Of a stretch of DNA of 64,000 bases, positions 1 to 64,000 are shown in pieces; position 1 is the stretch's first letter, and every line of letters starts with the position of its first letter. Below the pieces are notes generated by a model. That model was not told the DNA's origin, ran no database searches, and saw only the letters and a list, made by a program, of their open reading frames with translations. The translations under genes and the position numbers were made by a program. The DNA comes from Spirochaetales bacterium (GTDB taxonomy: Bacteria > Spirochaetota > Leptospiria > Leptospirales > Leptonemataceae): assembly GCA_015075425.1 (NCBI GenBank), contig JABTUL010000001.1, positions 2,046,001 to 2,110,000 of the forward strand. The letters are read 5' to 3'.

Positions 1-2313
1 TTTCACCTTCCGCTCTATCGACACACTGTCTATCGGAAGGAAAGCGAAGTAATGGCTGCTTTCTGGCTGTACAGCCACCGCCGCTCTACCGCTGGCGATA
101 AAAAAAGCTACCGGCGCATCTTCAATACGATTGTCGAGCATGATGAAACGGGAAAGCGCAGTCGCCTTCTTTTTTTTCCGCTGGTATTCTGGAAAGCAGC
201 GCCCGATGGCTATTTTCATTTCCCGGTTGTATTTCATAGCAACCATAGCCCCGGAGAGAACGGCTGCAGTCTGGCTTTGCTTGGCCTGGCCTACGCCAGC
301 TGCAAAAATCAGAATCGAGAATGGACGGCCGGAGCACTGGGTCTCTATTTCCGCCACAGGAGGGCTGACAGCGAACGTTTCTGGGTGATGCCCGTTTACA
401 ATCGCTTCAGCAGCCCGAAGAAACGTACAGTCTATCGCTTCCCTCTGTTCTATGAACGGGAAACAGAAACAGAACACTACAGATTGAATGTTGCGCTCAG
501 CACCACAACAGGCGTGACCCTGGTTTCTCCGGAACTTCAGCTGGGCACGGAAGAAGGCGGCCTTTATTTTGATTATTCTTTAAGTTTTTTGGGGAATCTA
601 TTCAGCTGGGAGAGCCGTTTGTATCTGCGGCAGCCGCCGGCACGAAAATTACGGGAACTGGAAAAAGTGCATCGCTCCGGGCAGCTTAAAACGGATGCGC
701 CGCAAGAATCGATCCGGCCGCCCAGCTTGCAGCAGAAATTCATCTGGAAGAAAGAAAACTACCGGCATTACTACGGCTGGTCTGCCCTCTTTGGACTGGT
801 GGCCAAAAAATACGCCGATGGCTACCATCATATGCGCATTCTACCAGGATACTGGCATACCTACCATGAAAGCCAGAAGGATGTGGTTACATGGACGCCT
901 GTGTTTTATCGCTTCAAGTATGAAAAGCTGGAATCGCTTTATGTGTATCCGATACTGCCATTACCACTCTACAGCTACCAGCGCACAGAAACGGAGATCC
1001 GCGACAGCGTTTTTTTGTGGTTTTACAGTTCCCGGCAAACAGTGGACGGAAAGGAAAAAAGCCTGAGCCTTTTCTGGTCTCTTTTTCGTTTAGAAAAAAA
1101 TCCAGCCGGATCAAGCCACCGGCTACTCCCATTCTATGCAATGCGTCGCTGGCAGGAGTCGGACGGAGAAAATATCACCCGAAACAAGCGAATACTATCG
1201 CCTTTTTACTATTCACGATCCATAGAGAGGCCTGATGGTAGCCGCACAGAAAAACGAATGGTTTTGCCGCTTCCCGTTTACTATGTCAGTAAAAACCTGG
1301 ATAGAGAGGGAAACGTTCGCGAGGAAAGCAGCTTCGTTGCGGGTAGCTATTCTTACAGAAAGGGTAGCGACTATGGATCGGCTTTCCTGCCTTTCTATCG
1401 CAACAGCAGCCGCAAGCTGGAGAATGGAACGGTGCATACTTCCCGCTGGAATCTGCTGCACTACCGCCGCACATCAACTACAGTGGCCGGCTACCGCTAC
1501 GAAAAACGGGCCGTCCCTGGCTTTCTGCCGCTTTACGGAAGCCGGGAAGAACAAAGCACGGATGGCAATTTCAGGAAGAGCCATTACTTTTTTCCCCTTT
1601 ATTACGTAGAACGTGGCAATAAATACTATGAGTCCCTTTTCTTACCCGGAATTTTTATTCACCAGTCAGAGCACTACAGCCGTTTCAATGCTCTGTATCT
1701 CTATGACCGTCAGGAGTATAAAGAAAGCCAGCTGGTAGTCCAGGGCTATTTGTTTCATCTCTGGCAATCCACGCAGGGGAAGGACTTCAGCCGCTACAGG
1801 CTGGGCTGGGGGTTGCTTTTTTCCCGCACCAACTATGCCGGTGAGGATTACCGCCAGAACATACTCTGGGCATTCAATTCCAGGCAGGGATCGGATTACC
1901 ATCACAGCTTCTGGCCCTTTTACTGGTTCGATCGCACGGGATCGCGTGAAGTCACTGCCCTCCTTGCTCCCCTGGGTTATTACAGGAGTCTGGATGCCGA
2001 CGGCGAACTTTCTTATAGCCTGGCAACTCTCGGTCACTACCACAGGGTAGATCGCTCGGAACGGAAGAGCCGTTTTCTTTTAGGCTGGGGACTTCTGTAT
2101 ACAGCGCGAACCGAGGGAAGCCGTGGCTACCAGTCAAAGGGCATTTTGTGGAATATTCTCTGGCGAAACCAGAAAGAAACTGACAACGATTATGAAAAAA
2201 CCAGCATCCTGGGGGGCCTCATTTACAGTAGAACACGACTCAAGGGGCGGCAGTGGCAGCGCTTCTTTGGCCTTTTCCGGACCGGAGATGAGACGCCGCG
2301 CAACTTTCCCTGA
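1..2313 (+). CDS. Large Tyr/Trp-rich repeat protein, 5' end cut by window edge
   Basis: I do not recognise a named family. The first in-frame ATG is at 52, but the frame is open from base 1 and the residues before that ATG (FHLPLYRHTVYRKESE) match the repeat pattern of the rest. The gene therefore almost certainly begins left of the window and 770 codons are visible. The protein is built of degenerate units alternating a short hydrophobic/aromatic strand (LPFY, FPLYY, LPLPVYY, GLLFSR, NILW) with charged turns such as RPDGSRTEKR. This alternation looks like repeated beta-hairpins, possibly a beta-barrel or extended beta sheet; that is inference. No signal peptide can be judged because the N-terminus is missing. 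It abuts the convergent EVE gene with no spacer and is probably not part of the sugar locus. Confidence 0.75.
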   Translation, partial: FHLPLYRHTVYRKESEVMAAFWLYSHRRSTAGDKKSYRRIFNTIVEHDETGKRSRLLFFPLVFWKAAPDGYFHFPVVFHSNHSPGENGCSLALLGLAYASCKNQNREWTAGALGLYFRHRRADSERFWVMPVYNRFSSPKKRTVYRFPLFYERETETEHYRLNVALSTTTGVTLVSPELQLGTEEGGLYFDYSLSFLGNLFSWESRLYLRQPPARKLRELEKVHRSGQLKTDAPQESIRPPSLQQKFIWKKENYRHYYGWSALFGLVAKKYADGYHHMRILPGYWHTYHESQKDVVTWTPVFYRFKYEKLESLYVYPILPLPLYSYQRTETEIRDSVFLWFYSSRQTVDGKEKSLSLFWSLFRLEKNPAGSSHRLLPFYAMRRWQESDGENITRNKRILSPFYYSRSIERPDGSRTEKRMVLPLPVYYVSKNLDREGNVREESSFVAGSYSYRKGSDYGSAFLPFYRNSSRKLENGTVHTSRWNLLHYRRTSTTVAGYRYEKRAVPGFLPLYGSREEQSTDGNFRKSHYFFPLYYVERGNKYYESLFLPGIFIHQSEHYSRFNALYLYDRQEYKESQLVVQGYLFHLWQSTQGKDFSRYRLGWGLLFSRTNYAGEDYRQNILWAFNSRQGSDYHHSFWPFYWFDRTGSREVTALLAPLGYYRSLDADGELSYSLATLGHYHRVDRSERKSRFLLGWGLLYTARTEGSRGYQSKGILWNILWRNQKETDNDYEKTSILGGLIYSRTRLKGRQWQRFFGLFRTGDETPRNFP

Positions 2314-2724
2314 TCATCCCCTGGAAAGCTCAAGCACCAGATCAAACTCTTCTCTGGTAAACGGCATGACAGAAAGTCGGCTCTGGCGAGCGAGCAGACT
2401 CTCTTTGAGTGTCGGATGGGCTTTCACTTCTTTGAGGGTGACGGGCCGTTCAAGTGTGCGCTCGTATTTCAGATCTACACAGCACCAGGGCTCATTTTCC
2501 GGAGCGGCTGGATCATGATAGTGTTCCTTTACAACCGATGCCAGGCCGACCACAGCTTTCTCCTTCCCAGTATGATAGTACAGCACCTGATCACCCCGGC
2601 GCATGGTCTTCATATTGCGCATGGCTGCAAAACCGCGTACGCCATCCCACATGGCCTTTCCGTCGCCCTTCAGATCCGCCAGCGAGTAGTCTTCAGGCTC
2701 TGATTTGACCAGATAGTAATTCAT
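2314..2724 (-). CDS. EVE domain protein (thymocyte nuclear protein 1-like)
   Basis: A 136-residue protein that is essentially one EVE domain (PUA-like fold). The start [17 protein letters not shown], the MWDGVRGFAAMRNMK segment and the GDQVLYYHTG segment are the usual landmarks. EVE domains bind modified nucleotides in RNA or DNA; the ligand here is unknown. The ATG overlaps the stop of the upstream coiled-coil gene (ATGA), so the two are probably co-translated. A helper of nucleic-acid quality control or defence is plausible next to a nuclease-like partner, but this is only context. The stop codon abuts the stop of the convergent repeat gene. Confidence 0.85.
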   Translation of the reverse strand: MNYYLVKSEPEDYSLADLKGDGKAMWDGVRGFAAMRNMKTMRRGDQVLYYHTGKEKAVVGLASVVKEHYHDPAAPENEPWCCVDLKYERTLERPVTLKEVKAHPTLKESLLARQSRLSVMPFTREEFDLVLELSRG

Positions 2725-3515
2725 AGAATCTTACCCTGGGTGGACAGACAGTAGGCCCCCGCAGCACGGATGGCGTCGCGGGCTTCCCTGCTGGCCCGAT
2801 ATCCAAAGAAAATGACCCGCACCTCTCCCGTCAGTGTAGGTCGAGCCAATTCCGTAATTTTCAAAAATCGCTCCACTTCCGATGGGGTAATATTGCTTTT
2901 CACTTCACCAAGAATCGTGATGGGACGACCATCCAGACTACCGGTGAGAAATAGATCGATTTCCTGGGGCTTTCCCTTTAACTCCAGTTCAAAGCGACTG
3001 CAATCATCCGTCTTCAGGGGCCAGTATCTCTCCAGGATTTCCGGAACAAATTCAAGGGCAAAATCTTCCAGAGAACCACCCAGAGCGTCAGAAAGACCAC
3101 CGACCTGCCGGGCCAGCAAACGCACTGCCCGGGAGGTTTCCTCCTGAGCCCGCGACAGCTTCTCGACAGATTGTTCTGTGCGTTGCTGCGCCGTAGCGAG
3201 CTCCTCCACGCGCTCTTCTGTGCGTTGCTGCGCCGCGGCGAGTTCCTCCACGCGCTCTTCTGTGCGTTGCTGCGCCGCGGCGAGATCTTCCACGTGTTCT
3301 TGCGTCTGACGCAAGGAAGATGCAAGCTCCTTGACACCGGCTGATAGATCGCGGACATTCTCCGAGAGGTCCCCGACAATCTCTTTGAGCTCGTGAAAGT
3401 CCGATGCATGAACGAGGCTATTGTAACTTTCATGGATAGTCTGAGCCAGGAGCCGGGCCTGATCGGGATTGAAAGCCCTGAGGAGATTCTGCTCTAAGTG
3501 CTCTATGGTTGGCAT
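2721..3515 (-). CDS. Coiled-coil protein with C-terminal PD-(D/E)XK-like domain
   Basis: 264 residues. Residues about 40-140 form a long coiled coil with a 14-residue near-perfect repeat ([14 protein letters not shown] type). Residues about 150-264 look like a restriction-endonuclease-type fold: E-x-D (EIDLFL, about 185-190) followed by GEVKSN (about 203-208), the usual E/D...ExK pattern. Similar proteins (DUF3782-like, coiled coil plus nuclease-like end) are common and largely uncharacterised. No partner methylase is nearby. The ATG at 3515 lies only 6 bases after a good -10 box, so the transcript may be leaderless. It is translationally coupled to the EVE gene downstream. Nuclease activity is inference. 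Confidence 0.75.
3179..3304. repeat. 42-bp tandem repeat, three copies, in coding sequence
   Basis: Three head-to-tail units begin at 3179, 3221 and 3263, each opening tgcgttgctgcgccg. The first two are nearly identical and the third decays at its end. Each unit encodes 14 residues, two heptads of the coiled coil. A multiple of 3 and 7 lets copy number change without breaking frame or heptad register. Confidence 0.9.
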
Positions 3516-3521
3516 GACGAG

Positions 3522-3550
3522 AGAATACTACACATATGGCGGGAAGTCAA
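3522..3550 (-). promoter_or_regulatory. Candidate sigma-70 promoter of the coiled-coil gene
   Basis: On the minus strand TTGACT (3545-3550) is followed after 17 bases by TATTCT (3522-3527). That is five of six and four of six matches to the -35 and -10 consensus at ideal spacing. The -10 ends 6 bases before the ATG at 3515, so transcription would start at about the A of the start codon. Confidence 0.45.
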
Positions 3551-3638
3551 TAAAAAATTGAGGCCCGAAGATGAAATTGCACAGGAAACTGAGGAAGCGT
3601 CCGGCATACAGGATAACTTGACTGCGCGGAATGAAACC

Positions 3639-3670
3639 AATGAGACATAATTGCAGCATTATGTCTCATT
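3639..3670 (-). terminator. Perfect 12-bp inverted repeat downstream of rmlB
   Basis: AATGAGACATAA (3639-3650) and its exact reverse complement (3659-3670) flank an 8-base loop. It lies between the rmlB stop and the promoter of the next gene, where a terminator for the rmlB operon would be expected. It is AT-rich and lacks a clear U tract on the minus strand, so a Rho-independent terminator is likely rather than certain. A protein-binding palindrome is the alternative. The rest of 3516-3709 shows only the promoter described above. Confidence 0.5.
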
Positions 3671-3709
3671 ATTTGTGCCAATAAAATGCCCCGGTAGTTC
3701 CCGGAGAGT

Positions 3710-4786
3710 TCAGGCACCGTATTGGCGTGCATAGTACTCATGGTATTCCCCTGAAAGAATGCCTTCCCACCAGTTCCGATTCTCTATATACCAATCCACG
3801 GTTTCTTCGAGAGCACGGTCGCCTGCCTGCGTGGGCTGCCAGCCCAGCTCGCTTTGAATCTTGCTTGAATTGATGGCGTAGCGCCGGTCATGACCGGGCC
3901 GGTCCGCAACAAAGGTTATAAGGCGATCATGCGGCGCGCCCGCAGGTCGCTTCTGATCCATGATCCGACAGATGGCGCGCACAAGGTCGAGGTTCGTTCT
4001 TTCCCGGGAGCCACCGATGTTGTAACACTCTCCCACCCGCCCCGCTGTAAGAAGAAGGGCAAGGGCCCGGCAGTGGTCAGAGACAAAGAGCCAGTCACGC
4101 ACCTGCTGCCCATCGCCGTAGACAGGCAGTGGTTTGCTCTGTAAACAATTCAAAATGATTAGCGGAATCAGTTTTTCTGGAAACTGAAATGGCCCGAAGT
4201 TGTTGGAACAGTTGCTGATGATTACGGGCAGTCCGTAGGTATGGTGGTAAGCCCGGGCCAGATGGTCAGAGCCAGCCTTACTCGCTGCATAGGGCGAATT
4301 GGGCCGGTAGGGGGTCTCTTCCGTGAAGGCCCCCGTCGCTCCGAGCGACCCAAAGACTTCATCGGTGGAAACGTGCAGGAAAAGCCGATTCGGCCGGTCC
4401 GCCACGCTCTGCAGGGACAAAGCGCCTGACCAGGACTTACGAACGGCCTCCAGCAGGTGGAACGTGCCCAGGACATTGGTGCGAACAAAAGCCTCAGGAC
4501 CTGCAATGGAGCGATCCACGTGGCTTTCTGCGGCCAGGTGGATCACGTGCGTGAACTCGGTGGAAGCGAAAAAAGAATCGAGGGTTGGGCGATCGGTGAT
4601 GTCGAGCCGCTGGAAGGTAAGACGCGGGTCGGCGGCGACGGCGGAGAGGTTCTCCAGGTTTCCCGCGTAGGTGAGGGCATCAATGACCGTGATGCGCCGG
4701 GCCAGGTTACTTTTTAGTGCGTGGTAAACGAAATTGGAACCGATGAAGCCGGCGCCGCCGGTGATGAGAAGATGGGGGAAGGTCAT
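3710..4786 (-). CDS. rmlB: dTDP-glucose 4,6-dehydratase
   Basis: Converts dTDP-glucose to dTDP-4-keto-6-deoxyglucose, the branch point for dTDP-deoxysugars. The 358 residues match the family length. Visible: the Rossmann motif TGGAGFIGSNF near the N-terminus, STDEVFG carrying the catalytic Thr-Asp-Glu, YAASKAGSD with the Tyr-x3-Lys pair, and SNNFGPFQFPEKLIP. I chose the ATG at 4786 (MTFPHLLITGG); an in-frame TTG lies two codons upstream. It is last in a minus-strand trio with two glycosyltransferases. RmlC and RmlD are absent from the window, while rmlA, fdtA and fdtB are nearby. The 4-keto product is therefore probably directed to a 3-amino sugar rather than rhamnose. Confidence 0.95.
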   Translation of the reverse strand: MTFPHLLITGGAGFIGSNFVYHALKSNLARRITVIDALTYAGNLENLSAVAADPRLTFQRLDITDRPTLDSFFASTEFTHVIHLAAESHVDRSIAGPEAFVRTNVLGTFHLLEAVRKSWSGALSLQSVADRPNRLFLHVSTDEVFGSLGATGAFTEETPYRPNSPYAASKAGSDHLARAYHHTYGLPVIISNCSNNFGPFQFPEKLIPLIILNCLQSKPLPVYGDGQQVRDWLFVSDHCRALALLLTAGRVGECYNIGGSRERTNLDLVRAICRIMDQKRPAGAPHDRLITFVADRPGHDRRYAINSSKIQSELGWQPTQAGDRALEETVDWYIENRNWWEGILSGEYHEYYARQYGA

Positions 4787-4865
4787 GTTCAATAATCCAG
4801 GGCCTCGGTGGAACTCGAGGCAAGCCTTAAGTCAGAATGGAGGGAAATTTTCCCGGGATGGCATT

Positions 4866-5993
4866 TCAGTCCTTCGGGGCAATCGCTGCTTTAAAAGCAT
4901 ATTCCGTCGCCTCCGATGCCAATCTTTTTTGCGCTTCCTTCTTGATTGATGGATTTGAGAAAGCCCATTCCAGGCCAGCAACCAGATCGCCGGGAACTGA
5001 AGTCCGGACCAGCCGACCCAACTCGTATTCCCTGGCAATAGTACCGATGGCTCCGCTGTCCGAGGCAAGAACCGGTTTTTCGAGAAGTGCGGCCATCATA
5101 AGAGTCCCGGAAGATCCAATCTGGGCCGGGTGAACAACAGCCATAACATCAGCAGAGTTCGCCCAGAGATTCAATTCGGAATCAGAAAGGAAGCCTTCGA
5201 TAACAATAAGGCGACGGGCCACTTCCGGGTTCTCTTCCTTAAGCCGGGCCAGGCGCTCGCGGATACCGGTGCTAAATTCTCCAGCAAGAACCAGTCGTCG
5301 GTCCGGAAGCAACCCCGGACCGGCTGCAAATGCGGCTATAAGCTCCATTGTTCCTTTCCGCTCATCCTGACGACCAAGGCTGGCAACGATCCTTAGATGA
5401 GGTGACAAACCCAGGACTTTCCTGGCTCGGGACCTTGGAATTCGGCGTCCCTGTGCCGGATCGGGACAGGAATGAAATGCGAAGGGCCAGATGCCACGGG
5501 TTTGCCAGTACCGCACAGCGAGTGGATCCAGAAAGTAGAGCCGATCAACGCATCCTGATTTACCGTATAGAAATGTTAGACCACGCTTCAGGGCGGACTT
5601 GAGTCGTTCCAGCATCGCAGCGGGCGGATAGGCATAATTTGCCTGAAAGATTATCCCGGAAAGCAAACAGGATCGGGGAAGGAACAAATAAAGCAAAGGC
5701 AATACAGGCAAGAAGGCATCTATAAAAGGAATGAATAGTGTCCGCACATTGTATCGCCGCGAAAGTCTGCAGAGCTTCCATATTTTATACAATACAGGCC
5801 CATCCGATATCGGCAGGCGGACGACTGTAGGCGGCAGGCCTATCTCCGGGGCATTCAGCACAGTTGGGGAGCCTGCAAGGAGGACATGCCACCCTCGCGA
5901 CAAGTATGCCTGCGCGACCAGCCGCACAAAGCGGAGGAAATGCCCGCCACGCCTGGATTCATAGAGCAGGCAATACTTTAGTTCCGATTCCAT
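4866..5993 (-). CDS. GT4-type glycosyltransferase
   Basis: 375 residues with GT-B architecture. The N-terminal half reads ESRRGGHFLRFVRLVAQAY, a donor-independent GT4-like start. The C-terminal half has the nucleotide-sugar domain: LRIVASLGRQDERKGTMELIAAF, the ADVMAVVHPAQIGSSGTLMMAALLEKPVLAS segment and a final GRLVRTSVPGDLVAGL. The usual EGFG box is replaced by QIGSSGTL, so this is a divergent member. It should add one sugar to a lipid-linked glycan at the inner membrane face. It lies 6 bases after the next upstream GT4 gene and 79 bases before rmlB. Donor and acceptor cannot be read from sequence. Confidence 0.8.
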   Translation of the reverse strand: MESELKYCLLYESRRGGHFLRFVRLVAQAYLSRGWHVLLAGSPTVLNAPEIGLPPTVVRLPISDGPVLYKIWKLCRLSRRYNVRTLFIPFIDAFLPVLPLLYLFLPRSCLLSGIIFQANYAYPPAAMLERLKSALKRGLTFLYGKSGCVDRLYFLDPLAVRYWQTRGIWPFAFHSCPDPAQGRRIPRSRARKVLGLSPHLRIVASLGRQDERKGTMELIAAFAAGPGLLPDRRLVLAGEFSTGIRERLARLKEENPEVARRLIVIEGFLSDSELNLWANSADVMAVVHPAQIGSSGTLMMAALLEKPVLASDSGAIGTIAREYELGRLVRTSVPGDLVAGLEWAFSNPSIKKEAQKRLASEATEYAFKAAIAPKD

Positions 5994-5999
5994 GAAATC

Positions 6000-7091
6000 T
6001 CAGGCGATATACCGATAGAAATCACCCGTCTGCCTGGCACATTTTTCCCAGGAAAACCGCTTGCTGCGCTCCAAACCTTTTTGTGCAAGAGTTTCCCGAA
6101 GCCGTGCATCTGTACAAATATTCTCCAGATTGTAAATAAGCTCGGGCTCGGAGCGCGGATCAAAATACATAACTGCCTCCCCCCCAACTTCCGGTAGCGA
6201 TGCAGCCCGCGAAGAAATAACCGGACATCCCGCACTCATCGCCTCGAGAAGAGGCAGACCAAAACCCTCATACAAGGAAGGATATACAAGAGCAAGCGCC
6301 GTTCGGTAAGCCCATCGCAGGTCTTCATCCGAACCAGCCATGTGCCTGATTCTGCTTTGAAGGCCAAGATCATGAAAAAGCTTTAACTCAGAAGGGGTAA
6401 AGGCCCCGCCTCCGAAACAAAGGAGGCCCGTTTCAGCGGGGAGACGACAGTGCGCGAAGGCATTGATCAGAAAGTGAAAGTTCTTATAAGCCCCTCTTTG
6501 TCCAACATACAAAAAAGTGTTCCCGGTCTTTTGTCCCGGGCCCGCAGCCCAGAAGGCATGGTCGACACCCAAGGGCGTCACAGCTATTCTATCCGAAGGT
6601 ATCCTGTATCTATCCATCAAATCCTGTGCCGTGCATTCGGATATGGCGAGCAGGCCATCGGCGCTCTGGAATGCTTCCCTGCGCATGCGCATGGCACCTG
6701 CGTGCATCAGGCCTGGAAAATGCTCGGGGATCAGATCATAACAGGTTGAAACCTGCCTGCGTACCCATTTTGGTCTTACCGGGCTGTAATCAAAGGAGCG
6801 GTGATAGACATTAGCGGTAGATTCGGGAAGGGAATTCAACCAGATTCCATTCAATTTCCGATATAGACTGCGACTGAATGGAAAGGATGGAGACTGCCTG
6901 TGCCAGCAGGATTGCAGCCTGGAACTGGAGCGCAGAACATTCTCGCTTGCCGCCGTATAACCAAGGAACAAATACAATTTCATCTTGCGGGAAAGGAGCG
7001 GAATAATTTCGCGATAGTATCGGGTGATGCCCCCACTGGATTGAAGCAGAAAAATGGTTCCTTCAATCAATACGGTTGGAAAATGAATCAA
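6000..7091 (-). CDS. GT4-family glycosyltransferase
   Basis: 363 residues. N-terminal acceptor domain [20 protein letters not shown], then [33 protein letters not shown], and the donor-site motif [16 protein letters not shown] with the two family glutamates. It resembles mannosyl/rhamnosyltransferases of O-antigen loci. The frame opens directly after a stop codon and has no ATG before residue 37, so the TTG at 7091 is the most likely start; a GAAAGAG lies upstream. It is the first gene of the leftward rmlB operon and is divergent from rmlA. It is a paralogue of 22834-23964, sharing the VLxxGxIFxxQxxGGIxRYxxE opening. Confidence 0.88.
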
Positions 7092-7238
7092 TCAGTAACT
7101 CTTTCGTCAGTAGATATGATGCCAAATCGATAGCTTCTTTGGAGCGGGCCAAGGATTTTTTCAGAAACCCCGATAGCTCCTCATTCAAACCGCAAAAACT
7201 TGACGACAGCTCACATCCCCGAGCACTGGACATCATTC
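7092..7238. promoter_or_regulatory. Divergent intergenic region between GT4 and rmlA
   Basis: 147 bases separate the start codons of the leftward and rightward operons, so promoters for both should lie here. A TTGACG occurs at 7199-7204 on the plus strand but has no convincing -10 partner. I could not identify either promoter with confidence. Confidence 0.35.
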
Positions 7239-8135
7239 ATGAAGGGAATTGTCCTTGCGGGAGGAGCGGGCAGCCGCCTGTATCCTCTGACTATGGCAGT
7301 ATCAAAACAGCTTTTACCCGTTTATGATAAGCCTATGATCTACTACCCGATCGCCACATTGTTCCTGGCCGGGATCCGCGAAATTGCTATAATTTCAACG
7401 CCCCGTGACCTTCCGGCCTATGAGATATTACTCGGGAACGGTGAGGACTTCGGGGTCCAGTTTCACTACGTCGAGCAAACCTCACCCAGAGGGCTCGCCG
7501 AAGCATTCCTGCTCTGCAACGACTTTATCCATGGGAGTTCCGTAGCTCTGGCTCTGGGAGACAACATCCTACATGGAGCCCGCCTGAGCAGCTTACTGCG
7601 CAGAGCAGTGCGAATGGTTGAGAACAAGGGGGGGGCCGGTATTTTTGGCCACGCAGTTCGGAACCCCTCGGACTATGGGGTCATGGAGCTGGACTCGCAT
7701 AAGAAGGTACTGTCGATCGAAGAAAAGCCAGTAAAGCCGCGAAGCCCGTGGGCAGTGATCGGGCTATATTTCTATGACGCATCGGTTACCCAAAAAGCGC
7801 GCCGTGTAGAGCCCTCGGCAAGAGGGGAGCTGGAAATTACTACTATCAACCAGATGTACCTTTTAGAGGGCGCTCTGACCGCGCATTTTCTGGGCCGGGG
7901 CTTTGCATGGCTGGATTCCGGGACGCAGGAATCACTTGCCGATGCAACCAATTTCATTCGCGTGGTAGAAGAGCGCCAGGGTACAAAGGTCGCCTGCCTT
8001 GAAGAAATTGCTTTCCGATCCGGTTGGATTGGCGCGGAAAAGCTGCTGGCCCGGGCAAAAAAACACAAGGGAACGGTTTACGGGGCGTATCTGGAGTCGA
8101 TCCTATCACAAATACCGGGAACGGAAAGCCTTTGA
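7239..8135 (+). CDS. rmlA: Glucose-1-phosphate thymidylyltransferase
   Basis: Makes dTDP-glucose from dTTP and glucose-1-phosphate, the first step of dTDP-deoxysugar synthesis. The 298 residues match the usual length. Visible: the nucleotide-binding loop GGAGSRLYPLTMAVSKQLL followed by PVYDKPMIYYP, ALGDNILHG, VIEEKP-type KVLSIEEKPVKP, and FAWLDSGTQESL near the end. An in-frame TTG 13 codons upstream gives a longer frame, but the ATG at 7239 gives the canonical MKGIVLAGG start. It is first in a rightward operon with the membrane protein, fdtB, gtrB-like and fdtA genes. Confidence 0.95.
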   Translation: MKGIVLAGGAGSRLYPLTMAVSKQLLPVYDKPMIYYPIATLFLAGIREIAIISTPRDLPAYEILLGNGEDFGVQFHYVEQTSPRGLAEAFLLCNDFIHGSSVALALGDNILHGARLSSLLRRAVRMVENKGGAGIFGHAVRNPSDYGVMELDSHKKVLSIEEKPVKPRSPWAVIGLYFYDASVTQKARRVEPSARGELEITTINQMYLLEGALTAHFLGRGFAWLDSGTQESLADATNFIRVVEERQGTKVACLEEIAFRSGWIGAEKLLARAKKHKGTVYGAYLESILSQIPGTESL

Positions 8136-9835
8136 CACTGTTTCGCCTTCAAAGATTGTCCCCGATATCCATTTGCGCTGGAGCTGCGGCCGCCCTCTCT
8201 CTTCTGGCCGGACTTTATGCAGCTCAGACAAATAACAAGTTTTTAGTAAATCATTCTTTTTCTGGAGATACCAGAGCTTATACCGCTATCCTTTTCCGGG
8301 TCGGACTCCTTTCTGATGAGATAGGCCCGTGGAGAGCCATTCAATCTGAGTTGCAAAATAATAATCGCAATCCGCTGCGTACCATACCTGTCCTGGCCAC
8401 CTATCCGGCAGCGCTTAAAACCTATAACGCACACCTCCTGACCGCAGTCCCGGCGTTATCTCTCTTTGTTTTTCTCCTGAGCTACGTTGCCTGGAAACGT
8501 ACCGGCAGTTGGGGTTATGTGGCCTGTACAATGATTCTGCCATTCACTGGCCAGGCGCTCATGGATCCGGCGCGCGGGCTTCCGGCAAATCTTCCAGACA
8601 TCACGGCAGGCCACTTGGTGGCAGGGGCGTTTCTGGCACTCCTTCTGGCTAATGGGCCGCAAAATAAATTCTGGCTGATCATTTTTGGTGTTCTAATTGG
8701 CCTTGCCATCCTCTCACGGTGGTCAATCGTCGTGCAAATAGGGTTTGTTTTCCTCCCGCTGGTCGCCTGGCGAGTTCTGGGAAATACAGCGGAGGGAACG
8801 CGGAGAATTTCCGAATCCATCCAGAGGATAGCATACGCGGGCATCCCAATCCTACTGATTGCGGGCTACTTTCTGAATCGCTTCTCAGTTGCAAACTACC
8901 ACTTTTACGCAGCCAATGCCTATGGAATAGGCCATACGAGCGAAATGTCCCGGCAATTCCTTCTGCATTACACCGATGTATATTTGGGGGCAACGGGTCT
9001 GCTATGCATCAGTATGTACATCATTATTCCAACTTTCCTGGGACTCAGACCAAAAAAAACCATCAGAGAACATCTGGCTGCTCTGTCAGGCCCATGCCTC
9101 TTCTACATCTTCTTTGTGTACGTTTTGCGCCTCTATGGCGACCCGAGTACGCCCGCAATATTTCCATCGCTGATCTATGCCTTTGTCGCGGGAATCCCCC
9201 GGGAGACGCAAAAACTCAGGCAGGGATTCTCTGTCCTGATTATTTTGACATTCTTATCAATCCTTTATGCAGGTTTGCGGGGACACCGGGAAGTTAGCCA
9301 GCGCATACAGAATCCTGGTAGCGCGGACCTGCGTGAAGCCAATTTTGAGAAAACTGCAGCTCGCACCCTTGCCAGCATTCACGACACTGGATCTGCCCCA
9401 AAGATCGATACCTTTTTTTTCCCGTACTGCACAGCCATTTTTTTGAGGTCTGTCGCTGAGCACGATTTCCCCATTGTGTGTACGGGATTCTTTGAGAAAC
9501 ATGACGTTGCCTACCAGTATCATTTCAAAACAACGGATCCTGGCCGGATTGCAGCCAGAATACTCCCTGAAATCTCAAAAAAGTTAAACGCGGTATTCAT
9601 TATCCAGGACCCTTCAAATGAGGACGCAAAGATTCTTTTCACCAATGACAATGGTTCCATGAATAAAATACCCGCCGTCCTGATCGGCAAAACCCGGGAG
9701 TATCTTTTCCGCAGCACGCATTGGAAACGTCATCCCGTTCTGCTCGATTCTCCCTGGGGGAAAATCGAGCTTTTCTTAAACGTAAAAATTCTGTCCGCTA
9801 CAATGGATTCTGACCGCGGTGCGACCGAGCCATGA
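8132..9835 (+). CDS. Multi-pass membrane protein, probable GT-C-type glycosyltransferase
   Basis: 567 residues if started at the TTG (8132) that overlaps the rmlA stop as TTGA; a longer frame into rmlA lacks support. There are about eight to ten hydrophobic segments, for example SLFVFLLSYVAW, FWLIIFGVLIGLAIL, IAYAGIPILLIAGYFL and FYIFFVYVLRLYG, followed by a soluble C-terminal stretch of about 180 residues. The first loop holds NHSFSGDTRAY, and an acidic residue at this position is typical of GT-C enzymes using polyprenyl-phosphate sugars. No Pfam family is certain. With the GtrB-like (10928) and GtrA-like (13284) genes it fits the variable transferase of a Gtr-type periplasmic modification system. 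This role is inference. Confidence 0.6.
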   Translation: MTLFRLQRLSPISICAGAAAALSLLAGLYAAQTNNKFLVNHSFSGDTRAYTAILFRVGLLSDEIGPWRAIQSELQNNNRNPLRTIPVLATYPAALKTYNAHLLTAVPALSLFVFLLSYVAWKRTGSWGYVACTMILPFTGQALMDPARGLPANLPDITAGHLVAGAFLALLLANGPQNKFWLIIFGVLIGLAILSRWSIVVQIGFVFLPLVAWRVLGNTAEGTRRISESIQRIAYAGIPILLIAGYFLNRFSVANYHFYAANAYGIGHTSEMSRQFLLHYTDVYLGATGLLCISMYIIIPTFLGLRPKKTIREHLAALSGPCLFYIFFVYVLRLYGDPSTPAIFPSLIYAFVAGIPRETQKLRQGFSVLIILTFLSILYAGLRGHREVSQRIQNPGSADLREANFEKTAARTLASIHDTGSAPKIDTFFFPYCTAIFLRSVAEHDFPIVCTGFFEKHDVAYQYHFKTTDPGRIAARILPEISKKLNAVFIIQDPSNEDAKILFTNDNGSMNKIPAVLIGKTREYLFRSTHWKRHPVLLDSPWGKIELFLNVKILSATMDSDRGATEP

Positions 9836-10956
9836 TTCCCCTGAATGACCTCGCCAGATCTGTCGACTATTCGACCCTGAGGGAAATTACCGGCAGGGTT
9901 GTCAGTTCGGGAATGTTCATCGGTGGAAAGGAGCTTGAAACCTTTGAAAGGGCTTTTGCCGGGTTTTGCCAGGCCCAATCCTGTATCGGCGTCGCCAATG
10001 GAACGGATGCGATCGAAATTGTTTTGCGGGCGCTGGGAATCAAGACTGGTGACCGCGTGGTCTGTGCCGCAAATGCTGGCGGTTACTCTGCCACTGCGAT
10101 TGTCGCCTGCGGAGCTGTGCCGATCTTCGCCGATATCGAACGTGTGTCCCTTGCTCTGGATACAGATTCTACACGGCAAGCAATACAGGAAAACAGACCA
10201 CAGGCCGTAATTCTAACTCACCTGTACGGAAAATTGGCTGCCCATACGGATGAACTGGTCGCATTATGCCAGGAGCTGAGCATACCGTTAATTGAGGACT
10301 GCGCCCAGGCGCACGGGGCCAATCGATCCGGAAAGTTTGCGGGAACATTCGGAACGGCAGGAACATTCAGTTTTTACCCGACCAAGAATCTTGGAGCCCT
10401 GGGTGACGCCGGGGCCATAGTAACGGATAACGCTCATTTAGCCGGGATTGCCCGCGAAATCCGACAATATGGCTGGCGATCCAGATACTATAGCGTCCGG
10501 CCTGGCCGAAATTCCAGAATGGATGAGATCCAGGCAGCCGTACTCAATGCACGCCTTCCTGGACTCGAAGAGAGAAATGAGCTGCGGCGGGAGGTTGCCA
10601 GAATCTACATCGATGGCCTGTCCGGATCCCCGGAACTTCCGCGTTTTGATGTCTCCAGTTCCGACTATGTAGCGCATTTATTTGTTATAGAGTCTGAACA
10701 CCGGGCGGCTTTAAAGGTTTTCTTGCAACAGTCTGGAGTGCAGTCTGAAATTCACTATCCCGTTCCTGACTACAATCAAGAATGGTACCGCTCCCTAATA
10801 GGGAGCCAGTCAGCGGAAGACTTACCCGTTACGGAATGGGCCTGCCGCTCTGTTCTGTCGCTTCCTTGCTTCCCGGAGCTCTCTCATAAAGAAACTGATC
10901 ATATTATTCAGGCGGTCCGCAACTTCTATGAAAAAAAACCTACTTTCGCAAAGTAA
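9832..10956 (+). CDS. fdtB: dTDP-3-keto-6-deoxyhexose 3-aminotransferase (FdtB/QdtB type)
   Basis: 374-residue PLP enzyme of the DegT/DnrJ/EryC1 family. Visible: GVANGTDAIEIVLRAL (phosphate pocket), DCAQAHGA, and FSFYPTKNLGALGDAGA carrying the Schiff-base lysine. The NLGALGDAGA tail after the lysine is typical of 3-aminotransferases such as FdtB and QdtB, as opposed to the TTGEGG tail of 4-aminotransferases. It should aminate C3 of the FdtA product to give dTDP-Fuc3N or dTDP-Qui3N. It overlaps the previous gene by 4 bases (ATGA) and the next gene by 29. The epimer cannot be decided by eye. Confidence 0.85.
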   Translation: MIPLNDLARSVDYSTLREITGRVVSSGMFIGGKELETFERAFAGFCQAQSCIGVANGTDAIEIVLRALGIKTGDRVVCAANAGGYSATAIVACGAVPIFADIERVSLALDTDSTRQAIQENRPQAVILTHLYGKLAAHTDELVALCQELSIPLIEDCAQAHGANRSGKFAGTFGTAGTFSFYPTKNLGALGDAGAIVTDNAHLAGIAREIRQYGWRSRYYSVRPGRNSRMDEIQAAVLNARLPGLEERNELRREVARIYIDGLSGSPELPRFDVSSSDYVAHLFVIESEHRAALKVFLQQSGVQSEIHYPVPDYNQEWYRSLIGSQSAEDLPVTEWACRSVLSLPCFPELSHKETDHIIQAVRNFYEKKPTFAK

Positions 10957-11956
10957 TTCAAAGGGGTCAAAGCGCCCTCTGATGTCCATTGTCGTACCAG
11001 TGTACTACAATGCTGAAAACTTACCGGCAACAATACCCGAACTTCTCGGGTTGAGGACGATCATTAGCGATGTCGATCTTGAACTATTGTTTGTTGACGA
11101 CGGTTCGCGAGACGACTCTTTTCTGATCCTGAGAAAATTTCAGAGTGATTACCCTGGTGTAATTCGTATTGTGCGTTTAACCCGAAACTTTGGTTCATTT
11201 GCGGCCATGCAGGCGGGCCTTAATGCCGCAAGGGGTGATTGCATTGGCATTATTTCAGCAGATCTGCAGGACCCACCGGAACTATTTGCAGAAATGTTCC
11301 GTCACTGGCAGGCTGGAATCAAAACAGTTTATGCCGTGCGACAGTCCCGGCAAGATCGCTTCGCGTCAAAACTACTGGCGCAGACCTTCTACTGGTTCAT
11401 TCGCCGGTTATCAGTTCCGGATTATCCTCCTGGCGGCTTTGATTTCTGCCTTATGGACCGTCAAGTATGCAACGCAGTTACGAGTATGGAAGAAAAGAAT
11501 ACGCACTTGATGACCCTGATATTCTGGCTGGGATTTCCCTACGTCACGCTGCCCTATCACAGGGCCCCGAGGGCAATGGGAAAAAGTCGATGGACTCTAT
11601 CCAAAAGAATAAAATTGGCAATCGATTCCTTCGTCAGCTTTTCCTACACCCCCATTCGATTGCTTTCAGTCACGGGCCTGTGCTTTGCTTCGCTTTCATT
11701 CCTTTACGGGAGCATAATCGCGTATTTACGCTTCGCTAACAATATCCCCATAGCCGGTTGGTCCGCGACCATGGTTTTTGTAACTTTCACCGCCGGGATT
11801 CAGATGACAATGATTGGTGTGCTCGGAGAGTACCTCTGGAGAGCTCTGGATGCGGCCCGCAGGCGTCCCCAGTACGTCATAGATGAAATCTTTGAGACGG
11901 CGAGTCAATCTCTTCCCGGCGGTGCTGTTTCGCAGAAAAAGCGGAGACCCGAGTAA
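10928..11956 (+). CDS. GtrB-like polyprenyl-phosphate glycosyltransferase (GT2)
   Basis: 342 residues. GT2 catalytic domain with MSIVVPVYYNAENL, FVDDGSRDDS, LTRNFGSFAAMQAGL and ISADLQDPPE (the DxD-equivalent). Two C-terminal membrane spans follow (about 235-260 and 275-300), ending GEYLWRALDAARRRPQYVI, the classic GtrB/Dpm1-like ending. Such enzymes load a sugar onto undecaprenyl phosphate on the cytoplasmic face for use outside the membrane. The ATG at 10928 overlaps fdtB by 29 bases; the ATG at 10982 (MSIVVP) is an alternative with AAGGGG upstream. Given its position inside the fdt genes, the sugar may be the formamido-deoxyhexose. Confidence 0.85.
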   Translation: MKKNLLSQSNSKGSKRPLMSIVVPVYYNAENLPATIPELLGLRTIISDVDLELLFVDDGSRDDSFLILRKFQSDYPGVIRIVRLTRNFGSFAAMQAGLNAARGDCIGIISADLQDPPELFAEMFRHWQAGIKTVYAVRQSRQDRFASKLLAQTFYWFIRRLSVPDYPPGGFDFCLMDRQVCNAVTSMEEKNTHLMTLIFWLGFPYVTLPYHRAPRAMGKSRWTLSKRIKLAIDSFVSFSYTPIRLLSVTGLCFASLSFLYGSIIAYLRFANNIPIAGWSATMVFVTFTAGIQMTMIGVLGEYLWRALDAARRRPQYVIDEIFETASQSLPGGAVSQKKRRPE

Positions 11957-12378
11957 TGCAGCAAAGGGAGTTTTCTCTTACGGAATTGCCTCTTTTCAGA
12001 GACGAGCGCGGAAGCCTCTCCTTCGCGCAAACTCCGGACCATGTCCCGTTCCCGATCAAGCGAGTATTCTGGCTGTACGAAGCGGACGGCACCACAATCC
12101 GGGGACAGCATGCGCACCGAACATTGCACCAATTTCTGGTGGCCGTATCGGGGTCCGTTTCGATAGACCTCTCGGACGGCCACAAAACAGCGCAATTTAC
12201 ACTTTCGCAAGGCCACAAAGGACTCTACATCCCACCCCTCACCTGGACGAGCCTTTCAGATTTCACGACCAACGTCATAATCATCGCTTTCGCCTCCGAA
12301 ACCTATGATGCTTCGGATTACATTCACGATTATCTAGAATTTCAGGAACTGTCCTCTTCAATTCTATCCCAGGACTGA
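11956..12378 (+). CDS. fdtA: dTDP-4-keto-6-deoxyglucose 3,4-ketoisomerase (FdtA/QdtA type cupin)
   Basis: 140-residue cupin of the WxcM/FdtA family. Visible: RDERGSLSFAQ, the KRVFWLYEA strand, and the signature RGQHAHRTLHQF with the catalytic histidines, then VSGSVSIDLSDG. It moves the keto group from C4 to C3 of the RmlB product so that FdtB can aminate C3. FdtA and QdtA differ in C4 stereochemistry and I cannot tell them apart here. The start codon overlaps the gtrB-like stop (TAATG). The last 37 bases overlap the convergent formyltransferase gene. Confidence 0.9.
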   Translation: MQQREFSLTELPLFRDERGSLSFAQTPDHVPFPIKRVFWLYEADGTTIRGQHAHRTLHQFLVAVSGSVSIDLSDGHKTAQFTLSQGHKGLYIPPLTWTSLSDFTTNVIIIAFASETYDASDYIHDYLEFQELSSSILSQD

Positions 12379-13229
12379 AAGGTAAATCGAACGGGATTGT
12401 CAAGGCAGCTGACAATCGCTGACCCAAAATCTTTGACCAGAATAGTCCCGGGAGGGGCGGCAAAGGCATTTTCATCACCAACGGTCCCCGGATGGCTCAC
12501 AACTTCCACGGACGATATTGCCTTTCCGCGGAATAGTGGCAATTGATACGGTGGAAAAATCAGGGCTCGAATTTGATTCTGGACATCGATAGCGGGGAGA
12601 TTGAAGTCAGTGATTTCTATCCGGGCGTAGTCGACTGAAGCACGACGATATTCGGAGACGCGCCGGCTTGATTGAGCGACCAGACTGAATTCACGGCCCG
12701 TAATCAGCCTTTGAAGATTACTCTTAAATAGTTCATATCCATAACGATTATATAGTATATACAAATCAAAGGCCGTGCAGAAGGTCGGAATTTCAAACAG
12801 GAGCTGGTCTACAATATCCCCGTCATCTACGCCGGGGGCAATTGCATGCAAAGTGACACCGGTAATTTTCTCACCATTATAAATGGGCCAGTAAGACGTT
12901 AGCGCTCCGCGATAAGCCGGGAGAGCTGAAAAATGAATATTATAGGACCGAGCACCCCGAAGCTGCTCCATCCTCAGCAGTCGATCATACTCAAGGGATA
13001 CAACCACATCATCTCCGCTCAACTCAAGATCATCCAACGAACCAATCAGCGGAATGGAGCGACGTGCGGCAAAACCACGAAGGGAGGGCTCCCATGAATC
13101 ATTCCCGTCATCGGCAGAAACCGGCAGAACATACAAATCGATAGGAGTTTTCATCAAACGAATAATGTCCTGCGCAAAGCCGACGCAGTTCACTCCTAAA
13201 AAAGTCTTGCCACAAAAAACCATTTTCAT
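12342..13229 (-). CDS. Sugar-nucleotide N-formyltransferase
   Basis: 295 residues, related to methionyl-tRNA formyltransferase. Key evidence is YNIHFSALPAYRGALTSYW, matching the family NxHxSxLPxYRG with catalytic Asn and His, and the downstream GVDDGDIVDQ with the catalytic Asp. It lacks the tRNA-binding length of Fmt and sits among fdt genes. It most likely formylates the 3-amino group of dTDP-Fuc3N/Qui3N using N10-formyltetrahydrofolate, as known for WlaRD/QdtF enzymes. I chose ATG 13229 (MKMVFCGKTFLG); the frame extends 21 codons further without good start evidence. It is transcribed against fdtA with tail overlap and divergently from the gtrA-like gene. Substrate is inference from context. 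Confidence 0.85.
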   Translation of the reverse strand: MKMVFCGKTFLGVNCVGFAQDIIRLMKTPIDLYVLPVSADDGNDSWEPSLRGFAARRSIPLIGSLDDLELSGDDVVVSLEYDRLLRMEQLRGARSYNIHFSALPAYRGALTSYWPIYNGEKITGVTLHAIAPGVDDGDIVDQLLFEIPTFCTAFDLYILYNRYGYELFKSNLQRLITGREFSLVAQSSRRVSEYRRASVDYARIEITDFNLPAIDVQNQIRALIFPPYQLPLFRGKAISSVEVVSHPGTVGDENAFAAPPGTILVKDFGSAIVSCLDNPVRFTFQSWDRIEEDSS

Positions 13230-13283
13230 AAGGTGATCAGATCTCCATATAGTGCAGGGTCTTGCTTCCTTGGACGGGCAGTC

Positions 13284-13676
13284 GTGAGACAAATAACCTC
13301 AGCAATAGAGTTTGCTCGTTTCGTTGCGGCGGGAGCGACCAATACAATCGTAACCCTTGGACTGTACTTTGCTCTGGGTTACATACTTCCCTACCACCTG
13401 GCTTATGCGATAGCCTATATCACCGGAATTCTTCTCTCTTACTATTTGAATTCACGCTGGGTATTTAAAACGCCGCTTAACTGGATCGGGTTATTATCCT
13501 TCCCCCTTGTTTACGTAGTCCAGTTTTCTGCGAATGTATTTTTGCTTTTCCTGCTTGTGGAAATTTTGGGCTGGCATGAGTGGCTGGCACCCCTGGTCGT
13601 AATTGCGATAAGTGTACCAATTACCTTTGTAATGTCGCGGTTTATCCTGAAACGTTCTGATAATTTAGATCAGTAA
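13284..13676 (+). CDS. GtrA-like membrane protein
   Basis: 130 residues with four hydrophobic segments (FVAAGATNTIVTLGLYFAL, AIAYITGILLSYYLN, LLSFPLVYVVQFSANVFL, LVVIAISVPITFVMSRF). SYYLNSRWVF is the GtrA/DPMS hallmark. GtrA proteins are thought to flip or assist polyprenyl-phosphate sugars across the inner membrane. I prefer the GTG at 13284 because it gives the family-like start VRQITSAIEFARFVAAG; a GTG at 13233 is possible. It is 3 bases from the convergent transketolase stop and divergent from the formyltransferase. It completes a GtrA/GtrB/GT-C trio with 10928 and 8132. Confidence 0.85.
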   Translation: MRQITSAIEFARFVAAGATNTIVTLGLYFALGYILPYHLAYAIAYITGILLSYYLNSRWVFKTPLNWIGLLSFPLVYVVQFSANVFLLFLLVEILGWHEWLAPLVVIAISVPITFVMSRFILKRSDNLDQ

Positions 13677-13679
13677 AGG

Positions 13680-15623
13680 TCAGGAGAGGTTCAAAAACGC
13701 CTGGCTGAGCGACTCCCGATCAAGCCCATAGTATTCCAGTATCTCAGGATTGCGACCACACACGGGAATGTCATCCAAGCCATAGTGCTCTATCGTCTGA
13801 CCTTTACAAGAGCCGGTCCGCGCCATGACTGCTGCCAGCATCTCCCCCTGCCCCCCCTTGCGATAGTGATTGTCGAGGAAAATAATGCGAGAGAATTTTT
13901 GTACCGTCACGGAGAGCCATTCCGCATCAACCTGGTTAAGCCATGGAAGGTTGACCAGACACACAGAAATACCCTGGCGGGCAGCCATTTGCGCGGCAAC
14001 AAAAGCTTCTGCGAGGAGTACCGGGCCATAGGCAAAGACGATCAGATCCTTTCCTTCATGGAGGATAACGCCCCGCCCTTCTATCAAAGTGTAATCATCA
14101 GGCAGTTGAAATTGCACCTCGACGGGAATGCTGACCAGGCGGATATACGTCGAATCTTGATTCTTGTTCACAGCCCACTTAAGGGCCAGGCGCACCTCAC
14201 GTTCACAGGAGGGTTCAATCATCGTGAGTCCGGGAATGCCTCCCAGCGCGGAAATGTCCCGAACAGACTGGTGGGAATGACCGGGCCCCGCCGGAAGAAC
14301 ACCTGCCAGACTGCCGACATAAATGATTTTCGTTTTTTCGGAAGAGTTGTTGTAGATTTGTTCATTTGGTCGAGTGGAGAGAAAGCAGGCAAAGCTGTGA
14401 ACGATGGGTAGCTTCCCCATCAAAGCCAGGCCACCCGCTGTCGAAACCATATCTTGTTCGGCGATCCCGGATTCAATGAATCGCTCCGGGAAGCGCTTGC
14501 TGAAAGGTATCAGACCCGTATCCAGTATCAGGTCAGCATCAAGAGCCAGAATGTCATGTCTCTCCCCTGCCAGCTGAACAAGCTCATCGCCGTAGGCTGC
14601 AATGAGTTTCTGTGGCTTGCTCGGAATTACTTTAGGTGGCTGCTCTGTCTCGCTTATGGAAATATCTCCCAGACCCGCAGATCCAAGTTTTGCATTAATT
14701 CCCTGCAACAACTCCTGGAAGGCATCTGCGTAATGGTCTGCTGCCGGGGCTCCGCTATGGAACCTGTACATCGTACCATCTTCAGAAGTAACCATGGTTT
14801 GCATGAAGGATACGCCCTTTCCTTTTATTGTGTCTGCTATAAGAACCTTGGGCCGGTCCGGGATACTCCTGAAGCGGTCCAGAACCTCTTTGACATCATA
14901 AAGGTTATGCCCATCGCAGCGCGCCACTTCCCAACCAAAGGCCCGGAATTTCGCCTCAAGATCACCCAGATCACTGACATCCTTCACCCAGGTGTCCGAC
15001 TGTATCTTGTTGTGGTCCACGATCATTGTGATTTCGCCATACGGCGCATTGGCTACCGGCTGGAGCGATTCCCATATCTGGCCTTCCTGAAGCTCACCGT
15101 CACCGGTCATTACAAACACCCTTCTGGGTATTCCATTCAGGCGTGCCGCAATGATTATCCCCTTTGCTTTGGAAATACCCATACCCAGGGAACCGGTATT
15201 GGTCACAAGACCCGGAACAGACACATCCGGATGGCCAGGCAGACCATTCAGCTTCCGTAATTGATGCAGCAGATGGAACTCCAAGCGACCGAGCCCGATC
15301 AGAACGGAATACAGCCCGGGTGCATCATGCCCTTTCGAAGAGAAAAAAAGGTCTTGTGGTTTTCCGTCAGCAGCTATGCTTAAATTCAATTCCTCTGTAT
15401 AAAGATAAGTGATGAGATCCATGGAGCTGAAGCTGGTACCGATGTGCCCGCTCCCCGCCAGGGTGATCATGTAAAGCGCGTTGAGCCGATTGATATCTGC
15501 AAGAATAGAAGCTCGATCAACAGGATTCCAATCCGCCTGACAGATTCGCTGAATTTCAGCTAATTTTATGTAGAAAAGTTGAGATCCTGCCTTCTCATCG
15601 ATTAAATTCGCTTTTTCGCCCAT
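13680..15623 (-). CDS. Transketolase, full length, in a nonulosonate module
   Basis: 647 residues, a complete TPP enzyme. The N-terminal half shows GSGHIGTSFSSMDLI and the TPP/Mg motif VMTGDGELQEGQIWES. The central pyrimidine domain shows FIESGIAEQDMVSTAGGLAL with the conserved Glu. The C-terminal domain ends in the usual fold. Start ATG 15623 overlaps the upstream stop (TAATG). Transketolase moves a two-carbon ketol unit between sugar phosphates. A dedicated copy coupled to a CMP-sugar synthetase is unusual and suggests it shapes the sugar precursor of this module. It might also be a housekeeping enzyme caught in the locus, or use 2-keto acids. The last gene of the long minus-strand run. Confidence 0.85.
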   Translation of the reverse strand: MGEKANLIDEKAGSQLFYIKLAEIQRICQADWNPVDRASILADINRLNALYMITLAGSGHIGTSFSSMDLITYLYTEELNLSIAADGKPQDLFFSSKGHDAPGLYSVLIGLGRLEFHLLHQLRKLNGLPGHPDVSVPGLVTNTGSLGMGISKAKGIIIAARLNGIPRRVFVMTGDGELQEGQIWESLQPVANAPYGEITMIVDHNKIQSDTWVKDVSDLGDLEAKFRAFGWEVARCDGHNLYDVKEVLDRFRSIPDRPKVLIADTIKGKGVSFMQTMVTSEDGTMYRFHSGAPAADHYADAFQELLQGINAKLGSAGLGDISISETEQPPKVIPSKPQKLIAAYGDELVQLAGERHDILALDADLILDTGLIPFSKRFPERFIESGIAEQDMVSTAGGLALMGKLPIVHSFACFLSTRPNEQIYNNSSEKTKIIYVGSLAGVLPAGPGHSHQSVRDISALGGIPGLTMIEPSCEREVRLALKWAVNKNQDSTYIRLVSIPVEVQFQLPDDYTLIEGRGVILHEGKDLIVFAYGPVLLAEAFVAAQMAARQGISVCLVNLPWLNQVDAEWLSVTVQKFSRIIFLDNHYRKGGQGEMLAAVMARTGSCKGQTIEHYGLDDIPVCGRNPEILEYYGLDRESLSQAFLNLS

Positions 15624-16381
15624 TACAGGTTGCCCTCCCTCCGCACTCGGGGCAGCTCCGCGTGCCCGGAAGACAGCATATATTCGGCAATGATCCAATC
15701 CATCTCGCGATTGATGTCAAAACCTTCGGTTTCATCTGTGATGAAGGGCATGATACTGTCGCCGGCTATACTGCCTCGCCCGAGCACCACATCTATCCTC
15801 GCTATTTCGAGGCTTGCATTTTGCACATATACTTCCGGTAAAGTTTGGTACGGGGAACTATGCCAGGGTACGGCATTCAAATCAGGATTTATCATAACAG
15901 GTGTCATACGTGCTCCATTAATACGCCACATCTTGGCCGGATGCTCATGACACTTTTCAACCGCCCGCAAGGAATCCGCGAAACCATCCTCCAGAAACTC
16001 GTTCCACGCTCGCCGGATTGTAGCGGCCGTGCGAAAGGGGCTTGTAGGGCGCAGGATAGAAAAATACTCCGCCGTCTCCCCCGATTCTTTGAGCGTGCCA
16101 AGCAAGTGACCAATCCACTCTATATCCGGAGAATTATCGCCGGCGAACTCGGGCGGGCGCAAGAATGGAACTTCAGCCCCATACATTCGAGCGATCCGGG
16201 CTATTTCATTGCTGTCGGTGGAAACAATGACCCTGGTGAACACCCCGGAGTCCAGAGCGGCGCCTATGGAATAGGCAATGAGCGGATGACCTTCCAGCTC
16301 TCGCACATTCTTCCCCGCAATACGCTTGGAACCGGAGCGAGCCGGAATAAGCCCCAGACAGGAGGATGTTGGTTCTCCCAT
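15623..16381 (-). CDS. neuA: CMP-nonulosonate cytidylyltransferase (NeuA family), first copy
   Basis: 252 residues. Start IPARSGSKRIAGKNVRELEG is the CTP-binding signature of CMP-sialic acid synthetases. VIVSTDSNEIARIA and ILRPTSPFRTAATI (substrate loop) follow. It should activate the module-A 3-deoxy acid as a CMP sugar for a glycosyltransferase. It is directly adjacent to the aldehyde dehydrogenase gene (TGAATG, no spacer) and overlaps the transketolase start by one base, so it is tightly coupled. Specificity (Neu5Ac, KDN, Leg, Kdo-like) is not readable. Confidence 0.88.
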   Translation of the reverse strand: MGEPTSSCLGLIPARSGSKRIAGKNVRELEGHPLIAYSIGAALDSGVFTRVIVSTDSNEIARIARMYGAEVPFLRPPEFAGDNSPDIEWIGHLLGTLKESGETAEYFSILRPTSPFRTAATIRRAWNEFLEDGFADSLRAVEKCHEHPAKMWRINGARMTPVMINPDLNAVPWHSSPYQTLPEVYVQNASLEIARIDVVLGRGSIAGDSIMPFITDETEGFDINREMDWIIAEYMLSSGHAELPRVRREGNL

Positions 16382-17845
16382 TCAGACCTGCTCGGGATCA
16401 AATCGAGTGTAGATGGCTTTCCATTCAGAATAAACGTCGAGCGCCTGTGTCCCCGGTTCTCGCCAACCATTGCCTGAATCTCGTAGACCTCCAAATGGCA
16501 TGTGCGGCTCACTTCCATGGGTGGGTCCATTGATGGAGACAACTCCACTGCGGCAACGCCCGGCAAACAGCTGGGCACGATGAATACTGGCCGTATGAAT
16601 TGCCGCAGTCAGACCGAACGGACTATCATTCACCATGCCAATGGCCTCTTCCAGGTCACGAACAGGATAGAGGGCCGTGATGGGACCAAATAACTCGCTG
16701 CGTGACAGAACTGCTTGCGGAGATAGGTTTTCGAGAATGGTAGGTGCTACATAATAGCCCCGATGATCTTGATCTACGACACGTTCACCACCAAGAAGCA
16801 AGGTTGCACCGTCGCGCGCAACCGCTTCGCGCACTTTAACGAGCATATTGTTCAATTGCCGTTCATTGATCACCGGTCCCAGATCACAATCATCAGCAAT
16901 CCCCACCTTCAAACGTTTCGCTTTTTCTAGAAATATACCTTTGAATTCCTCGTATACTGATTCAAAGATGAGTATTCGGCTACCGGAGGCACAGCGCTGC
17001 CCGGCATTCGAAAAAGCAGAAACAACGGCCCATCTGGCAGCATCTTCCAGGTTAGCGTCGTCACATATGACGAGCGGGTTCTTTCCTCCCAGCTCCAGGC
17101 AAACCTTAGCCAGGCGCTCCCCGGCCACTCTTTGTATAAATCGACCCACACCCACGGAACCGGTGAAACTCAAAAGATCAACCCGGTGGTCCTCAACAAG
17201 AGGCGCTCCCGCCTCCACACCAAGACCCTGGACCAGGGAGAAAACACCATCGGGAAGGCCTGCTTCCTTAAGCACTCTGGCAAACCATAGCGCAGAAAGC
17301 GGAGTATCTTCGGCCGGTTTCATAATGGCGGCATTTCCACAGAGCAGAGCCGGATAAGCCTTCCAGGCGACATTGGGCAAAGGCGTATTGGCTGCAATAA
17401 TCAACCCGCAGACACCGACCGGTTGCCGCACAATTATTGCACTGCGATTGGGCATGGCACTTGTCGTCGTCATTCCGTAATATCGACGCCCTTCACCGGC
17501 CATGAAATAGCCCAGCTCAATGGCTGCTCCCGTCTCTGCACGAGAGTCCTTGAGCGGCTTGCCGGCTTCCTTTGCGACGATTTCAGAAATCTCCTCTGTG
17601 CGACTCTCCACGATTTGTGTGGCTCTTCGCAGAATTTGCGCTCGTTCAACAATGTTAGTTGCTGCCCATGAGGGTTGGACAGCAACCGCTGCCGCGATGG
17701 CTGCATCAACATCGGCCTTCCTGCCCCTGGCAACCCGGGTTAGAATTTCGCCCGTATGGGGATCGTGCTTGGGTATAGACTCGTTCGCTTGCGAAGGAAC
17801 TTCTTTCCCATCAATCCAGTGCAACACTACCTGAGGATAATCCAT
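16382..17845 (-). CDS. NAD(P)-dependent aldehyde dehydrogenase
   Basis: 487 residues, standard ALDH length. Visible: the N-terminal IDGKEVPSQ start, CLELGGKNPLVICDD with the general-base Glu, FSNAGQRCASGSRILIFE with the catalytic Cys, ELFGPITALYPV and PFGGLRDSGNGWREPG. ATG 17845 gives MDYPQVVLHWIDGK, 2 bases after the SDR stop; a GTG-like extension into the SDR gene is less likely. It oxidises an aldehyde to a carboxylic acid. Its position between SDR and CMP-sugar synthetase suggests it acts on a sugar or on a small aldehyde made by the transketolase step, but no substrate can be deduced. Confidence 0.88.
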   Translation of the reverse strand: MDYPQVVLHWIDGKEVPSQANESIPKHDPHTGEILTRVARGRKADVDAAIAAAVAVQPSWAATNIVERAQILRRATQIVESRTEEISEIVAKEAGKPLKDSRAETGAAIELGYFMAGEGRRYYGMTTTSAMPNRSAIIVRQPVGVCGLIIAANTPLPNVAWKAYPALLCGNAAIMKPAEDTPLSALWFARVLKEAGLPDGVFSLVQGLGVEAGAPLVEDHRVDLLSFTGSVGVGRFIQRVAGERLAKVCLELGGKNPLVICDDANLEDAARWAVVSAFSNAGQRCASGSRILIFESVYEEFKGIFLEKAKRLKVGIADDCDLGPVINERQLNNMLVKVREAVARDGATLLLGGERVVDQDHRGYYVAPTILENLSPQAVLSRSELFGPITALYPVRDLEEAIGMVNDSPFGLTAAIHTASIHRAQLFAGRCRSGVVSINGPTHGSEPHMPFGGLRDSGNGWREPGTQALDVYSEWKAIYTRFDPEQV

Positions 17846-17847
17846 AG

Positions 17848-18654
17848 CTACCAGGCGGTCCATCCGCCGTCTACTACAAGATTGGCACCGGTCATATAAG
17901 AAGATGCATCGGAGGCAAGAAATATCAGCGGGCCCGCCATTTCTTCTGGCATGGCCATTCTCCCGACCGGCATACGTCGACAGTATTCTTCAAGAAATTC
18001 TTGAGGCTGGTTGTTAAATATACCGGCAGGAGAGAGGGCATTCACTCTTACACCCTGTCTTGCCCAGTAGGTAGCAAGGTAACGAGTCAGGTTTATGATT
18101 CCTGCTTTACTGATCGCATAAGGAGCGGGCTTGTAAAACTCTGCACCATTTTTGCGTCGAAACTCATAGATATCCTGAACCGGGGAAAGCATTCCATAAA
18201 TAGAGCCGAGGTTTATGATGCTTCCTCTACCGGCCCGGGCCATGGACCGTCCAAAAACTTGACAGGCGGTAAAGACGCCCTTAACGTTTATATTCAAAAC
18301 GTTGTCCAGAGAAGAGGCCGGATAGTCCTCGAAAGGTCCGTTCTCTTCAGGAGGCGAATCAGGTGGAGAATCAATGGCTGCGTTGTTGACAAGTATGTGA
18401 GGGGTTCCCCACGTAGAAACTACACTTTCATGAATTTTCTCAAGTTCTTTTCTGGACGTGATGTCGATCTGAAAGAATTTCAAGCGGCCGTTGTCCAGCG
18501 CCTCCTTGAAATCTTCCAATTTCCGGGCGGTAGGCGTGGCTATATCCAGGCAGACGACCCTCGCACCGGCTCCAAGAAGTGCTTCCGTAAAGGTATGGCC
18601 AAGCTGACCCAGCCCGCCCGTCAAAACGGCTATTCGATCCACCAGACGAAACAT
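17848..18654 (-). CDS. Short-chain dehydrogenase/reductase
   Basis: 268 residues, classical SDR. Visible: AVLTGGLGQLGHTF (TGxxGxxG cofactor loop), CLDIAT (an Asp after the second strand favours NAD), NNAAIDSPP, INLGSIYGM with the catalytic Ser, and YAISKAGI with Tyr-x3-Lys. It ends with MTGANLVVDGGW. ATG 18654 gives MFRLVDRIAVLTGG; a TTG five codons upstream is also possible. Closest general resemblance is to gluconate-5-dehydrogenase-like and PtmA-like SDRs of NulO clusters, by memory. It sits between the phosphatase and ALDH genes of module A. Confidence 0.85.
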   Translation of the reverse strand: MFRLVDRIAVLTGGLGQLGHTFTEALLGAGARVVCLDIATPTARKLEDFKEALDNGRLKFFQIDITSRKELEKIHESVVSTWGTPHILVNNAAIDSPPDSPPEENGPFEDYPASSLDNVLNINVKGVFTACQVFGRSMARAGRGSIINLGSIYGMLSPVQDIYEFRRKNGAEFYKPAPYAISKAGIINLTRYLATYWARQGVRVNALSPAGIFNNQPQEFLEEYCRRMPVGRMAMPEEMAGPLIFLASDASSYMTGANLVVDGGWTAW

Positions 18655-18672
18655 CTCTGAGTCAGTCAATGG

Positions 18673-19167
18673 CTACGCTCGCGACCTGAACTCATAGGCC
18701 GCAGCTAACCTGTCACAGAACTCCCGGACTGCACCGTAGCCTCCCCGCGTCTTCAAAACAAGCCGGGCGTGTGCTTTAACCTCAGGATAAGCATCGGCAA
18801 CGGCAACCGGACATCCAACCAATTGAAGGCAACCAAGATCGTTGACATCGTTTCCCACGTATGCCGTCTCATCGGGACGAATATCTCGCTCCTGCAACAG
18901 ATCCCGGAGTCGGGCCGCCTTGTCGGGAATTCCTTGTTCGCACTCTATCTGTAACTTTTCAGAACGCCGGGATACCACTGCATTGGTTTCAGTCGAAAGG
19001 ATTATAGCCGGAATTCCCAATTTTTTCAGCCTGGTGAGCCCGAGTCCATCGCTGCGACTGCAAATGACACTTTCGCGACCATCCTCTCCTACAATGACTC
19101 GATTATCCGTAAAGACGCCATCAAAGTCCAGCACAACAAACTTGACGACTGAAAGATCGAATTCCAT
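18673..19167 (-). CDS. KdsC-like HAD phosphatase
   Basis: 164 residues, the short C0-type HAD without a cap domain. Visible: VLDFDGVFTDNRV (nucleophile and acid Asp), ILSTETNAV (motif II), PDKAARL with the motif III Lys, and YVGNDVNDLGC (Mg-binding). The family cleaves Kdo-8-phosphate, KDN-9-phosphate or N-acylneuraminate-9-phosphate. It is 2 bases downstream of the synthase gene, which itself looks like the phosphorylated-substrate class. The pair should give a free nine-carbon (or related) 3-deoxy acid. This fixes the logic of module A as a phosphate-using pathway. Confidence 0.9.
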   Translation of the reverse strand: MEFDLSVVKFVVLDFDGVFTDNRVIVGEDGRESVICSRSDGLGLTRLKKLGIPAIILSTETNAVVSRRSEKLQIECEQGIPDKAARLRDLLQERDIRPDETAYVGNDVNDLGCLQLVGCPVAVADAYPEVKAHARLVLKTRGGYGAVREFCDRLAAAYEFRSRA

Positions 19168-19169
19168 CC

Positions 19170-20219
19170 TCAGTCATTCAGGTAATCGATATGAATCGAT
19201 TGATCGCAGGCCATCGGATGGACGATTTTACGACCAAGAACTGTCTCCAGCATGTATGGAGGTAAGCCATCGCCCGGAGACTTGATTGCAACATCCTCTC
19301 TGGTGAGAGTATGCCCCGCTTCCAGATCGCGAGCCGCTACAAGCTTCTTGCCCATTTTGATTAAAGGAGCAGCCTCCACCGGCTGGGTGACTTTGATGCC
19401 GTCCCCCAGAGCTTTACGCACCCTTTTCAAATCGCGGACAAGTTTTTTAAGTCCTATCGGCTCCAGAGAAAATGCGTGATCGGTGCCCTTCATCGCACGA
19501 TTGAGCGTAAAATGTTTTTCCATAACCCGCGCCCCGAGCACGAATGCGGCCGGCGCCATAGAGATACCGCTAAAATGGTCAGAAAGGCCGATCACCGTAT
19601 CAGGAAATCTCTCACGTAGAGTCGAAATTACCCGAAGATTCATTTCCTCCGGTTGCGCAGGATAAGATGCAGTACATTGCAGAATCGTGAAATTTTTATT
19701 GATCGGAGTCAGTGCTTCATAAACACGATCGATATCTTCCATTGTGCCACCACCTGTACTGATAACCAGTGGCTTTCCAAAGGCTGCGATGTATTTGATT
19801 AGTGGAATGTTCTTAAGATCACCGGATGCGATCTTGTATGCCGGCATGTCGAGCTTTGCCAGAAAATCAGCACTTGGAAAATCAAAAGCGGTTGAAAAAA
19901 AAGTAATACCAATCTCCTTTGAATAGGCCTGTAGCTCCCGGTATTCGCTTTCACCGAACTCAAGGAATTCCCGATGATCCCCGTAGGTAGCACCGAAACT
20001 ATTCGGATTGTCGTACGGTCGATGATAGTATTCACTGGTGAACAGCGCTCGGTTGTCCCGCTTCTGTAATTTTGCAGCATTGGCTCCGCAGTTTTTCGCG
20101 GCAAGAATCAGTTCTCTGGCCTGCTTAATATCTCCTTGATGATTGTGACCAATCTCTGCTATAACATAGCAGTCTGTTGAGTCATTTACTTCCAATCCGT
20201 CTATAACCAGTTGTCTCAT
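19170..20219 (-). CDS. neuB: NeuB-family synthase, NANS-like (9-phosphate type), first copy
   Basis: 349 residues: N-terminal TIM barrel plus C-terminal SAF domain (GDGLPPYMLETVLGRKI). It condenses PEP with an aldose or aldose phosphate. Several segments resemble human NANS as I remember it: RPYDNPNSFGATYGDHRE (NANS RPYTSKHSWGKTYGEHK), LQCTASYPAQPEEMNLRVIS, and KGTDHAFSLEP. NANS and KDN-9-P synthases use 6-phosphorylated hexoses, which agrees with the phosphatase next door. The ATG has AGGAAAG 8 bases upstream. The 26-base gap before it (20220-20245) is AT-rich and could hold part of a weak internal promoter, not resolved. Confidence 0.9.
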   Translation of the reverse strand: MRQLVIDGLEVNDSTDCYVIAEIGHNHQGDIKQARELILAAKNCGANAAKLQKRDNRALFTSEYYHRPYDNPNSFGATYGDHREFLEFGESEYRELQAYSKEIGITFFSTAFDFPSADFLAKLDMPAYKIASGDLKNIPLIKYIAAFGKPLVISTGGGTMEDIDRVYEALTPINKNFTILQCTASYPAQPEEMNLRVISTLRERFPDTVIGLSDHFSGISMAPAAFVLGARVMEKHFTLNRAMKGTDHAFSLEPIGLKKLVRDLKRVRKALGDGIKVTQPVEAAPLIKMGKKLVAARDLEAGHTLTREDVAIKSPGDGLPPYMLETVLGRKIVHPMACDQSIHIDYLND

Positions 20220-20245
20220 CCCAATACTTTCCTAAAATATATTAT

Positions 20246-21904
20246 TTATTCATCGAAAACGAACGGTGTTCCAGAAACTATCCCGGAGAGTATTACGTCC
20301 AGCCCTGGATCATTGCCTGGCTTGAGATCTTCCAGACTTTGAAGTGCCGGCCGAAACGGCGGAAACTTCCCGGTGGGTTCAACGCTCTTAATCGGTATCA
20401 TGCGGCGAAAGAAAAAATGGTAAGCGTATTTTCGAGCCCGGCGAATTTTCTCTGCGGAAAGTCGCTCCTTGACGGGCAGGGAATCCAGAATCTGGAAATA
20501 ATCCGCCTCCGACCGGGCATCAATCGTAATACCTTTATTGCGAATCCAAGCCTCACCGGCCACAATCACCGGAATTCCCAGTGAAGTCAACTCAACACCC
20601 ATTTTTGTGCCGTATATGATCACGCTGTTACAGGCATTCATTAATGCGTAAGTGCTGAAGGGACTCTCGGGGCCAACAAGATAAACATTAGGGGGTAAAG
20701 TCTGAAAACGTCTGGATAACTCAGAGCTAACTGTTTGTCGGGATACCACTCCTTTTAACTCCGCTGGATGAACCCTGATAAGCAACCCTATCTCCGGGCG
20801 GTTAGCGAAATATTCTACTGTTTTCACGAGCCAATCAAACATATTCTCAAATGCATTGGTCGGGTAGTGCAGCTGTGCATCCCAGGCAACATTAGTAAGC
20901 AAACCTATCGTTGGGCGGTTGAAGTCAATGCCCAGATCACGGGCAATGGTGGACAGGTCCGCCTCTGCCTTCTCATGGAATTTAATCCAGTCAAAGCTTC
21001 CATGCCAGCGGCTGAGTAAGTAATCCATCAGATTTTTCTCTTGCCCTTCCGTCAGGTGCATTTCTGACCACTGCTCCTGTGGCTCAGACATCAAAGTATG
21101 ATGATAGGTGGTTTCATGGCTGAAAATGAAGCGCTGCATTCTATAGGCAACATTATAGTTCACCACCCTGATATTCTTGCTGCGTGCATATTCCCCAATC
21201 ACTCCCTGCGGAATGTAAATCCCATGGTGAAAAACAACCACTTCCGGTCGCAAAAGGCCGGCTACGCGACTGAAGGACTGATAGGTTTGCAACGCTGCCC
21301 GAAAATATCTTTCCAGAAGCCGCGGCTGAGCTTCGTCAAGATCGCCGGAGGCCATAAAGCGCATAGCTCCGGCCACGGCGTGCTCGCCCACGGCGAGACC
21401 CTCGTACTGGAATTGTCGAATGGCTCTCCAGTCTGCGAAATCCAGGGTTTCACAGACGCCAGATATCGCGGCACTATCCCCGAAAAGAAGAAAGTCAGAA
21501 TATCTGTACACCTGGATCCCAGGCACTTGCAGGCAGTTTGCGCATTGCTTGCATCCAGAGCACAAATCCCCCGGGGGGCCATCTGCAAGGAATTTCGGCA
21601 AATTGACATTCTGCAGTAATGTCGCTTCACAGGCTGCCAGCGAGCCATCGCAAATTAGAAAGGCCGGTCGGATGCCCCGGAGGACAAGCGCTGTTGCCAG
21701 AAGGCCATCCGCATACGTGTTCCATACATGCCCCGGGACGCTGGTTGCGAAAAGAACGCTTGTTCGCTCTGGAAGGGCAGCCACGGTCTCTTTCCAAATG
21801 GCAGAATTATGAACACCACTCCAGACCTCAGGTTGTCTTGTATATACTTTGCGCAGGATGGAGGATGCTTTGTTTTTTACGACCGGCCAGAGTTTATCTT
21901 TCAT
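20246..21904 (-). CDS. Capsule-polysaccharide-type glycosyltransferase with Cys4 cluster
   Basis: 552 residues; probably GT-B-like. It resembles large transferases of capsule/LPS loci (Capsule_synth-like): VPGHVWNTYADGLLATALVLRG at the start, VGPESPFSTYALMNACNSVIIYGTKMGVELTSLGIPVIVAGEAW in the donor half. Residues about 130-145 hold DLCSGCKQCANC, four cysteines each three apart, which could bind a metal or Fe-S cluster; this is unusual for a glycosyltransferase. ATG 21904 (MKDKLWPVV) overlaps the upstream stop by 11 bases. Sugar specificity unknown; it follows module A immediately upstream and may use its CMP sugar. Confidence 0.65.
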   Translation of the reverse strand: MKDKLWPVVKNKASSILRKVYTRQPEVWSGVHNSAIWKETVAALPERTSVLFATSVPGHVWNTYADGLLATALVLRGIRPAFLICDGSLAACEATLLQNVNLPKFLADGPPGDLCSGCKQCANCLQVPGIQVYRYSDFLLFGDSAAISGVCETLDFADWRAIRQFQYEGLAVGEHAVAGAMRFMASGDLDEAQPRLLERYFRAALQTYQSFSRVAGLLRPEVVVFHHGIYIPQGVIGEYARSKNIRVVNYNVAYRMQRFIFSHETTYHHTLMSEPQEQWSEMHLTEGQEKNLMDYLLSRWHGSFDWIKFHEKAEADLSTIARDLGIDFNRPTIGLLTNVAWDAQLHYPTNAFENMFDWLVKTVEYFANRPEIGLLIRVHPAELKGVVSRQTVSSELSRRFQTLPPNVYLVGPESPFSTYALMNACNSVIIYGTKMGVELTSLGIPVIVAGEAWIRNKGITIDARSEADYFQILDSLPVKERLSAEKIRRARKYAYHFFFRRMIPIKSVEPTGKFPPFRPALQSLEDLKPGNDPGLDVILSGIVSGTPFVFDE

Positions 21905-22844
21905 AAAGTTCCCTAACAGGCCGAACTTCTCCGGAACGCAGATCCAGAAGCGGTAGATGGCCAATTTCGGTTCGGCGGTTCCTTCCGGTGAGGAAAGTCA
22001 ATTCACCGTCCGATCCACGTGATTCTCGAAATTTTGATTGCACGTAACCTTCTTTAACACCAAGCTCTTTGATAGATGGTGGCAGTTTCTCACGGAGCAC
22101 AAAATACGCATTGTTTCCATTGGAATTACAACCAACAAAGGCGTATCCTTTTTTCTGACTCAGCGCCACCAGAGCGGCGAGCGAAGCTCCATAGTACAGA
22201 TTGGAATGATGAGCACGAGTACGATCAAAATCCGGTCGATAGGGAACGGTTACTTCCAGATCTGGACCAAATACACTGTTGTATTCAAGAATCAGGAGCA
22301 CAGGTCGTGCAACTTGAATAGCCTGCCAGATATGGAACTCATTGCCGTCAATATCTATATGAAGCAAGCCAATCTCATTCACAAATCCATACTGCTCTAA
22401 CAGCGCATTAACATTTTCAATCGTAATGAAATGTGACCCGGCAGATATTTCATATTTCCAGTATATCTGATCCTGCTTCAATTCTTCTATGTAGACCGGG
22501 TCCCCATCCATCAAAAGACCCCGCCAGTTATTGTTGAGTAAGAGAAATCGGGTATTCGATTCACGATAATGCTTGATTCCAAACTCAACAAAGGATGAAT
22601 CAGGCACATCCAGCGCAGTTAGAAGATACTGAATAATCCCGTCATCTCCCCATTGAGAGAAAACACGAAACTCGGCCTCATGAATATTTTCGAATCTTTT
22701 TCCCTCCCGGTAATCGCGTATAAGCTGCTGAGCGGAGAGAACCTTCAGAGTATCCAGCTCAGAAAGAAGCTCGCTCCGGGACATCCCACGCGGCGATAAT
22801 CCCAAAAGAGAGAGGACCTTTGAAATGACTCTCCTAAGCAGCAA
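21894..22844 (-). CDS. FkbM-like methyltransferase-fold protein, paralogue 1
   Basis: About 316 residues from a TTG at 22844 that has GGAGGG upstream; the frame continues into the upstream gene without good start evidence, and an ATG at 22784 is an alternative. Landmarks: FSQWGDDGIIQYLL, SSFVEFGIKHYRESNT, NWRGLLMDGDP, LLHIDIDGNEFHIWQAI and YYGASLAALVAL. The LHIDIDGNEF motif is FkbM-like (SAM-dependent O-methyltransferase fold). It shares this whole set of motifs with 27960-28910. Probable role is methylation of a glycan residue; activity is inference, since the glycine-rich SAM loop is weak. Confidence 0.65.
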   Translation of the reverse strand: MLLRRVISKVLSLLGLSPRGMSRSELLSELDTLKVLSAQQLIRDYREGKRFENIHEAEFRVFSQWGDDGIIQYLLTALDVPDSSFVEFGIKHYRESNTRFLLLNNNWRGLLMDGDPVYIEELKQDQIYWKYEISAGSHFITIENVNALLEQYGFVNEIGLLHIDIDGNEFHIWQAIQVARPVLLILEYNSVFGPDLEVTVPYRPDFDRTRAHHSNLYYGASLAALVALSQKKGYAFVGCNSNGNNAYFVLREKLPPSIKELGVKEGYVQSKFRESRGSDGELTFLTGRNRRTEIGHLPLLDLRSGEVRPVRELYER

Positions 22845-23964
22845 AACCGGACCCTCCAGAATGAACGGATCGGTACAGGGATAGTGTATCTTTGACACAG
22901 CGGTCCCAGCTAAATTTTTTAGCGTGGATTTTACCCCGTCTGACCAACTCCTCTTTCCTGGCCGTATCGGATAGTACGTACTCCATGGTATTCCCGAGGG
23001 CTTCAGGCCTGGAAGGGTCACACACTTCAACGGCATCGCCCACCACTTCTCCAAGCGAGCCGCCGGTACCGGAAACGACCGGACACCCGCAGGTCATAGC
23101 TTCCAGTGGTGTCAGGCCAAAGCCTTCATAAAGAGAGGGGCACACAAATAAGCTTGCCCCCATATAGTATCGCGTCAGTTCCGTGTCATCCCCCCGGACA
23201 TGATAGACGCGGTCCACTACACCCGCTAATCGAAAGTCTTCCAGCTCAGGAGGTTGAAAGGGTAGCCAGCCAAAACAAACCAGGTCAAACTCTTTCTTGA
23301 GCCTTGAAGATACCGCGTAGGCGGATAAAAGACCATTGAAGTTCTTGTAACCACTCCGCTTACCTACATGCAGTATAAAGGGACGCTGCCGCCGGACGGG
23401 TTCAAGACCTTCCGGACAGAGGGTAGGTGCAAGATACGTTACCTTTACACGCTCCGCCGGAATAGAATACAACCTGACCAGATCCGCTCGGGTCTGCTCT
23501 GAAATGGCGAGAATCGCCTGTGCAGACTTGATCGATTCAATTTTTTCATCAATATTTCTATCTATCTCTGCAATATATTCCGGGAATTGCTCATGAATCA
23601 AATCAAAAACTGTAATAATCCGAACGGGAGATCTTTTGCCTGAGGAAAAGGGGGCGCACCAGCGATTCTCGTAGTAAGTGCGATGATAAATATCAAACGG
23701 ATCGCTATTGTGCCAGCGAGAAACGATCCGTTCTTCAATTTCTTTCACCATTTTCCGTACTCTCCAGTAAGGAAGACGGGGGATTCGTAGATGATGCCTT
23801 AAATTCAATGAACCAAACTGAAAGCTCGACTTGCATTCTCCCAGGATGACCGACACATCCACTCCGGAAGACTGTGCCAGACCTTTGATTAATTCATAGA
23901 AGTAGCGGCTTATACCGCCATATTTCTGACGTGCAAATATTTGACCATCAAAGAGAACATTCAT
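22834..23964 (-). CDS. GT4-family glycosyltransferase
   Basis: 376 residues from ATG 23964, which overlaps the upstream stop (ATGA). It opens MNVLFDGQIFARQKYGGISRY, continues with SAQAILAISEQTRADLV, FILHVGKRSGYKNFNGLL, and the donor motif [19 protein letters not shown] with both family glutamates. It is closely related to 6000-7091 and to mannosyl/fucosyl/rhamnosyltransferases of O-antigen loci. Cytosolic face of the inner membrane. It lies in a run of three glycosyltransferase genes with no spacing. Confidence 0.9.
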   Translation of the reverse strand: MNVLFDGQIFARQKYGGISRYFYELIKGLAQSSGVDVSVILGECKSSFQFGSLNLRHHLRIPRLPYWRVRKMVKEIEERIVSRWHNSDPFDIYHRTYYENRWCAPFSSGKRSPVRIITVFDLIHEQFPEYIAEIDRNIDEKIESIKSAQAILAISEQTRADLVRLYSIPAERVKVTYLAPTLCPEGLEPVRRQRPFILHVGKRSGYKNFNGLLSAYAVSSRLKKEFDLVCFGWLPFQPPELEDFRLAGVVDRVYHVRGDDTELTRYYMGASLFVCPSLYEGFGLTPLEAMTCGCPVVSGTGGSLGEVVGDAVEVCDPSRPEALGNTMEYVLSDTARKEELVRRGKIHAKKFSWDRCVKDTLSLYRSVHSGGSGFAA

Positions 23965-24863
23965 GCCTGTGGAATCTTCTGGACCAGATGGAAGGGCCTG
24001 AAAAAAGACCGGATGGGATCCATGACGGAGATGAACCGGCCGCGCCGAATGTTGCGCCAATCCCGGAGCCATCCAGCAATCCAGCGCCCGATCCAGGGTA
24101 TGCGAGCAAGCCTTTCATCTGGAAGGAAAGGAAATTCTGGTATCATTCTTTTCCAAATTTGCGAAGGATATTTTTTTGAAAGATAGCCATAGTCCCGCAT
24201 ATAAATAGCCTGGCCCCGTAGCATAAGTTCACGCCGACGATTGAACTCTCCAGCATCATCTGCCCACGCGCGGTCATGTAGAATCGCCACCTTTCGCGAA
24301 TAGACGACGGCTGCACCCATTAGCAAAATCCTTGCCGTGAGATCCGGATCAATGCCATAGCCCATCAATTCTTCAGAAAAGAAACCTGCAGCCGCCAGAA
24401 GCTCCCTTCGAACCACTCCCTGATTCACGTTCAATATGCCGACTTCTGAGATTCCCCCGATATAAGGAGCGTTTTGAAATGGGCCGGAGATGTCTCTGGT
24501 TTTCAGGCCAGTCATACCAATCTCTGGATATTTCATCATAATAGTCGCGACCTCATCCAGCCTCCCGGGAAGTACAATATTGTCATCACTGAGCCAGCAA
24601 ACCAGCTCTCCTCTGGCCCGCTGAAAGGCCCGGTTATAGCTCCGCGCCTGACCGATTCTCCGGCCGTCCAGTTGCAAAGATACTTCCTTGATGGATTCGA
24701 GATACTGTAATGTACCGTCACTACTGCCGGCATCGATGACAATGATTTCATGCGCACATTGCACCCGCCCGATCAAGGAATCGAGGCAACGCCTTAGTTG
24801 ATTCAGACGATTGTACGTACCTACAACGATAGTCAGCAATAAGGGATAGTCACGGCCGCTCAT
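23961..24863 (-). CDS. GT2-family glycosyltransferase
   Basis: 300 residues, GT-A fold. Visible: LTIVVGTYNRLNQLRRCLDSL, EIIVIDAGSSDGTLQYL, and CWLSDDNIVLPGRLDEV (DxD-equivalent SDDN). A later segment, GYGIDPDLTARILLMGA, is the acceptor-side region with the general-base Asp. No transmembrane segments. Its start overlaps the upstream stop (ATGA). It adds one sugar in O-antigen assembly; donor unknown. Confidence 0.85.
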   Translation of the reverse strand: MSGRDYPLLLTIVVGTYNRLNQLRRCLDSLIGRVQCAHEIIVIDAGSSDGTLQYLESIKEVSLQLDGRRIGQARSYNRAFQRARGELVCWLSDDNIVLPGRLDEVATIMMKYPEIGMTGLKTRDISGPFQNAPYIGGISEVGILNVNQGVVRRELLAAAGFFSEELMGYGIDPDLTARILLMGAAVVYSRKVAILHDRAWADDAGEFNRRRELMLRGQAIYMRDYGYLSKKYPSQIWKRMIPEFPFLPDERLARIPWIGRWIAGWLRDWRNIRRGRFISVMDPIRSFFRPFHLVQKIPQA

Positions 24864-26053
24864 TCGGCTTCCGCTGCCCGGCTGGAGGGAAGGGCTGCTG
24901 CCAGCCTAACTCCGGTCCATTCGGCGAACTGGCGGCAAAATTCTTTCCAGTGCCGGCGAAACGAGCCCTCATTGGATGCGAACTTCAAGCATCGGGAACG
25001 ATAATCGGTCAGATCAGCGAGAATCGCTACTACTGCTTCCGGGATTTCCGACGGGTGATTTACCTGCTTGCCCAGTGCTTCCCTATCAACAAAGGCAAGT
25101 GACGGGAAATCAGACGCGATTACCGGTGTGCCACACACCAGACTGCGCATCAGCTTCCCGGAAGAAAAGCCAACCTCAAACAGATTGGGGCCTGTATTGC
25201 GGTACAGGGCCAGAGTTATTGCACTGTAAGCGACCAGCGAATTTAATTCGCCTGCAGAGAGAGGCTTCCGGTTCCAGAATACCCGTCCGGGTAATGACAG
25301 GTGATCGTACTGGGACAAATCCTTTTCCACTCGAGACTGCACAACAAGAACGGTCTCCTTCGGCCAGTAGGCCACCGTGGACAGAATTTCCGGGATTTGT
25401 GCCCAATCGCTAACTGAACCGGCATGCAAGATCGGAACAGATCCAGGGGGTAGCCCGAGGCGGGCATGCCAGTCTATATTCTCAATAGCCAGGGCAGTCG
25501 GCGCATTAGGCAGAACACTGAACGGCTTTTGCCCTTCTACCCCCAATTCGCGCGCAGCGGTTGCGATGCGGGCAGAATCGGGAACCACGATTGCGGATAC
25601 CTGCTGCATGGCCGCTTTCTCGAGAAACGCCCATCTGCCTTTGGGCCAGCCGCTGGGATATTCTTCGTTCAGGTACACCAGTGGTACTGGCCGGGTCCGA
25701 TCATTCAAAGCAGCAGCAGAAACAATGCCCTTTTGACTGACACCAAAGATGCAATCGTAATCAGAGGTAGCAAACTTGGAAAGGAGCTTTCTCCCTATCC
25801 TTTGCCACCGGCGGCCCAGAAGAGATTCATGGGCCTCCTGGTAGTGGATCTTCACCCGTTCCGGGAGCAATACCTGATAGTTGGGGGACGGAACTTCCCA
25901 GAGAAAAAGATCAATATTCCAACCAGCTGAAACAAGCGCTTGAACTGTTTCGAGGGCGAAAGGCATCGTCTCCAGGCGCCCAGTGTGGGGATGATAGGGC
26001 TGATACACAAAGGCAATACGATTGTTCCGATGTCCCGATTCTCCTATGAGCAT
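24860..26053 (-). CDS. GT4-type glycosyltransferase
   Basis: 397 residues from ATG 26053, one base after the upstream stop. Visible: IAFVYQPYHPHTGRLETMPF, YDCIFGVSQKGIVSAA, SAIVVPDSARIATAARELG, VPILHAGSVSDWAQIPEIL, and NLFEVGFSSGKLMRSLVCGTPVIASDFPSL in the donor-binding half. The pattern is GT-B, divergent GT4 (the EGFG box reads EVGFSSGKL). Part of the overlapping 22834-26053 glycosyltransferase trio. Confidence 0.78.
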   Translation of the reverse strand: MLIGESGHRNNRIAFVYQPYHPHTGRLETMPFALETVQALVSAGWNIDLFLWEVPSPNYQVLLPERVKIHYQEAHESLLGRRWQRIGRKLLSKFATSDYDCIFGVSQKGIVSAAALNDRTRPVPLVYLNEEYPSGWPKGRWAFLEKAAMQQVSAIVVPDSARIATAARELGVEGQKPFSVLPNAPTALAIENIDWHARLGLPPGSVPILHAGSVSDWAQIPEILSTVAYWPKETVLVVQSRVEKDLSQYDHLSLPGRVFWNRKPLSAGELNSLVAYSAITLALYRNTGPNLFEVGFSSGKLMRSLVCGTPVIASDFPSLAFVDREALGKQVNHPSEIPEAVVAILADLTDYRSRCLKFASNEGSFRRHWKEFCRQFAEWTGVRLAAALPSSRAAEAE

Positions 26054-26054
26054 G

Positions 26055-26819
26055 TCACTTCGTTGCTTCAGCCCACTGCTCTGGAGTTGCGTATAGATTT
26101 GATTCACGGAAAATCCCGTTCCGCTTGACAAAAGCAAGATCCAGCTGCGCAAGCGCATTATCGAGCAAGCGATAGTTTTTACCGATTACATCGTACAGGG
26201 CGAAATCGCGTTGCTTCATAAATTCAATCACGTCCTCCACTAAAGGCGCTCCCCTGTAGAACTCAAACAGAGATGCCTCAAGTAGTACATATTCTGTCTC
26301 CAAAAGCAGCGAGCCGGCTCCCTTCAGGACTTCCAGTTCATTGCCCTGTGTATCAATCTTGAGCAAAAAAGGTCCCGAACAACCAAGCTTGGTACAGACT
26401 TCCTCCAGAGTGACGATATCGACGTTCCGTTTCTGGCCATCGAATTCCTCCATCTGCTCTTTTAACAGGCTTGAGCCGTGCAGGTGATCACTGTGAACAT
26501 TGATGAAGGCCTGTCCGCTACTACTGCCGACAGCTGCTTGAATCCATTGCATTCGGGGGTATACTTTCAGCAGAGCCTCCAATGAATCTTTATGCTCATG
26601 TAAAGGCTCAAAAAGTATATGCCGGGCTCCCGGGAAAGCTGAGTAGAGAACTGGAGTTCCGCTTCCGGCACCCACGTCCAGAACGGTCACCGGCGAATAG
26701 AAACGAGCGACCTGTTGTAAGCACCCGGGAAGCGATCCCCGGGGTTTCCGGTCCTTTTGCTCCGTTACACCGACAGGTCTCCTGACAGCGTTGATTACGG
26801 ATCGAATGAGCTGTTTCAT
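26055..26819 (-). CDS. FkbM-family methyltransferase
   Basis: 254 residues. SAM site VTVLDVGAGSGTPVLYSAF, acidic loop ILFEPLHEHKDSLEAL, AVGSSSGQAFINV and the FkbM signature LLKIDTQGNELEVLKGA followed by EYVLLEASLFEFYRG. FkbM enzymes are O-methyltransferases often found in LPS and capsule loci, where they make methylated sugars. It lies 6 bases after the aminotransferase stop and one base before the next gene. Confidence 0.9.
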   Translation of the reverse strand: MKQLIRSVINAVRRPVGVTEQKDRKPRGSLPGCLQQVARFYSPVTVLDVGAGSGTPVLYSAFPGARHILFEPLHEHKDSLEALLKVYPRMQWIQAAVGSSSGQAFINVHSDHLHGSSLLKEQMEEFDGQKRNVDIVTLEEVCTKLGCSGPFLLKIDTQGNELEVLKGAGSLLLETEYVLLEASLFEFYRGAPLVEDVIEFMKQRDFALYDVIGKNYRLLDNALAQLDLAFVKRNGIFRESNLYATPEQWAEATK

Positions 26820-26825
26820 TTGGGA

Positions 26826-27947
26826 TTATACTGATTGCAGGACTTGTTTTAGCGTGAAAACAGTCCGATCGATTTGTTCCGGAGTCAAAGCTAAACCACT
26901 GGGCAAATACAGTCCACGAATGGAAATATGTTCTGCCACCGGATACGTTTGACTGCCGAAAAGGCCCATCCGCTGAAATACCGGTTGCTTGTGGATCGGC
27001 CAGAAGAAGGGGCGCGTTCCGATTCCTTCCCGTGCAAGGTGCGCTGCAACTTCTTTAGCATCCGGAAACGCCGGATCTTCAAGAACGATGCCGTATACCC
27101 AGTAAATATTCTCGGCATAGTCTGCCCGGGGTTTTGGAAGCTGCAGTCCCGGTACATTTTTAAGTTTTTCTGTGTAAGCTTTGCCCATCGCCCGCTTTCG
27201 CTCTATAAATCCGTCCACTTGTTCAAGCTGGGCAAGACCAATCGCTGCCTGTAAGTTTGTCATACGAAAATTCCAGCCCAGTTCATCATGAACATACCTC
27301 TGCCGTTCCTGGAAATACAGGTTGCGGGCCAATCGACATTTTTCTGCAAGTTGCGGGTCATCGGTTACCACCATACCACCTTCACCCGTCGTTATATGTT
27401 TGTTGGGGTAAAAACTGAAGGTACTGATTTCCCCGAATGAACCACAGGGACGATCACGATAGTTCTGGCCATGCATCTGCGCAGCATCTTCGAGAATCAG
27501 AAGTCCGTAACTCCTGGCGAGGGCCAGCAACGGTTCCATGTCGCATGGCAATCCATAAATATGTACAACCATTATGGCCCGCGTTCGCGGGGTAATGCAT
27601 GCTTCTACCTGAGCTAAATTCATATTCCAGTCATCCGGATTGCAATCAACCACCACCGGTGTGGCACCAGCACGGACAATGGATGCCGCGCAAGAAATGA
27701 TGGTAAACGTGGGGAGTATGACTTCATCGCCGGCCTTGAGGCCCAGAGCGTGAACGGCTGCATCGATAGCCGCAGACCCGTTACAGACGGCTATGCCGTG
27801 CTTTCGGCCCACACGTGCTGCGAATCTTTCTTCGAATTCCCGAACGAAGGGGCCCTCCGAAGAAATCCAGCCCGTTTCAATGCATTCAAGCAGCAACTCT
27901 TTCTCGCGCCCCTGAAAGAGGGGCTCATTTACAGGTATGAAATCCAA
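26826..27947 (-). CDS. DegT/DnrJ/EryC1 aminotransferase, perosamine-synthase-like
   Basis: 373 residues. PLP landmarks: VCNGSAAIDAAVHAL, ILEDAAQMHGQ, and FSFYPNKHITTGEGGMVV with the Schiff-base lysine. The opening IPVNEPLFQGREKELLLECIETGW and the KHITTGEGGM tail recall GDP-perosamine synthase (4-aminotransferase). No GDP-mannose dehydratase lies in the window, so the keto-sugar substrate would have to come from elsewhere. It starts at a TTG (27947) with GGGGA upstream; no ATG is available near the conserved start. Confidence 0.85.
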   Translation of the reverse strand: MDFIPVNEPLFQGREKELLLECIETGWISSEGPFVREFEERFAARVGRKHGIAVCNGSAAIDAAVHALGLKAGDEVILPTFTIISCAASIVRAGATPVVVDCNPDDWNMNLAQVEACITPRTRAIMVVHIYGLPCDMEPLLALARSYGLLILEDAAQMHGQNYRDRPCGSFGEISTFSFYPNKHITTGEGGMVVTDDPQLAEKCRLARNLYFQERQRYVHDELGWNFRMTNLQAAIGLAQLEQVDGFIERKRAMGKAYTEKLKNVPGLQLPKPRADYAENIYWVYGIVLEDPAFPDAKEVAAHLAREGIGTRPFFWPIHKQPVFQRMGLFGSQTYPVAEHISIRGLYLPSGLALTPEQIDRTVFTLKQVLQSV

Positions 27948-27959
27948 CGTCCCCTGCCA

Positions 27960-28910
27960 TCAAACTGGCACTTCCTGCCAGGGTTGCTTCTTAATCCATT
28001 CTACTCGATCGTTGCGTTCCGGGTGATCAAGACGTAATCCCCCCGGGGAAACTGCGCAGCACTCCTCAACACTACGTTCCGGGAAGCTCTTCTGCCCCAA
28101 ATCATCTCGCATAAAAAACGCATTAAATCCACGTCTCTCCATGCCAACAAGCCTGTATCCTTTGCGGCGACCCAGTCGGACAAATGCAGCCAGAGAGGCT
28201 CCGCAGTAGTGTTCGTAAGTAGTCGTATCCAGCTGGCAAACAAAGGATGGATCGTAGGGTATCGTCAACGCCTCGGTGGGTCCCCAGATCGTATTAGTCT
28301 CTACAACAACAACGCGTGGATTTGCGACTGTAATGGCATCCCAGAGCCAGTAATCGTTGCCATCCACGTCGATCGAGAGCAAATCCAGATCACCACCCAT
28401 CCCATGTTCTGAAAGTAGAGAATTGACATTTTCGCGTGTGACCCAGGCCTGGACAAGCTGGGGAGGCATCAACCGGGTGCGGCGTTCTTTTGCATAAAAC
28501 GTCAACCCCCGATCAATCCGTGACCTGTCTCCATCCACAAGCAGTCCCCTCCAACCATGGTTAATTATTAGATTTGCTGAATTGCACTCGATCCCGTCGC
28601 CCGCGCAAATTTCTGCAGCACGCCGACTGCCTTCGCCAATAATAGAAAATATGTATAATAAAATTCCGTCTTCATCGTTCTGAGAGTAAGCCTTGAACCC
28701 TTCACGGATGAAGTCCACTGAATGCAGTTGACGCCCGGGGCTGCAAAATGCTTCCATCAGGCATTTCTGGGCAACTTGTTCTATTCCCATTGACCGACGA
28801 TAAACATCAGTCAACGGTGCCAATCCTGAATGGGATCGCGTCTGTGATAGACGCTCGGCAACAGCGCGGGCGATACGGTCGAGAAAACGCAGTACCAGCC
28901 CCTTGATCAT
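27960..28910 (-). CDS. FkbM-like methyltransferase-fold protein, paralogue 2
   Basis: 316 residues from ATG 28910, which overlaps the upstream methyltransferase stop (ATGA). Motifs parallel 21894-22844 in order: YSQNDEDGILLYIFS, EICAGDGIECNSANL, HGWRGLLVDGDRS, RENVNSLLSEHG, LLSIDVDGNDYWLWDAI, WGPTEALTIPYDPSF and YCGASLAAFVRL. AGDG here may be the SAM loop. Likely a sugar O-methyltransferase of an FkbM-related family; no closer assignment is possible by eye. Confidence 0.68.
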   Translation of the reverse strand: MIKGLVLRFLDRIARAVAERLSQTRSHSGLAPLTDVYRRSMGIEQVAQKCLMEAFCSPGRQLHSVDFIREGFKAYSQNDEDGILLYIFSIIGEGSRRAAEICAGDGIECNSANLIINHGWRGLLVDGDRSRIDRGLTFYAKERRTRLMPPQLVQAWVTRENVNSLLSEHGMGGDLDLLSIDVDGNDYWLWDAITVANPRVVVVETNTIWGPTEALTIPYDPSFVCQLDTTTYEHYCGASLAAFVRLGRRKGYRLVGMERRGFNAFFMRDDLGQKSFPERSVEECCAVSPGGLRLDHPERNDRVEWIKKQPWQEVPV

Positions 28911-29704
28911 AGGTTTCCGGACTCTTCCTGGTTTGTTTTCCGCCGGGCAACATAGCAAACGCCCCAGGTGCTCGCCCCAGGTGCCGAGCCAACAAGCCAT
29001 TCTTCATGATGCAGAAGCTGCATATCCGCCTGATCGAGAAATAGTTCAATCTCAGGCGTAAATAAGTAGCGCATCTTGTGTGTTTCACGCATCTCAGTAC
29101 AATGTCCCGTCAGCCGATCACAGATTAGCACTGTATAGTTGACATCAATACAGTTCTGATCCAGGTATACAACGGGCTCGGCCAGACGGAGCACCTTGAT
29201 AGCATCATCTTGCAGATGCTTCGCTCTGGTCTCGGCCCCTATTTGAATGACGGCCGGCCCGTACCAGACATCAAAAAGAAATAGACCTCCTGGCTTGAGA
29301 TGATCCCTTGTATTTCTAAATACTTTTTGTATATCCGCATTTAACGTAAGGTAGCTCACGACATGAAAAAGAGAAATTACCGCGTCGTACTGCGCATCAG
29401 CTCGATAATCTCGAATATCGCCGGCTTCAAAAGTGAGGTGCGAGGCCACCGAAGGCGGCAAACGCTCCTGCCTTCGCAGGCTTTCGGTCAGCATCTCAGA
29501 ACTGCGCTCAATTCCGTGAATGGTGTACCCTTGATGGGCCAACTGTTCAGCGTGCCTACCCGTTCCGGAACCAAGCTCCAGAATACTCTGAACTCCCATC
29601 CCATAGCATTTAATAAGACCAATTACGTAGGCAGCTTCCTCTGGGTAATCTTTATCACGATAAAGCAAATCATAGTACCGTGAATACGCTCCAAAAACCT
29701 CCAT
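28907..29704 (-). CDS. Class I SAM-dependent methyltransferase
   Basis: 265 residues. Opens with AYSRYYDLLYRDKDYPEEA, then the SAM motif SILELGSGTGRHAEQLA, GIERSSEMLTESL (acidic loop), AGDIRDYRADAQYDAVISLFHVVSYL and HLKPGGLFLFDVWYGPAV. Typical of small-molecule/sugar N- or O-methyltransferases. Starts 2 bases after the cupin gene and overlaps the next gene, so it belongs to the same unit. Its neighbour aminotransferase (26826) makes an N-methylated amino sugar conceivable, inference only. Confidence 0.85.
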   Translation of the reverse strand: MEVFGAYSRYYDLLYRDKDYPEEAAYVIGLIKCYGMGVQSILELGSGTGRHAEQLAHQGYTIHGIERSSEMLTESLRRQERLPPSVASHLTFEAGDIRDYRADAQYDAVISLFHVVSYLTLNADIQKVFRNTRDHLKPGGLFLFDVWYGPAVIQIGAETRAKHLQDDAIKVLRLAEPVVYLDQNCIDVNYTVLICDRLTGHCTEMRETHKMRYLFTPEIELFLDQADMQLLHHEEWLVGSAPGASTWGVCYVARRKTNQEESGNL

Positions 29705-29706
29705 AA

Positions 29707-30162
29707 CTAGCCCTTGAATGCCGCGTCCAGACGAATGGTCTCCTGGGCAACGGCTTCGAATCGCGTCTTATCCTGTTCCCCCATGAAAGGACCCTGCTTT
29801 ACTTCAATCATATCGATATCTTCCAGCACCTCAAACCCGTGTCCCCCGGTGATGAGCAGAATAATATCTCCAGCCACAAGCTCCCTGCTGGTTAGATAGG
29901 TCTGTTCCCGTGTATAGAAATCTACCCGCAGTCGTCCACGGCGTATTACGAGGACTTCATTTGTATAAACAATTTCACGAGGTGCGGGTGTGTGGACATG
30001 CGGTGCTATGACCTTACCGGCATCGTGTCGCATAACCGCAACTTGCTGTGATAATTCCCCGGGTGTAAAAAAATGCACTCCTCTCTCCTCAAACTGGTTT
30101 GATATGATCATCGCCAAAAGCTGCGATTCGTGAACAATTCTCTCTACATGATCCATCTGCAT
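29707..30162 (-). CDS. Cupin-fold protein of unknown function
   Basis: 151 residues from ATG 30162, with GAGAG upstream and 11 bases after the previous stop; the frame extends upstream without support. A single beta-rich domain: QQVAVMRHDAGKVIAPHVHTP (cupin motif 1 with two His), EVLVIRRGRLRVDFYT, and GDIILLITGGHGFEVLEDI (motif 2). No enzymatic family recognised. Small cupins in sugar loci are often isomerases or epimerases, but the RmlC and FdtA signatures are missing. Confidence 0.7.
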   Translation of the reverse strand: MQMDHVERIVHESQLLAMIISNQFEERGVHFFTPGELSQQVAVMRHDAGKVIAPHVHTPAPREIVYTNEVLVIRRGRLRVDFYTREQTYLTSRELVAGDIILLITGGHGFEVLEDIDMIEVKQGPFMGEQDKTRFEAVAQETIRLDAAFKG

Positions 30163-30173
30163 AAAAGCTCTCA

Positions 30174-31187
30174 CTATTGATACGGCACTGGGTATCCAGC
30201 ACGTATTTGCGGATCGGAAAGCCAATCGGTCCTCTCAACAAAGGCGCGAAAGGTAGAGTTGAACAGAAGCTTCCACCCAAATTGCATGCCGCGTGTGTGT
30301 CTTTTAACCTGAAAAATTTCCTGGTAGTACTGAGGGCTACTCTTCTTGAGAAGTGCAACTTTCAGGAAGGACTTCAGGGCAGACGCAAGCAAAAGAGACA
30401 GATGACGTACCATCCTGTAATTTCTATTCGGGCTACCCTCAGCCAGAATGGTGTGATACCAAGAATAGAAATCGTTTGCTCCCTGATTTCGGGCACGCTT
30501 TTTAAAGTAGGCTATTTTGAGCCTTTGATTGGGAACAACGTGGTATACTACAGCCTCCGGCACATAGACAATCACTGAGCCAGGAAATTTTCTGAATAGC
30601 TTATATTGAAGTCCAGATTCGCCATCACCCTGCCATTCCGGCCCCATGATACAGGGGTTGTAACCGCCCACAGCAAACAGCTTATCCATTCTTACGGACA
30701 TGTTCACGGCGAAGATCGGTGCTCCGGAAGTAAATTCGAGGCGCACAGAGTCAAAAGGTGATAAACTGATATACTCCTTAAAGTGCTCCACCCACCAGGG
30801 AGGAGCACTTTCATATCGCGGAAGAGTTCTTCCTCCCGTTGCCATTACCCGTGGATCTACATACGGCGTGAGCAATGAACGCAACCACTGCTTTTCAGGA
30901 ATCGCATCATCCTCAATTTGAACATAAATTTCCCCCTGCGCAACGTAAGCCCCAGCGTGTCGCGCGTAATGAAGGCCGACCCGCTCCTCACGCACATATT
31001 GCATCTTTGGCTTCCCCGAGTGTTGTTTTATGAACTCCTGCAGGATGATCTCCGTACCGTCTCGCGAGCTATCCGCAACTATGATTTCGAAATCCTCCGG
31101 TGGGTAGTCTTGAACAATAAGCCCTTCTAAAAGATCAATGATCGCTTTGCCGCGATTCATTGTCGGGATGACAACAGATGCGTACAT
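30174..31187 (-). CDS. GT2-family glycosyltransferase
   Basis: 337 residues. GT-A landmarks: YASVVIPTMNRGKAIIDLL, FEIIVADSSRDGTEIIL, VQIEDDAIPEKQWL (DDxI at the DxD position) and GPEWQGDGESGLQYKLF near the acceptor site. The C-terminal third has basic, partly hydrophobic helices (LSLLLASALKSFLKVALL) that may touch the membrane. ATG start; 6 bases downstream of the epimerase gene. Confidence 0.85.
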   Translation of the reverse strand: MYASVVIPTMNRGKAIIDLLEGLIVQDYPPEDFEIIVADSSRDGTEIILQEFIKQHSGKPKMQYVREERVGLHYARHAGAYVAQGEIYVQIEDDAIPEKQWLRSLLTPYVDPRVMATGGRTLPRYESAPPWWVEHFKEYISLSPFDSVRLEFTSGAPIFAVNMSVRMDKLFAVGGYNPCIMGPEWQGDGESGLQYKLFRKFPGSVIVYVPEAVVYHVVPNQRLKIAYFKKRARNQGANDFYSWYHTILAEGSPNRNYRMVRHLSLLLASALKSFLKVALLKKSSPQYYQEIFQVKRHTRGMQFGWKLLFNSTFRAFVERTDWLSDPQIRAGYPVPYQ

Positions 31188-31193
31188 TCCTTG

Positions 31194-32216
31194 CTATATA
31201 GCTCCAGCATCGATTTGCTCTTTCACCCAGGGAATGATTTCATCAAGGGCCACGTCAAGAGGGGTTTGCGCCGTATACTCCAGCTGTTCGGCGGCCTTCC
31301 TGACGTCGGGAACGCGACGCTGGACATCATGCGGATAAGGATCATCGGTCGTATACCGAAATGGATGGCTATCTCCATGAATTTTCTTCCAGATAAGCTC
31401 CGCAAGTTCCAATACTGTTGTCGATACGGACGTTGAGAGATTGTAATCGTTGTTAATGGCTCTCTGAGATTCTACGGCAAGACGAATGCCACGGGCAAGG
31501 TCACCTCCATATGTGTAATGCCGAACCTGATCGCCAGCGCCAAGAATATGCAGTGGATCCTGGCCTTTAAGCACTTTTTGAACAAGATCCGGCACGACGT
31601 GACTCATTGCCAATTTTACATTTCCGGAACGGACTTCGACGTCAGTGATCGCTCGCCGCTCTCCAATTCCGACACAATTAAATGGGCGCACAATCGTATA
31701 GGGCAAACCAAATTGCTCATGGGCACCGCGCGCAAAATATTCTGTAGAGAGTTTCTGAAAGCCATAAGTAGAAGTGGGCGGCGGACATTCAAATTGATGT
31801 CCTTCCGGGGTTGGAAAAACTGTCGCGTTTTCAAAAACCATACTCGAAGACATGACCGTTATCTTCTGCAGCTTTCCATTTTTCCAGGCGTAGATGGCAG
31901 AATCAAAGGAGGACGCAGTAATACGCTCATTCTCTGCAACCAGGTCGTAGGCGAAAGCGTGAAAATAGGAGATTCCACCGATCATGGCGGCACCGGCGAC
32001 AAAGTGATCACAATCATGGAGAAGTTTTTTCAGAATATCTACATCCTTAGCATCACCTCTGACGAATTCATAGTGTGGATGATCATCATAGCTTTTCTTC
32101 ACGTCCCCGTATTTAGATAGATTATCAAGTCCGACAACCTTCCACCCAGCATTAAGGAAATCTTGTATTAGATACCCGGCAATGAATCCTTTGGCCCCGC
32201 TCACAAGCACTTTCAT
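31194..32216 (-). CDS. NAD-dependent nucleotide-sugar epimerase/dehydratase
   Basis: 340 residues, extended SDR. ATG 32216 gives MKVLVSGAKGFIAGYLIQDF (GxxGxxG) and overlaps the upstream stop (ATGA). Also LDNLSKYGDVKKS, VMSSSMVFEN, STYGFQKLSTEYF with Tyr-x3-Lys, and VRPFNCVGIGERRA. GalE-like and GDP-mannose-epimerase-like features; the substrate is probably a UDP- or GDP-sugar. It directly follows the nucleotide-sugar dehydrogenase, so it may epimerise a uronic acid sugar nucleotide. Confidence 0.85.
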   Translation of the reverse strand: MKVLVSGAKGFIAGYLIQDFLNAGWKVVGLDNLSKYGDVKKSYDDHPHYEFVRGDAKDVDILKKLLHDCDHFVAGAAMIGGISYFHAFAYDLVAENERITASSFDSAIYAWKNGKLQKITVMSSSMVFENATVFPTPEGHQFECPPPTSTYGFQKLSTEYFARGAHEQFGLPYTIVRPFNCVGIGERRAITDVEVRSGNVKLAMSHVVPDLVQKVLKGQDPLHILGAGDQVRHYTYGGDLARGIRLAVESQRAINNDYNLSTSVSTTVLELAELIWKKIHGDSHPFRYTTDDPYPHDVQRRVPDVRKAAEQLEYTAQTPLDVALDEIIPWVKEQIDAGAI

Positions 32217-33463
32217 GTCAGCAAACCATCCTTCAGGGCAAAAGCCTCCGCGTCGGCCATGGCCGGTCGCGGTACAACGTTCCATATATCAACGACTTCT
32301 TTACCCCGGCTATCCAGTTGGCGGTAATCACGATGTGGTGCCCCAATGACAAGGATATCCGCCCAGTCGATAAGATCATCAAGCTGCAAAAACGCTTCAT
32401 CTTCTACATACGGATCTGAGCAGGCAACTCCGGCCGCTTCTATTCTGAGCAATTTACGAAGTTTATAGGAAAGAGATTGGCGATTGTCATCAGAGTCCGC
32501 TTTGAAGGCCATGCCCAGGATACCTACCTTCATTTTCCGTAATTTATACTTTTTTTTCATTTCCCGTACAAGAAAATCCGGCAAACCCTCGTTTACCAGC
32601 ATAGCACTATGCCCCAGAAAGAAAGTGTTTCTGGCGAATGCTGATAGCTGCATGGTATCCTTAAAAAGGCACGGTCCCGCAGCAAACCCGGGCCCGGGGA
32701 ATCCTGCTGTGCGCCTGTAGTTGTGGGTCATGCTCTTGTAGATGCGATGAAAGTCAGCACCATATTCTTCAGCAATCATGTAAAATTGATTTGCTATCGC
32801 AAATTGCAGGTACCGCCAGGAGTTGGTGAATATCTTGGCCAATTCAGCTTCAAGAGGTTTCAGAAACAGGATATCTCTGGTTAGCAACTGAAATTTCTGG
32901 GCAGCGCGACGAACGCCATTCTCCTCGTAACCCGCTATGATCTGCGGTAGAGTATGAAGCTCCTCCATAGCTTTTCCCTCTGCGATTCTCTCCGGGCAAA
33001 AACAAACCTGAATCCCGGGCAGGCGTTGGTGTAAAAAATCGCGAATTGCATCCGTGGAACCTGGAAAAACAGTGCTTCGCAATAAAATAAGTTGCTCCTG
33101 CCGGAGGTAAGGCAGAATGCCTTCAAAAAAAAGTAGCATCGCTTCATAACTGGGATTGAGAAATTCGTCTACCGGCGTTCCGATGACCACAAGAATCACA
33201 TCCGATTCAGCAATGACCTGCGGATCCGTTGTAGCATGCAATGTACGACCTACGACCTCTGAGAGAACGTCTGCTGCTCCGGCTTCGCGAAAAGGCATTT
33301 CCCCATTAGCAATTTGGGCAACGCTCTTCTCATTTATATCGCAGACTACGGTTCTCTGCCCAGCGGCAGCCCAGGCTATACTTATTGGCAAGCCCGCCCG
33401 TCCGGCGCCACCAATAATGCAGATATCGAACTTGTTCAACGGGAAATCACCGGGAGGAAGCAC
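32213..33463 (-). CDS. UDP-glucose/GDP-mannose 6-dehydrogenase family enzyme
   Basis: 416 residues. Three domains: N-terminal Rossmann (DICIIGGAGRAGLPISIAWA), central (AKIFTNSWRYLQFAIANQF), and C-terminal (VGILGMAFKADSDDNRQSLSYKL). The catalytic cysteine is in FAAGPCLFKD. It oxidises C6 of a nucleotide sugar to a uronate, as UDP-ManNAc or UDP-Glc dehydrogenases do; the GGAGRAG loop is slightly unlike the usual GxGYVG. The GTG at 33463 starts the longest frame; a TTG at 33439 (MNKFDICIIGG) has GGTGA upstream and fits a possible promoter at 33475. Confidence 0.88.
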   Translation of the reverse strand: MLPPGDFPLNKFDICIIGGAGRAGLPISIAWAAAGQRTVVCDINEKSVAQIANGEMPFREAGAADVLSEVVGRTLHATTDPQVIAESDVILVVIGTPVDEFLNPSYEAMLLFFEGILPYLRQEQLILLRSTVFPGSTDAIRDFLHQRLPGIQVCFCPERIAEGKAMEELHTLPQIIAGYEENGVRRAAQKFQLLTRDILFLKPLEAELAKIFTNSWRYLQFAIANQFYMIAEEYGADFHRIYKSMTHNYRRTAGFPGPGFAAGPCLFKDTMQLSAFARNTFFLGHSAMLVNEGLPDFLVREMKKKYKLRKMKVGILGMAFKADSDDNRQSLSYKLRKLLRIEAAGVACSDPYVEDEAFLQLDDLIDWADILVIGAPHRDYRQLDSRGKEVVDIWNVVPRPAMADAEAFALKDGLLT

Positions 33464-33474
33464 TCATTTTCCAA

Positions 33475-33480
33475 ATTATA
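33475..33480 (-). promoter_or_regulatory. Candidate -10 box in the largest internal gap
   Basis: TATAAT on the minus strand, in the 59-base gap 33464-33522, the longest gap of the minus-strand run. No good -35 at 16-18 bases (TCAATT at 18 is poor). It would serve the dehydrogenase if that gene starts at the TTG at 33439. Confidence 0.25.
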
Positions 33481-33522
33481 CTCCAGTCAAGTCGTTCCAA
33501 TTGATAAATGCCCTTCATTCTT

Positions 33523-34335
33523 TCACGCGAAAAGAGAATCAAAATCAACCCGGGGAAATACCTCAAGTTGCCCGCCCCTTGTGGCATTGTATATAGAGAC
33601 CCCGTGCGAATTGCAGAAGTCGCGAGCCAGAGTGAACGCACGGGTAACATAGTCAACATGCGTATCAGTTATGGGAAAATGACGTTCTCCAGCTGGGAAA
33701 TAATTGGAGGTAAAATGTTCCGTATCCGTAGAAACCGTGTAGCGGTCACTTCTGACATCGAGCGATTTGCCCTTTGTGTCCCAGGAAAGGTCAACCCCGA
33801 GCAGATAGATTTCTTTAAAACCCATAAAATACGCTAATTGCATACTAATATATACGATCGTTTGCCCACAAAACACAGCTGGAACCGGAGTTGGATAAAA
33901 ATCCGGATTCCCTGAATAAGCTGTGGCCACTCGATTAAAAAATATCGTATCCTTACCCTGCTTGAGTTTGGGGTGTCGAATGACAATCTTGGTCGAACCC
34001 TTCAGCTTGTTGATCTCGTTGTAACTATATTCAATTACGGGAAAATCCTCAACGTTGTAGTAAGTGGGTCGCCATGCTGTCTTACCATATGCCAGATATA
34101 TCCGGTTCACACCAAATGTGATCTCATTCCACCTGTGCAACGTATTGAGATCATCAATTTTGAGACTTGGTCCATTACCGATAATGAAACACCTTTGCCC
34201 AGCGTGTCGGTCTTTCAAGGACAACAGGCGACGCTCATTCTTTCTGGATGAAAAGTTGTCTAACAGGGACCTGGCTTTATGTAACAGCACGTAAGGGATT
34301 TTGAGTGCGTCCTTCAACCAATGATTCCAGAGCAT
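33523..34335 (-). CDS. DUF115 / MptE-like protein, copy 1
   Basis: 270 residues. Characteristic CFIIGNGPSLKIDDLNTL, then NEITFGVNRIYLAYGKTAWRPTYYNVED, AVFCGQTIVYISMQLAYFMGF and IYLLGVDLSWDTKG. This is the DUF115 core (6-hydroxymethylpterin diphosphokinase MptE-like, Rossmann-like fold) also present in Maf motility accessory factors and in CstII-distant glycan enzymes. In glycan loci such proteins are thought to transfer or bind nonulosonic acids. Start is one base after the previous stop. Second copy at 58486. Confidence 0.8.
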   Translation of the reverse strand: MLWNHWLKDALKIPYVLLHKARSLLDNFSSRKNERRLLSLKDRHAGQRCFIIGNGPSLKIDDLNTLHRWNEITFGVNRIYLAYGKTAWRPTYYNVEDFPVIEYSYNEINKLKGSTKIVIRHPKLKQGKDTIFFNRVATAYSGNPDFYPTPVPAVFCGQTIVYISMQLAYFMGFKEIYLLGVDLSWDTKGKSLDVRSDRYTVSTDTEHFTSNYFPAGERHFPITDTHVDYVTRAFTLARDFCNSHGVSIYNATRGGQLEVFPRVDFDSLFA

Positions 34336-34336
34336 C

Positions 34337-35107
34337 TCAAGCTACCGGTGCATCATACGGCGTAGAGTTCGCTGTGAACCCACGCTCTTCCAACCAACTC
34401 AGCGACGCTGCAATCTGCCAGCCAGCATCAATATCACAACCAAAGGGGTGCGGAACCGGCAGGATCTTCTTACCCATCCATCTTTGGGGAAGCAGACCTT
34501 CACGAATATGCTCTAACGTATTGCCGCGTGTAACGGAGTGACTCATGTCTGCAAAGTAAACGTCGCCCTGGCTATCCCGATCACAAGAAAGGGTTGCAGG
34601 ATCTCCAAAAGTTTCAAAAGGAACGAATGGATCGAGATATCCGGAGGAATTCAGTTTCCGGGCGCGGAGCGGACTGTACATGTTCAATAGACTTACAGTG
34701 ACCGCTGAATCCGCCTCAGGGTTGGCCTCCAGGGAATCAATTGCCTGATCGATCAAATTCGCATCAACTGTCACCGCGTTACACATGAGTATGGCCACGT
34801 ACGCCGGTGTCACGCCGATGAACGTCCGCGCATTTTCATAGCCATGAATCAGAGCATCCTCAAATAGCGCCGTGTCGGTACACAATTCTGGCGGACGTTC
34901 GATTATTCTGAAACCAAATGCCTTTCCAGCATCAGCAATTTCGGGATCATCCGTTGATACAAAACCATAGTCCAGATGTCTGGAGTTCTTTGCGGCCAAC
35001 ATGGGATAATGCATGGCCGGACGCCCGAGTAAACGCAATGTATTCTTACCGGGCACTCCTTTTGAACCCTTTCGCCCCAGAATAATAGCAATGGCAGGTT
35101 TCTTCAT
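34337..35107 (-). CDS. NeuA-like cytidylyltransferase, second copy
   Basis: 256 residues from ATG 35107, overlapping the SDR stop (ATGA). IAIILGRKGSKGVPGKNTLRLLG is a variant of the CMP-sugar synthetase signature with Gly for the usual Ala. Then GFVSTDDPEIADAG and YVAILMCNAVTVDANLI, where the usual QPTSP substrate loop is replaced by MCNAVT. These changes suggest a substrate other than an ordinary nonulosonate. It ends a five-gene block with SDR, cupin, hydroxyacid dehydrogenase and phosphatase. Confidence 0.8.
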   Translation of the reverse strand: MKKPAIAIILGRKGSKGVPGKNTLRLLGRPAMHYPMLAAKNSRHLDYGFVSTDDPEIADAGKAFGFRIIERPPELCTDTALFEDALIHGYENARTFIGVTPAYVAILMCNAVTVDANLIDQAIDSLEANPEADSAVTVSLLNMYSPLRARKLNSSGYLDPFVPFETFGDPATLSCDRDSQGDVYFADMSHSVTRGNTLEHIREGLLPQRWMGKKILPVPHPFGCDIDAGWQIAASLSWLEERGFTANSTPYDAPVA

Positions 35108-35841
35108 AACTGGCCCCCATTCACATCCAGAACGGAGCCCGTCATATAGTCGGCGCCATCCGAGCATAGAAAGAGTATTGGGGCCACCTGATCTGCAATT
35201 GTGGCGATTCTTCTTAATGGAATAGCCTGGGATAGATTCTGAACCGCTTCCTGGCTCATGGAGCTCTCGAGCATTTCCGTCATTGTCTGTCCTGGGCAAT
35301 GCACATTAACATGGACGTTATATGGTCCAAGCTCAAAAGCCAACTGCCTCGACAGGCCGATCAAGCCTGACTTACTTGCAACATAATGCACGCCACTGAC
35401 CGGACTGCGCCAACGTGCTGCGATGGATGAGACATTGACAATCTTTCCTGAACGCCTGGGAACCATTCTTTCTGCTGCAAATTTACAGACGAGAAACACT
35501 GAACGCAGGTTGACCGACAATATTTCATCCCACTCCGCAGAGGAAATGCTATCCGCCTTCTTTGCAGCGTTAATCGCAGCACAATTTACCACTATATCAA
35601 GACTCCCCCTCTCATCCAGGGTAGCGAACAACCGTTCAATCTGAGATTGCTCCCGGAGATCCGTCGCTACGTAGAGGGCCTCTGCTCGAACTTGCCCGGG
35701 AAACCGGGAGGCATATACAACATCTGCACCCGCGTCAATCAGGGCCGCAACGACGCCACGCCCAATGCCACGACTGCCGCCAACGACAAGGGCTCGCTTT
35801 CCCTTAAAGTCGAAACTAATCTCCGTATACATGCGATACAT
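35104..35841 (-). CDS. Short-chain dehydrogenase/reductase
   Basis: 245 residues, classical SDR. RALVVGGSRGIGRGVVAAL (cofactor loop), DIVVNCAAINAA, IVNVSSIAARW with catalytic Ser, YVASKSGLIGL with Tyr-x3-Lys, and YMTGSVLDVNGGQL at the end. FabG-like. ATG 35841 overlaps the cupin gene by 26 bases; an ATG three codons on reduces this to 17. Probably reduces or oxidises a hydroxyl of the module-D substrate. Confidence 0.88.
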   Translation of the reverse strand: MYRMYTEISFDFKGKRALVVGGSRGIGRGVVAALIDAGADVVYASRFPGQVRAEALYVATDLREQSQIERLFATLDERGSLDIVVNCAAINAAKKADSISSAEWDEILSVNLRSVFLVCKFAAERMVPRRSGKIVNVSSIAARWRSPVSGVHYVASKSGLIGLSRQLAFELGPYNVHVNVHCPGQTMTEMLESSMSQEAVQNLSQAIPLRRIATIADQVAPILFLCSDGADYMTGSVLDVNGGQL

Positions 35842-36232
35842 CAGGTTTTGTGATTGCGAAGCGCATGCCGGGCTCGGGGCCGAGGCAAGTGATTTGATGT
35901 TTTTGGCCCTGGCGCACGATGACTATATCATGCGGTCCAACTTTTTGCAAACCAAGCCCTTCGATATACCATTCCCAGTGCCCTGATACGATTATCCAGC
36001 ATTCATCGGCGTCAGGATGAAAATGCTTCCGGTTACCTTCCCCGGGCATCTGGCGAATAAGGACTCCACCAAATCTATTGTTGTAAGCCAGCCGCACTGC
36101 CCAGGATCCTGTCCCCAATGCATCCTCAAGCTCAGCAACGCTGGTCGTTGCCCGGTTTTCCCATTGGGTCAGTTCGACCCGTCCCACTCCGTCATCCTGT
36201 AGCACTCGCGTAACGTCGTTTTCACCGTGCAT
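35816..36232 (-). CDS. Cupin-domain protein
   Basis: 138 residues. One double-stranded beta-helix: GGVLIRQMPGEGNRKHFHPD...ECWIIVSG, carrying the HxHx(n)E metal-binding motif, and GPHDIVIVRQGQKHQITCLG with the last His. Resembles metal-binding small cupins such as phosphomannose-isomerase-type or DUF-class sugar isomerases. A strong AAGGAG at the end of the upstream gene and a TAATG overlap show tight coupling. Catalytic role unknown. Confidence 0.78.
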   Translation of the reverse strand: MHGENDVTRVLQDDGVGRVELTQWENRATTSVAELEDALGTGSWAVRLAYNNRFGGVLIRQMPGEGNRKHFHPDADECWIIVSGHWEWYIEGLGLQKVGPHDIVIVRQGQKHQITCLGPEPGMRFAITKPDVSHVYGD

Positions 36233-37248
36233 TACATTCTCCTTTTTTCACTTTTCGCTTCAAAGCCGGCATGCATTTCGAGGCTGTGTGGTTCCGAGGG
36301 ATCCTGCCATTCGGCGGCCTTCGCCGGAAGAAAATACTGCACCAGTCCCCGGATCGCCTCTGATCCCATGGCCAGAATAGCCTCGCGCGCGCTGCCTCCA
36401 ATGTGAGGAGTTATAAGGAGATTGGGCAATTCGATCAGTTCTTTATCCTGAGGCGGCTCGGAGCGAAACACATCAAGTGCAGCCCCGGCGATCCTTCCCT
36501 CAATAAGGGCAGCCTTCAAAGCGGATTCGTCCACCAACCCACCACGGCTCGTATTGATCAAAAAAGCATGCCTCTGCATCATCTGGAGGGCTCGCTCACC
36601 AATGATATTTTCCGTAGAGGCCTCAAGCGGAAGGTGGAGAGAAACTACGTCTGCTTCCTGAAGAATTGTGGCCGTATTGACCTGTGTGGCACCATACGCC
36701 TGAGCTAGAAGGTCTTTGCGGAGCAAATCACTGAACATGAGCTTGCAATGAAATGGCTGCAGGAGTCTGAGCAGGTCTTCGCCAATGTTCCCGCATCCAA
36801 TCAAACCAACGGTTTTTCTGCTCAGTAGTGTTCCCCCGGATTTGTCCCAGATACCACCCTTAAGCTTGTGCCCGGTAAAAAAGACGTTCCGTTGCAAGGC
36901 CAGCATATAACAAAGAGCCAGTTCCGAAACGGAGCGCCGATTCACACCGGGACGGGAATATACCTGCAGATCATTCTTCCGGGCCGCCTCCAGATCAATA
37001 TTGTCGAGGCCAACTCCGTATTTGGAAACAACGCGCAGTCGTGGAAGGGATCGTATACTGGAACCGTCGAGCGCCTCCAGTCCTACAATGGCTCCATCCG
37101 CATCGGCCAAAAAATCAATAAGTTCGGCACCGGCAAAGCGGCGGCGATCGGCATTAATGGTTGCGTCGGGAAAGTAGCGGAATAGCCCCTGAACAAGCTC
37201 TTCATTTGCAGAAAATGAGGGGGAAGTGACTTTGATTTTTGGAGACAT
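36232..37248 (-). CDS. D-2-hydroxyacid dehydrogenase (phosphoglycerate dehydrogenase-like)
   Basis: 338 residues from ATG 37248, 4 bases after the phosphatase stop. Visible: VSKYGVGLDNIDLEAA, NRRSVSELALCYMLAL, TVGLIGCGNIGEDLLRLL (NAD loop), LINTSRGGLVDESAL with the conserved Arg, LDVFRSEPP with Glu, and ITPHIGGSA with the catalytic His. No regulatory ACT domain, so not the full serine-pathway SerA type. It interconverts a 2-keto and 2-hydroxy acid. Its place in a polysaccharide locus suggests an acid substituent, for example a glycerate- or lactate-like group; inference. Confidence 0.88.
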   Translation of the reverse strand: MSPKIKVTSPSFSANEELVQGLFRYFPDATINADRRRFAGAELIDFLADADGAIVGLEALDGSSIRSLPRLRVVSKYGVGLDNIDLEAARKNDLQVYSRPGVNRRSVSELALCYMLALQRNVFFTGHKLKGGIWDKSGGTLLSRKTVGLIGCGNIGEDLLRLLQPFHCKLMFSDLLRKDLLAQAYGATQVNTATILQEADVVSLHLPLEASTENIIGERALQMMQRHAFLINTSRGGLVDESALKAALIEGRIAGAALDVFRSEPPQDKELIELPNLLITPHIGGSAREAILAMGSEAIRGLVQYFLPAKAAEWQDPSEPHSLEMHAGFEAKSEKRRM

Positions 37249-37252
37249 GGCC

Positions 37253-37843
37253 TCAGGATCTAACGTGGAAATAGTAGATATTGTTTTTGCTGGCCGCTTC
37301 AAAATCTGTTGCGGAGTCTCCCACGAAAAGACATCGCCCTGGATTAAAATTATGATTATGTATAATTTTTTCTAAAATATTGATTTTAATAGCAGGGCTG
37401 CCGTGAACTTCATCAAAATAACGGGACCAGCCACGCTCCCTGACAATGTCCTGGAGTTCCGTTTCCGGTGTCCCTGAAACGACTGCGCAAAAAATCCCCG
37501 CTCGGCGAATGGACAAAAACGCCTCTGTCGCTCCGTTGATTTCGGGAGCACGAATAACTTTTTCTTTGACAATTTCACCAAACCGCGCGGCCATCAAGTC
37601 AATCAGATTCGGATCCCATGGAATCCCTTTCGACCGGAAGACATATTCGATTTTACGGAACCGATCCACGCCGCCATGCTTCTGATGATAGCTTGCAATC
37701 TCTTTTTGCGCCTCTTCGCCATGGTCGGAAAAAATCTCAGAGTAAGCGGCCGTCTTTATGGGCACAGAATCAACAAGTACACCGTCAAAATCAAAGAAGA
37801 CGGCCTGCAAAGGCTTTTCAAAGCGAAGAATCTGGCTAAGCAT
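37253..37843 (-). CDS. HAD-family phosphatase (phosphoglycolate phosphatase-like)
   Basis: 196 residues. AVFFDFDGVLVDSVPIKTAAY (nucleophile and acid Asp), helical C1 cap, CAVVSGTPETEL (motif II), KINIL (Lys motif) and CLFVGDSATDFEAA (Mg site). Length and cap fit Gph/beta-phosphoglucomutase relatives. Position between the LIC12162 transferase and the hydroxyacid dehydrogenase suggests it removes phosphate from an intermediate of module D. Confidence 0.88.
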   Translation of the reverse strand: MLSQILRFEKPLQAVFFDFDGVLVDSVPIKTAAYSEIFSDHGEEAQKEIASYHQKHGGVDRFRKIEYVFRSKGIPWDPNLIDLMAARFGEIVKEKVIRAPEINGATEAFLSIRRAGIFCAVVSGTPETELQDIVRERGWSRYFDEVHGSPAIKINILEKIIHNHNFNPGRCLFVGDSATDFEAASKNNIYYFHVRS

Positions 37844-37849
37844 TCTTTT

Positions 37850-39679
37850 TCAGGACGACAAAATTAAATCTGCCGTCAGCTCACGCAGCGAATAGATCTC
37901 ATCAAGACGTTCTTTGATGAACCGTACCCACTCTTCTTTCCAGTGCAGCGATGTCCGGCCAAATTGCTGGCAAAAACCCTTTCTGGCCTGCTGAACTTCA
38001 TCGGAGTACCACCATTCCTGTACGGAATCCCATACGCCATTGACATGCGCCGCAGCTTCAACCGGGTCCTGGAACAATATTCGTACTGACTTGAGTTCTT
38101 TAAAATATGGCTCAGCTTCTTCACAGATCGCGAAAATGTTTTCACTCCAGAGGGCGACTGTCGGGCAATTCATAACCAGAGTATCAATTAAGGCAGTGGA
38201 CAAATGATCTATCACCAGGAGACGGGACTGGCTGAAGCGGGGACGCGGGTCCTCCGCGGCCCACTCCCAGAACCTGACAATACCCGTTTGATCTGTGATG
38301 ATCTGGCGATCGGCATGCCCGTAGTCGTGTGCATAACCGCGATAGACCAACTGCGATTTCACACCTCCATCCAGGGCATTGATGAAGGCAATTTTGGCAG
38401 CTGTATGCGCAGCATGCGTGTGCGCAAGCAAAGCAGAATGAAGGCGGTAATTGTATGCTGGATGCTCTGTTGAAAGGAAAACCAACTCAGTGCCCGCTCC
38501 CATTACGTGCTCCGGTAACATCGAAAGCTCTGGGTCCGGCAGGGGATAGAATTTGGCCTTGTAAGGACTGTGACCTGTCCAGCCCCAGGTGATGAAACCC
38601 GTAGGAGATTGATACTCAGCAGCCGCCAGGGGGAAAGCAGCGTAGTTTCCGTATCCACCTCCATGTTGCTGGCAATAGACGGACCCGCCTGCCTCGATAG
38701 TTTCGGCTTCTTCCACGCCGAACCCACCCGGTGTAATACGTATTCCGGGCAGGACAGCAGATTTCCGCAGAGGCAAGTGGTAAAAGGATTCGGGCAAATG
38801 GTGGCAGAGTAAGCCTGTTACCAGAGTTTCAAACCTGCCTCGCGGGGTAAAGGTTTGCCCAAGACGATTTTCTAAGGCCTTGCGATCACTCAGCCCTGCC
38901 GTGCGAATTTCTGCGGCGGGCTGGCGGACCATTTGCGAGGCCTGCAAGGCAATGTCCTTTGCGTCCTCTTTAGACATCCTGTACGGCTGTATATGGACAG
39001 GGGGAATGAGTCGCGCAGATGTGTTGCGTCCCCTGATCATCGAACGAACTGTTTGCTTTACCGTCCTCAGCACCACCGCTGACCAGTTCGACTCCCTTGC
39101 CCCATGGGATTCCGCAGTCCGCGACGGGAGTGGGTAACAAGAAAGCGAAGTACTCACCGGGACCAATTCAAAGTACGCAAAGTCCAGCCTATGCAATATT
39201 TCAGAAAATAAACACCAGTTAAACTCATGTGTGTACCAGTGTTTGAACAGAGCCTCGGGATTTTGCGCGATTTGCCCGAACTCAAAAGACCGACAGGTTT
39301 TGACCGAGAATCTTTCGCTACCGGAAGCGAAGGCTTCAAGATGCAGAAAACGGTCGTAAACGATGCCGAGCCAGGCATGGAACCAGTAGGCCAGGATTGA
39401 GGACCAGAATCTCGGAGCCTTATGAACACCGTAATGGACATTTAGCGCATGCCCGATAGGGACCATTAGCCTCTCCCGAAGATCTTCCAGATACTGTCCC
39501 GCCACGCGCAAGCGGGCCACCCATTCAGATCCGGTCCAGGGAGATTCTCCCAGGGAAAACCCATGCAGAAGATTGCTCGCCTCCTTTCTAAAGGCAAAGC
39601 ACCAGGGTCCCAGAAAGAGAGCGTTCTCTGGCTCTGCGGGCCACGTCTCCTCCATACCTGTCAGAACCAGTTCACGCAT
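37850..39679 (-). CDS. LIC12162-family transferase
   Basis: 609 residues from ATG 39679 (MRELVLTGMEETW), 5 bases after the previous stop. The early NALFLGPWCFAFRKE (FLGPWC) opening is the hallmark I associate with the LIC12162 putative transferase family first named in Leptospira. The C-terminal half looks like a capsule-type GT-B domain: RLLVIDHLSTALIDTLVMNCPTVALWSENIF. It is likely a glycosyl- or related transferase using the neighbouring activated sugar. This family name is also part of the evidence for a leptospiral host. Confidence 0.75.
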   Translation of the reverse strand: MRELVLTGMEETWPAEPENALFLGPWCFAFRKEASNLLHGFSLGESPWTGSEWVARLRVAGQYLEDLRERLMVPIGHALNVHYGVHKAPRFWSSILAYWFHAWLGIVYDRFLHLEAFASGSERFSVKTCRSFEFGQIAQNPEALFKHWYTHEFNWCLFSEILHRLDFAYFELVPVSTSLSCYPLPSRTAESHGARESNWSAVVLRTVKQTVRSMIRGRNTSARLIPPVHIQPYRMSKEDAKDIALQASQMVRQPAAEIRTAGLSDRKALENRLGQTFTPRGRFETLVTGLLCHHLPESFYHLPLRKSAVLPGIRITPGGFGVEEAETIEAGGSVYCQQHGGGYGNYAAFPLAAAEYQSPTGFITWGWTGHSPYKAKFYPLPDPELSMLPEHVMGAGTELVFLSTEHPAYNYRLHSALLAHTHAAHTAAKIAFINALDGGVKSQLVYRGYAHDYGHADRQIITDQTGIVRFWEWAAEDPRPRFSQSRLLVIDHLSTALIDTLVMNCPTVALWSENIFAICEEAEPYFKELKSVRILFQDPVEAAAHVNGVWDSVQEWWYSDEVQQARKGFCQQFGRTSLHWKEEWVRFIKERLDEIYSLRELTADLILSS

Positions 39680-39684
39680 GAAAC

Positions 39685-40422
39685 TCAGGCCGTCACCGGA
39701 GGGGGCCAGAGTTCTGCGTAAACTTTGCATACCTCGCTGGCATTGCGCGGATTCAGCCCTCTCGCGATTATGTTCTGCATCAGTGCTTCCATTCGGACAA
39801 AATCCAATTCCGTATCGATATCCAGCTTGATCCAGGGAAAACGAATTTCCGGGGGAGCCTCAAAAGTGCAACCGGCTCGTCCGGAAGTCTGGCGAACAAC
39901 TGCGGTTACGTGTTCTCGGTCTTCCGGACTCGCCTCCGGATAGCATTCCCTGAGCGCCTGTACGGAAACGATCTCTGCTCCCAGACCATCCGGATATCCA
40001 TTTCCCTCTGAGGGCACATGATTATAGGCATAGGCGTGATTGGATTTAGCATAAAAATTACAGAGGCGATCAATTTCATCGGGATTTACGAAAGGATTGT
40101 CAGCACATATTCTCAGAATAGTGTCGAAATTATACTGCCTGGCTGCTTCCAGAAAGCGGAGCATGACGTCTTCCAGCGGTCCGCGGTAAACCCGGACTCC
40201 CATCCTTGCCGCCAGTTCCGCCAGCGGGTCATCAGACCGATCGCGACTGGTCAAAAGATAGACCCCGGAGACAAGCGAAGCCAGGGCAACACTTTCCATT
40301 ACCCATTCCAGCAAGGGCTTCCCGCAGATCACGCGCAGTGACTTCCCCGGCAATCGAGTGGATAGCATGCGCGCCTGAACAAAGGCAGGATAGCGAGATA
40401 CACGGATTTGATGTTCTGGCAC
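39685..40422 (-). CDS. SpsF-like cytidylyltransferase
   Basis: 245 residues from GTG 40422, one base after the wzt stop; the longer frame into wzt is unlikely. AFVQARMLSTRLPGKSLRVICG is the SpsF/KdsB-related nucleotide-binding signature, then GVYLLTSRDRSDDPL, VYRGPLEDVMLRFLEAA and RICADNPFVNPDEID. SpsF-type enzymes are CMP-sugar transferases of spore-coat and NulO loci. It pairs with the LIC12162 gene 5 bases downstream. With 15623, 34337 and 60936 it makes four such enzymes. Confidence 0.85.
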   Translation of the reverse strand: MPEHQIRVSRYPAFVQARMLSTRLPGKSLRVICGKPLLEWVMESVALASLVSGVYLLTSRDRSDDPLAELAARMGVRVYRGPLEDVMLRFLEAARQYNFDTILRICADNPFVNPDEIDRLCNFYAKSNHAYAYNHVPSEGNGYPDGLGAEIVSVQALRECYPEASPEDREHVTAVVRQTSGRAGCTFEAPPEIRFPWIKLDIDTELDFVRMEALMQNIIARGLNPRNASEVCKVYAELWPPPVTA

Positions 40423-40423
40423 A

Positions 40424-41743
40424 CTATTCCACAAATGGTGCATCCGGATCCAGCCGAACAGTATTCCAATCTGCGGGAAACAGCAGCGGTCCCGCCCTTC
40501 CAGGCAGAAAGGTGGTGAGCTGTAGACTTTCTTCATCTCCCAGTTCTATCCTGAACTCAATTGCAGCATCCGGCTTGTCCATTGTCGTACTCTGTCCGCC
40601 GGAGATACCGGCCGCGCAGCGCAGCTCATACCGGGCTGCGGGAAGCCGCAGCGCCGGGATCGTAATGGTTGCCCTATACCGCCCCGGAAAATGGGTCTGT
40701 AGAGAAGGTTCCAGATCCGTGTCAGCCGAATGCAGGAGCCATTCACCATCCCGGTAAATAGTAAAATTTATCATCATGTTTTCTATGAGACGACGAGTTT
40801 CATATTCAAACACCAGGCGGAAGGACTCGTGGATGGTAAAACTATTGCGTGGCTGTCCGGATTCATCCAGAATAGACATTCTCAGAAACTGGAAGTCTTG
40901 TTCGGGCTTGACCGGGAATTGAACGATCGCCGATTCCGTTTCCAGCTCGCTCTGTTCGGCGAGCATATTCTTGTAGGATTCAATTACTTCACCCGGCGCT
41001 CCGCGAGCAACGATCCGTCCATCGTGGAGCAGGATCAAACGAGTGCAGAGTTTTTTTATAGAAGACATATTATGACTGACAAAAAGCACCGTCCGGCCTC
41101 TGCCACTGGCTTCCCGCATTCGCCCCAGACATTTCTTCTGGAATGCGGCATCACCAACGGCCAGAACCTCATCGACAATCAAGATTTCTGAATCCAGATG
41201 GGCAGCGACGGCAAAAGCCAGGCGCACATACATACCGCTCGAATAACGTTTAACCGGGGTGTCTATGAAATCCTCAACTTCTGAAAAGTCCACAATTTCG
41301 TCAAACTTCCGACTTACCTCGCTTCTACTCATCCCCAGTATTGCCCCATTGAGAAAAACATTCTCACGTCCCGTGAGTTCTGGATGAAAGCCTGTTCCGA
41401 CTTCAAGTAGACTGGCAATACGACCGCGCATGCGAACAACTCCCCGGGTCGGTACAGTAATTCTGGACAGGATTTTTAACAGCGTCGATTTCCCCGCACC
41501 GTTGCGGCCAATAATACCCAGTATCTCGCCATTGTCTACGGTTAGCGAAACATCACTCAGCGCCGACAATACCTGTCCTGGGCCAATACGATGCTTCTCA
41601 ATGCCCACCACAAGACTGTTGGGATCTTCCAGCCCACGCAAGCGGGCCCACCAGCTTTCGATATCCTGCCTGAGAGTGCCATAACCGATGGTGCCAAGGC
41701 GGTAGTCTTTAGACACCGAGTCTATTTCAATTACAGGATCCAT
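40424..41743 (-). CDS. wzt: O-antigen ABC exporter ATPase Wzt with carbohydrate-binding domain
   Basis: 439 residues. ATPase: IIGRNGAGKSTLLKIL (Walker A), YSSGMYVRLAFAVAA (signature with the SSGM form of O-antigen exporters), ILIVDEVLAVGDAAF (Walker B), VLFVSHNMSSI (switch His). Residues about 285-439 form an extra C-terminal beta domain (LRMSILDESGQPRNSFTI...) typical of Wzt_C, which binds the finished glycan end in systems such as E. coli O9a. This suggests chains are completed in the cytoplasm and recognised by a terminal cap. Follows wzm by 2 bases. Confidence 0.93.
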   Translation of the reverse strand: MDPVIEIDSVSKDYRLGTIGYGTLRQDIESWWARLRGLEDPNSLVVGIEKHRIGPGQVLSALSDVSLTVDNGEILGIIGRNGAGKSTLLKILSRITVPTRGVVRMRGRIASLLEVGTGFHPELTGRENVFLNGAILGMSRSEVSRKFDEIVDFSEVEDFIDTPVKRYSSGMYVRLAFAVAAHLDSEILIVDEVLAVGDAAFQKKCLGRMREASGRGRTVLFVSHNMSSIKKLCTRLILLHDGRIVARGAPGEVIESYKNMLAEQSELETESAIVQFPVKPEQDFQFLRMSILDESGQPRNSFTIHESFRLVFEYETRRLIENMMINFTIYRDGEWLLHSADTDLEPSLQTHFPGRYRATITIPALRLPAARYELRCAAGISGGQSTTMDKPDAAIEFRIELGDEESLQLTTFLPGRAGPLLFPADWNTVRLDPDAPFVE

Positions 41744-41745
41744 TT

Positions 41746-42609
41746 TCAGACTGTGTCGATGAAGTTTTTTTCAACTCGATGAAAAATCAGAAGTCCCAAC
41801 ATCAGGATAAAAAGCGTTATGATCACGCTAAGAATGATGAATTCCCCTGGGAGTGTACTTTTACCGGTAAACATTTGCCTGAATCCTTCGACGACGGAGG
41901 TCATAGGATTAAAGCCGTACAGCCAGCGATAAGATTCCGGCACCTGGGATAAAGGATACACAACTGGAGTAGCGTACATCCACAACTGGACGCCAAAATG
42001 CATCAAGTAGGATAGATCCCTGTATTTGGTAGTCAAAGCCGACACACACATTCCACAACCCAGCCCGAGTAGCGCCATCTGTAGAATGAGCAAGGGCAGA
42101 AAAATAATCGGCCATGATGGTATTAGTTCAGTACCACGGAAATAAAACCAGAAATAGAAAACAAGAAAGACCACAAATTGCGTTAAAAAATGGATAAGAG
42201 CAGAAATCACAGTGGCTACGGGAACAACGAGACGCGGGAAATACACTTTCCCGAATATACCTGCATTGTTCACAAAAGTATCCGATGTTCCACGAAAACA
42301 ACCTCCAAAATACCCCCAGCAAATAGTACCTGAAAGATAAAAAAGAAAGGGCGGAATACCTCCCGTGGGGATGCCTGCTATGTTTGAAAAGATAACTGTG
42401 AAGACAATGGTACTGACAATCGGTTGAATAACAAACCAGAGTGGGCCCAGTATAGTTTGTTTGTAGGCGGTGTTAAAATCTCTCTTAGTGAGCAAAAAAA
42501 CCAGATCCCTGTAGCGCCACAAATCCCCGAGAGGCAGATCCAGCCAGCTCCTGCGAGGCTTAATAGTTAAATCCCAGCTCGGGGCGGTCAATGACCTTTC
42601 AGCTTTCAT
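41746..42609 (-). CDS. wzm: O-antigen ABC exporter permease Wzm
   Basis: 287 residues, ABC-2 family. About six membrane spans, for example ILGPLWFVIQPIVSTIVFTV, LIHFLTQFVVFLVFYFWFYF, FLPLLILQMALLGLGCGM and FIILSVIITLFILMLGLLIF. Contains YRDLSYLMHFGVQLWMYATP and GFNPMTSVVEGFRQMF. Exports lipid-linked polysaccharide through the inner membrane with Wzt. ATG has GGAGG 4 bases upstream. No Wzx or Wzy gene was seen in the window, so export is ABC-dependent. Confidence 0.93.
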   Translation of the reverse strand: MKAERSLTAPSWDLTIKPRRSWLDLPLGDLWRYRDLVFLLTKRDFNTAYKQTILGPLWFVIQPIVSTIVFTVIFSNIAGIPTGGIPPFLFYLSGTICWGYFGGCFRGTSDTFVNNAGIFGKVYFPRLVVPVATVISALIHFLTQFVVFLVFYFWFYFRGTELIPSWPIIFLPLLILQMALLGLGCGMCVSALTTKYRDLSYLMHFGVQLWMYATPVVYPLSQVPESYRWLYGFNPMTSVVEGFRQMFTGKSTLPGEFIILSVIITLFILMLGLLIFHRVEKNFIDTV

Positions 42610-42624
42610 CGAACCTCCATGATA

Positions 42625-43278
42625 TTATAATTTCTTACCAACAAAATGCAACATTTCACGGTTTCCCAGCTGCGCATCACGCTCAATGCATTCATATTGC
42701 CGGGAAAAATAGGATTCAAAGTAATCTGACATAACTCTAGCATTGGGAAACCGGTCTATTCCGTAGAAAGGGGTCGAATCAGGAAAAGTCTGCGACACGT
42801 ACAGCATTCCGCCTGGAGCGATCAGCATCGCCAGATTGCTCATGAATTGTGGAAGATCGTCCAGAATATACCACATCAACTCTTTTGAAAGCACCATATT
42901 GAAAGGCCCTCCCAAATTCTTGAGCAGCGCCCCAATTTCACCCGAATCCAATATATTGGCCCGTGCAAACGTGATGCCGGCATGCATGGCACGTGCTTTA
43001 TCAATGGCTGTTGCGGAAATGTCCACACCAGCAACAAAACCGATACCGGTCGATTTTTCCGCGTTAACTCTCGCAGTAAAATATCCTAAACCACAACCCA
43101 ATTCTAAAAAGCGCCCCGGCCGAAAATTGCGCACAATAGCCAGCGTTATATCGGAAAGAAGCCATCGGGCGGTTTCGTCTTGATGCCACGGGACTTCCCC
43201 GGCATTACGGTACATTTCCTCGAAGAGACCGACAAACCTCCCGTCTCTAAAGACATAGTCCCTGTAGTCAGAACTCAA
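42625..43278 (-). CDS. SAM-dependent methyltransferase next to Wzm
   Basis: 217 residues. RFLELGCGLGYFTARVN (SAM loop), VAGVDISATAIDKARAMHAG, ARANILDSGEIGALL, FNMVLSKELMWYILDDLPQFM and LIAPGGMLYVSQTF. NodS/TPMT-like class I fold. The TTG start overlaps the upstream stop (TTGA). Its place directly before wzm-wzt suggests it could cap the chain with a methyl group read by the Wzt C-terminal domain, by analogy with known capping systems; not proven. Confidence 0.8.
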   Translation of the reverse strand: MSSDYRDYVFRDGRFVGLFEEMYRNAGEVPWHQDETARWLLSDITLAIVRNFRPGRFLELGCGLGYFTARVNAEKSTGIGFVAGVDISATAIDKARAMHAGITFARANILDSGEIGALLKNLGGPFNMVLSKELMWYILDDLPQFMSNLAMLIAPGGMLYVSQTFPDSTPFYGIDRFPNARVMSDYFESYFSRQYECIERDAQLGNREMLHFVGKKL

Positions 43279-44396
43279 CTTTCTGCTCGCAGACTTATCA
43301 CCTTCTGGATTCCGCCGGCTATTTGGGCGGCGTATCCGGGGCCAACCTGATTATCGACCCAGAAATTAAGAATGTGGTCTCCAATGGCTGCGGCAATCGG
43401 TGTCTTACAGAAGGGTTCTTTAGCGGTTTCGAGAAAATTACTTACCGGCGGAAACCAACTGCTCACCGGAATTTTCCTTTCCAGGAAGAAGTTCAGGATG
43501 TCATTTCGAAAAGGCTTCCCGCGCTCTTTACTCACTAAAACGGAAAGGCGCCAGGGAACAGCCCCTGCTGTCAAAGGACAGACTTCCAGATCCGGCAACT
43601 CCGCAAGGGTTTCACTCAAACCTGCGTAGCGCTGCCGGCGCTCATTTAAGTTTTGATCCAGTTCCGCGAGCGAGCGCGCTATAGATTCTACCCGTGATGA
43701 ATCGAAGCGAAATTCCATGCTGGACCGGACCGAGAGGGCCAGAGGTCGAAAAATTGCGCCCGCTTCAGATAAATCCTGCCCAACATAGCGATTGTAAATC
43801 TGAGTATGCGTCATTGATAGATTTCCTAATTTTTGCAGCATACTTTCTGAAAGAGATGGTAGTCCTTCAACTTGATCCTTTATATTACGTTCTATAGCCG
43901 GCTCATCAAAGAGGAGCGCCCCACCATGTCCCGCGGATACAATCTTACCGTGGCCAAAGCTGAACACGGAGAAAACGCCAGTTTTACCCACCGATTTTCC
44001 ACTGATCGTGGCACCCAAAGCTGCAGCACAATCCTCAATCAAAGGAACTCCTCCTTTGGCACAGACATTCTGAATCATCTGCATATCGCATGGATTTCCA
44101 TATGCGTGAACGGCGATGAGTGCGGCCGGCATATGGGCCAGCGTCGAAACATCGACCCCCATGGTTCGAGCATCGACATCCAGGTACACCGGGAAGTTGC
44201 CGGAAAAATATACGGCCAGTGGAACATTGTAGCACACATTATTGGGCAGAGCTACTGGCTGGCCGGAAAAACCAAGGGAGCGGATGGCCAGCGACAGTGC
44301 GGTTGTACCATTACCCACGAGGTAACAGTACCTGCGACCGGTTAATTCCCGCAAAAAACCAGAAATCCAGTCAACAGTCGGATAATATTTATTCAC
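43275..44396 (-). CDS. DegT/DnrJ/EryC1-family aminotransferase, short N-terminus
   Basis: 373 residues from a GTG at 44396 that overlaps the radical SAM stop by 8 bases. PLP landmarks: VGNGTTALSLAIRSL, PLIEDCAAALGA and SVFSFGHGKIVSAGHGGAL with the Schiff-base lysine. The lysine loop FGHGKIVSAGHGG differs from the usual TTGEGG form, and the usual N-terminal residues are replaced by YYPTVDWISGFLREL. A divergent sugar aminotransferase. A non-amino-transfer role (some homologues dehydrate at C3) is possible. Confidence 0.8.
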   Translation of the reverse strand: MNKYYPTVDWISGFLRELTGRRYCYLVGNGTTALSLAIRSLGFSGQPVALPNNVCYNVPLAVYFSGNFPVYLDVDARTMGVDVSTLAHMPAALIAVHAYGNPCDMQMIQNVCAKGGVPLIEDCAAALGATISGKSVGKTGVFSVFSFGHGKIVSAGHGGALLFDEPAIERNIKDQVEGLPSLSESMLQKLGNLSMTHTQIYNRYVGQDLSEAGAIFRPLALSVRSSMEFRFDSSRVESIARSLAELDQNLNERRQRYAGLSETLAELPDLEVCPLTAGAVPWRLSVLVSKERGKPFRNDILNFFLERKIPVSSWFPPVSNFLETAKEPFCKTPIAAAIGDHILNFWVDNQVGPGYAAQIAGGIQKVISLRAES

Positions 44397-45483
44397 CTAT
44401 AGTCTGGCTTCGATTAAGATAGTTCTCAATCACAAAAACTCTACCATTAATCGTAGCCGATTCATTGCTCTCAGTTTTGCGCGGGTAGTAACATTTCTTA
44501 CATGGATTTATTTCCATAAATCCATTCTTCTTTTTTTGTTGTTCGCGGATCGCTTGCATTGCGTCCCCGTGCCAGATACTGTGAATTGATTCTTGATGTG
44601 CATCGCCTAAAACGACTTCAACATTATCATCATTGCTACACAATGCAACCGTCCCATTTGCACTTATTGTGATCCTTTCGTATTGCTGAGGGCAGACGAA
44701 ACTATCCTCATAAACTATATTGGTGTCATTGTGTAAATAATCAATCAGAGGATTGTAAGCTATTAAATCGGTTATCGGTGCAAAAATATTGTAGAATTCC
44801 TCAGCGCGATCTCTCACTGCAGGCCAGACTCCCTGTATCTTAATTACAGGCTTCTGCAGCCCATGCTCCTCTTTGTAGGCTGCAATCCTTTGCAATTTTT
44901 TAACTGTATCACGAAATTTCAGAGGTGCCCGAATCCGGTCGTAGATCTCATCCATTCCATCTATAGAAATAGTAATCCAATCCACACCGGCGGTCTGCAG
45001 TTGAATGAAATACTCCAATTCCAGCTTCCATCCGTTCGTCAGAAATGATACCTCCTGTATTCCTTTCTCTTTGGCGTAGCGTACTACATCTACCAATTTC
45101 TTGTGGAGTGTGGGTTCGCCCACCCAGCTCAGCCGCAGAGCATAGACTTTGCCTGCGATCTCGTCAATAATACGCTTCGCCAGGTCTGCATCCATTAATC
45201 CTTTATTGGCTTTACTGGACCTTTGATGAATAAACTCCGAGGTGGTTGTTGGACACATCGGACACTTCAGATTGCAGACTGACGCCATCTCAAGGTCCAC
45301 CAGCAGAGGATAGTCGCGTACTATTTGCTTTTCAGGGAGCTCCCGCCACATTCGCCGGTAATCGGCATACTCCGTCTCCCAACCCGAACCTAATTTTTTA
45401 GCAAAGGCAGCAATCCTCTCCGGCGGTTCAAGCTCAAAGTGACCCTTATTAATCGGAATATACTTTTCTTGATTCTCTTCCAT
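44389..45483 (-). CDS. Radical SAM / SPASM-like enzyme
   Basis: 364 residues. EMASVCNLKCPMCP holds the CxxxCxxC cluster site. LRLSWVGEPTLHKKLVDVV is the GGEP-like SAM region, and VSFLTNGWKLEL and ITISIDGMDEIYDRIR are typical core strands. The C-terminal part has CPQQYERITISANGTVALCSNDD and NPCKKCYYP, a SPASM/twitch-type auxiliary cluster. In sugar loci these can dehydrogenate or epimerise sugars, or act on peptides. Codon use looks more AT-rich than the neighbours. Coupled to the FemAB-like gene upstream (TAATG). Confidence 0.85.
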   Translation of the reverse strand: MEENQEKYIPINKGHFELEPPERIAAFAKKLGSGWETEYADYRRMWRELPEKQIVRDYPLLVDLEMASVCNLKCPMCPTTTSEFIHQRSSKANKGLMDADLAKRIIDEIAGKVYALRLSWVGEPTLHKKLVDVVRYAKEKGIQEVSFLTNGWKLELEYFIQLQTAGVDWITISIDGMDEIYDRIRAPLKFRDTVKKLQRIAAYKEEHGLQKPVIKIQGVWPAVRDRAEEFYNIFAPITDLIAYNPLIDYLHNDTNIVYEDSFVCPQQYERITISANGTVALCSNDDNVEVVLGDAHQESIHSIWHGDAMQAIREQQKKKNGFMEINPCKKCYYPRKTESNESATINGRVFVIENYLNRSQTIGE

Positions 45484-46463
45484 TACGAAGACCCTCCCAT
45501 GCTTACCTCATAGTAAGGTAGCAAATTGCCGCCAAAACTTAACTTGAACCATCCACGCGCCGGACTGTTCACACCTTCAAGGTCAACCTCTGAAATACTG
45601 TTCTTTGCCAGATCCCTGAACGCATGCCACAAAACAGCAGTACCGGAGTAGTCGTCGGAGCGATCGCTTTCCAATGCTCCAAACAAATAATACGCTCTCT
45701 TAGCATCCCAGCCAAACAAAGCAGCAGCCCTGAACCCACTCTCATCACGAATGCAGTATAGCCGACCCTTATTTGATTCAAGTAACTGCCTTGTTATCGA
45801 ATTAACTTGTTCCATTTTTTTCCCTGTCACGGTTACACCTTGCCTCAAAAAGACAGATCTGTAAAGATTAAGGAAGGGAGGGACTTCTGCCGCCACCTCT
45901 ACTATAGTATTGTTCTGGCGCGCCCTCCTTAAACTCTGGCGCCTTTTTCCATCCATCCTCAGGGCAACAGGCGATTTTTCGAAATCAACATCGGGATGCA
46001 AATCTGAAATATCCAGATAACTTGTATACCTTACAGATACGCTGAATCTCCGCCTAGCATCACTACTCCCATAGTTGTACCATAGATAGGGCCGAACGTC
46101 AACCAGCTGCGGGGCCAGCGCCATTGCTACCGAAGAAAATTTCTCAGTCAGAAAGGCAATGATGCACTCCTGGATACGAAAGCGCTCTGAAATCACTCCG
46201 TTTGCTTTTTGATTGGCCCGCTCTGATGCAAATATTGGCCCGTTGTAAATAACCATATCGTCGAGACAGCATCCACCCGTCCCATCAAGAACTATGCTGA
46301 ATGCTCCCCGGCAGTCGGATCCGGCAAGGACCCAGAATCTTAAATATTCACAAAGCGACGATTTTAGATAAAAACTTAACGAGAATAGACTTCCCTGAGG
46401 GGAAGCTTCAACAAATTGATCCCAGTGCTCATCTGATTCGACAGGCTCGATTGCGAATTCCAT
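45483..46463 (-). CDS. FemAB/GNAT-like acyltransferase
   Basis: 326 residues. Two GNAT-like halves; the second has YRSVFLRQGVTVTGKKMEQVNSI, YCIRDESGFRAAALFGWDAKRAYYLFGA and SGTAVLWHAFRDLAKN, then EVDLEGVNSPARGWFKLSFGG. This resembles Acetyltransf_6/FemAB-type proteins that transfer acyl or aminoacyl groups to cell-surface sugars. Possibly adds an acyl or amino-acid substituent to an amino sugar; inference. ATG at 46463; one-base overlap with the radical SAM gene. Confidence 0.75.
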   Translation of the reverse strand: MEFAIEPVESDEHWDQFVEASPQGSLFSLSFYLKSSLCEYLRFWVLAGSDCRGAFSIVLDGTGGCCLDDMVIYNGPIFASERANQKANGVISERFRIQECIIAFLTEKFSSVAMALAPQLVDVRPYLWYNYGSSDARRRFSVSVRYTSYLDISDLHPDVDFEKSPVALRMDGKRRQSLRRARQNNTIVEVAAEVPPFLNLYRSVFLRQGVTVTGKKMEQVNSITRQLLESNKGRLYCIRDESGFRAAALFGWDAKRAYYLFGALESDRSDDYSGTAVLWHAFRDLAKNSISEVDLEGVNSPARGWFKLSFGGNLLPYYEVSMGGSS

Positions 46464-46478
46464 ATCAGAATTTACGAT

Positions 46479-47834
46479 TCAATTTGCACTACACAATCCT
46501 TGCTTCTCGAGTTCCAGAGCTATGGAATAAAGTTGATCAAACGGTACGCCCGAGCGCTCAGCCATAGAGAGCAATGAATGTTCACCATCAGCAAGAAAGA
46601 GAAACCAGGTAATTGCATCGACCGGATCGGCCTGCCGGGGAGTTAGCACGTCGCTAGTGCCGTCTTCTATTTTATCACCTTCCCCGGCCGCCGATTGTTT
46701 CAATGCTCCGCCTGTTTGTGGATAAAGACCCCGGCGGCCCAACTGTACTTCACCATTGGGGTTTAAGGAACGGAAGGTGGACTCCTTTTCCAGCTTTTGA
46801 ATACAGGACCAGTAAAGTCGCAATGTGCTGACCAGGTTTTGAGGAGTGACAAAAGACAAATCATCCAGGGAGGTATGATAAAAGGAATACTCATAGTATT
46901 TATCCCTGGTAATTGATGCGACAGGAATGCGAAACCCTGGGGAAGAATACTGCCGCTCATCGCTTCCGTCCGGAGCAAACGGATACTCGACAGGCTCAAC
47001 GGTGTATTCACGCATAGTTTGCCTGATCACCCGATCAATCAGATGATTCCCCTGGAAAGTGGTCTTGAAGCCAAATGGACCCGGCCCGGCACAGGTGGTA
47101 ACGACAAAGCCGCCGGAGCTCTGGCGCATGATGCTCTCATGGTGTGCTAGATAAGCAATCGCACCGATGGTTTCCGGCAAAATCAGAAATCGGTAACTTT
47201 TATTCAGTTTTAAACTTTGATTCATCAGGCGGTGCAATAACGTAGTAAGTACGACACCGGACAAATTGTCATTGGCCATTGAGGGATGACAACAGTATGT
47301 TGATACTAAATATTCATTGCTCTCTGGTGGACCAATGATGGATTCCAGTAAACTCAGACTTCCGGGTGCAAGTGTTGCATCAATAAAAACTTCGAAGGTG
47401 TCCGACTGATCTAGCTGTCCTAGCTGACGGTCTGTCAGACAGAAGCCCCAATTTCTACTGTAGTATGAGGTCCGGTAAGGAATGGCATCCGGCAGAGATG
47501 GGAGGCTGTGCAGATGGGGCCTGAGTTCATCAAAGGACAGGCGCTTATGAAATGGTTCACTGTATCCCATGACATGAAGATTATTTTTGCGGAAGGAGAC
47601 GATTTCCCTTCCGCTCGAATCCTTGATCCATGCGTCAGAAATATTCCACTCATCCGGGATTTGCCAGTCAAAGCACTGCGTTCCCGATGGATACTCGACC
47701 AGGTTAAATTCTGTATATTCCTGAATGATTGCGAGACTTTCTCGCAGTCCATTTCCTGTGATACTTCGACATATCGGAAAGAGCCGCGTGAGGAGCTCTT
47801 CTGCCAGTCTTTCCTGTTCGTCCCAGTTAATCAT
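46479..47834 (-). CDS. M28-like aminopeptidase-fold protein (DUF4910/DUF2172 type)
   Basis: 451 residues. Middle region has the zinc-ligand pattern of M28 peptidases: CCHPSMANDNLSG (His and Asp), LILPETIGAIAYL (Glu), APDGSDERQYSSPG (Asp) and YEYSFYHTSLDDLSF (His). The C-terminal 70 residues look like a winged helix (AITWFLFLADGEHSLLSMAERSG). Such proteins are repeatedly found in polysaccharide and NulO loci, but their substrate is not settled; amide hydrolysis on an acyl-amino sugar is one idea. TGATG overlap with the synthase gene upstream makes a linked function likely. Confidence 0.8.
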   Translation of the reverse strand: MINWDEQERLAEELLTRLFPICRSITGNGLRESLAIIQEYTEFNLVEYPSGTQCFDWQIPDEWNISDAWIKDSSGREIVSFRKNNLHVMGYSEPFHKRLSFDELRPHLHSLPSLPDAIPYRTSYYSRNWGFCLTDRQLGQLDQSDTFEVFIDATLAPGSLSLLESIIGPPESNEYLVSTYCCHPSMANDNLSGVVLTTLLHRLMNQSLKLNKSYRFLILPETIGAIAYLAHHESIMRQSSGGFVVTTCAGPGPFGFKTTFQGNHLIDRVIRQTMREYTVEPVEYPFAPDGSDERQYSSPGFRIPVASITRDKYYEYSFYHTSLDDLSFVTPQNLVSTLRLYWSCIQKLEKESTFRSLNPNGEVQLGRRGLYPQTGGALKQSAAGEGDKIEDGTSDVLTPRQADPVDAITWFLFLADGEHSLLSMAERSGVPFDQLYSIALELEKQGLCSAN

Positions 47835-48895
47835 CAGGAAAGGAGAACGTCCTGCCAGGTAAGGATATGATCCTTCTCAAGAGATCCGGTGGCCTTAAGT
47901 CCAATGATCTCATCCCAATGCACCGGGGAAATTCCGAAGGCCGGCCTCTTGAATGTCAGGTGAGACTCCGTAATAACCTCACCCGCCTCTATTCTTTTCT
48001 GCACCACAATGGAACGCCTTGCATTGCGCCGGCTCAGTTGCTCAGAATCGATGGGTTGTTTCAAAAGGTTGCCTTTGACGGAATAGAACCGGTCCAGATT
48101 CGCCCGAAACGTCTTTAGATCCAGGACATCCATCGCATGGTAATGGTCGTTTCCCGGGAGTGATTTGTCATGAGTGAAGTGCTTTTCGATGATGCGCGCG
48201 CCCATGGCCACAGCCGCAGTCAGAACAAACATGGTTGTATCCGGGTGCGTGTGATCAGAATAACCGACGATATGATCGGGGAAAACACGTGCCAGGTCAT
48301 TCATCATGCCAAGGTGCGCATTGCCATCCTGACAGGGATAATTCAAAATACAATGCATAAGGGCAATATCTTTTGCGCCGGCCTGCTTAAGCGTCCGAAT
48401 CGCCCACTCTATCTCCGCTATGCTGCTACAACCCGTTGATAGAACCACCGGTTTACCTGTAACGGCTACAGCGCGGAGAAGCGGCGTCACTGTAATGTCT
48501 GCCGAGGCTATTTTAAAGAAGGGCATCCAGGGATCAAGAAAACTGACTGAAGCCAGATCAAAAGGCGTCGAAAGAAAATCTATTCCTACAATGGAACAAT
48601 ATTTTGCAAGTTCCTCGTATTCTGTCTGTCCAAAGCTATCATGCTTTTTAAATAATTCGAATTGGGATAGCGTGGGCTCCCTGGTAGTATCCCAGTAGGC
48701 CGGTGAATTGCGCGATGCCAGGGTTTCTGCTTTGTAGGTCTGAAATTTTGCCGCATCCGCTCCCCCTTCTTTAGCCAGATCTATCAGGTGACGGGCCGTC
48801 TCCAGGGACCCTTCATGATTAACCCCAATTTCAGCAATGATATAAGGACGTGAATCTTCCCTGATTTCCCTGGATCCTAAAATAATACGTTTCAT
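47834..48895 (-). CDS. neuB: NeuB-family synthase, second copy (class unclear)
   Basis: 353 residues: TIM barrel plus SAF domain (RSIVVQKRIEAGEVITESH). Visible: YIIAEIGVNHEGSLETARHLI, AAKFQTYKAETLAS, FLSTPFDLASVSFLDP, FKIASADITVTPLL, VVLSTGCSSIAEIEWAI, VGYSDHTHPDTTMF and IIEKHFTHDKSLPGNDHYHAMD. It makes a 3-deoxy-ulosonic acid from PEP, but it has neither the NANS RPY...GxTYG insert of copy 1 nor the LDRNLPGPDHAASLEP text of copy 3. Flanked by the M28-like gene and the KdnA-like aminotransferase, so it probably makes their substrate. Confidence 0.88.
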   Translation of the reverse strand: MKRIILGSREIREDSRPYIIAEIGVNHEGSLETARHLIDLAKEGGADAAKFQTYKAETLASRNSPAYWDTTREPTLSQFELFKKHDSFGQTEYEELAKYCSIVGIDFLSTPFDLASVSFLDPWMPFFKIASADITVTPLLRAVAVTGKPVVLSTGCSSIAEIEWAIRTLKQAGAKDIALMHCILNYPCQDGNAHLGMMNDLARVFPDHIVGYSDHTHPDTTMFVLTAAVAMGARIIEKHFTHDKSLPGNDHYHAMDVLDLKTFRANLDRFYSVKGNLLKQPIDSEQLSRRNARRSIVVQKRIEAGEVITESHLTFKRPAFGISPVHWDEIIGLKATGSLEKDHILTWQDVLLS

Positions 48896-48903
48896 TTTTA
48901 AAT

Positions 48904-50091
48904 CTAATTTTCCTTGCGTAGCTCGTCCATAGCTTCCCTGGTGACTGCAATCATCTCATTAAATTCCTCTTCGCTCTGCCAGTGATGAAATGGAAAGGAA
49001 AGCATAGAGTCAAAAAATCGATCGGTTTGGGGACATCTGGCCTCACCAAAGCCGGCCCGCTGAAACATAGGATATCGGTATAGCGGATAGTACTGCACCA
49101 CCGGCTTCACTCCTTTTTCGCGGAACAACTTTCTTATCAAAGCGTCACGCCCTGAGGGTCCATCGTAACGGGCAGGCAGGAGATGATGAACATGACCACA
49201 GCCTTCCAGCGCTTTTTGAAAAACAAGTTCCGGGAAGTCAGCCATTGCCTCTCTGAATCGCCTGGCCTTGGCACTGCGACCCGCATTCATTTGATCGAGC
49301 CGATCAAGAAGTTTGCTGGCGAGCGCACACTGAACTTCCCCCAGACAGAAATTGTATGGCCATACTCCCACGAGATCAAAGTCTACGTCGCTCATGGCCG
49401 GCAGCCAGTAATCTTCCCGCTCTCCGGTAAAGGCGCGCATGCCGTTGTGTCGCAGTCCTGGAACAAGCCGGGCGTGCTCGCTACTTTTCACAAGCAGGGC
49501 CCCACCCTCGCCGAGGGTCGTCATATTTTTATGGGTATGAAAACTAAAGCAACCAAAGTCTCCGATGGAACCGACTTTCCGGCCTCGATAACTGGCTCCG
49601 GGGGCCTGGGCTGCATCTTCTACTATCAGGAGCCCGTATTTTCTGGCAAGCTCCACGATGGGATCCATATCGCAAGACATTCCATACAAGTGCACAACGA
49701 TAACGACCCGGCTGCGCTCGTTAATTAAGGGCTCAATTGTCTTTGCATTGACGAGAAAAGTGTCCGGATCTATGTCGGCCCAGACAATCCGTGCGCCTGT
49801 GCGCGCAAAAGGAATCACGGTCGCAGCGAAGGTATGCGCGGGCGCAATGACCTCATCACCTGGTTTCAGGCTACAGAGCAGCGCACTCAGCTCCAGAGCA
49901 GCAGTGCAACTGGAGACAGCGAAAGCATGCGAGGCCCCTGCATAATCGGCAAAGTCCTTTTCAAACTGAGTCTGGTATTTGCCCTGGGTTAATGGGTCCC
50001 CGTTGCGCATGACGCGCACCACGGTCTCCACCTCTTCATCAGAATAGAGATGACCGCGCCCACTCCAATTCACCCGAATCACTGGCTGCAT
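48904..50091 (-). CDS. kdnA: KdnA-like PLP aminotransferase (DegT family)
   Basis: 395 residues. Starts VIRVNWSGRGHLYSDEEVE; PLP landmarks AVSSCTAALELSALL, IVEDAAQAPGA and CFSFHTHKNMTTLGEGGALL with the Schiff-base lysine. Together with the iron alcohol dehydrogenase at 50771 it matches the KdnA/KdnB pair that converts Kdo into 8-amino-3,8-dideoxy-octulosonate (Kdo8N). Here it sits by a NeuB, so the amine could be put on a nonulosonate instead. Symbol is by context and is tentative. ATG is 2 bases after the GT2 stop. Confidence 0.75.
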   Translation of the reverse strand: MQPVIRVNWSGRGHLYSDEEVETVVRVMRNGDPLTQGKYQTQFEKDFADYAGASHAFAVSSCTAALELSALLCSLKPGDEVIAPAHTFAATVIPFARTGARIVWADIDPDTFLVNAKTIEPLINERSRVVIVVHLYGMSCDMDPIVELARKYGLLIVEDAAQAPGASYRGRKVGSIGDFGCFSFHTHKNMTTLGEGGALLVKSSEHARLVPGLRHNGMRAFTGEREDYWLPAMSDVDFDLVGVWPYNFCLGEVQCALASKLLDRLDQMNAGRSAKARRFREAMADFPELVFQKALEGCGHVHHLLPARYDGPSGRDALIRKLFREKGVKPVVQYYPLYRYPMFQRAGFGEARCPQTDRFFDSMLSFPFHHWQSEEEFNEMIAVTREAMDELRKEN

Positions 50092-50093
50092 CT

Positions 50094-50765
50094 CTATTCT
50101 TTCCCCGAAGATCCCGGATGCTTTTCTGATAAAAGTCGCGCATGCAGATCCATGTGTTCTGTGTCATTTGTCATATTATTTTGATGGCGACGGTACCTGT
50201 AGAGTGGTAATTCCAGTCTGTGGATCCGAAATTGTCGCTCAAAACGATATCTGAGATCACGATCCTCATGCGCCAGGAAACGATCATCATAGAGACCGAC
50301 TTGAATCAATTGGTCCATTCGAAACATGATTCCACATCCAATGGGTTTCTCTAGGCAGTTGCAACGCTCAAGAACGTTCTCCGCATCATCCACCAGGAGG
50401 TAATCACAGGCAACTGCATCCATATACGGATTTTCAGAAAGAAAACGCTCCATGATGTACAGGAAATTCGAATTCACGTAATCATCACCATCGAGCCGAA
50501 CGAGGTACTGGCCCCGAGCAATCCTTATTCCCCGGTTGAGGGAGGCCGGGAGGCCCTGCTGGACGGGGTTTGAGATGATTCTAATTTCATCCTGGAATAA
50601 CTCCAGGGCATACGCTGTGCGGTCTTCACTCGCATCATTGACCACTACGATCTCGAACGACTCTCGAGGGAAGTTTTGATTAAGTAAGGACCGGAGGCAG
50701 CGACCAATGTATTTCTCTTCATTTCTGGCTGCGATGAGGACCGTTACTTCCGGCGTTCTCTGCAT
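50094..50765 (-). CDS. GT2-family glycosyltransferase, short
   Basis: 223 residues. [70 protein letters not shown] (DGDD is the DxD) and [13 protein letters not shown] for the acceptor/base region. Compact GT-A, at the short end for GT2. It lies between the KdnA-like and KdnB-like genes, so it may attach the module-B sugar, but GT2 enzymes rarely use CMP-ulosonates, so another donor is as likely. Confidence 0.82.
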
Positions 50766-50770
50766 AATGG

Positions 50771-51910
50771 TTACATTCGAGAAAAAAGTTTCAAAACTCG
50801 ATCGCGAGTCAGTACGGACCGAAAATCAGCCCCAAGAGCATTCGCCAGGGGTTTCTCGTGAATTATCGTTCCCTGGTAAAGTTTTTCCGCGATCTCAGTG
50901 TCCATGCTCGAACAAATCCCGTGCGGTAAAGTTATGGAATTCCGGATAAGCATTCTACGAAATTGCGTAACTGCTTCCGGATAGAACTCCTCCATCGTGT
51001 CCATGACAATGCAATTCGCCAAACAATGGTGGATACCATAGGCTACCGTCAGGCCAGCTGAAAATGGATGGACAACTCCCACCAGACTATTAGCAATCGC
51101 ACTACCTCCAAGGTAAGAGGCTACCATCAGCCGTTCCCGATTTTGCTCACTCTGCATATCCTCTGCACTCGTATCAAAAACCTCGCTGCAAAGCCGGAGG
51201 GCCTCCCGGGAATAGGCGTCCGCCACCGCATGACGGTGGTGCCCGTGCAATGACTCGACACAGTGAATGAAAGTATCCATCCCCGTAAAAAAATACTGAT
51301 CACGAGGAACTGTTCGGGTCAGCTCCGGATCCAGCACCAGGTGGTCAAAAAGGGAGTAGTCGCTATTCATCCCCATTTTTAAATTCTTCCGCGCATTGAT
51401 CAGAACGCATGTTCGCGATGCTTCTGCACCTGTGCCTGAAATTGTCGGGATTCCAATCTTGTAAACGCCTGGACTTTTGAGGAGATCCCAGCCCTGGTAA
51501 TTTTCTGCTCTCCCTCCGTTTCCAAGCAGGTTCGACACTGCTTTGGCCGTATCGAGGGCACTCCCACCACCAATTCCGATTATCGCTACCGGCTTTTCTT
51601 GCCCGTACCGAGCTTCATATTCGGTCACAATGTTGTCTATTCCTTCAGTCGAAGGCTCGTGAGCTGAATCGCAAATCACCAGATGGTTTCTAGCCTGCGA
51701 CGAGAGTCTGTCACGGAGATTTGAATCCTGAAAGAAGATATCAAGGATCGTGATACAGGATCCGATCCCGGAGAGGTATTCATCAAAATACTCTAAAAAT
51801 TTAGTAATTGATCCGCGACCGAAGGTATAGCCCGGAACATTTCTGGTCCCGACCATACTATGCACAGTCAACCGCGTGGTTCGTTGCCCAGGGGCTTGTG
51901 ATATTTCCAT
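50771..51910 (-). CDS. kdnB: KdnB-like iron-containing alcohol dehydrogenase
   Basis: 379 residues, group III Fe-ADH. Visible: [20 protein letters not shown] (NAD site), [58 protein letters not shown] and [10 protein letters not shown] with the metal ligands, and [16 protein letters not shown]. These fit Kdo 8-oxidase KdnB as I remember it, more closely than butanol-type ADHs. It would oxidise the terminal hydroxymethyl of a 3-deoxy-octulosonate (or nonulosonate) to an aldehyde for amination. First gene of module B; 5 bases before the GT2 gene. Confidence 0.78.
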
Positions 51911-51915
51911 ATGGA

Positions 51916-53223
51916 TTAAAATCGGCCCTGTTGCCCGATTACGCTCTCCACTTCATCAAAAACAATTTCCCATGTTTTTCTCTCCGGTGTCCCGGGCTTT
52001 TTAATGTAGCGCCGAACAAAAGCGGAATAGACCTCTTCATCTACACGCATCTCAGACTCCCAGTCGATCTGCTCGGGGCTGGTTCGATCAAGGTTGATGG
52101 GTTTTTTTCCCAGAGAAAGAGCAAGGCCGTACGTCGCATCACGTTCGGCCGGTAAGCGTTCATACTCGTCTGTTATCAGGATCACAACGGGTTTCTGATA
52201 AAGAACGGCGTAGCACAGTGAAGTGCTGTCGTGGCCCAGAATCAAACTTGCGGTTCTGGCCAATGAAACCGAATTCTGCGTTTGTGGCGGATAATCCGGT
52301 AGATATTCTCGGATGCGCTCCGGCGAACCATCTGGGTGCGTAGTTTTTATTACCTGATATCCGAATCGTTTCTCAATAAAACGAAAAAGATTGTGCAGTA
52401 GAGCGTAGTAATGCCGCGGCTCAAGCGTTACCGCAACACCATATTGTTCAATAAAGGGGAGCGACTGACCAAAGAAAGCCGCCACAGGGTCTCTGCGGGC
52501 CTCTCCGTTCTCATCAATAACGTCATCATACAAAGGCATATGCGTCCAGAGGATCTTTGTTCGTTTCCCTACCGGAAAAGCAGTCGGGTATTGCATGAGT
52601 GTTGCATTCGGACCGCGGGAAACCCAGAACAACGGTCCCTGCAAACGCAAAAGACCCCGGCGATAAAGGAAAACCGCCGGATGTTGCCGCAAGGATGGGG
52701 GGATCTGTATCAAAGTGAAAATTCCTTTTATCCCTCCTCGCCTCCATGCATCAATCCATCTACCGGCCAATCGGCGAATCATCCGTTTATGAATGGGCCC
52801 TACCCCTGGCGGTTCTGCCAGAGGCAACAGTTCCCGCTCCCCCGGAATATCTCCAAGACCCGTTATGCCAACACCATAGGGAATGCGGAGCCTGTCGATA
52901 AATCGATAGATTCGCAGCGTTCGGGCATCTCCTTTCTCAAGGGAATCCCAGAAATGGCAATAAATAAAAGTGTTTTTTCTATCCAATGATTCCAAAGCCT
53001 GGAACAGGGATTTCTCATGCTCAAAGTGGAATACCTCATTGAAGGTTTCGTCAGGTTCTCTGAGAATACCATACATTCGCAAACAGCAAAAAATACGAAA
53101 GCTAAATCCTCGCTCCCTTATCAAGGGTATATTATACGAATGATTACGAAGTCGCGCCGTCACCGGCCGGTCCGTCACAACCACGATTTCCTTTCCGGAG
53201 GCAGACTGTTCCGGTGATTTCAA
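51916..53223 (-). CDS. Probable capsule-type glycosyltransferase
   Basis: 435 residues, family uncertain. Starts at TTG 53223 overlapping the hisH stop (TTGA); a GTG eight codons on is possible. The C-terminal half looks like a GT-B donor domain: YQVIKTTHPDGSPERIREYL, TASLILGHDSTSLCYAVLYQKPVVILITDEYERL. The GHDSTSLCYAVLYQKPVV segment resembles Capsule_synth/polysialyl-type transferases (SxSxxxxA...P). Several enzymes of this kind use CMP-activated ulosonates, which would suit the modules on both sides. Donor is inference. Confidence 0.6.
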   Translation of the reverse strand: MKSPEQSASGKEIVVVTDRPVTARLRNHSYNIPLIRERGFSFRIFCCLRMYGILREPDETFNEVFHFEHEKSLFQALESLDRKNTFIYCHFWDSLEKGDARTLRIYRFIDRLRIPYGVGITGLGDIPGERELLPLAEPPGVGPIHKRMIRRLAGRWIDAWRRGGIKGIFTLIQIPPSLRQHPAVFLYRRGLLRLQGPLFWVSRGPNATLMQYPTAFPVGKRTKILWTHMPLYDDVIDENGEARRDPVAAFFGQSLPFIEQYGVAVTLEPRHYYALLHNLFRFIEKRFGYQVIKTTHPDGSPERIREYLPDYPPQTQNSVSLARTASLILGHDSTSLCYAVLYQKPVVILITDEYERLPAERDATYGLALSLGKKPINLDRTSPEQIDWESEMRVDEEVYSAFVRRYIKKPGTPERKTWEIVFDEVESVIGQQGRF

Positions 53224-53858
53224 CCGGCAATATCCACAAAATTTTGTAGAAGCGTAAGCCCGGCCTCCTTACTTTTTTCCGGGTGGAATTGAGTCCCGTG
53301 CACATTGTTGCGCTTCGCAACGGAGCAGAAACGGTAGTCGCCAAATCGTGTCATACCAACGGCATGGGCCGGATCATCCGCACGTGGTGCGAATGAGTGG
53401 ACAAAGTAAAAATCTCTCTGCGAAGGATACCCGTTCAAAAGACCTCGCTCCCAACCAGGACTATTCTCATCTATCGGTTCAACAGATTTCCAGCCAATAT
53501 GAGGGATCTTGAGACCGGGTTGCACCGGCAGCTTCAGTACCCGACCGGGAATGAGATTCAGCCCTTCATGCAGGCCAAACTCTTCACTTGAAGAAAATAA
53601 CATCTGCATACCAAGGCAAATACCCAGAACAGGTTTTCCGCTGGCAGCAAAGAGGCGGATGGGTTCAATCAAGCCTTGTTCGCGAAGGCGACGCATACCC
53701 TCCCCAAAAGCCCCCACCCCCGGCAGTACCATTAGGTCCGCTTCTGATGGCGTGAAAGGGTTCTGGACCAATTGCACCCCGCAATTCAGGTACTCAAATG
53801 CACGGGCAACGCTGAACAAATTGCCTGCAGAATAATCAATAATAAGGACTTTCTTCAT
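53220..53858 (-). CDS. hisH: HisH-like glutaminase for sugar amidation
   Basis: 212 residues, class I glutamine amidotransferase. VLPGVGAFGEGMRRL, KPVLGICLGMQMLF with the catalytic Cys, and HGTQFHPEKSKEAG with the His-Glu pair, so the glutaminase is intact. Full HisH length. Beside a HisF homologue and an N-acetyl-sugar amidotransferase it should supply ammonia for acetamidino formation, as in WbpG/HisH2/HisF2 and PseA systems, not for histidine synthesis (no other his gene is present). A 26-base gap separates it from hisF. Confidence 0.9.
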   Translation of the reverse strand: MKKVLIIDYSAGNLFSVARAFEYLNCGVQLVQNPFTPSEADLMVLPGVGAFGEGMRRLREQGLIEPIRLFAASGKPVLGICLGMQMLFSSSEEFGLHEGLNLIPGRVLKLPVQPGLKIPHIGWKSVEPIDENSPGWERGLLNGYPSQRDFYFVHSFAPRADDPAHAVGMTRFGDYRFCSVAKRNNVHGTQFHPEKSKEAGLTLLQNFVDIAG

Positions 53859-53884
53859 GGAAAAAGAAACCTTTTAGGAGCAGA

Positions 53885-54673
53885 CTAATGTCTGGCCGTG
53901 GCTACTCCTCTTGCGAACAAATGACTCTTGATCTCCTGCACCGAGCTCCATCCATAGTGAAGCATGGAAGCAACAGCAATGCCATCGACTCGAACTTCCT
54001 TCAGCAAGTCGGATATGTGCTCGGGTCTTCGAGCACCACCGGAGGCAAGCAGGGGAACGCTCTGGACAATCCCGGAAAGTTTTTGAAACAATTCAATGTC
54101 GAACCCCCGTCCCGTGCCATCACGATCAATAGATGTGACCAGAATCTCTCCGGCTCCCAGGTCCACCGCCCGGGCAGCCCATTCACAAACATCCAATCCG
54201 GACGGCTGCCTCCCGTTTTCCGTGTACACCTGCCATTTTCCATCGGTCAGTTGTTTGGCCTGAATAGACACAACCAGCACCTGCGACCCGTAGGCTTCAG
54301 CGATCTCTTTGATAAGTGAGGGGTCCTGAGCGGCAGCCGTATTGACAGCAACCTTGTCCGCCCCGGCCCGCAACAGGAGTCGAACGTCTTCCAGGCTGCG
54401 TATACCGCCGCCTACCGTCATCGGGATAAATAAATGCCTGGCCGCTTGCTGCACAACCTCAATGAGATTATTGCGTCCGTAGAGGCTGGCTACTGTATCT
54501 ATATAAAGAAGCTCATCTGCCCCCTGCTCATAGCAACGGGTGGCGAGGACATCAGGATCACCCATAATCCGCAATCCTTCAAATTGTATTCCTTTTACTA
54601 CGTTTGGACCTTTGACATCAAGCCGGGCAATAAGGCGCGGTTTATGCCCTGAGCCTGCGGCACTAATGCTCAA
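53885..54673 (-). CDS. hisF: HisF-like ammonia-channel barrel with altered active site
   Basis: 262 residues, TIM barrel. LIARLDVKGPNVVKGIQFEGL keeps the N-terminal catalytic Asp (D11 of T. maritima HisF). IPMTVGGGIRSLEDV and SIDRDGTGRGFD are present. The position equivalent to D130 reads LVVSIQAKQL, with Gln where cyclase HisF has Asp (VAIDAK), so imidazole cyclisation is unlikely. This suits a paralogue that only channels ammonia with HisH. TTG 54673 overlaps the amidotransferase stop (TTGA). Confidence 0.88.
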   Translation of the reverse strand: MSISAAGSGHKPRLIARLDVKGPNVVKGIQFEGLRIMGDPDVLATRCYEQGADELLYIDTVASLYGRNNLIEVVQQAARHLFIPMTVGGGIRSLEDVRLLLRAGADKVAVNTAAAQDPSLIKEIAEAYGSQVLVVSIQAKQLTDGKWQVYTENGRQPSGLDVCEWAARAVDLGAGEILVTSIDRDGTGRGFDIELFQKLSGIVQSVPLLASGGARRPEHISDLLKEVRVDGIAVASMLHYGWSSVQEIKSHLFARGVATARH

Positions 54674-55845
54674 TCCATCCACACGGCATGCCGCAGATTC
54701 CATTCCTCTCCTTTCCTTTCCCAGAGATGGTCGGATCGCCAGCTATCGATTATACTAAAGAATTCGTTTTCCGTGATGTCGCAGTATTCCAGGAACTCTT
54801 TAAAGTATCGCTTCGGGAACTCGCCATCGTACTTTTTTACCAGAGCGATTCCTTCTTCTCGTGTGATTTTATTATCCCGAATTTCATGGGCCGTATCAGA
54901 CGTAGCTCTGCCAATACCGAACTTAATAAAGCCCAGATAATAATGAAATCCATCTGTTTTATCATCAAGACTTGCGTATTTGGAATAGGTACCCTCTGAA
55001 CGCTCGGAATGAGGAGAGAAACCGGTATTGTCTACACAATAATAAAAGTTTTCCTGAGGATCCCAGTATTTGTAATAAGACAGGAAGTGAATTTCCGTCT
55101 TGTTTGCCAGAATATCCTGATACGCGGGGGCCCGGTAAGGCCAGATTTCTTTTTCTGTGATCCCGTGCTCGGTCCAGAATTCAGGTGGCATCCCGGAAAA
55201 ATAATGTTTATCATGATCGGCAATGTCCCTTGTGGGACGATTCGCATTCTTCATGTCTCCGCCGTATTCTACCTCACCATTTTCACCGTACATGATCAGA
55301 GAGACCCGGTGTTGAACAGCCATGCGCAGGGGGAAGTTGGTCTGACCGTAGATGAAGGGCTGAAAACCATCACCAAGATGCAAAAAGGCCAGGCGAGTCA
55401 TTCTTCGATGGACCGGTCCATTTACGTGACCCAGAACGTTGTCGAATCCTCCGATATGCACAAAACTCTGCAAATTTTTCCAACCAATATCAGTGTATAG
55501 ATGTGGGGCCCAGGTAACGGTCAGGGGATTCATTCCGTACCTGTATTTAAGCTGATGCGCCACAAAACCGCCGTCCTTGCCACCACTGCAAGGTACAATT
55601 ACATCATACTCCCCCGTTGTTTTGCGATGCCGGTCACAGAGCTCTTGCAGTTCCCGTTCTCTCTCATCCCAGGGAATTAGCTTCTGTTTATGTTCAGCAA
55701 AACGGCAAGCACTGCAAACCCCTTCCATATCAAAAGTGATCCTGGGACGTTGATTAGAGATTGTGCAACGCCGACAGAAAAGAACCGATTCCGGTAGTCC
55801 GTACTGGACCCTGACATTTCGTTTTTGGATGGTAGCTATATTCAT
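54670..55845 (-). CDS. N-acetyl sugar amidotransferase (WbpG/PseA family)
   Basis: 391 residues from ATG 55845, overlapping the upstream stop (ATGA). N-terminal Cys pairs CRRCTISNQRP and GVCSACRFAEHK suggest a zinc-ribbon. DVIVPCSGGKDGGFVAHQL is the PP-loop ATP pyrophosphatase motif. Later: MYGENGEVEYGG and TEIHFLSYYKYWDPQENFYY. The family turns an N-acetyl group into acetamidino using ammonia from a HisH/HisF pair and is known for ManNAc3NAcA, pseudaminic and legionaminic acids. In this module legionaminic acid is the probable target. Confidence 0.9.
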   Translation of the reverse strand: MNIATIQKRNVRVQYGLPESVLFCRRCTISNQRPRITFDMEGVCSACRFAEHKQKLIPWDERERELQELCDRHRKTTGEYDVIVPCSGGKDGGFVAHQLKYRYGMNPLTVTWAPHLYTDIGWKNLQSFVHIGGFDNVLGHVNGPVHRRMTRLAFLHLGDGFQPFIYGQTNFPLRMAVQHRVSLIMYGENGEVEYGGDMKNANRPTRDIADHDKHYFSGMPPEFWTEHGITEKEIWPYRAPAYQDILANKTEIHFLSYYKYWDPQENFYYCVDNTGFSPHSERSEGTYSKYASLDDKTDGFHYYLGFIKFGIGRATSDTAHEIRDNKITREEGIALVKKYDGEFPKRYFKEFLEYCDITENEFFSIIDSWRSDHLWERKGEEWNLRHAVWMD

Positions 55846-56900
55846 AGGGCTCCTGATTTCGCACGCCACTTGAGTGCTTTTTCATACTCATCCCAATGTC
55901 CCACATCAAGCATTTCCACGGAAACCGGATAAACCCCTATTTTCAATCCTGCTCGCCGACAATTTTCCATGAGAACCGGCATGTCAAGGTGGGTCTCCGC
56001 TGCCACTTGATTCAGAACGGATGGCTCCAGGGCATAAATCCCGGAATTCACAATGAATTCGTATTCAGGCTTCTCCTGTATGGAAAGGAGTGCACCATTG
56101 CGAGCCTGCATGACACCGTATGGTATACGAACATGCCTGACCACTCCCAGGATGGTAGCATCGTTTCCAGAAGCTTCATGAAACCCAACGAACTCATCGA
56201 AATCTGTATCCAACAGAACGTCGCAATTGGTCACAATCAGAGTGTTCTGTATTCGCTGTCTGACCAGATACAAAGAACCTGCCGTACCAAGATATTCATT
56301 TTCCTGAACATATTCCATATCAAAACTACCGATATTCTCGGTAAAATATGCCTTAATCATTTCCGCCTTGTAGTTGAGAGACAGAATAAATTTATGGAAT
56401 CCGAATTGCTTCCAGCGCTGCATGATTATTTCAACGATGGGTGTCTCACCAACGGGAATAAGCGGCTTGGGTAGAATGTTCGTAAAAGGGCTCAACCGTG
56501 TACCCCGACCTCCAGCCAGAATGAACACAGAATTTGGGCGCGGACTGAACTGCCTCTCATTTAAGTAGCGGTGCCCCAGGACCAGATCCTTAATCTTACC
56601 GTCATCACTTAATAGGGGAACGGCCGTTATCCCGTGCTCCGCCATTAGATCCGGTGCGAGTTCACGATCATTGACATTCAGCGCCTTGTAGTCACGTTGC
56701 ATAACTGTTTCGACAGGACCGGTAAGCGGAAGCTCGCGAAGAATGCCTCGACGAATATCCCCATCGGTTATGGTACCGATTAATTTTTCGCCTTCTGAGA
56801 CCACCAGGAGAATCTGCATGGCGTTTTCATTCAACTGTTGGATCGCCTGACGAATGGAATGATCAGGTTTGATCAGAGCTTTGTGATAATCCGGCTTCAT
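55842..56900 (-). CDS. ptmE: CBS-domain nucleotidyltransferase (PtmE-like)
   Basis: 352 residues. N-terminal tandem CBS domains (residues 1-115: QILLVVSEGEKLIGTITDGDIRRGIL, GITAVPLLSDDG) fused to a sugar-1-phosphate nucleotidyltransferase (VFILAGGRGTRLSPFT, LPKPLIPVG, TNCDVLLDTDFDEFV, LSIQEKPEYEF). This architecture is that of PtmE, the GlcN-1-P guanylyltransferase that opens the GDP-linked legionaminic acid route in Campylobacter. CBS domains usually bind adenine nucleotides and may regulate it. It fits with the LegG/I/F homologues in the same unit. Confidence 0.88.
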   Translation of the reverse strand: MKPDYHKALIKPDHSIRQAIQQLNENAMQILLVVSEGEKLIGTITDGDIRRGILRELPLTGPVETVMQRDYKALNVNDRELAPDLMAEHGITAVPLLSDDGKIKDLVLGHRYLNERQFSPRPNSVFILAGGRGTRLSPFTNILPKPLIPVGETPIVEIIMQRWKQFGFHKFILSLNYKAEMIKAYFTENIGSFDMEYVQENEYLGTAGSLYLVRQRIQNTLIVTNCDVLLDTDFDEFVGFHEASGNDATILGVVRHVRIPYGVMQARNGALLSIQEKPEYEFIVNSGIYALEPSVLNQVAAETHLDMPVLMENCRRAGLKIGVYPVSVEMLDVGHWDEYEKALKWRAKSGAL

Positions 56901-56910
56901 GGAAAAGCAA

Positions 56911-58482
56911 TCAGGTCGCTATAGGAGCTTTTACTTTTCTTGCTACGAAATTGAAAGAGGGCCGAGGTTGAGAACCAAGAGAAAGATTCTGCGTCCGGCC
57001 GAGACTTCGCCATTGATTTTCAACAACGTCAAGTAACCGTAAGTTACGAGTGGCAACGATCTCCTGTAAACCAACAAGTTCGATCCCGGAGAAAAGATGT
57101 GAAATGACGGCAGTAATCTTGGAAGCGTCACCCAAGTCCAGGACAAAGGCCTCCAGGTCACCATTGTATTGATCGATAATGGAGTGCTTGTAGGCATAGT
57201 ACCATTCAGAGCCGGGGTACGGTGTGGCAAAATGAGGCCGGGCATAAATCCCGAGACGGGTCATATAATCAATGGTAGTCCGGATACTCTGAAAAGTTTC
57301 TTCCGGAAAGCCGATGATGATATTAGGAATAGGCGTAATGCCGGATTTCAGGCAAATAGCTACGCTGGTTGCATTTGTGTGCTGGGAAGATCCTTTCCCC
57401 AGGTTTTTTAGAATGTGCGGGTCGAACGATTCGAGACCGTAGACTAGATGTGAACAACCTGCTTTGAACATGGCCTCAAGGACTTCGGGACTGTGCAGAT
57501 TGGCATGACTTGTTCCACTCCAGAACACCCCTCCCCTATTCCTTCCGTCAGGGGTCCCATCTCTACGGGAGGGTGGTTGTAACCCAGCACGAATCCATTC
57601 CTCGGATAGCTCGAAAAGCCAGCGTCGGCCGGAGGCAACGTGCATGGTCATCATATTTTCGTCTATAAAACTTACAAAATCCACACCGTATCGTTTCTGT
57701 AATTCCTTAACCATACCGACCAAATACTGAGGACTGTGATAGCGAATATTGCGTCCATAGGTGAAACGAACGTCATTCTTACCATTTTCATCCTTCTCAA
57801 CCACCATGTCTCCGGTCGTGCCCAGATGCCAGCAATACTTACAGACCAGACCGCAGCCCAGGCTACCATTGACATCGATTCTCCTGGACGCCGTGAACGC
57901 AGCTTCGCTGAAGAGTAACTGTGAGTTCCGAAAGTAGATCTCAAGCGGGAGTAAATCCCAGGCAGGATAAGGCAGAGTGTCCATCTCACGAATGTTGGGC
58001 CGAACTGCCGTCAGAACCGGATCCCCTCCGGGAGAACGGTAGCAAACCCCGAGAGTGCTGGAAAAATCGAAATCCTTTTCATCTACCTGTTGCAACACTT
58101 CCGGCCAGGTTACGAAAGCTTCACCAACAATCCCGAGGTCTACCTCGGGAAGCCAGGCCATCATTTCCAATGGCATTCCTGTCAGAAAGCCACCACCAGC
58201 AACGATAAAGGATTTAGGAGCCATACCCCGGGCGATCCGAACAATCTGTCGAATCGATCCGTAGGCAGTTACCAGGCCTCCGATACCGATTACATCCCAG
58301 TCATCGGCAGCGCATACCTGGCGAATAGCCTCAGGACCGAGGCGATGGGCATTTGCATCAAACAGCTGGACTTCATGACCTGAACCCATGGCGATGGCAG
58401 CAAGAAGCGAGAGCCCATAGGGGATATGCTTCGGATTGTCTTCCTCGCGAACAACAGGGTTGATGAGTAAAATTCGGGCCAT
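56911..58482 (-). CDS. B12-binding-domain radical SAM protein
   Basis: 523 residues. N-terminal B12-binding-like domain (ILLINPVVREEDNPKHIPYG, VIGIGGLVTAYGSIRQI, VAGGGFLTG; no DxHxxG) then radical SAM core LGCGLVCKYCWHLG with CxxxCxxC, VDFVSFIDENMM, GCSHLVYGLESFDPHILKNL, IIIGFPEET. Cobalamin-dependent radical SAM enzymes methylate unactivated carbons or rearrange sugars. It sits inside the legionaminic module between PtmE and DUF115, 3 bases from the latter. A C-methylation or a deoxygenation of the sugar is possible. Confidence 0.88.
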   Translation of the reverse strand: MARILLINPVVREEDNPKHIPYGLSLLAAIAMGSGHEVQLFDANAHRLGPEAIRQVCAADDWDVIGIGGLVTAYGSIRQIVRIARGMAPKSFIVAGGGFLTGMPLEMMAWLPEVDLGIVGEAFVTWPEVLQQVDEKDFDFSSTLGVCYRSPGGDPVLTAVRPNIREMDTLPYPAWDLLPLEIYFRNSQLLFSEAAFTASRRIDVNGSLGCGLVCKYCWHLGTTGDMVVEKDENGKNDVRFTYGRNIRYHSPQYLVGMVKELQKRYGVDFVSFIDENMMTMHVASGRRWLFELSEEWIRAGLQPPSRRDGTPDGRNRGGVFWSGTSHANLHSPEVLEAMFKAGCSHLVYGLESFDPHILKNLGKGSSQHTNATSVAICLKSGITPIPNIIIGFPEETFQSIRTTIDYMTRLGIYARPHFATPYPGSEWYYAYKHSIIDQYNGDLEAFVLDLGDASKITAVISHLFSGIELVGLQEIVATRNLRLLDVVENQWRSLGRTQNLSLGSQPRPSFNFVARKVKAPIAT

Positions 58483-58485
58483 GGT

Positions 58486-59514
58486 CTAACCGGAAACAAG
58501 CGCCTGTTTCTTTAAAAAATCATCAAGCGTGAGACAGTGAACGGTCTCATCCACCAGCGTCCCACCCTCGGTGCAGTTGTACGTGATGCGGCCCAGCGTG
58601 CGGGCCAGGTCCAGAAAATTTCTGCGGTACCAGTAGTAGGTGGGATCGGTGTAGAAAGACTGTCCGGTCAAAGGAAAGTCAAACTGTTTAAAATATTTTG
58701 GCATTGTCTCTTCAGACCCGCCGTTGTGTTTAAGCAGTTCATAATAAGTTTGAGTGTTTTCGATAGGAAGTTCTGAATGGTATCCAAAGTCCATACCCAC
58801 TACGGCAACATTTTCAACCTTTAGCCAGGTATGTGCCAGCAGCCAGGCTGCTGTGCCGACTGTCCCTCCTGTATTCACACAGGGGAATGGCAAAAGTTCG
58901 TAAAGTCGGCGGGTCAAAGAGCCAGGATGCAGTCCATCTACCAGAGGGTTCCACCAAAAAATCGGAAAACCGGCAGCTACAAGTCTATCCGATACGGTCC
59001 GATGAACAGTACTGGCAACAAGGGCCTGGGTTTGCCTCGCATTCTGATTAACCAGTTCAATGACCTCGTCGTTAATTCGCTTTGTGTTATTACGGAATTC
59101 GATGTTAAGGTCCTGCCGCTCAAAGTAATCGTCTCCTCTGGAATTCTCTTCCAGATCCGGATCCCCAAACCAACGAACGATGCGGGTAGGGTGTGGATCA
59201 AGGGACACCACGAAATCAGGGACAAGGCCTTCCCTGAGACAGGCAACGTAGGAGCCATCCGTGGCAATGGTGATACCACTGAAACCTGACTCTTTTATTC
59301 TTCGAATGGAATGGCGGCGCTTGACGCTCGGGCCAGCACTAATCACGATACTGGACTTCCGCTTTTCGGGAGGAAGTACCCGCATATCTTTAAGGGATTT
59401 TTCCGCAATCTTCGCATTGTGGGCTGCATTCATCAGAATCGAAGCTTCGTGGTGTTGACGCCCGATCTCACCGATTTCGTCGACGAGCTGATTGAATGCA
59501 GCATCTTCATTCAT
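58486..59514 (-). CDS. DUF115 / Maf-like protein, copy 2
   Basis: 342 residues. SSIVISAGPSVKRRHSIRRIK (the GPS loop), GITIATDGSYVACLREGLVPDFVVSLDPHPTRIVRWF, PCVNTGGTVGTAAWLLAHTW and VAVVGMDFGYHSELPIENT. The full DUF115 core seen in Maf proteins that attach pseudaminic or legionaminic acid to flagellin. Here, beside leg genes, it is probably the transferase for the NulO. The ATG overlaps the stop of the 61-residue gene (ATGA), which shows coupling. Confidence 0.82.
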   Translation of the reverse strand: MNEDAAFNQLVDEIGEIGRQHHEASILMNAAHNAKIAEKSLKDMRVLPPEKRKSSIVISAGPSVKRRHSIRRIKESGFSGITIATDGSYVACLREGLVPDFVVSLDPHPTRIVRWFGDPDLEENSRGDDYFERQDLNIEFRNNTKRINDEVIELVNQNARQTQALVASTVHRTVSDRLVAAGFPIFWWNPLVDGLHPGSLTRRLYELLPFPCVNTGGTVGTAAWLLAHTWLKVENVAVVGMDFGYHSELPIENTQTYYELLKHNGGSEETMPKYFKQFDFPLTGQSFYTDPTYYWYRRNFLDLARTLGRITYNCTEGGTLVDETVHCLTLDDFLKKQALVSG

Positions 59515-59696
59515 GCGTTGGAATCGGTCTCACCATCCCAGGTGAGAGTCCCCCTTTCTACATACACCATACTGCCGCCAAGAGAGGCCAGAGCACGTTC
59601 CTTTAACTCCTCACCAACATCCCCCGACTTCTTAATGACTGCCTCGGAATTCACCGGTCGTTTCACATCGAAATTCCCTTTCAAAATCTCCTCCAT
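59511..59696 (-). CDS. 61-residue protein of unknown function
   Basis: Small but supported: ATG at 59696 is preceded by a complete AAAGGAGGT, and its stop overlaps the start of the DUF115 gene (ATGA). The translated sequence is soluble and mixed-charge (MEEILKGNFDVKRPVN... GDVGEELKERALASLGG...) with no transmembrane segment. I know no family. Tight coupling to the DUF115 gene suggests a partner, chaperone or acceptor for it. Confidence 0.7.
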   Translation of the reverse strand: MEEILKGNFDVKRPVNSEAVIKKSGDVGEELKERALASLGGSMVYVERGTLTWDGETDSNA

Positions 59697-59700
59697 GGGG

Positions 59701-59709
59701 ACCTCCTTT
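59701..59709 (-). promoter_or_regulatory. Consensus Shine-Dalgarno of the 61-residue gene
   Basis: AAAGGAGGT on the minus strand, 4 bases before the ATG at 59696. It is the strongest ribosome-binding site I noticed in the locus and decides both reality and start of the small gene. A weak 5-bp stem (59724-59738, TACCC/GGGTA) lies just upstream. Confidence 0.8.
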
Positions 59710-59742
59710 CAGCTATTGATGCCTACCCTGGTTGGGTAAAGC

Positions 59743-60936
59743 CTATCGGTCAATACTTTCCGAAGCGGTTCGGGTACCTTTTGAAAATACCAAATCGTAA
59801 AATCTCTTGGGCACAAAAGGTTCCGCATTATACCTGTTTAAGACCTCAAAAATTGAGGAGCTGGTTTGCCCCCCATCGTAGGGATTTTTCATTCCCGGAA
59901 GTTTTTCCCGGAATTCAAGAGAAAGAGAGCGGTGGATTGCAGCAGCAATAGAATTCCGGTCCCTCGCGCAATCTATGACTGATTCTGCCCTCTCTCTGCC
60001 TCGTTGCCTGCCCCCAATATTCACAGTCGGCACTCCAAGGGAAGGGGCTTCAATGATCCCGCTTGACGAATTGCCGATAACTACCTGAGAATGCTTCATA
60101 ATCGAGAGATAGTTCAACCGACCAAGAGAACGGACAAAATGAGCATCCCTGCGACTGCGAGCATACTCTTCGAGAACCGGAATCAGGGCGCTGCTGCCAT
60201 GATCAGCGCCGGGGGAAGTAAGGATGACACTGATGTCAGTGAATAAATTCAACGCATGCAGTAATTCTTTAAGATCAGCCAGCGGATTTTCGGATCCCAT
60301 AGTCTCGGGATGATAGGTGACTAAAAAAATCTTCGGGAGAAGCTTTATTCCGGTCGCGGCCGTTATCTCCGCTCGATCGAGCAAATTCAAGGTCCGGATA
60401 TTCTCAATCCCCGGTGCTCCCACATTGAAAACTCGATCGGGACTCTCCCCCATCTGAATCACTCTTTGCCTATACGTCTCAGTGGCTACAAAATGTAAGT
60501 GTGACATCTTGGTTAAACTGTGGCGTACCGCATCATCATAGGCACCCTCGGTGATTTCTCCGCCATGTATATGTGCAACCGGAACTCCCTGAAAAAGTGC
60601 AGCTATCGCGGCGGCCAGGATTTCGTAACGGTCTCCGAGAACGACCAGCAGGTCCGGTTTCAATCGATCCAGGGCATCGGCAAAACCTATGATCCCGAGG
60701 CCGGTACTTTTACTTACAGCCAGATCCGAATCAGAAGACAGGAGCATCTCGATCCGAGCTTCAACAGGAAACCCGTCCGCTATGATCTGATCAACCGTAT
60801 TCCCGAATGACGAGGACAAGTGCGCTCCTGTCACAACAAGCTGAAGTACATGGTCGCTGGATTGTAAGCGCCGGAGTAGACCATAGAGAAGCCCATAGTC
60901 TGCCCGAGATCCGGTAGCAACGCAGATTCTGCTCAT
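59743..60936 (-). CDS. legG: NeuC/LegG-type hydrolysing sugar 2-epimerase
   Basis: 397 residues. VATGSRADYGLLYGLLRRL, VLGDRYEILAAAIAAL, PVAHIHGGEITEGAYDD, FLVTYHPETMGSENP, IGNSSSGIIEAPSLGVPTVNIGGRQRGRERAES. This is the hydrolysing NeuC class, which releases the nucleotide while epimerising C2. With PtmE, LegC and LegI it fits the GDP-linked legionaminic route, giving 2,4-diacetamido-2,4,6-trideoxymannose. TAATG overlap with the upstream gene. The only NeuC in the window. Confidence 0.92.
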   Translation of the reverse strand: MSRICVATGSRADYGLLYGLLRRLQSSDHVLQLVVTGAHLSSSFGNTVDQIIADGFPVEARIEMLLSSDSDLAVSKSTGLGIIGFADALDRLKPDLLVVLGDRYEILAAAIAALFQGVPVAHIHGGEITEGAYDDAVRHSLTKMSHLHFVATETYRQRVIQMGESPDRVFNVGAPGIENIRTLNLLDRAEITAATGIKLLPKIFLVTYHPETMGSENPLADLKELLHALNLFTDISVILTSPGADHGSSALIPVLEEYARSRRDAHFVRSLGRLNYLSIMKHSQVVIGNSSSGIIEAPSLGVPTVNIGGRQRGRERAESVIDCARDRNSIAAAIHRSLSLEFREKLPGMKNPYDGGQTSSSIFEVLNRYNAEPFVPKRFYDLVFSKGTRTASESIDR

Positions 60937-61661
60937 TATACCTGTTTAGACAGGCTTTCATACAAGGAGAGCGCACTGTCAAAATCTGCGCGCGTATCAA
61001 TGTCTGCACAAAGTTCCTTGGAAACTGGCATCCCTATAGCATCCGGTGAATAAAAGTTCCGATCCCTCAAATATTTCCCCACGGGGGCAAGGTAGAAAAG
61101 GCCTGCCGGGAAAAAAAATACGGGCAGAGATTGCCGATTCACAGAATTTTGCGGTCTTACCAGCAGGAACTGAACAAAACCCTCCGGAGATTGCTCCATT
61201 AAGTAAGCCATCTTGTTTTCGGCCGCAAAGATTGTTACCAAATTGTTAACTTCACTCCGTCGGTATCGAAAGTAATAATCCAGGGACTCGTCCACGAATC
61301 CCACCGGCCGAAGTGGCTGAGTCGGTTGAAGCAACACCAGGTAATCATATTCCCGGCCTTCCCGTTCTTTGAGAAAACCCAGGGCATGGATCAGGGCATC
61401 ATTGATGTTGCTGTCGTCGGTGGCAAGTTCTGCCGGTCTCAAAAACGGTGCTCGCGCACCCCATTGCCTCGCAATCTCGCAGATATCCTCGCTGTCAGTT
61501 GTCACAACCACATCCGTCAAAAGATGCGACTCCATGGCCCTTTCAATTGTCCAGGCGATGAGCGGCTTACCGGCAAAATTCATTGTGTTTTTACCCGGTA
61601 AACCCTTCGAGCCAGCACGTGCAGGAATCAGACAAAGAATTCGCAGCTCCGTACTTATCAT
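60936..61661 (-). CDS. legF: CMP-legionaminic acid synthetase (NeuA family)
   Basis: 241 residues from ATG 61661, overlapping the synthase stop (ATGA). LCLIPARAGSKGLPGKNTMNFAG, VVVTTDSEDICEIARQWGA, LVLLQPTQPLRPVGFVDE (substrate loop) and PAGLFYLAPVGKYL. Standard CMP-NulO synthetase. Its order LegI-LegF-LegG suggests a CMP-legionaminic acid product. Confidence 0.9.
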   Translation of the reverse strand: MISTELRILCLIPARAGSKGLPGKNTMNFAGKPLIAWTIERAMESHLLTDVVVTTDSEDICEIARQWGARAPFLRPAELATDDSNINDALIHALGFLKEREGREYDYLVLLQPTQPLRPVGFVDESLDYYFRYRRSEVNNLVTIFAAENKMAYLMEQSPEGFVQFLLVRPQNSVNRQSLPVFFFPAGLFYLAPVGKYLRDRNFYSPDAIGMPVSKELCADIDTRADFDSALSLYESLSKQV

Positions 61662-62674
61662 GTTGGAAGGACAGGCTCCCCGGCTAAGTAAGATCGTGTG
61701 GCAGTGGTCCCGACAATACTGTCCCACATTTCTGCACCCCGACCCATCACGGGCCGCATCGTGCAAAGATTTTCGGCTGTGAACCTGTCTCCGGCCGAGA
61801 CAGCAACTTTGGTAAAGATCCCCTTGCGAGCCACCCGGGCAACTTCAGCTTCACCTTCAACCGGGCGCTTCACTCCGCTGCCCATGGCCAGTTCAACATT
61901 TCGGATTGACCGGACTAAAGTTCGCAGCTCCTCCGGTTCAAGAGAAGCCGCATGATCCGGCCCGGGTAGATTGCGATCAAGAGTGAAATGCTTCTCTATG
62001 ATAACGGCACCCAGAGCAACCGCGGCCACCGCGACCTCTATCCCGATAGTGTGATCAGAGTAACCGACGGGTAAACCAAATGCACTTTTTAGCGACAGCA
62101 TTGCCTTCAGATTTACCTGTTTCCAATGGGCTGGATACTGACTGGTGCAATGCAATAGGGAAATATCCTCGCGACGGATTCCCCCTTCGCAGAGCCAGCA
62201 AATTGCGGAGTCGACCTCTCCAATTGTAGACATACCTGTTGAGAGGATCACACGGCGGCCCAAAGCTCCAATGCGCCGCAACAGCGGTACATTGGTGATT
62301 TCCCCAGATGGAACTTTATAATAGTCCATATTGAACTTCCGTAAGAATTCCGCGGAATCTTCATCAAAGGCCGTTGAAAGAAAACCAATCCCCCGTCGTT
62401 GACTGGTATGGAACAGGATCTGGTGAGCTTCCGGAGTAAGTTCCAGTCGTTCGAGCATCTGGTACTGAGTTTCAAGAGCCTCCGTTCCACGAATCTGGTA
62501 ATTCGCTTTGGGAGCCGCGGTATGCACCAGACGGCCGGTATTGTATGTTTGAAATTTCACGTAGTCGGCCCCGGCTTCCGCTGCGGCCGCAACCATATCT
62601 TCTGCCAGAGCTATATCGCCATTGTGGTTAACGCCCGCCTCGGCTATAACGATCACATGGGCCTCGTTAATCAT
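61658..62674 (-). CDS. legI: Legionaminic acid synthase-like NeuB, third copy
   Basis: 338 residues from ATG 62674, overlapping the acetyltransferase stop by 8 bases. VIAEAGVNHNGDIALAEDMV, ADYVKFQTYNTGRLV, YYKVPSGEITNVPLL, VILSTGMSTIGEVDSAI, LLHCTSQYPAHWKQVN, VGYSDHTIGIEVAVAAVALG, IIEKHFTLDRNLPGPDHA, plus a C-terminal SAF domain. The bacterial NeuB/LegI class using unphosphorylated hexosamines. Confidence 0.92.
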   Translation of the reverse strand: MINEAHVIVIAEAGVNHNGDIALAEDMVAAAAEAGADYVKFQTYNTGRLVHTAAPKANYQIRGTEALETQYQMLERLELTPEAHQILFHTSQRRGIGFLSTAFDEDSAEFLRKFNMDYYKVPSGEITNVPLLRRIGALGRRVILSTGMSTIGEVDSAICWLCEGGIRREDISLLHCTSQYPAHWKQVNLKAMLSLKSAFGLPVGYSDHTIGIEVAVAAVALGAVIIEKHFTLDRNLPGPDHAASLEPEELRTLVRSIRNVELAMGSGVKRPVEGEAEVARVARKGIFTKVAVSAGDRFTAENLCTMRPVMGRGAEMWDSIVGTTATRSYLAGEPVLPT

Positions 62675-63317
62675 TCGACTTTCCTCCGGAAATGTTAAGC
62701 GCGCGGGCCGGGTTGCCCCCATACCATCCGGGTAGATTCAGATTATTCATTACGACTGAGCCCATCCCGATCCAGACGTCAGGACCGATTTTAACCCCCT
62801 GCTTGATGATAGAACCTGAACCGATAAACGCACCGTCCCCGATTGAGCAGCCTCCGTTTACAATTGCACCGGTGGCTACATGCACATGATTTCCAACGCA
62901 TGTGTCGTGCTCAAGAAGAGCCCTGGTATTGATAATACAGTTGTGACCAATGGTCGCACTTGAATTTATTACAACCTGATGCATGACGATTGTTCCTGAC
63001 TCTACACGCGCGGAACGGGCCACTGTTGCCGAGCGGGCAATAACCTGAGCGGGGGAAGCCCCCTCCATGGAAGCTACAGTTTTGAAAATTCTTTCGCGTT
63101 TCCGGGCCGGGCCTATGGATCCAATAGTAATCAGGAAGAATCGACCCCGAACCCATTCAGGTAGGCACACATCCGATCCGAGGTAAGGGTAAAGCCCGCC
63201 GGCTTCCGCTTCAACCTCGTCCACAATGCCGGAAATAGAAAACTTTCCCTCCGATTCGATCACCTCAATGCAGGAGCGACAATGGCCGCCCCCGCCTATC
63301 AGCACAATGTCAGCCAT
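62667..63317 (-). CDS. legH: NeuD/PglD-like sugar N-acetyltransferase
   Basis: 216 residues. N-terminal Rossmann-like DIVLIGGGGHCRSCIEVI, then a left-handed beta helix of hexapeptides (IVMHQVVINSSATIGHNCIINT, VHVATGAIVNGGCSIGDGAFIGSGS, VWIGMGSVVM). The CIINTRALLEHDTCVGNHVHV part carries the acetyl-CoA site with the catalytic His. Acetylates the C4 amine made by the LegC homologue directly upstream (2-base gap). Confidence 0.9.
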   Translation of the reverse strand: MADIVLIGGGGHCRSCIEVIESEGKFSISGIVDEVEAEAGGLYPYLGSDVCLPEWVRGRFFLITIGSIGPARKRERIFKTVASMEGASPAQVIARSATVARSARVESGTIVMHQVVINSSATIGHNCIINTRALLEHDTCVGNHVHVATGAIVNGGCSIGDGAFIGSGSIIKQGVKIGPDVWIGMGSVVMNNLNLPGWYGGNPARALNISGGKSND

Positions 63318-63319
63318 TT

Positions 63320-64000
63320 TCAGTTCACCGCTGGAAGCTGTACCGAGCTGGGGAGGTTTGCTATCGTTGCGTATGCTTCATCCGTGTGAATCAGAGAATC
63401 ATGAATATCTTTAGCGTACATTTGCAGTCGATGCATGGGCCGCCACACGGACCGGGCAAAAATACCGGCTTTGACCGCCGCATGAAGAAAGCGCTCTTTA
63501 GAAGCTGAATCACGGAAACGGACAGCGTTCAACCAATAGTTAGAACGGGATCCCTCTCGCTCACGAATCAGAGTTGGTCCATCTGAAAAAGTATCAAAGA
63601 ACTGCGCATATTTTTCAGCTCCCTGGCGATGTGCCTGAACCAGTTCGCCAAGGCGCTCAAACTGAGCCAGACCCAGTGCGGCATTTAAATTAGGCATCCT
63701 GAAATTGTAACCAACCCGGTCATGAACGAACTCAAAGGGATGATCAGTTTTTGCTGTCGTACTCAGATGCCGGGCTCTGGCTGCCAGCTCTGGATCATCC
63801 GTGATTATAGCTCCCCCCCCGCCAGTGGTAATGATTTTATTCCCGTTGAAACTTATCACCCCCATCAGACCAAACGTACCCGTATGCCGGGTCCCGCTCA
63901 GGCTCCCGAGGCTCTCCGCAGCATCCTCGACGAGGGGCAAACCATGCTCTTTGCAGATTTTGGCTATCGATTCTATGCGACAGGCGTGACCGAAGGTGTG
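63320..64000 (-). CDS. legC: LegC-type aminotransferase, N-terminus cut by window edge
   Basis: The frame is open through base 64000, where it reads ...HTFGHACRIESIAKI before LPLVEDAAESLG. About 226 C-terminal residues are visible of an expected 370-390. PLP landmarks: VEDAAESLGSLSG and VISFNGNKIITTGGGGAI with the Schiff-base lysine, which has the SFNGNK form of LegC/PglE-type 4-aminotransferases. It should aminate the 4-keto sugar made by a LegB dehydratase, expected beyond the right edge. Confidence 0.88.
   Translation of the reverse strand, partial: HTFGHACRIESIAKICKEHGLPLVEDAAESLGSLSGTRHTGTFGLMGVISFNGNKIITTGGGGAIITDDPELAARARHLSTTAKTDHPFEFVHDRVGYNFRMPNLNAALGLAQFERLGELVQAHRQGAEKYAQFFDTFSDGPTLIREREGSRSNYWLNAVRFRDSASKERFLHAAVKAGIFARSVWRPMHRLQMYAKDIHDSLIHTDEAYATIANLPSSVQLPAVN

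Follow-up and report, generated by a model that had tools for sequence, protein, structure and literature searches.

Seven genes on the minus strand of the Spirochaetales window (the whole 64,000-nucleotide stretch that was analysed) may form a cassette for a CMP-ulosonate-type sugar acid other than the NulOs and Kdo; its activation would fall to a distinct family of NeuA-like cytidylyltransferases (NEUAL). The chances of this reading are put at about even. The broader proposal, that NEUAL serves a class of CMP-activated sugar acids not yet described, whose ulosonate 2-oxo group is created oxidatively by a D-2-hydroxyacid dehydrogenase (HADH), is tentative and on balance doubtful. The NeuB and KdsA routes obtain this group by condensation with PEP.

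The minus-strand open reading frames and family models bear out the seven contiguous, overlapping genes named in the original prediction. From 40422 to 34337 these encode an SpsF-like cytidylyltransferase (39685-40422; CTP_transf_3, 81.8 bits), a LIC12162-family transferase with a GT-B-like C-terminal part (37850-39730), a HAD phosphatase (37253-37843; HAD_2, 67.4 bits), the HADH (36232-37248; 2-Hacid_dh_C, 177 bits), a small cupin with an HxH...E motif (35816-36232; Cupin_2, 33.9 bits, cut-off 27.2), an SDR oxidoreductase (35104-35841; adh_short_C2, 162 bits) and NEUAL (34337-35107; PF02348), a putative CMP-transferase for an acidic sugar. CTP_transf_3 also matches NEUAL (59.2 bits; cut-off 22.6 for both). 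The HADH reading frame begins with TTG at 37302; the ATG near 37248 is the likelier start. The spacings are -46 nt (SpsF-like/LIC12162), +6 (LIC12162/HAD), -1 (HADH/cupin), -26 (cupin/SDR) and -4 (SDR/NEUAL), and HAD/HADH is -50 nt from the TTG or about +4 from the ATG.

The boundary drawn around these genes was too narrow. An MptE-like, GT42 sialyltransferase-like protein (33523-34335, minus strand; PF01973, 47.0 bits, cut-off 34.6) begins 1 nt past the NEUAL stop. Directly upstream, a Wzt ABC-transporter ATPase identified from its reading frame and gene order (40424-41743, minus strand) ends 1 nt from the SpsF-like start and provides the operon context; its homologue in genome G011 is 49% identical. 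Further upstream in the same run lies a radical SAM/SPASM protein, possibly part of the system (44389-45483, minus strand; Radical_SAM 60.4 and SPASM 47.5 bits). From this gene to the MptE-like gene all gaps are 15 nt or less. NeuB is absent from the seven genes, as had been predicted, and three NeuB-like genes lie elsewhere in the window (19170-20219, 47834-48895, 61658-62722). These could supply a NulO. Two further NeuA-like genes are present at 15623 and 60936. No gathering-level Rfam match was found within the window, and promoter and terminator scans gave counts not above those of shuffled sequence.

NEUAL was found at 34 loci spread across many phyla, with Omnitrophota, Chloroflexota, Acidobacteriota and Pelagibacteraceae among the carriers, at 45-60% identity, and identity falls steeply from this family to the ordinary CMP-NulO synthetases. 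The carrier at L044 is a named isolate, Salidesulfovibrio brasiliensis. A search of plasmid records returned only relatives below 60% identity, one of 47 spanning most of the query. The PseF model scored 66.2 bits (cut-off 205.7) and the KdsB model 28 bits (cut-off 234); NEUAL is thus not a KdsB. The predicted structure (pLDDT 91) has the fold of CMP-NulO synthetases, with 6ifd as the best match (Z 23.7). NEUAL shares this fold with NeuA and PseF (1eyr, 6ifd, 9ftc; Z 20-24) at about 20-26% identity, together with the CTP-binding residues, the metal-binding Asp pair and an aligned carboxylate-binding Arg. In the 33 rows used for the structure and pocket alignments (the window included; L047 and L068 left out), S15, K21 and N22 are kept in all and Arg12 in 32. 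D225 and D227, kept in 33/33, align with Asp209 and Asp211, which bind metal in NeuA according to the portion of PMC2901514 consulted. The same portion gives Arg165 as the carboxylate-binding residue of the Neisseria meningitidis enzyme. Arg177, the residue paired with it in the MAFFT alignment (the HMMER alignment sets this loop differently), is R in 33/33 NEUAL rows; among the ordinary synthetases R is present in 16 of the 24 rows, out of 30, that have a letter in this column.

The pocket otherwise differs. Alignment of the window protein with 32 homologues, to which it is 45-59% identical, gave 48 invariant columns, and N142, R148, R150, D178, Q180, D182 and D187 are invariant residues peculiar to NEUAL. 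Compared with CMP-NulO synthetases, NEUAL has N110, R148 and R150, DRDSQGD in place of the RQxLP type, M188 in place of G and a PQxWMG insertion (P207-Q208-x-W210-M211), where 30/30 ordinary rows have a gap. Position 108 (the Gln104 column) is F, M, H or L, and position 178, the Q of the RQxLP-type motif, is D in 33/33 rows; the ordinary control rows have Q in only 10/30 at the Gln104 column and in 23/30 at the Gln166 column. The altered motifs noticed in the original prediction are supported, and judged by sequence the gene at 34337 belongs to a family separate from the ordinary CMP-NulO synthetases.

A variant NulO might still be the substrate, with the 2-oxo acid coming from a cluster NeuB and with HADH, SDR and cupin only decorating it. 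The three NeuB-like genes of the window, the PF03102 (NeuB) matches in 18 of the 19 NEUAL genomes examined and the identity of the nearest solved relatives as CMP-NulO synthetases favour this explanation. It is nevertheless considered unlikely: NeuB-cluster genes occur near NEUAL at only 6/34 loci; NEUAL has no consistent NeuB partner; G322 carries NEUAL with no NeuB match and G321 with a 36-bit match only; and the RQxLP-type motif and NG turn of the ordinary rows are replaced in 33/33 NEUAL rows. The NEUAL genomes that lack NeuB are small, and probably incomplete.

To the reading of a sugar acid other than a NulO, the gene neighbourhoods of the 34 loci add a recurrent association. Module-type HADH was present near NEUAL at 15/34 loci, module-type HAD at 11, the EPIM1 family at 26, radical SAM (RSAM) at 22 and the WW transferase at 20, each against 0/30 control loci (L073-L104 from the same scan, minus L076 and L078, the latter a duplicate of L046). 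The neighbour profiles include case members, which inflates case scores, and leave-one-out values were computed separately; score thresholds were chosen after the score gaps were known. The loci are non-independent, and only 21 have flanks of 6 kb or more in each direction. HADH, HAD and EPIM1 are each absent from many of them, and none of the scored partners is present at L062, although both of its flanks reach 6 kb or more. L045 encodes a fusion of an HADH with a NEUAL paralogue, and L047 shares this 597-aa architecture.

The window is an atypical NEUAL member, lacking EPIM1 (best score 67 bits) and any WW transferase match, the commonest NEUAL partners. SpsF-like genes above 100 bits occur at 2/34 loci, and neither the cupin, which is window-specific, nor the MptE-like protein has a homologue at any of the 34; SpsF and cupin are not conserved partners of NEUAL. 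Alternatively, an O-antigen locus undergoing recombination could carry the genes as passengers that are unrelated and share no single pathway, as the lack of EPIM1 and WW and the non-conservation of SpsF, LIC12162 and cupin would allow. This is thought quite improbable in view of the frames from SpsF to NEUAL, which overlap or lie within 6 nt, the HADH-NEUAL paralogue fusion, the HADH clade described below, and the joint recurrence of NEUAL, HADH and HAD across phyla. The set is taken to be more than chance because this last association recurs in other phyla; the three genes stay together in relatives rather than being scattered.

Phylogenetic analysis placed the window HADH inside a clade of module HADHs (support 97/99), apart from SerA-type paralogues. 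L047 was left out of the HADH alignment and tree, and L064 (masked bases) also out of the tree; the paralogues came from 12 whole genomes and G000, with 18 among the matches listed. Against a module profile built without it, the window protein scored 278 bits and the genome's own SerA 231. SerA, D-3-phosphoglycerate dehydrogenase, belongs to the same 2-hydroxyacid dehydrogenase superfamily, and a separate SerA-like protein of 541 aa is encoded in the genome; the TIGR01327 SerA model gave 207 bits on the window HADH, below its cut-off of 454. The HADHs that adjoin ordinary NeuA in G013 and G018 (L109 and L110; 151 and 156 bits) were outside the module clade. The window HAD scored 200 bits against the module profile built without it, with controls at 124 or less and leave-one-out values of 179-304. 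The window radical SAM protein gave 175 bits against the module profile (best control 83), and G011 holds such a gene (202 bits) without NEUAL. The window SDR, at 174 bits with controls up to 201, is not distinguishable from background SDRs and is at most a possible module orthologue.

The best solved match of the HADH profile is the phosphoglycerate dehydrogenase 1wwk (324 bits), which would fit a different chemistry. HADH and HAD could convert 3-phosphoglycerate to hydroxypyruvate or another 2-oxo donor, which an HpcH/HpaI-type aldolase would join to an aldehyde, giving a 3-hydroxy-ulosonate for activation by NEUAL. In G034 a PseF-like cytidylyltransferase, HAD (175 bits), HADH (415), EPIM1 (429) and an MptE-like homologue lie together, with an HpcH/HpaI aldolase side by side with HAD and HADH, and an HpcH/HpaI gene (94 bits) is present in the window's genome. 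HADH thus need not replace condensation, since it coexists with the aldolase in G034. The genome's HpcH/HpaI copy, however, is about 82 kb outside the window, relatives of the G034 aldolase are found at 0 of the 34 NEUAL loci, and there is little probability in favour of this scheme.

LIC12162 had been predicted to carry out the final transfer. The protein is a full-length match to TIGR04331 (302.9 bits, cut-off 225; model positions 1-584 of 585), a family with, to our knowledge, no established function, and is present in one copy in the genome. Its predicted structure has a pLDDT of 73, and in a fold search restricted to residues 240-615 this part resembled WecB-type epimerases and TagF (Z 13.5-14.3), which is the basis of the GT-B assignment. 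Comparison with the WW transferase family by hhalign gave a probability of 17.9 (E 0.0014). LIC12162 homologues lie near NEUAL at 4/34 loci and at 3/30 control loci, with no enrichment, and among 41 genomes, the window's own or related, none of the three other LIC12162 carriers has an orthologue of the NeuA-like gene. These results rule against LIC12162 as the dedicated transferase.

The likeness of the GT-B part to TagF (Z 13.6) and TarL (Z 12.4) would agree with a CDP-linked polyol, phosphonate or phosphorylated acid that LIC12162 transfers as those enzymes do. Such a product is regarded as very improbable, since the best alignments of NEUAL are with CMP-NulO synthetases, the Arg aligned with the carboxylate-binding residue is retained, the surroundings of NEUAL show no enrichment of LIC12162, and PEP mutase is above cut-off in only 1/35 genomes. 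The original prediction allowed CMP or CDP activation of a non-ulosonate, perhaps with an acid or polyol group: a CMP-activated acid other than a NulO is supported, and the CDP-polyol is disfavoured by the predicted CMP-NulO-synthetase structure of NEUAL and its retained Arg. A phosphonate route, prompted by the dehydrogenase beside a cytidylyltransferase and a radical SAM gene, was rejected on the same PEP mutase count; the sole gene above cut-off is in G000, about 0.7 Mb from the window.

For the CMP-activated acid, the MptE-like gene appears to be a better transferase candidate than LIC12162 and most likely the best one. A profile of four MptE-like sequences matched 1ro8 (E 5.9e-8), 2p2v (E 7.5e-6) and 5mu5 (E 0.0014), remotely and over part of the chain; a single-sequence search returned only 8sd5 (E 0.93). 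We take 1ro8 to be Cst-II, a GT42 enzyme, and 5mu5 to be Maf (the match table names sialyltransferases and an uncharacterized protein). The likeness would thus be to GT42 sialyltransferases (Cst-I, Cst-II) and Maf flagellin transferases. MptE-like homologues adjoin EPIM1 in G034 and a NeuA-HAD fusion in G249.

The genes are proposed to be a donor-sugar cassette within an ABC-transporter-type surface polysaccharide operon. The acid would be made by HADH and HAD together with SDR and cupin. HADH would most likely act on a free or phosphorylated 2-hydroxy (aldonic) acid and oxidise it to the 2-oxo form, and may thereby be the source of the 2-oxo group, as NeuB or KdsA is in other routes; with the group made in this way, no condensation of pyruvate or PEP would be needed. 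The SDR could adjust keto and hydroxy groups of the acid, the cupin could act as isomerase or epimerase, and HAD would strip a phosphate ahead of activation. NEUAL would then move CMP from CTP onto this small 2-oxo sugar acid, the GT42-like neighbour would transfer the activated residue, and LIC12162 might be one more GT-B transferase involved in building this polysaccharide.

The order of steps would resemble the Kdo pathway, in which KdsA makes the 2-oxo acid and KdsC removes the phosphate before activation with CTP. The window set differs in having HADH in place of KdsA or another aldolase, and NEUAL in place of KdsB. In G011 a KdsB (289 bits, cut-off 255) and an HpaI-type aldolase occupy a comparable place near LIC12162, SDR and MptE-like genes, and this cassette fits a CMP-ulosonate slot. 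The SpsF-like gene shares its cytidylyltransferase domain with Bacillus subtilis SpsF, assigned to the CMP-legionaminic acid pathway in the portion of PMC7439481 consulted; it is of another family than NEUAL, and no clear Leg genes are among the window's seven.

The CMP-linked glycan donors known to us are few, namely NulOs, Kdo and its kin, and some phosphonates. No such cassette is described in the titles and abstract openings of the open-access papers listed for these enzymes and sugars. A NEUAL family with its own invariant pocket, linked to a dehydrogenase instead of NeuB, would extend these donors by a further class. The set may be a sign of a bacterial coat component not yet described, made through an enzyme family that is uncharacterised but widespread, and the new donor class would help in reading many unexplained surface-polysaccharide clusters of uncultured bacteria.

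Genes from a radical SAM protein (45483-44389) to an MptE-like protein (34335-33523) lie in a single run on the minus strand, with every intergenic gap at 15 nt or less. Reading downstream, the radical SAM gene is followed by DegT, methyltransferase and Wzm genes in that order, then by Wzt (41743-40424), an SpsF-like protein (40422-39685), LIC12162 (39730-37850), a HAD protein (37843-37253), a D-2-hydroxyacid dehydrogenase (HADH; ORF 37302-36232, with an ATG near 37248), a cupin (36232-35816), an SDR (35841-35104) and a NeuA-like cytidylyltransferase, NEUAL (35107-34337). The families of the run were borne out by Pfam and NCBIfam. The original prediction took seven of these genes, SpsF-like to NEUAL, as a likely route to a CMP- or CDP-activated non-ulosonate. 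By family and gene order its list was correct and the observed set as a whole is confirmed, but the list ended 1 nt short of the MptE-like gene, and its interpretation was partly confirmed. At another site in the genome (contig 1, 1340026-1340841), a PEP mutase with full score (384 bits) marks a phosphonate pathway that has no connection with this cassette.

A scan of contigs from 84,980 species gave 64 loci. At 34 of them the protein is 45-60% identical to NEUAL over nearly its whole length; the remaining loci show at most 36% identity over long stretches, or short partial matches. Removal of one duplicate (L046 and L078 being a pair) and addition of a member from genome G038 (52% identity), found by a separate genome search, gave the 34 NEUAL loci used here. 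Among 296 genomes of the phylum, 27 have matches at 1e-10, and only the window's own genome (586 bits) and G038 (263) hold members by score, the next match being at 69. The alignment of 33 NEUAL sequences has 48 invariant columns. With a profile built without the window, window NEUAL scored 368 bits, against 83 and 58 for the window's other NeuA-like genes and 104 for the best control. On sequence comparison, the NeuA-like protein is a family of its own. At L068 (9944-11452) NEUAL carries a fused C-terminal half that resembles a methyltransferase and has a relative encoded as a stand-alone gene at other loci.

The predicted NEUAL model (pLDDT 91) best matches CMP-NulO (nonulosonate) synthetases (6ifd, Z 23.7, rmsd 2.4, 198 aligned; 1eyr, Z 23.0). 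To compare the pocket, 33 NEUAL rows were aligned jointly with 30 rows of ordinary NeuA and three window proteins. NEUAL retains both metal Asp as well as the CTP residues. Arg165 is the Neu5Ac carboxylate residue according to docking and mutation work in PMC2901514; NEUAL Arg177 aligns with it, an equivalence that is only probable because the HMMER alignment gives that loop another register. Residues N110, N142, R148, R150, D178, Q180, D182, D187 and M188 are invariant (33/33 rows), as are P207-Q208 and W210-M211 within an insertion. Ordinary rows seldom or never have N142, R150, D178, Q180, D182, M188 or the insertion; Arg at the R148 column also occurs in 8 of the 30. This pattern is consistent with an enzyme that uses CTP to act on another carboxylated substrate. 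That substrate may still be a NulO, a reading kept because the window contains NeuB, as do 18 of the 19 genomes tested, although one NEUAL genome lacks NeuB and another has only a weak 36-bit match. The three NeuB-like genes of the window (19170-20219, 47834-48895, 61658-62722) suggest that a single polysaccharide cluster involves several NulOs or related acids.

To define the partners of NEUAL, the ORFs at all 34 loci were grouped into clusters, and profile thresholds were placed at score gaps. EPIM1, an extended SDR, was found in 26 loci, radical SAM/SPASM in 22, the GT-B-like transferase family WW in 20, classical SDR in 18, HADH in 15, HAD in 11, a HisC-like aminotransferase in 9 and an IolO-like TIM barrel in 5. 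At the same thresholds, EPIM1, radical SAM/SPASM, HADH, HAD and WW were absent from all 30 control loci with ordinary NeuA, where SDR occurred in 8 and LIC12162 in 3. One-sided Fisher tests on these non-independent loci gave 1.2e-5 for HADH, 3.8e-4 for HAD and 3.0e-11 for EPIM1. Leave-one-out scores of members stay high (HADH 306-496, HAD 179-304). L062 has no partner among those scored, and partners are absent from L041, a 5.6-kb contig. Most WW proteins (e.g. L042 13344-15242) are 600-700 aa long; the family has a conserved WW motif and almost no Pfam matches beyond weak ones to DUF6716 and Glyphos_transf. Outside the window, these proteins probably serve as the usual transferase of the NEUAL product.

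The window genes were scored against module profiles built without the window. HADH reached 278 bits, controls at most 188 and the genome's own SerA-like protein 231; by these scores window HADH is a divergent module member. HAD scored 200 bits versus 124 for controls, radical SAM 175 versus 83, and SDR 174 versus up to 201. EPIM1 reached only 67 bits in the window and WW had no match there. In a 34-row tree, window HADH lies on a long branch within a 97/99 group that also holds the 13 other module rows; 18 paralogues from 12 module genomes and the window's own genome fall outside it. A 597-aa protein at L045 (10956-12746) fuses a divergent NEUAL-like domain, a NEUAL paralogue, to HADH, and L047 (9739-11529) has the identical architecture; the CTP motif in the first domain of both appears altered. 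At L042 and L066 a second cytidylyltransferase abuts HADH, which parallels the two cytidylyltransferases of the original prediction, the window's second being SpsF-like. In two same-family genomes a different 2-hydroxyacid dehydrogenase type overlaps ordinary NeuA (L109 5619-7272, L110 14529-16266).

Genome G034, of the same class, carries in a row a PseF-like cytidylyltransferase, HAD, HADH, a cyclase-family protein, an HpcH/HpaI aldolase, EPIM1 and an MptE-like gene. Because of this row, HADH and HAD could alternatively supply hydroxypyruvate to an aldolase, a rival that is still alive. In G011, of the same family, wzm, wzt and mt2 homologues precede LIC12162, a SIS isomerase and an SDR, followed by an AroB-related protein (TIGR04425), an HpaI-type aldolase, KdsB, Gfo/Idh, a methyltransferase and an MptE-like gene. 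CMP-ulosonate enzymes therefore occupy the same slot in related clusters. The AroB-related (467 bits), aldolase and KdsB genes adjoining LIC12162 in G011 (L106 3217-5990) may represent a further unusual route to a CMP-ulosonate. At three Pelagibacteraceae loci, EPIM1 and NEUAL have a 6-phosphogluconolactonase-family gene as neighbour (L069 by scan; L070 and L072 by cluster membership), and IolO-like epimerases are present at five NEUAL loci. Together with G034 and G011, these neighbours point to sugar-acid chemistry.

Transfer of the product had been ascribed to LIC12162. Its model, of modest confidence, is a GT-B protein over residues 240-615 with WecB-type epimerases (Z 14.3) and TagF (Z 13.6) as fold neighbours. 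LIC12162 is not enriched near NEUAL, and the MptE-like gene is preferred. A profile of four MptE-like homologues matches the GT42 sialyltransferase Cst-II (1ro8, E 5.9e-8) and Maf (5mu5, E 0.0014). Maf proteins are described as transferring NulO onto flagellin (PMC11339370). The homologues are few (4 genomes at 1e-5 among the 296 of the phylum); they adjoin EPIM1 in G034 and a NeuA-HAD fusion in G249, and lie within the LIC12162 cluster of G011. From the profile matches and these neighbourhoods, we infer that the GT42-like protein at 33523-34335 would transfer the CMP-activated residue. The polysaccharide cluster has a second MptE-like (PF01973) gene at 58486-59514, the first being the one with the GT42 profile match; PF01973 is named for a pterin kinase, a misleading label in this setting.

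In the proposed route, HADH would form a 2-oxo acid, HAD would remove phosphate, the SDR and cupin would set stereochemistry, NEUAL would add CMP and the GT42-like protein would transfer the residue. The best-supported step is the one in which NEUAL uses CTP to activate a carboxylated sugar. The cassette is a new version of the CMP-ulosonate type, with an uncharacterised cytidylyltransferase family at its core and a putative product.

Follow-up and report, generated by a model that had tools for sequence, protein, structure and literature searches.

Module B, an operon on the minus strand of the window (the whole 64,000-nucleotide stretch of DNA analysed here, from a Spirochaetales bacterium), probably yields a CMP-activated ulosonate that carries an amine on its terminal carbon. 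This reading builds on what could be observed directly, namely the gene identities, the clades of the encoded proteins, a gene linkage that recurs across phyla, the exchange of one aminotransferase for another and a separate NeuB signature.

Gene organization of module B

A preliminary description of this DNA had located the genes of module B, and all of them are intact ORFs at those coordinates, on the minus strand. The intergenic gaps in the core are 2–8 bases, the NeuB and DUF4910 genes overlap by one base (TGATG), and the genes form a single tight operon. Module B continues beyond the end set in that description, through the GNAT, radical SAM, second DegT and methyltransferase genes down to position 42625, and this downstream extension is colinear with the Methylovulum locus L014. 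The CMP-transferase at 39685 is probably also part of the module. The short GT2 gene (50094–50765) was absent from the earlier description. The features are as follows.

50771–51910, minus strand: KdnB-superclade Fe-dependent alcohol dehydrogenase (ADH; Pfam Fe-ADH, 5k8c/3rf7 matches, tree, metal ligands)
50094–50765, minus strand: short GT2 glycosyltransferase, conserved cassette member (PF00535, Glycos_transf_2)
48904–50091, minus strand: DegT-family aminotransferase, not KdnA (Pfam DegT_DnrJ_EryC1, own clade)
47834–48895, minus strand: NeuB-family ulosonate synthase, distinct subclass (PF03102 and SAF, PF08666; signature)
46479–47834, minus strand: DUF4910/DUF2172/HTH_47 protein of the COG4310 type, as CA_C2195 and Cj1295 (Pfam, 3k9t)
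45483–46463, minus strand: Acetyltransf_6 GNAT-like acyltransferase (PF13480; colinear in L010, L012, L014, L144 and L145)
44389–45483, minus strand: radical SAM/SPASM protein (colinear in the same five loci, 52–60%)
43275–44396, minus strand: second, divergent DegT-family protein (colinear in L014, 36%)
42625–43278, minus strand: methyltransferase (colinear in L014, 37%)
39685–40536, minus strand: SpsF-type cytidylyltransferase related to KdsB, which probably carries out the CMP activation in this module (53 bits to NCBIfam KdsB models)
37850–39730, minus strand: LIC12162-family transferase, candidate transferase for the CMP-sugar (TIGR04331, 303 bits, cut-off 225)

The protein encoded upstream, at 51916–53223, gave a structure prediction with a pLDDT of 51.

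The KdnB-type dehydrogenase and its aminotransferase partner

The window ADH matches 3rf7 at 283 bits and 5k8c at 274 bits, with the next Fe-ADH family at 109; 5k8c and 5k8b are KdnB and KdnA, respectively, of the Kdo8N pathway of Shewanella oneidensis. In the tree, a long branch parts the window ADH and KdnB from the methanol dehydrogenases. The proposed relationship to KdnB is thus borne out at the superclade level, the enzyme grouping with KdnB and not with the butanol-type ADHs. Within the KdnB (Kdo 8-oxidase) superclade, the phylogeny places it in a separate sub-clade, outside the one formed by 5k8c, 3rf7, L017 and L092 (99/100), and it shares 41.5% identity with KdnB and 50–55% with its cassette relatives. 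The metal ligands Asp212, His216, His281 and His295 are kept, and the fixed differences from KdnB cluster around the metal site, as exemplified by Tyr264 of KdnB, replaced by Ala285. The enzyme is predicted to oxidize a terminal CH2OH to the aldehyde. A plasmid search using the ADH as query returned no match.

The aminotransferase had been described as a KdnA homologue, a label that is valid at the superfamily level only: it scores 122 bits against KdnA (5k8b) at 29% identity, behind many other proteins, the best of which reaches 199 bits. In the tree it does not group with 5k8b but falls in a different DegT clade, together with L013 (67% identity), L092, L007 and L010 (100/98). The weak score, the low identity and the separate clade rule out its assignment as KdnA. 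PseC is its top NCBIfam model, with a score under the cut-off of that model. By position, the protein takes the slot that a KdnA relative fills in other cassettes. The aminotransferase slot of the cassettes from Actinomycetota and Methylovulum (L014) is filled by a true KdnA relative (40–43%), for which 5k8b is the best match (272 bits versus 157) and which clusters with 5k8b at 99/99. The use of a KdnA relative in these cassettes and of another DegT clade elsewhere points to a single aminated product, and the window enzyme is predicted to convert an aldehyde into an amine.

A distinct NeuB subclass

The synthase has the PF03102 and PF08666 domains and retains the equivalents of Glu25, Gln55, His236, Asp247 and Arg314. 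It remains below the curated cut-offs for N-acetylneuraminate synthase (TIGR03569, 328 versus 400 bits) and pseudaminate synthase (TIGR03586, 238 versus 340 bits), and its placement in the tree relative to NeuB, SpsE and LegI involves long branches. Its pocket is unlike that of the ManNAc-using NeuB in the alignment. The motifs C-[IV]-L-N-Y-P and G-N-D-H-Y-H-A are invariant in all 28 subclass sequences compared and constitute a sugar-pocket signature particular to this subclass. The presence of GNDHYHA and [IV]LNYP in a NeuB adjoining a KdnB-type ADH offers a direct search handle for producers.

Linkage of the cassette genes across phyla

NeuB adjoins this ADH in 36 of the 38 loci with enough flanking sequence, from several phyla, an arrangement far above chance. 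The same ADH and the same NeuB subclass are adjacent in Actinomycetota, Campylobacterota, Chlorobiota, Pseudomonadota and the window's own phylum. Among 201 Ilumatobacteraceae genomes, 24 carry both genes, seven the ADH only and four the NeuB only (Fisher p = 6e-21), and the unpaired cases that were read are located on broken contigs. The preliminary description had considered that NeuB might belong to an unrelated unit; cross-phylum linkage and co-occurrence place it in the same unit as the ADH. Some cassettes are compact, with five genes in L008 and eight in L010 (Sulfuricurvum). No aminotransferase adjoins the ADH and NeuB in the Chlorobiota loci L012, L144 and L145; L096 has the ADH without NeuB, as apparently does L095; and L092, which belongs to the family of the window's genome, combines an ADH of the KdnB sub-clade with a different NeuB.

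A search for KdsA found none in 25 of the 30 Ilumatobacteraceae carriers. The enzyme is encoded in the other five, with KdsA and the cassette on one contig in G503, so that the absence of KdsA was dropped as a clean rule. The window's genome has KdsA, and the Kdo-making carriers G000, G064, G066, G067, G068 and G070 retain NeuB. The lack of a KdsA hit in most of the Ilumatobacteraceae carriers, together with the retention of NeuB where KdsA is present, makes Kdo an unlikely substrate.

Proposed pathway and alternative explanations

In the proposed pathway, a free aldose and phosphoenolpyruvate would be condensed by the NeuB-type synthase (47834). The KdnB-type dehydrogenase (50771) would oxidize the CH2OH at the end of the chain to an aldehyde, which the aminotransferase (48904) would convert into an amine; alternatively, these last two enzymes could work on the aldose ahead of NeuB, the product being unchanged. 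The SpsF-type cytidylyltransferase (39685) would then form the CMP-sugar, DUF4910, GNAT and partner proteins would adjust the N-acyl group, and the finished sugar would enter a surface polysaccharide that the Wzm/Wzt ABC transporter exports. If NeuB takes a six-carbon substrate, as is usual, a 9-amino-9-deoxynonulosonic acid would result. We infer each reaction and its place in the sequence, as well as the aldose and the length of the chain, nine carbons being an assumption. The earlier suggestion that the terminal carbon of a NeuB-made ulosonate is aminated is largely supported by the ADH clade and the NeuB linkage, and the sugar itself is predicted from the genes.

The nearest characterized enzyme to the window ADH is KdnB and the window's genome encodes KdsA, so the pair might simply turn Kdo into Kdo8N, with NeuB making an unrelated second sugar and sharing the operon by chance. 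We consider this unlikely in view of the essentially complete linkage to one NeuB subclass across phyla, the failure to find KdsA in 25 of 30 Ilumatobacteraceae carriers and the separation of the ADH sub-clade from KdnB, with its fixed differences near the metal site. It is just as improbable that NeuB uses a pentose and forms an octulosonate, either Kdo or one of its isomers, so that the cassette would lead to Kdo8N or to an epimer without KdsA. Relatives of KdnA and KdnB would then retain their known substrate, and both the many carriers without detectable KdsA and a pocket that differs from that of the ManNAc-using NeuB would fit, but the six Kdo-making carriers listed above keep NeuB and the NeuB enzymes known to us take hexoses. 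The preliminary description had also offered Kdo8N from a dedicated precursor, which is less likely than terminal amination of a NeuB-made ulosonate.

Most DegT aminotransferases work on ketosugars, PseC is the leading, sub-cut-off model for the window enzyme, and the PseG-like hydrolases of some cassettes suggest a UDP-sugar precursor. These observations would suit a pair that oxidizes and aminates a secondary hydroxyl inside the chain, on either the ulosonate or its precursor, so that the amino group would sit internally, as it does in legionaminic and pseudaminic acids. KdnB and its partner KdnA, however, act on a primary alcohol, and the Actinomycetota partners are KdnA relatives, which renders this explanation the most doubtful of those considered. 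We favor terminal amination.

Comparison with known systems

The cassette resembles the KdnA/KdnB system of S. oneidensis in coupling a KdnB-superclade Fe-ADH to a DegT aminotransferase, in the KdnA relatives of the Actinomycetota and Methylovulum cassettes and in including a KdsB-related cytidylyltransferase. It differs by its separate ADH sub-clade, by the window aminotransferase, which is not KdnA, and by nearly always having a NeuB rather than relying on KdsA, which is undetected in many carriers. With the NeuB/LegI/PseI pathways it shares a NeuB synthase with a SAF domain, a CMP-sugar synthetase, acyltransferases and sometimes a PseG-like protein; in contrast to these pathways, it has no conserved NeuC, PseB/C or LegB/C set, and possesses a distinct NeuB pocket signature and an additional oxidation and amination pair.

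In the bacterial sialic-like sugars known so far, most of the variation is at carbons 5, 7 and 8, and to our knowledge a terminally aminated acidic relative of sialic acid has never been isolated. The literature searched yielded nothing relevant on a nonulosonate with a terminal amine or on a cluster of KdnB and NeuB. If correct and conserved, the proposed route would add charged or N-acylated surface sugars of a new class; an unnamed NeuB subclass and the sister clade of KdnB would gain a function, and the DUF4910 proteins, so far poorly understood, would be assigned to a defined pathway. More tentatively, the cassette of KdnB-like ADH, aminotransferase, NeuB subclass and SpsF may make an undescribed class of terminally aminated nonulosonic acids of the 9-amino-9-deoxy type, whose N-acylation would proceed via DUF4910, GNAT or formyltransferase proteins, including in small-genome Actinomycetota mostly without detectable KdsA.

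The DUF4910 protein and accessory genes

The protein that overlaps NeuB had been called M28-like. The one-base overlap is real, and the label gives way to the known DUF4910/COG4310 family: the protein has a DUF4910, DUF2172 and HTH_47 architecture and matches 3k9t with E = 5e-103. This family, represented by 3k9t, has been argued to be non-peptidase, with loss of the catalytic Asp and Glu positions (PMC4000134), and has been tied to an N-acyl form of pseudaminic acid (PMC3068675). In the window protein, as in 3k9t, the M28 catalytic Asp and Glu are replaced by Ser and Pro, which rules out an M28 peptidase. It is predicted to act in amino-ulosonate modification. The three-domain composition, the metal-site residues and the non-peptidase substitutions are all shared with CA_C2195 (3k9t) and Cj1295, and the neighboring genes are of the NeuB and SpsF types as in C. 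acetobutylicum (PMC4000134). Unlike these two proteins, the window DUF4910 is linked to a KdnB-type ADH, and several relatives show a CMP-transferase fusion: DUF4910 is fused to the CMP-transferase in L014 and, going by protein length and the matches, also in L069, L075 and L132. A NeuB-CMP-transferase fusion is found in L016.

An SpsF-type CMP-sugar synthetase completes the cassette. The window protein is about 35–42% identical to the SpsF that adjoins NeuB in many relatives, and its gene lies about 7 kb downstream of NeuB, not adjacent to it. The start of this ORF (39685–40536) overlaps Wzt, so that the gene probably begins further inside it. A LIC12162-family relative (25–26%) directly follows SpsF in L072, L129 and L130. 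The GT2 protein is about 54–62% identical in relatives; in Campylobacterota, Chlorobiota and one gammaproteobacterium, its place is taken by a PseG-like protein. In the cassettes L069, L075 and L132 a formyltransferase gene follows, which fits a free amine.

Organization of the gene cassette

The cassette of the window is a real, conserved and new combination of known enzyme kinds, and the main idea of the preliminary description, terminal-carbon amination of a nonulosonate, holds better than its reader could know, with two corrections, on the KdnA and M28 assignments. The genes named there are intact and packed head-to-tail on the minus strand. The transcription order of the whole set is 435-residue protein, Fe-ADH, GT2, DegT aminotransferase, NeuB, DUF4910, GNAT, radical SAM/SPASM, second DegT, methyltransferase, Wzm and Wzt, with an SpsF-type cytidylyltransferase and a LIC12162-family transferase beyond Wzt:

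51916-53223, minus, 435-residue protein directly upstream of the ADH, no match in Pfam and NCBIfam searches
50771-51910, minus, Fe-ADH
50094-50765, minus, short GT2, absent from the preliminary description
48904-50091, minus, DegT aminotransferase
47834-48895, minus, NeuB
46479-47834, minus, DUF4910 protein
39685-40536, SpsF-type cytidylyltransferase
37850-39730, LIC12162-family transferase

NeuB and DUF4910 overlap by one base, within TGATG. The fold prediction of the 435-residue protein is poor (pLDDT 51); a 33% identical homologue occupies the same neighbourhood in genome G011 (locus L092:2064-3491). The window has a third ulosonate module, composed differently, at 13680-20219 on the minus strand, with NeuB (19170), HAD/KdsC-like, SDR, aldehyde-dehydrogenase-like, CMP-transferase and transketolase-like genes, all assigned by eye save NeuB and the CMP-transferase.

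One dehydrogenase type with two kinds of aminotransferase

Against solved structures, the window ADH scores 283 bits with 3rf7, 274 with the Kdo 8-oxidase KdnB of Shewanella oneidensis (5k8c) and 109 with the next Fe-ADH. It shares a clade with KdnB, parted by a long branch from the methanol-type Fe-ADHs, and lies outside the sub-clade that is KdnB's own (5k8c, 3rf7 and loci L017 and L092; support 99/100). Its identity is 41.5% to KdnB and about 50–55% to most cassette relatives, and the metal ligands are conserved. Eight positions show fixed differences between the cassette-ADH and KdnB sub-clades, the latter represented by four sequences; four of these positions (271, 282, 285 and 296) are near the metal histidines in sequence, one of the four setting KdnB Tyr264 against Ala285 of the window ADH. 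Close relatives occur in Nitrospinota, Actinomycetota, Campylobacterota, Chlorobiota, Alpha- and Gammaproteobacteria. At the limit used, the window's genome has a single copy of the ADH. Of 345 genomes in the phylum, just one more carries a relative at E<=1e-60, suggesting that the gene was acquired from outside.

The window aminotransferase, previously labelled KdnA-like, is not KdnA: 5k8b (KdnA) comes far down the list at 122 bits and 29% identity, and the window protein belongs to a separate clade supported at 100/98. Elsewhere, the ADH is directly followed by a KdnA relative. This holds for Actinomycetota, Ilumatobacteraceae among them (L008, L009, L011, L015 and those loci among L063-L081 that reach that far), and for Methylovulum (L014). 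The best match of the L008 aminotransferase is 5k8b (272 bits versus 157 for the next), the cassette KdnA relatives of Actinomycetota and L014 are 40–43% identical to KdnA, and KdnA is sister to their group at 99/99. The order is ADH-GT2-aminotransferase in the window and L013, and ADH-aminotransferase-GT2 in loci with a KdnA relative. Two distinct aminotransferase clades thus serve the same dehydrogenase and synthase, the strongest sign of the predicted KdnB/KdnA-like oxidation and amination by the pair.

A NeuB subclass linked to the dehydrogenase

By our count, a NeuB of the same subclass lies within a few genes of the ADH in 36 of 38 annotated loci with enough downstream sequence, a set that leaves out L007 and several others whose contigs end too soon. 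The ADH stands without NeuB in L096, and apparently also in L095, where the contig ends 1 kb on, after an opposite-strand gene. Among 201 Ilumatobacteraceae genomes, the ADH is present in 31, the NeuB in 28 and both in 24 (Fisher p=6e-21). In all four NeuB-only genomes the contig breaks off at the KdnA, GT2 or NeuB gene or a short way upstream of it. In the ADH-only loci that were read, the sequence ends before NeuB or holds only its start.

Throughout the NeuB subclass the signature of the pocket is invariant: C-[IV]-L-N-Y-P (Neisseria 182-187) and G-N-D-H-Y-H-A (245-251). The same positions read CTNIYP and GPDIVCS in ManNAc-using NeuB, CTSQYP/GPDHAAS and CTASYP/GTDHAFS in the window's two other NeuBs, and CVAKYP/GADHSFA in SpsE. 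The catalytic residues are conserved, among them Arg314, which in Neisseria NeuB touches the N-acetyl group of ManNAc (PMC6795526). Given this separate signature, the subclass probably uses another acceptor sugar. Locus L092, which stems from the family of the window's genome, encodes at 5732-7978 a fusion of NeuB with a CBS domain and a TIM barrel resembling xylose isomerase; its neighbours are an aminotransferase of the window type, a NeuA-like gene and an ADH of the KdnB sub-clade.

Source of the substrate

The KdnB/KdnA pair turns Kdo into Kdo8N. In the cassette, the simplest account is that NeuB supplies the substrate, since a search of 30 Ilumatobacteraceae carriers, of which many are incomplete assemblies from metagenomes, found KdsA in 5 and none in 25; the window's genome and the carriers G064, G066, G067, G068 and G070 (Campylobacterota, Chlorobiota, Alpha- and Gammaproteobacteria) have KdsA and keep the NeuB subclass all the same; and L017, a KdnB-sub-clade locus, has no NeuB within 10 kb. 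A less likely product is Kdo8N, derived from an octulosonate that NeuB would make. Kdo synthesis is unexpected in Ilumatobacteraceae (Actinomycetota); in one of their genomes, a KdsA gene (G503:C5:61956-62717) shares a contig with the cassette (G503:C5:25338).

Candidate genes for activation, tailoring and transfer

Outside the window, the SpsF-type cytidylyltransferase adjoins NeuB in nearly all complete loci. In L016 it forms one protein with NeuB, and in L014, L069, L075 and L132 one with DUF4910. The protein first described as M28-like is DUF4910, of the same family as CA_C2195, for which a role in modified-carbohydrate synthesis rather than as a peptidase was argued (PMC4000134), and Cj1295, required for the di-O-methylglyceroyl form of pseudaminic acid (PMC3068675). 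In L069 (PF00551), L075 and L132 the gene after the SpsF-DUF4910 fusion encodes a formyltransferase; together with the DUF4910 roles, this would suit N-acylation of an amine. The DUF4910-GNAT-radical SAM run of the window recurs in L010, L012, L014, L144 and L145, and colinearity of L014 reaches the methyltransferase.

GT2 (window, L008, L009, L013, L014, L063-L081) and a PseG-like GT-B protein (L010, L012, L016, L093, L094, L097, L098, L144, L145) exclude each other among complete cassettes as if interchangeable; the latter scores 120–126 bits with TIGR03590, under the cut-off of 153.6.

Proposed pathway

Most likely, NeuB would condense an aldose with PEP to an ulosonate, the ADH would oxidize the terminal CH2OH to an aldehyde, and the aminotransferase would convert this to an amine; SpsF would provide CMP activation, DUF4910, GNAT or formyltransferase N-acyl tailoring, GT2 or the LIC12162-family protein sugar transfer, and Wzm/Wzt export. 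The order of the NeuB, ADH and aminotransferase steps, the aldose, the chain length and the stereochemistry are inferred. Known NeuB enzymes use a hexose; were this the case here, the product would be a 9-amino-9-deoxynonulosonate, of which a literature search found no natural example. In one Ilumatobacteraceae subgroup, an HpaI-type aldolase, a Gfo/Idh oxidoreductase and an inositol-phosphatase-family protein, encoded upstream of the cassette (L081:10098-12751, minus; same place in L066, L069-L079 except L072, and L135-L137), may supply the sugar precursor.
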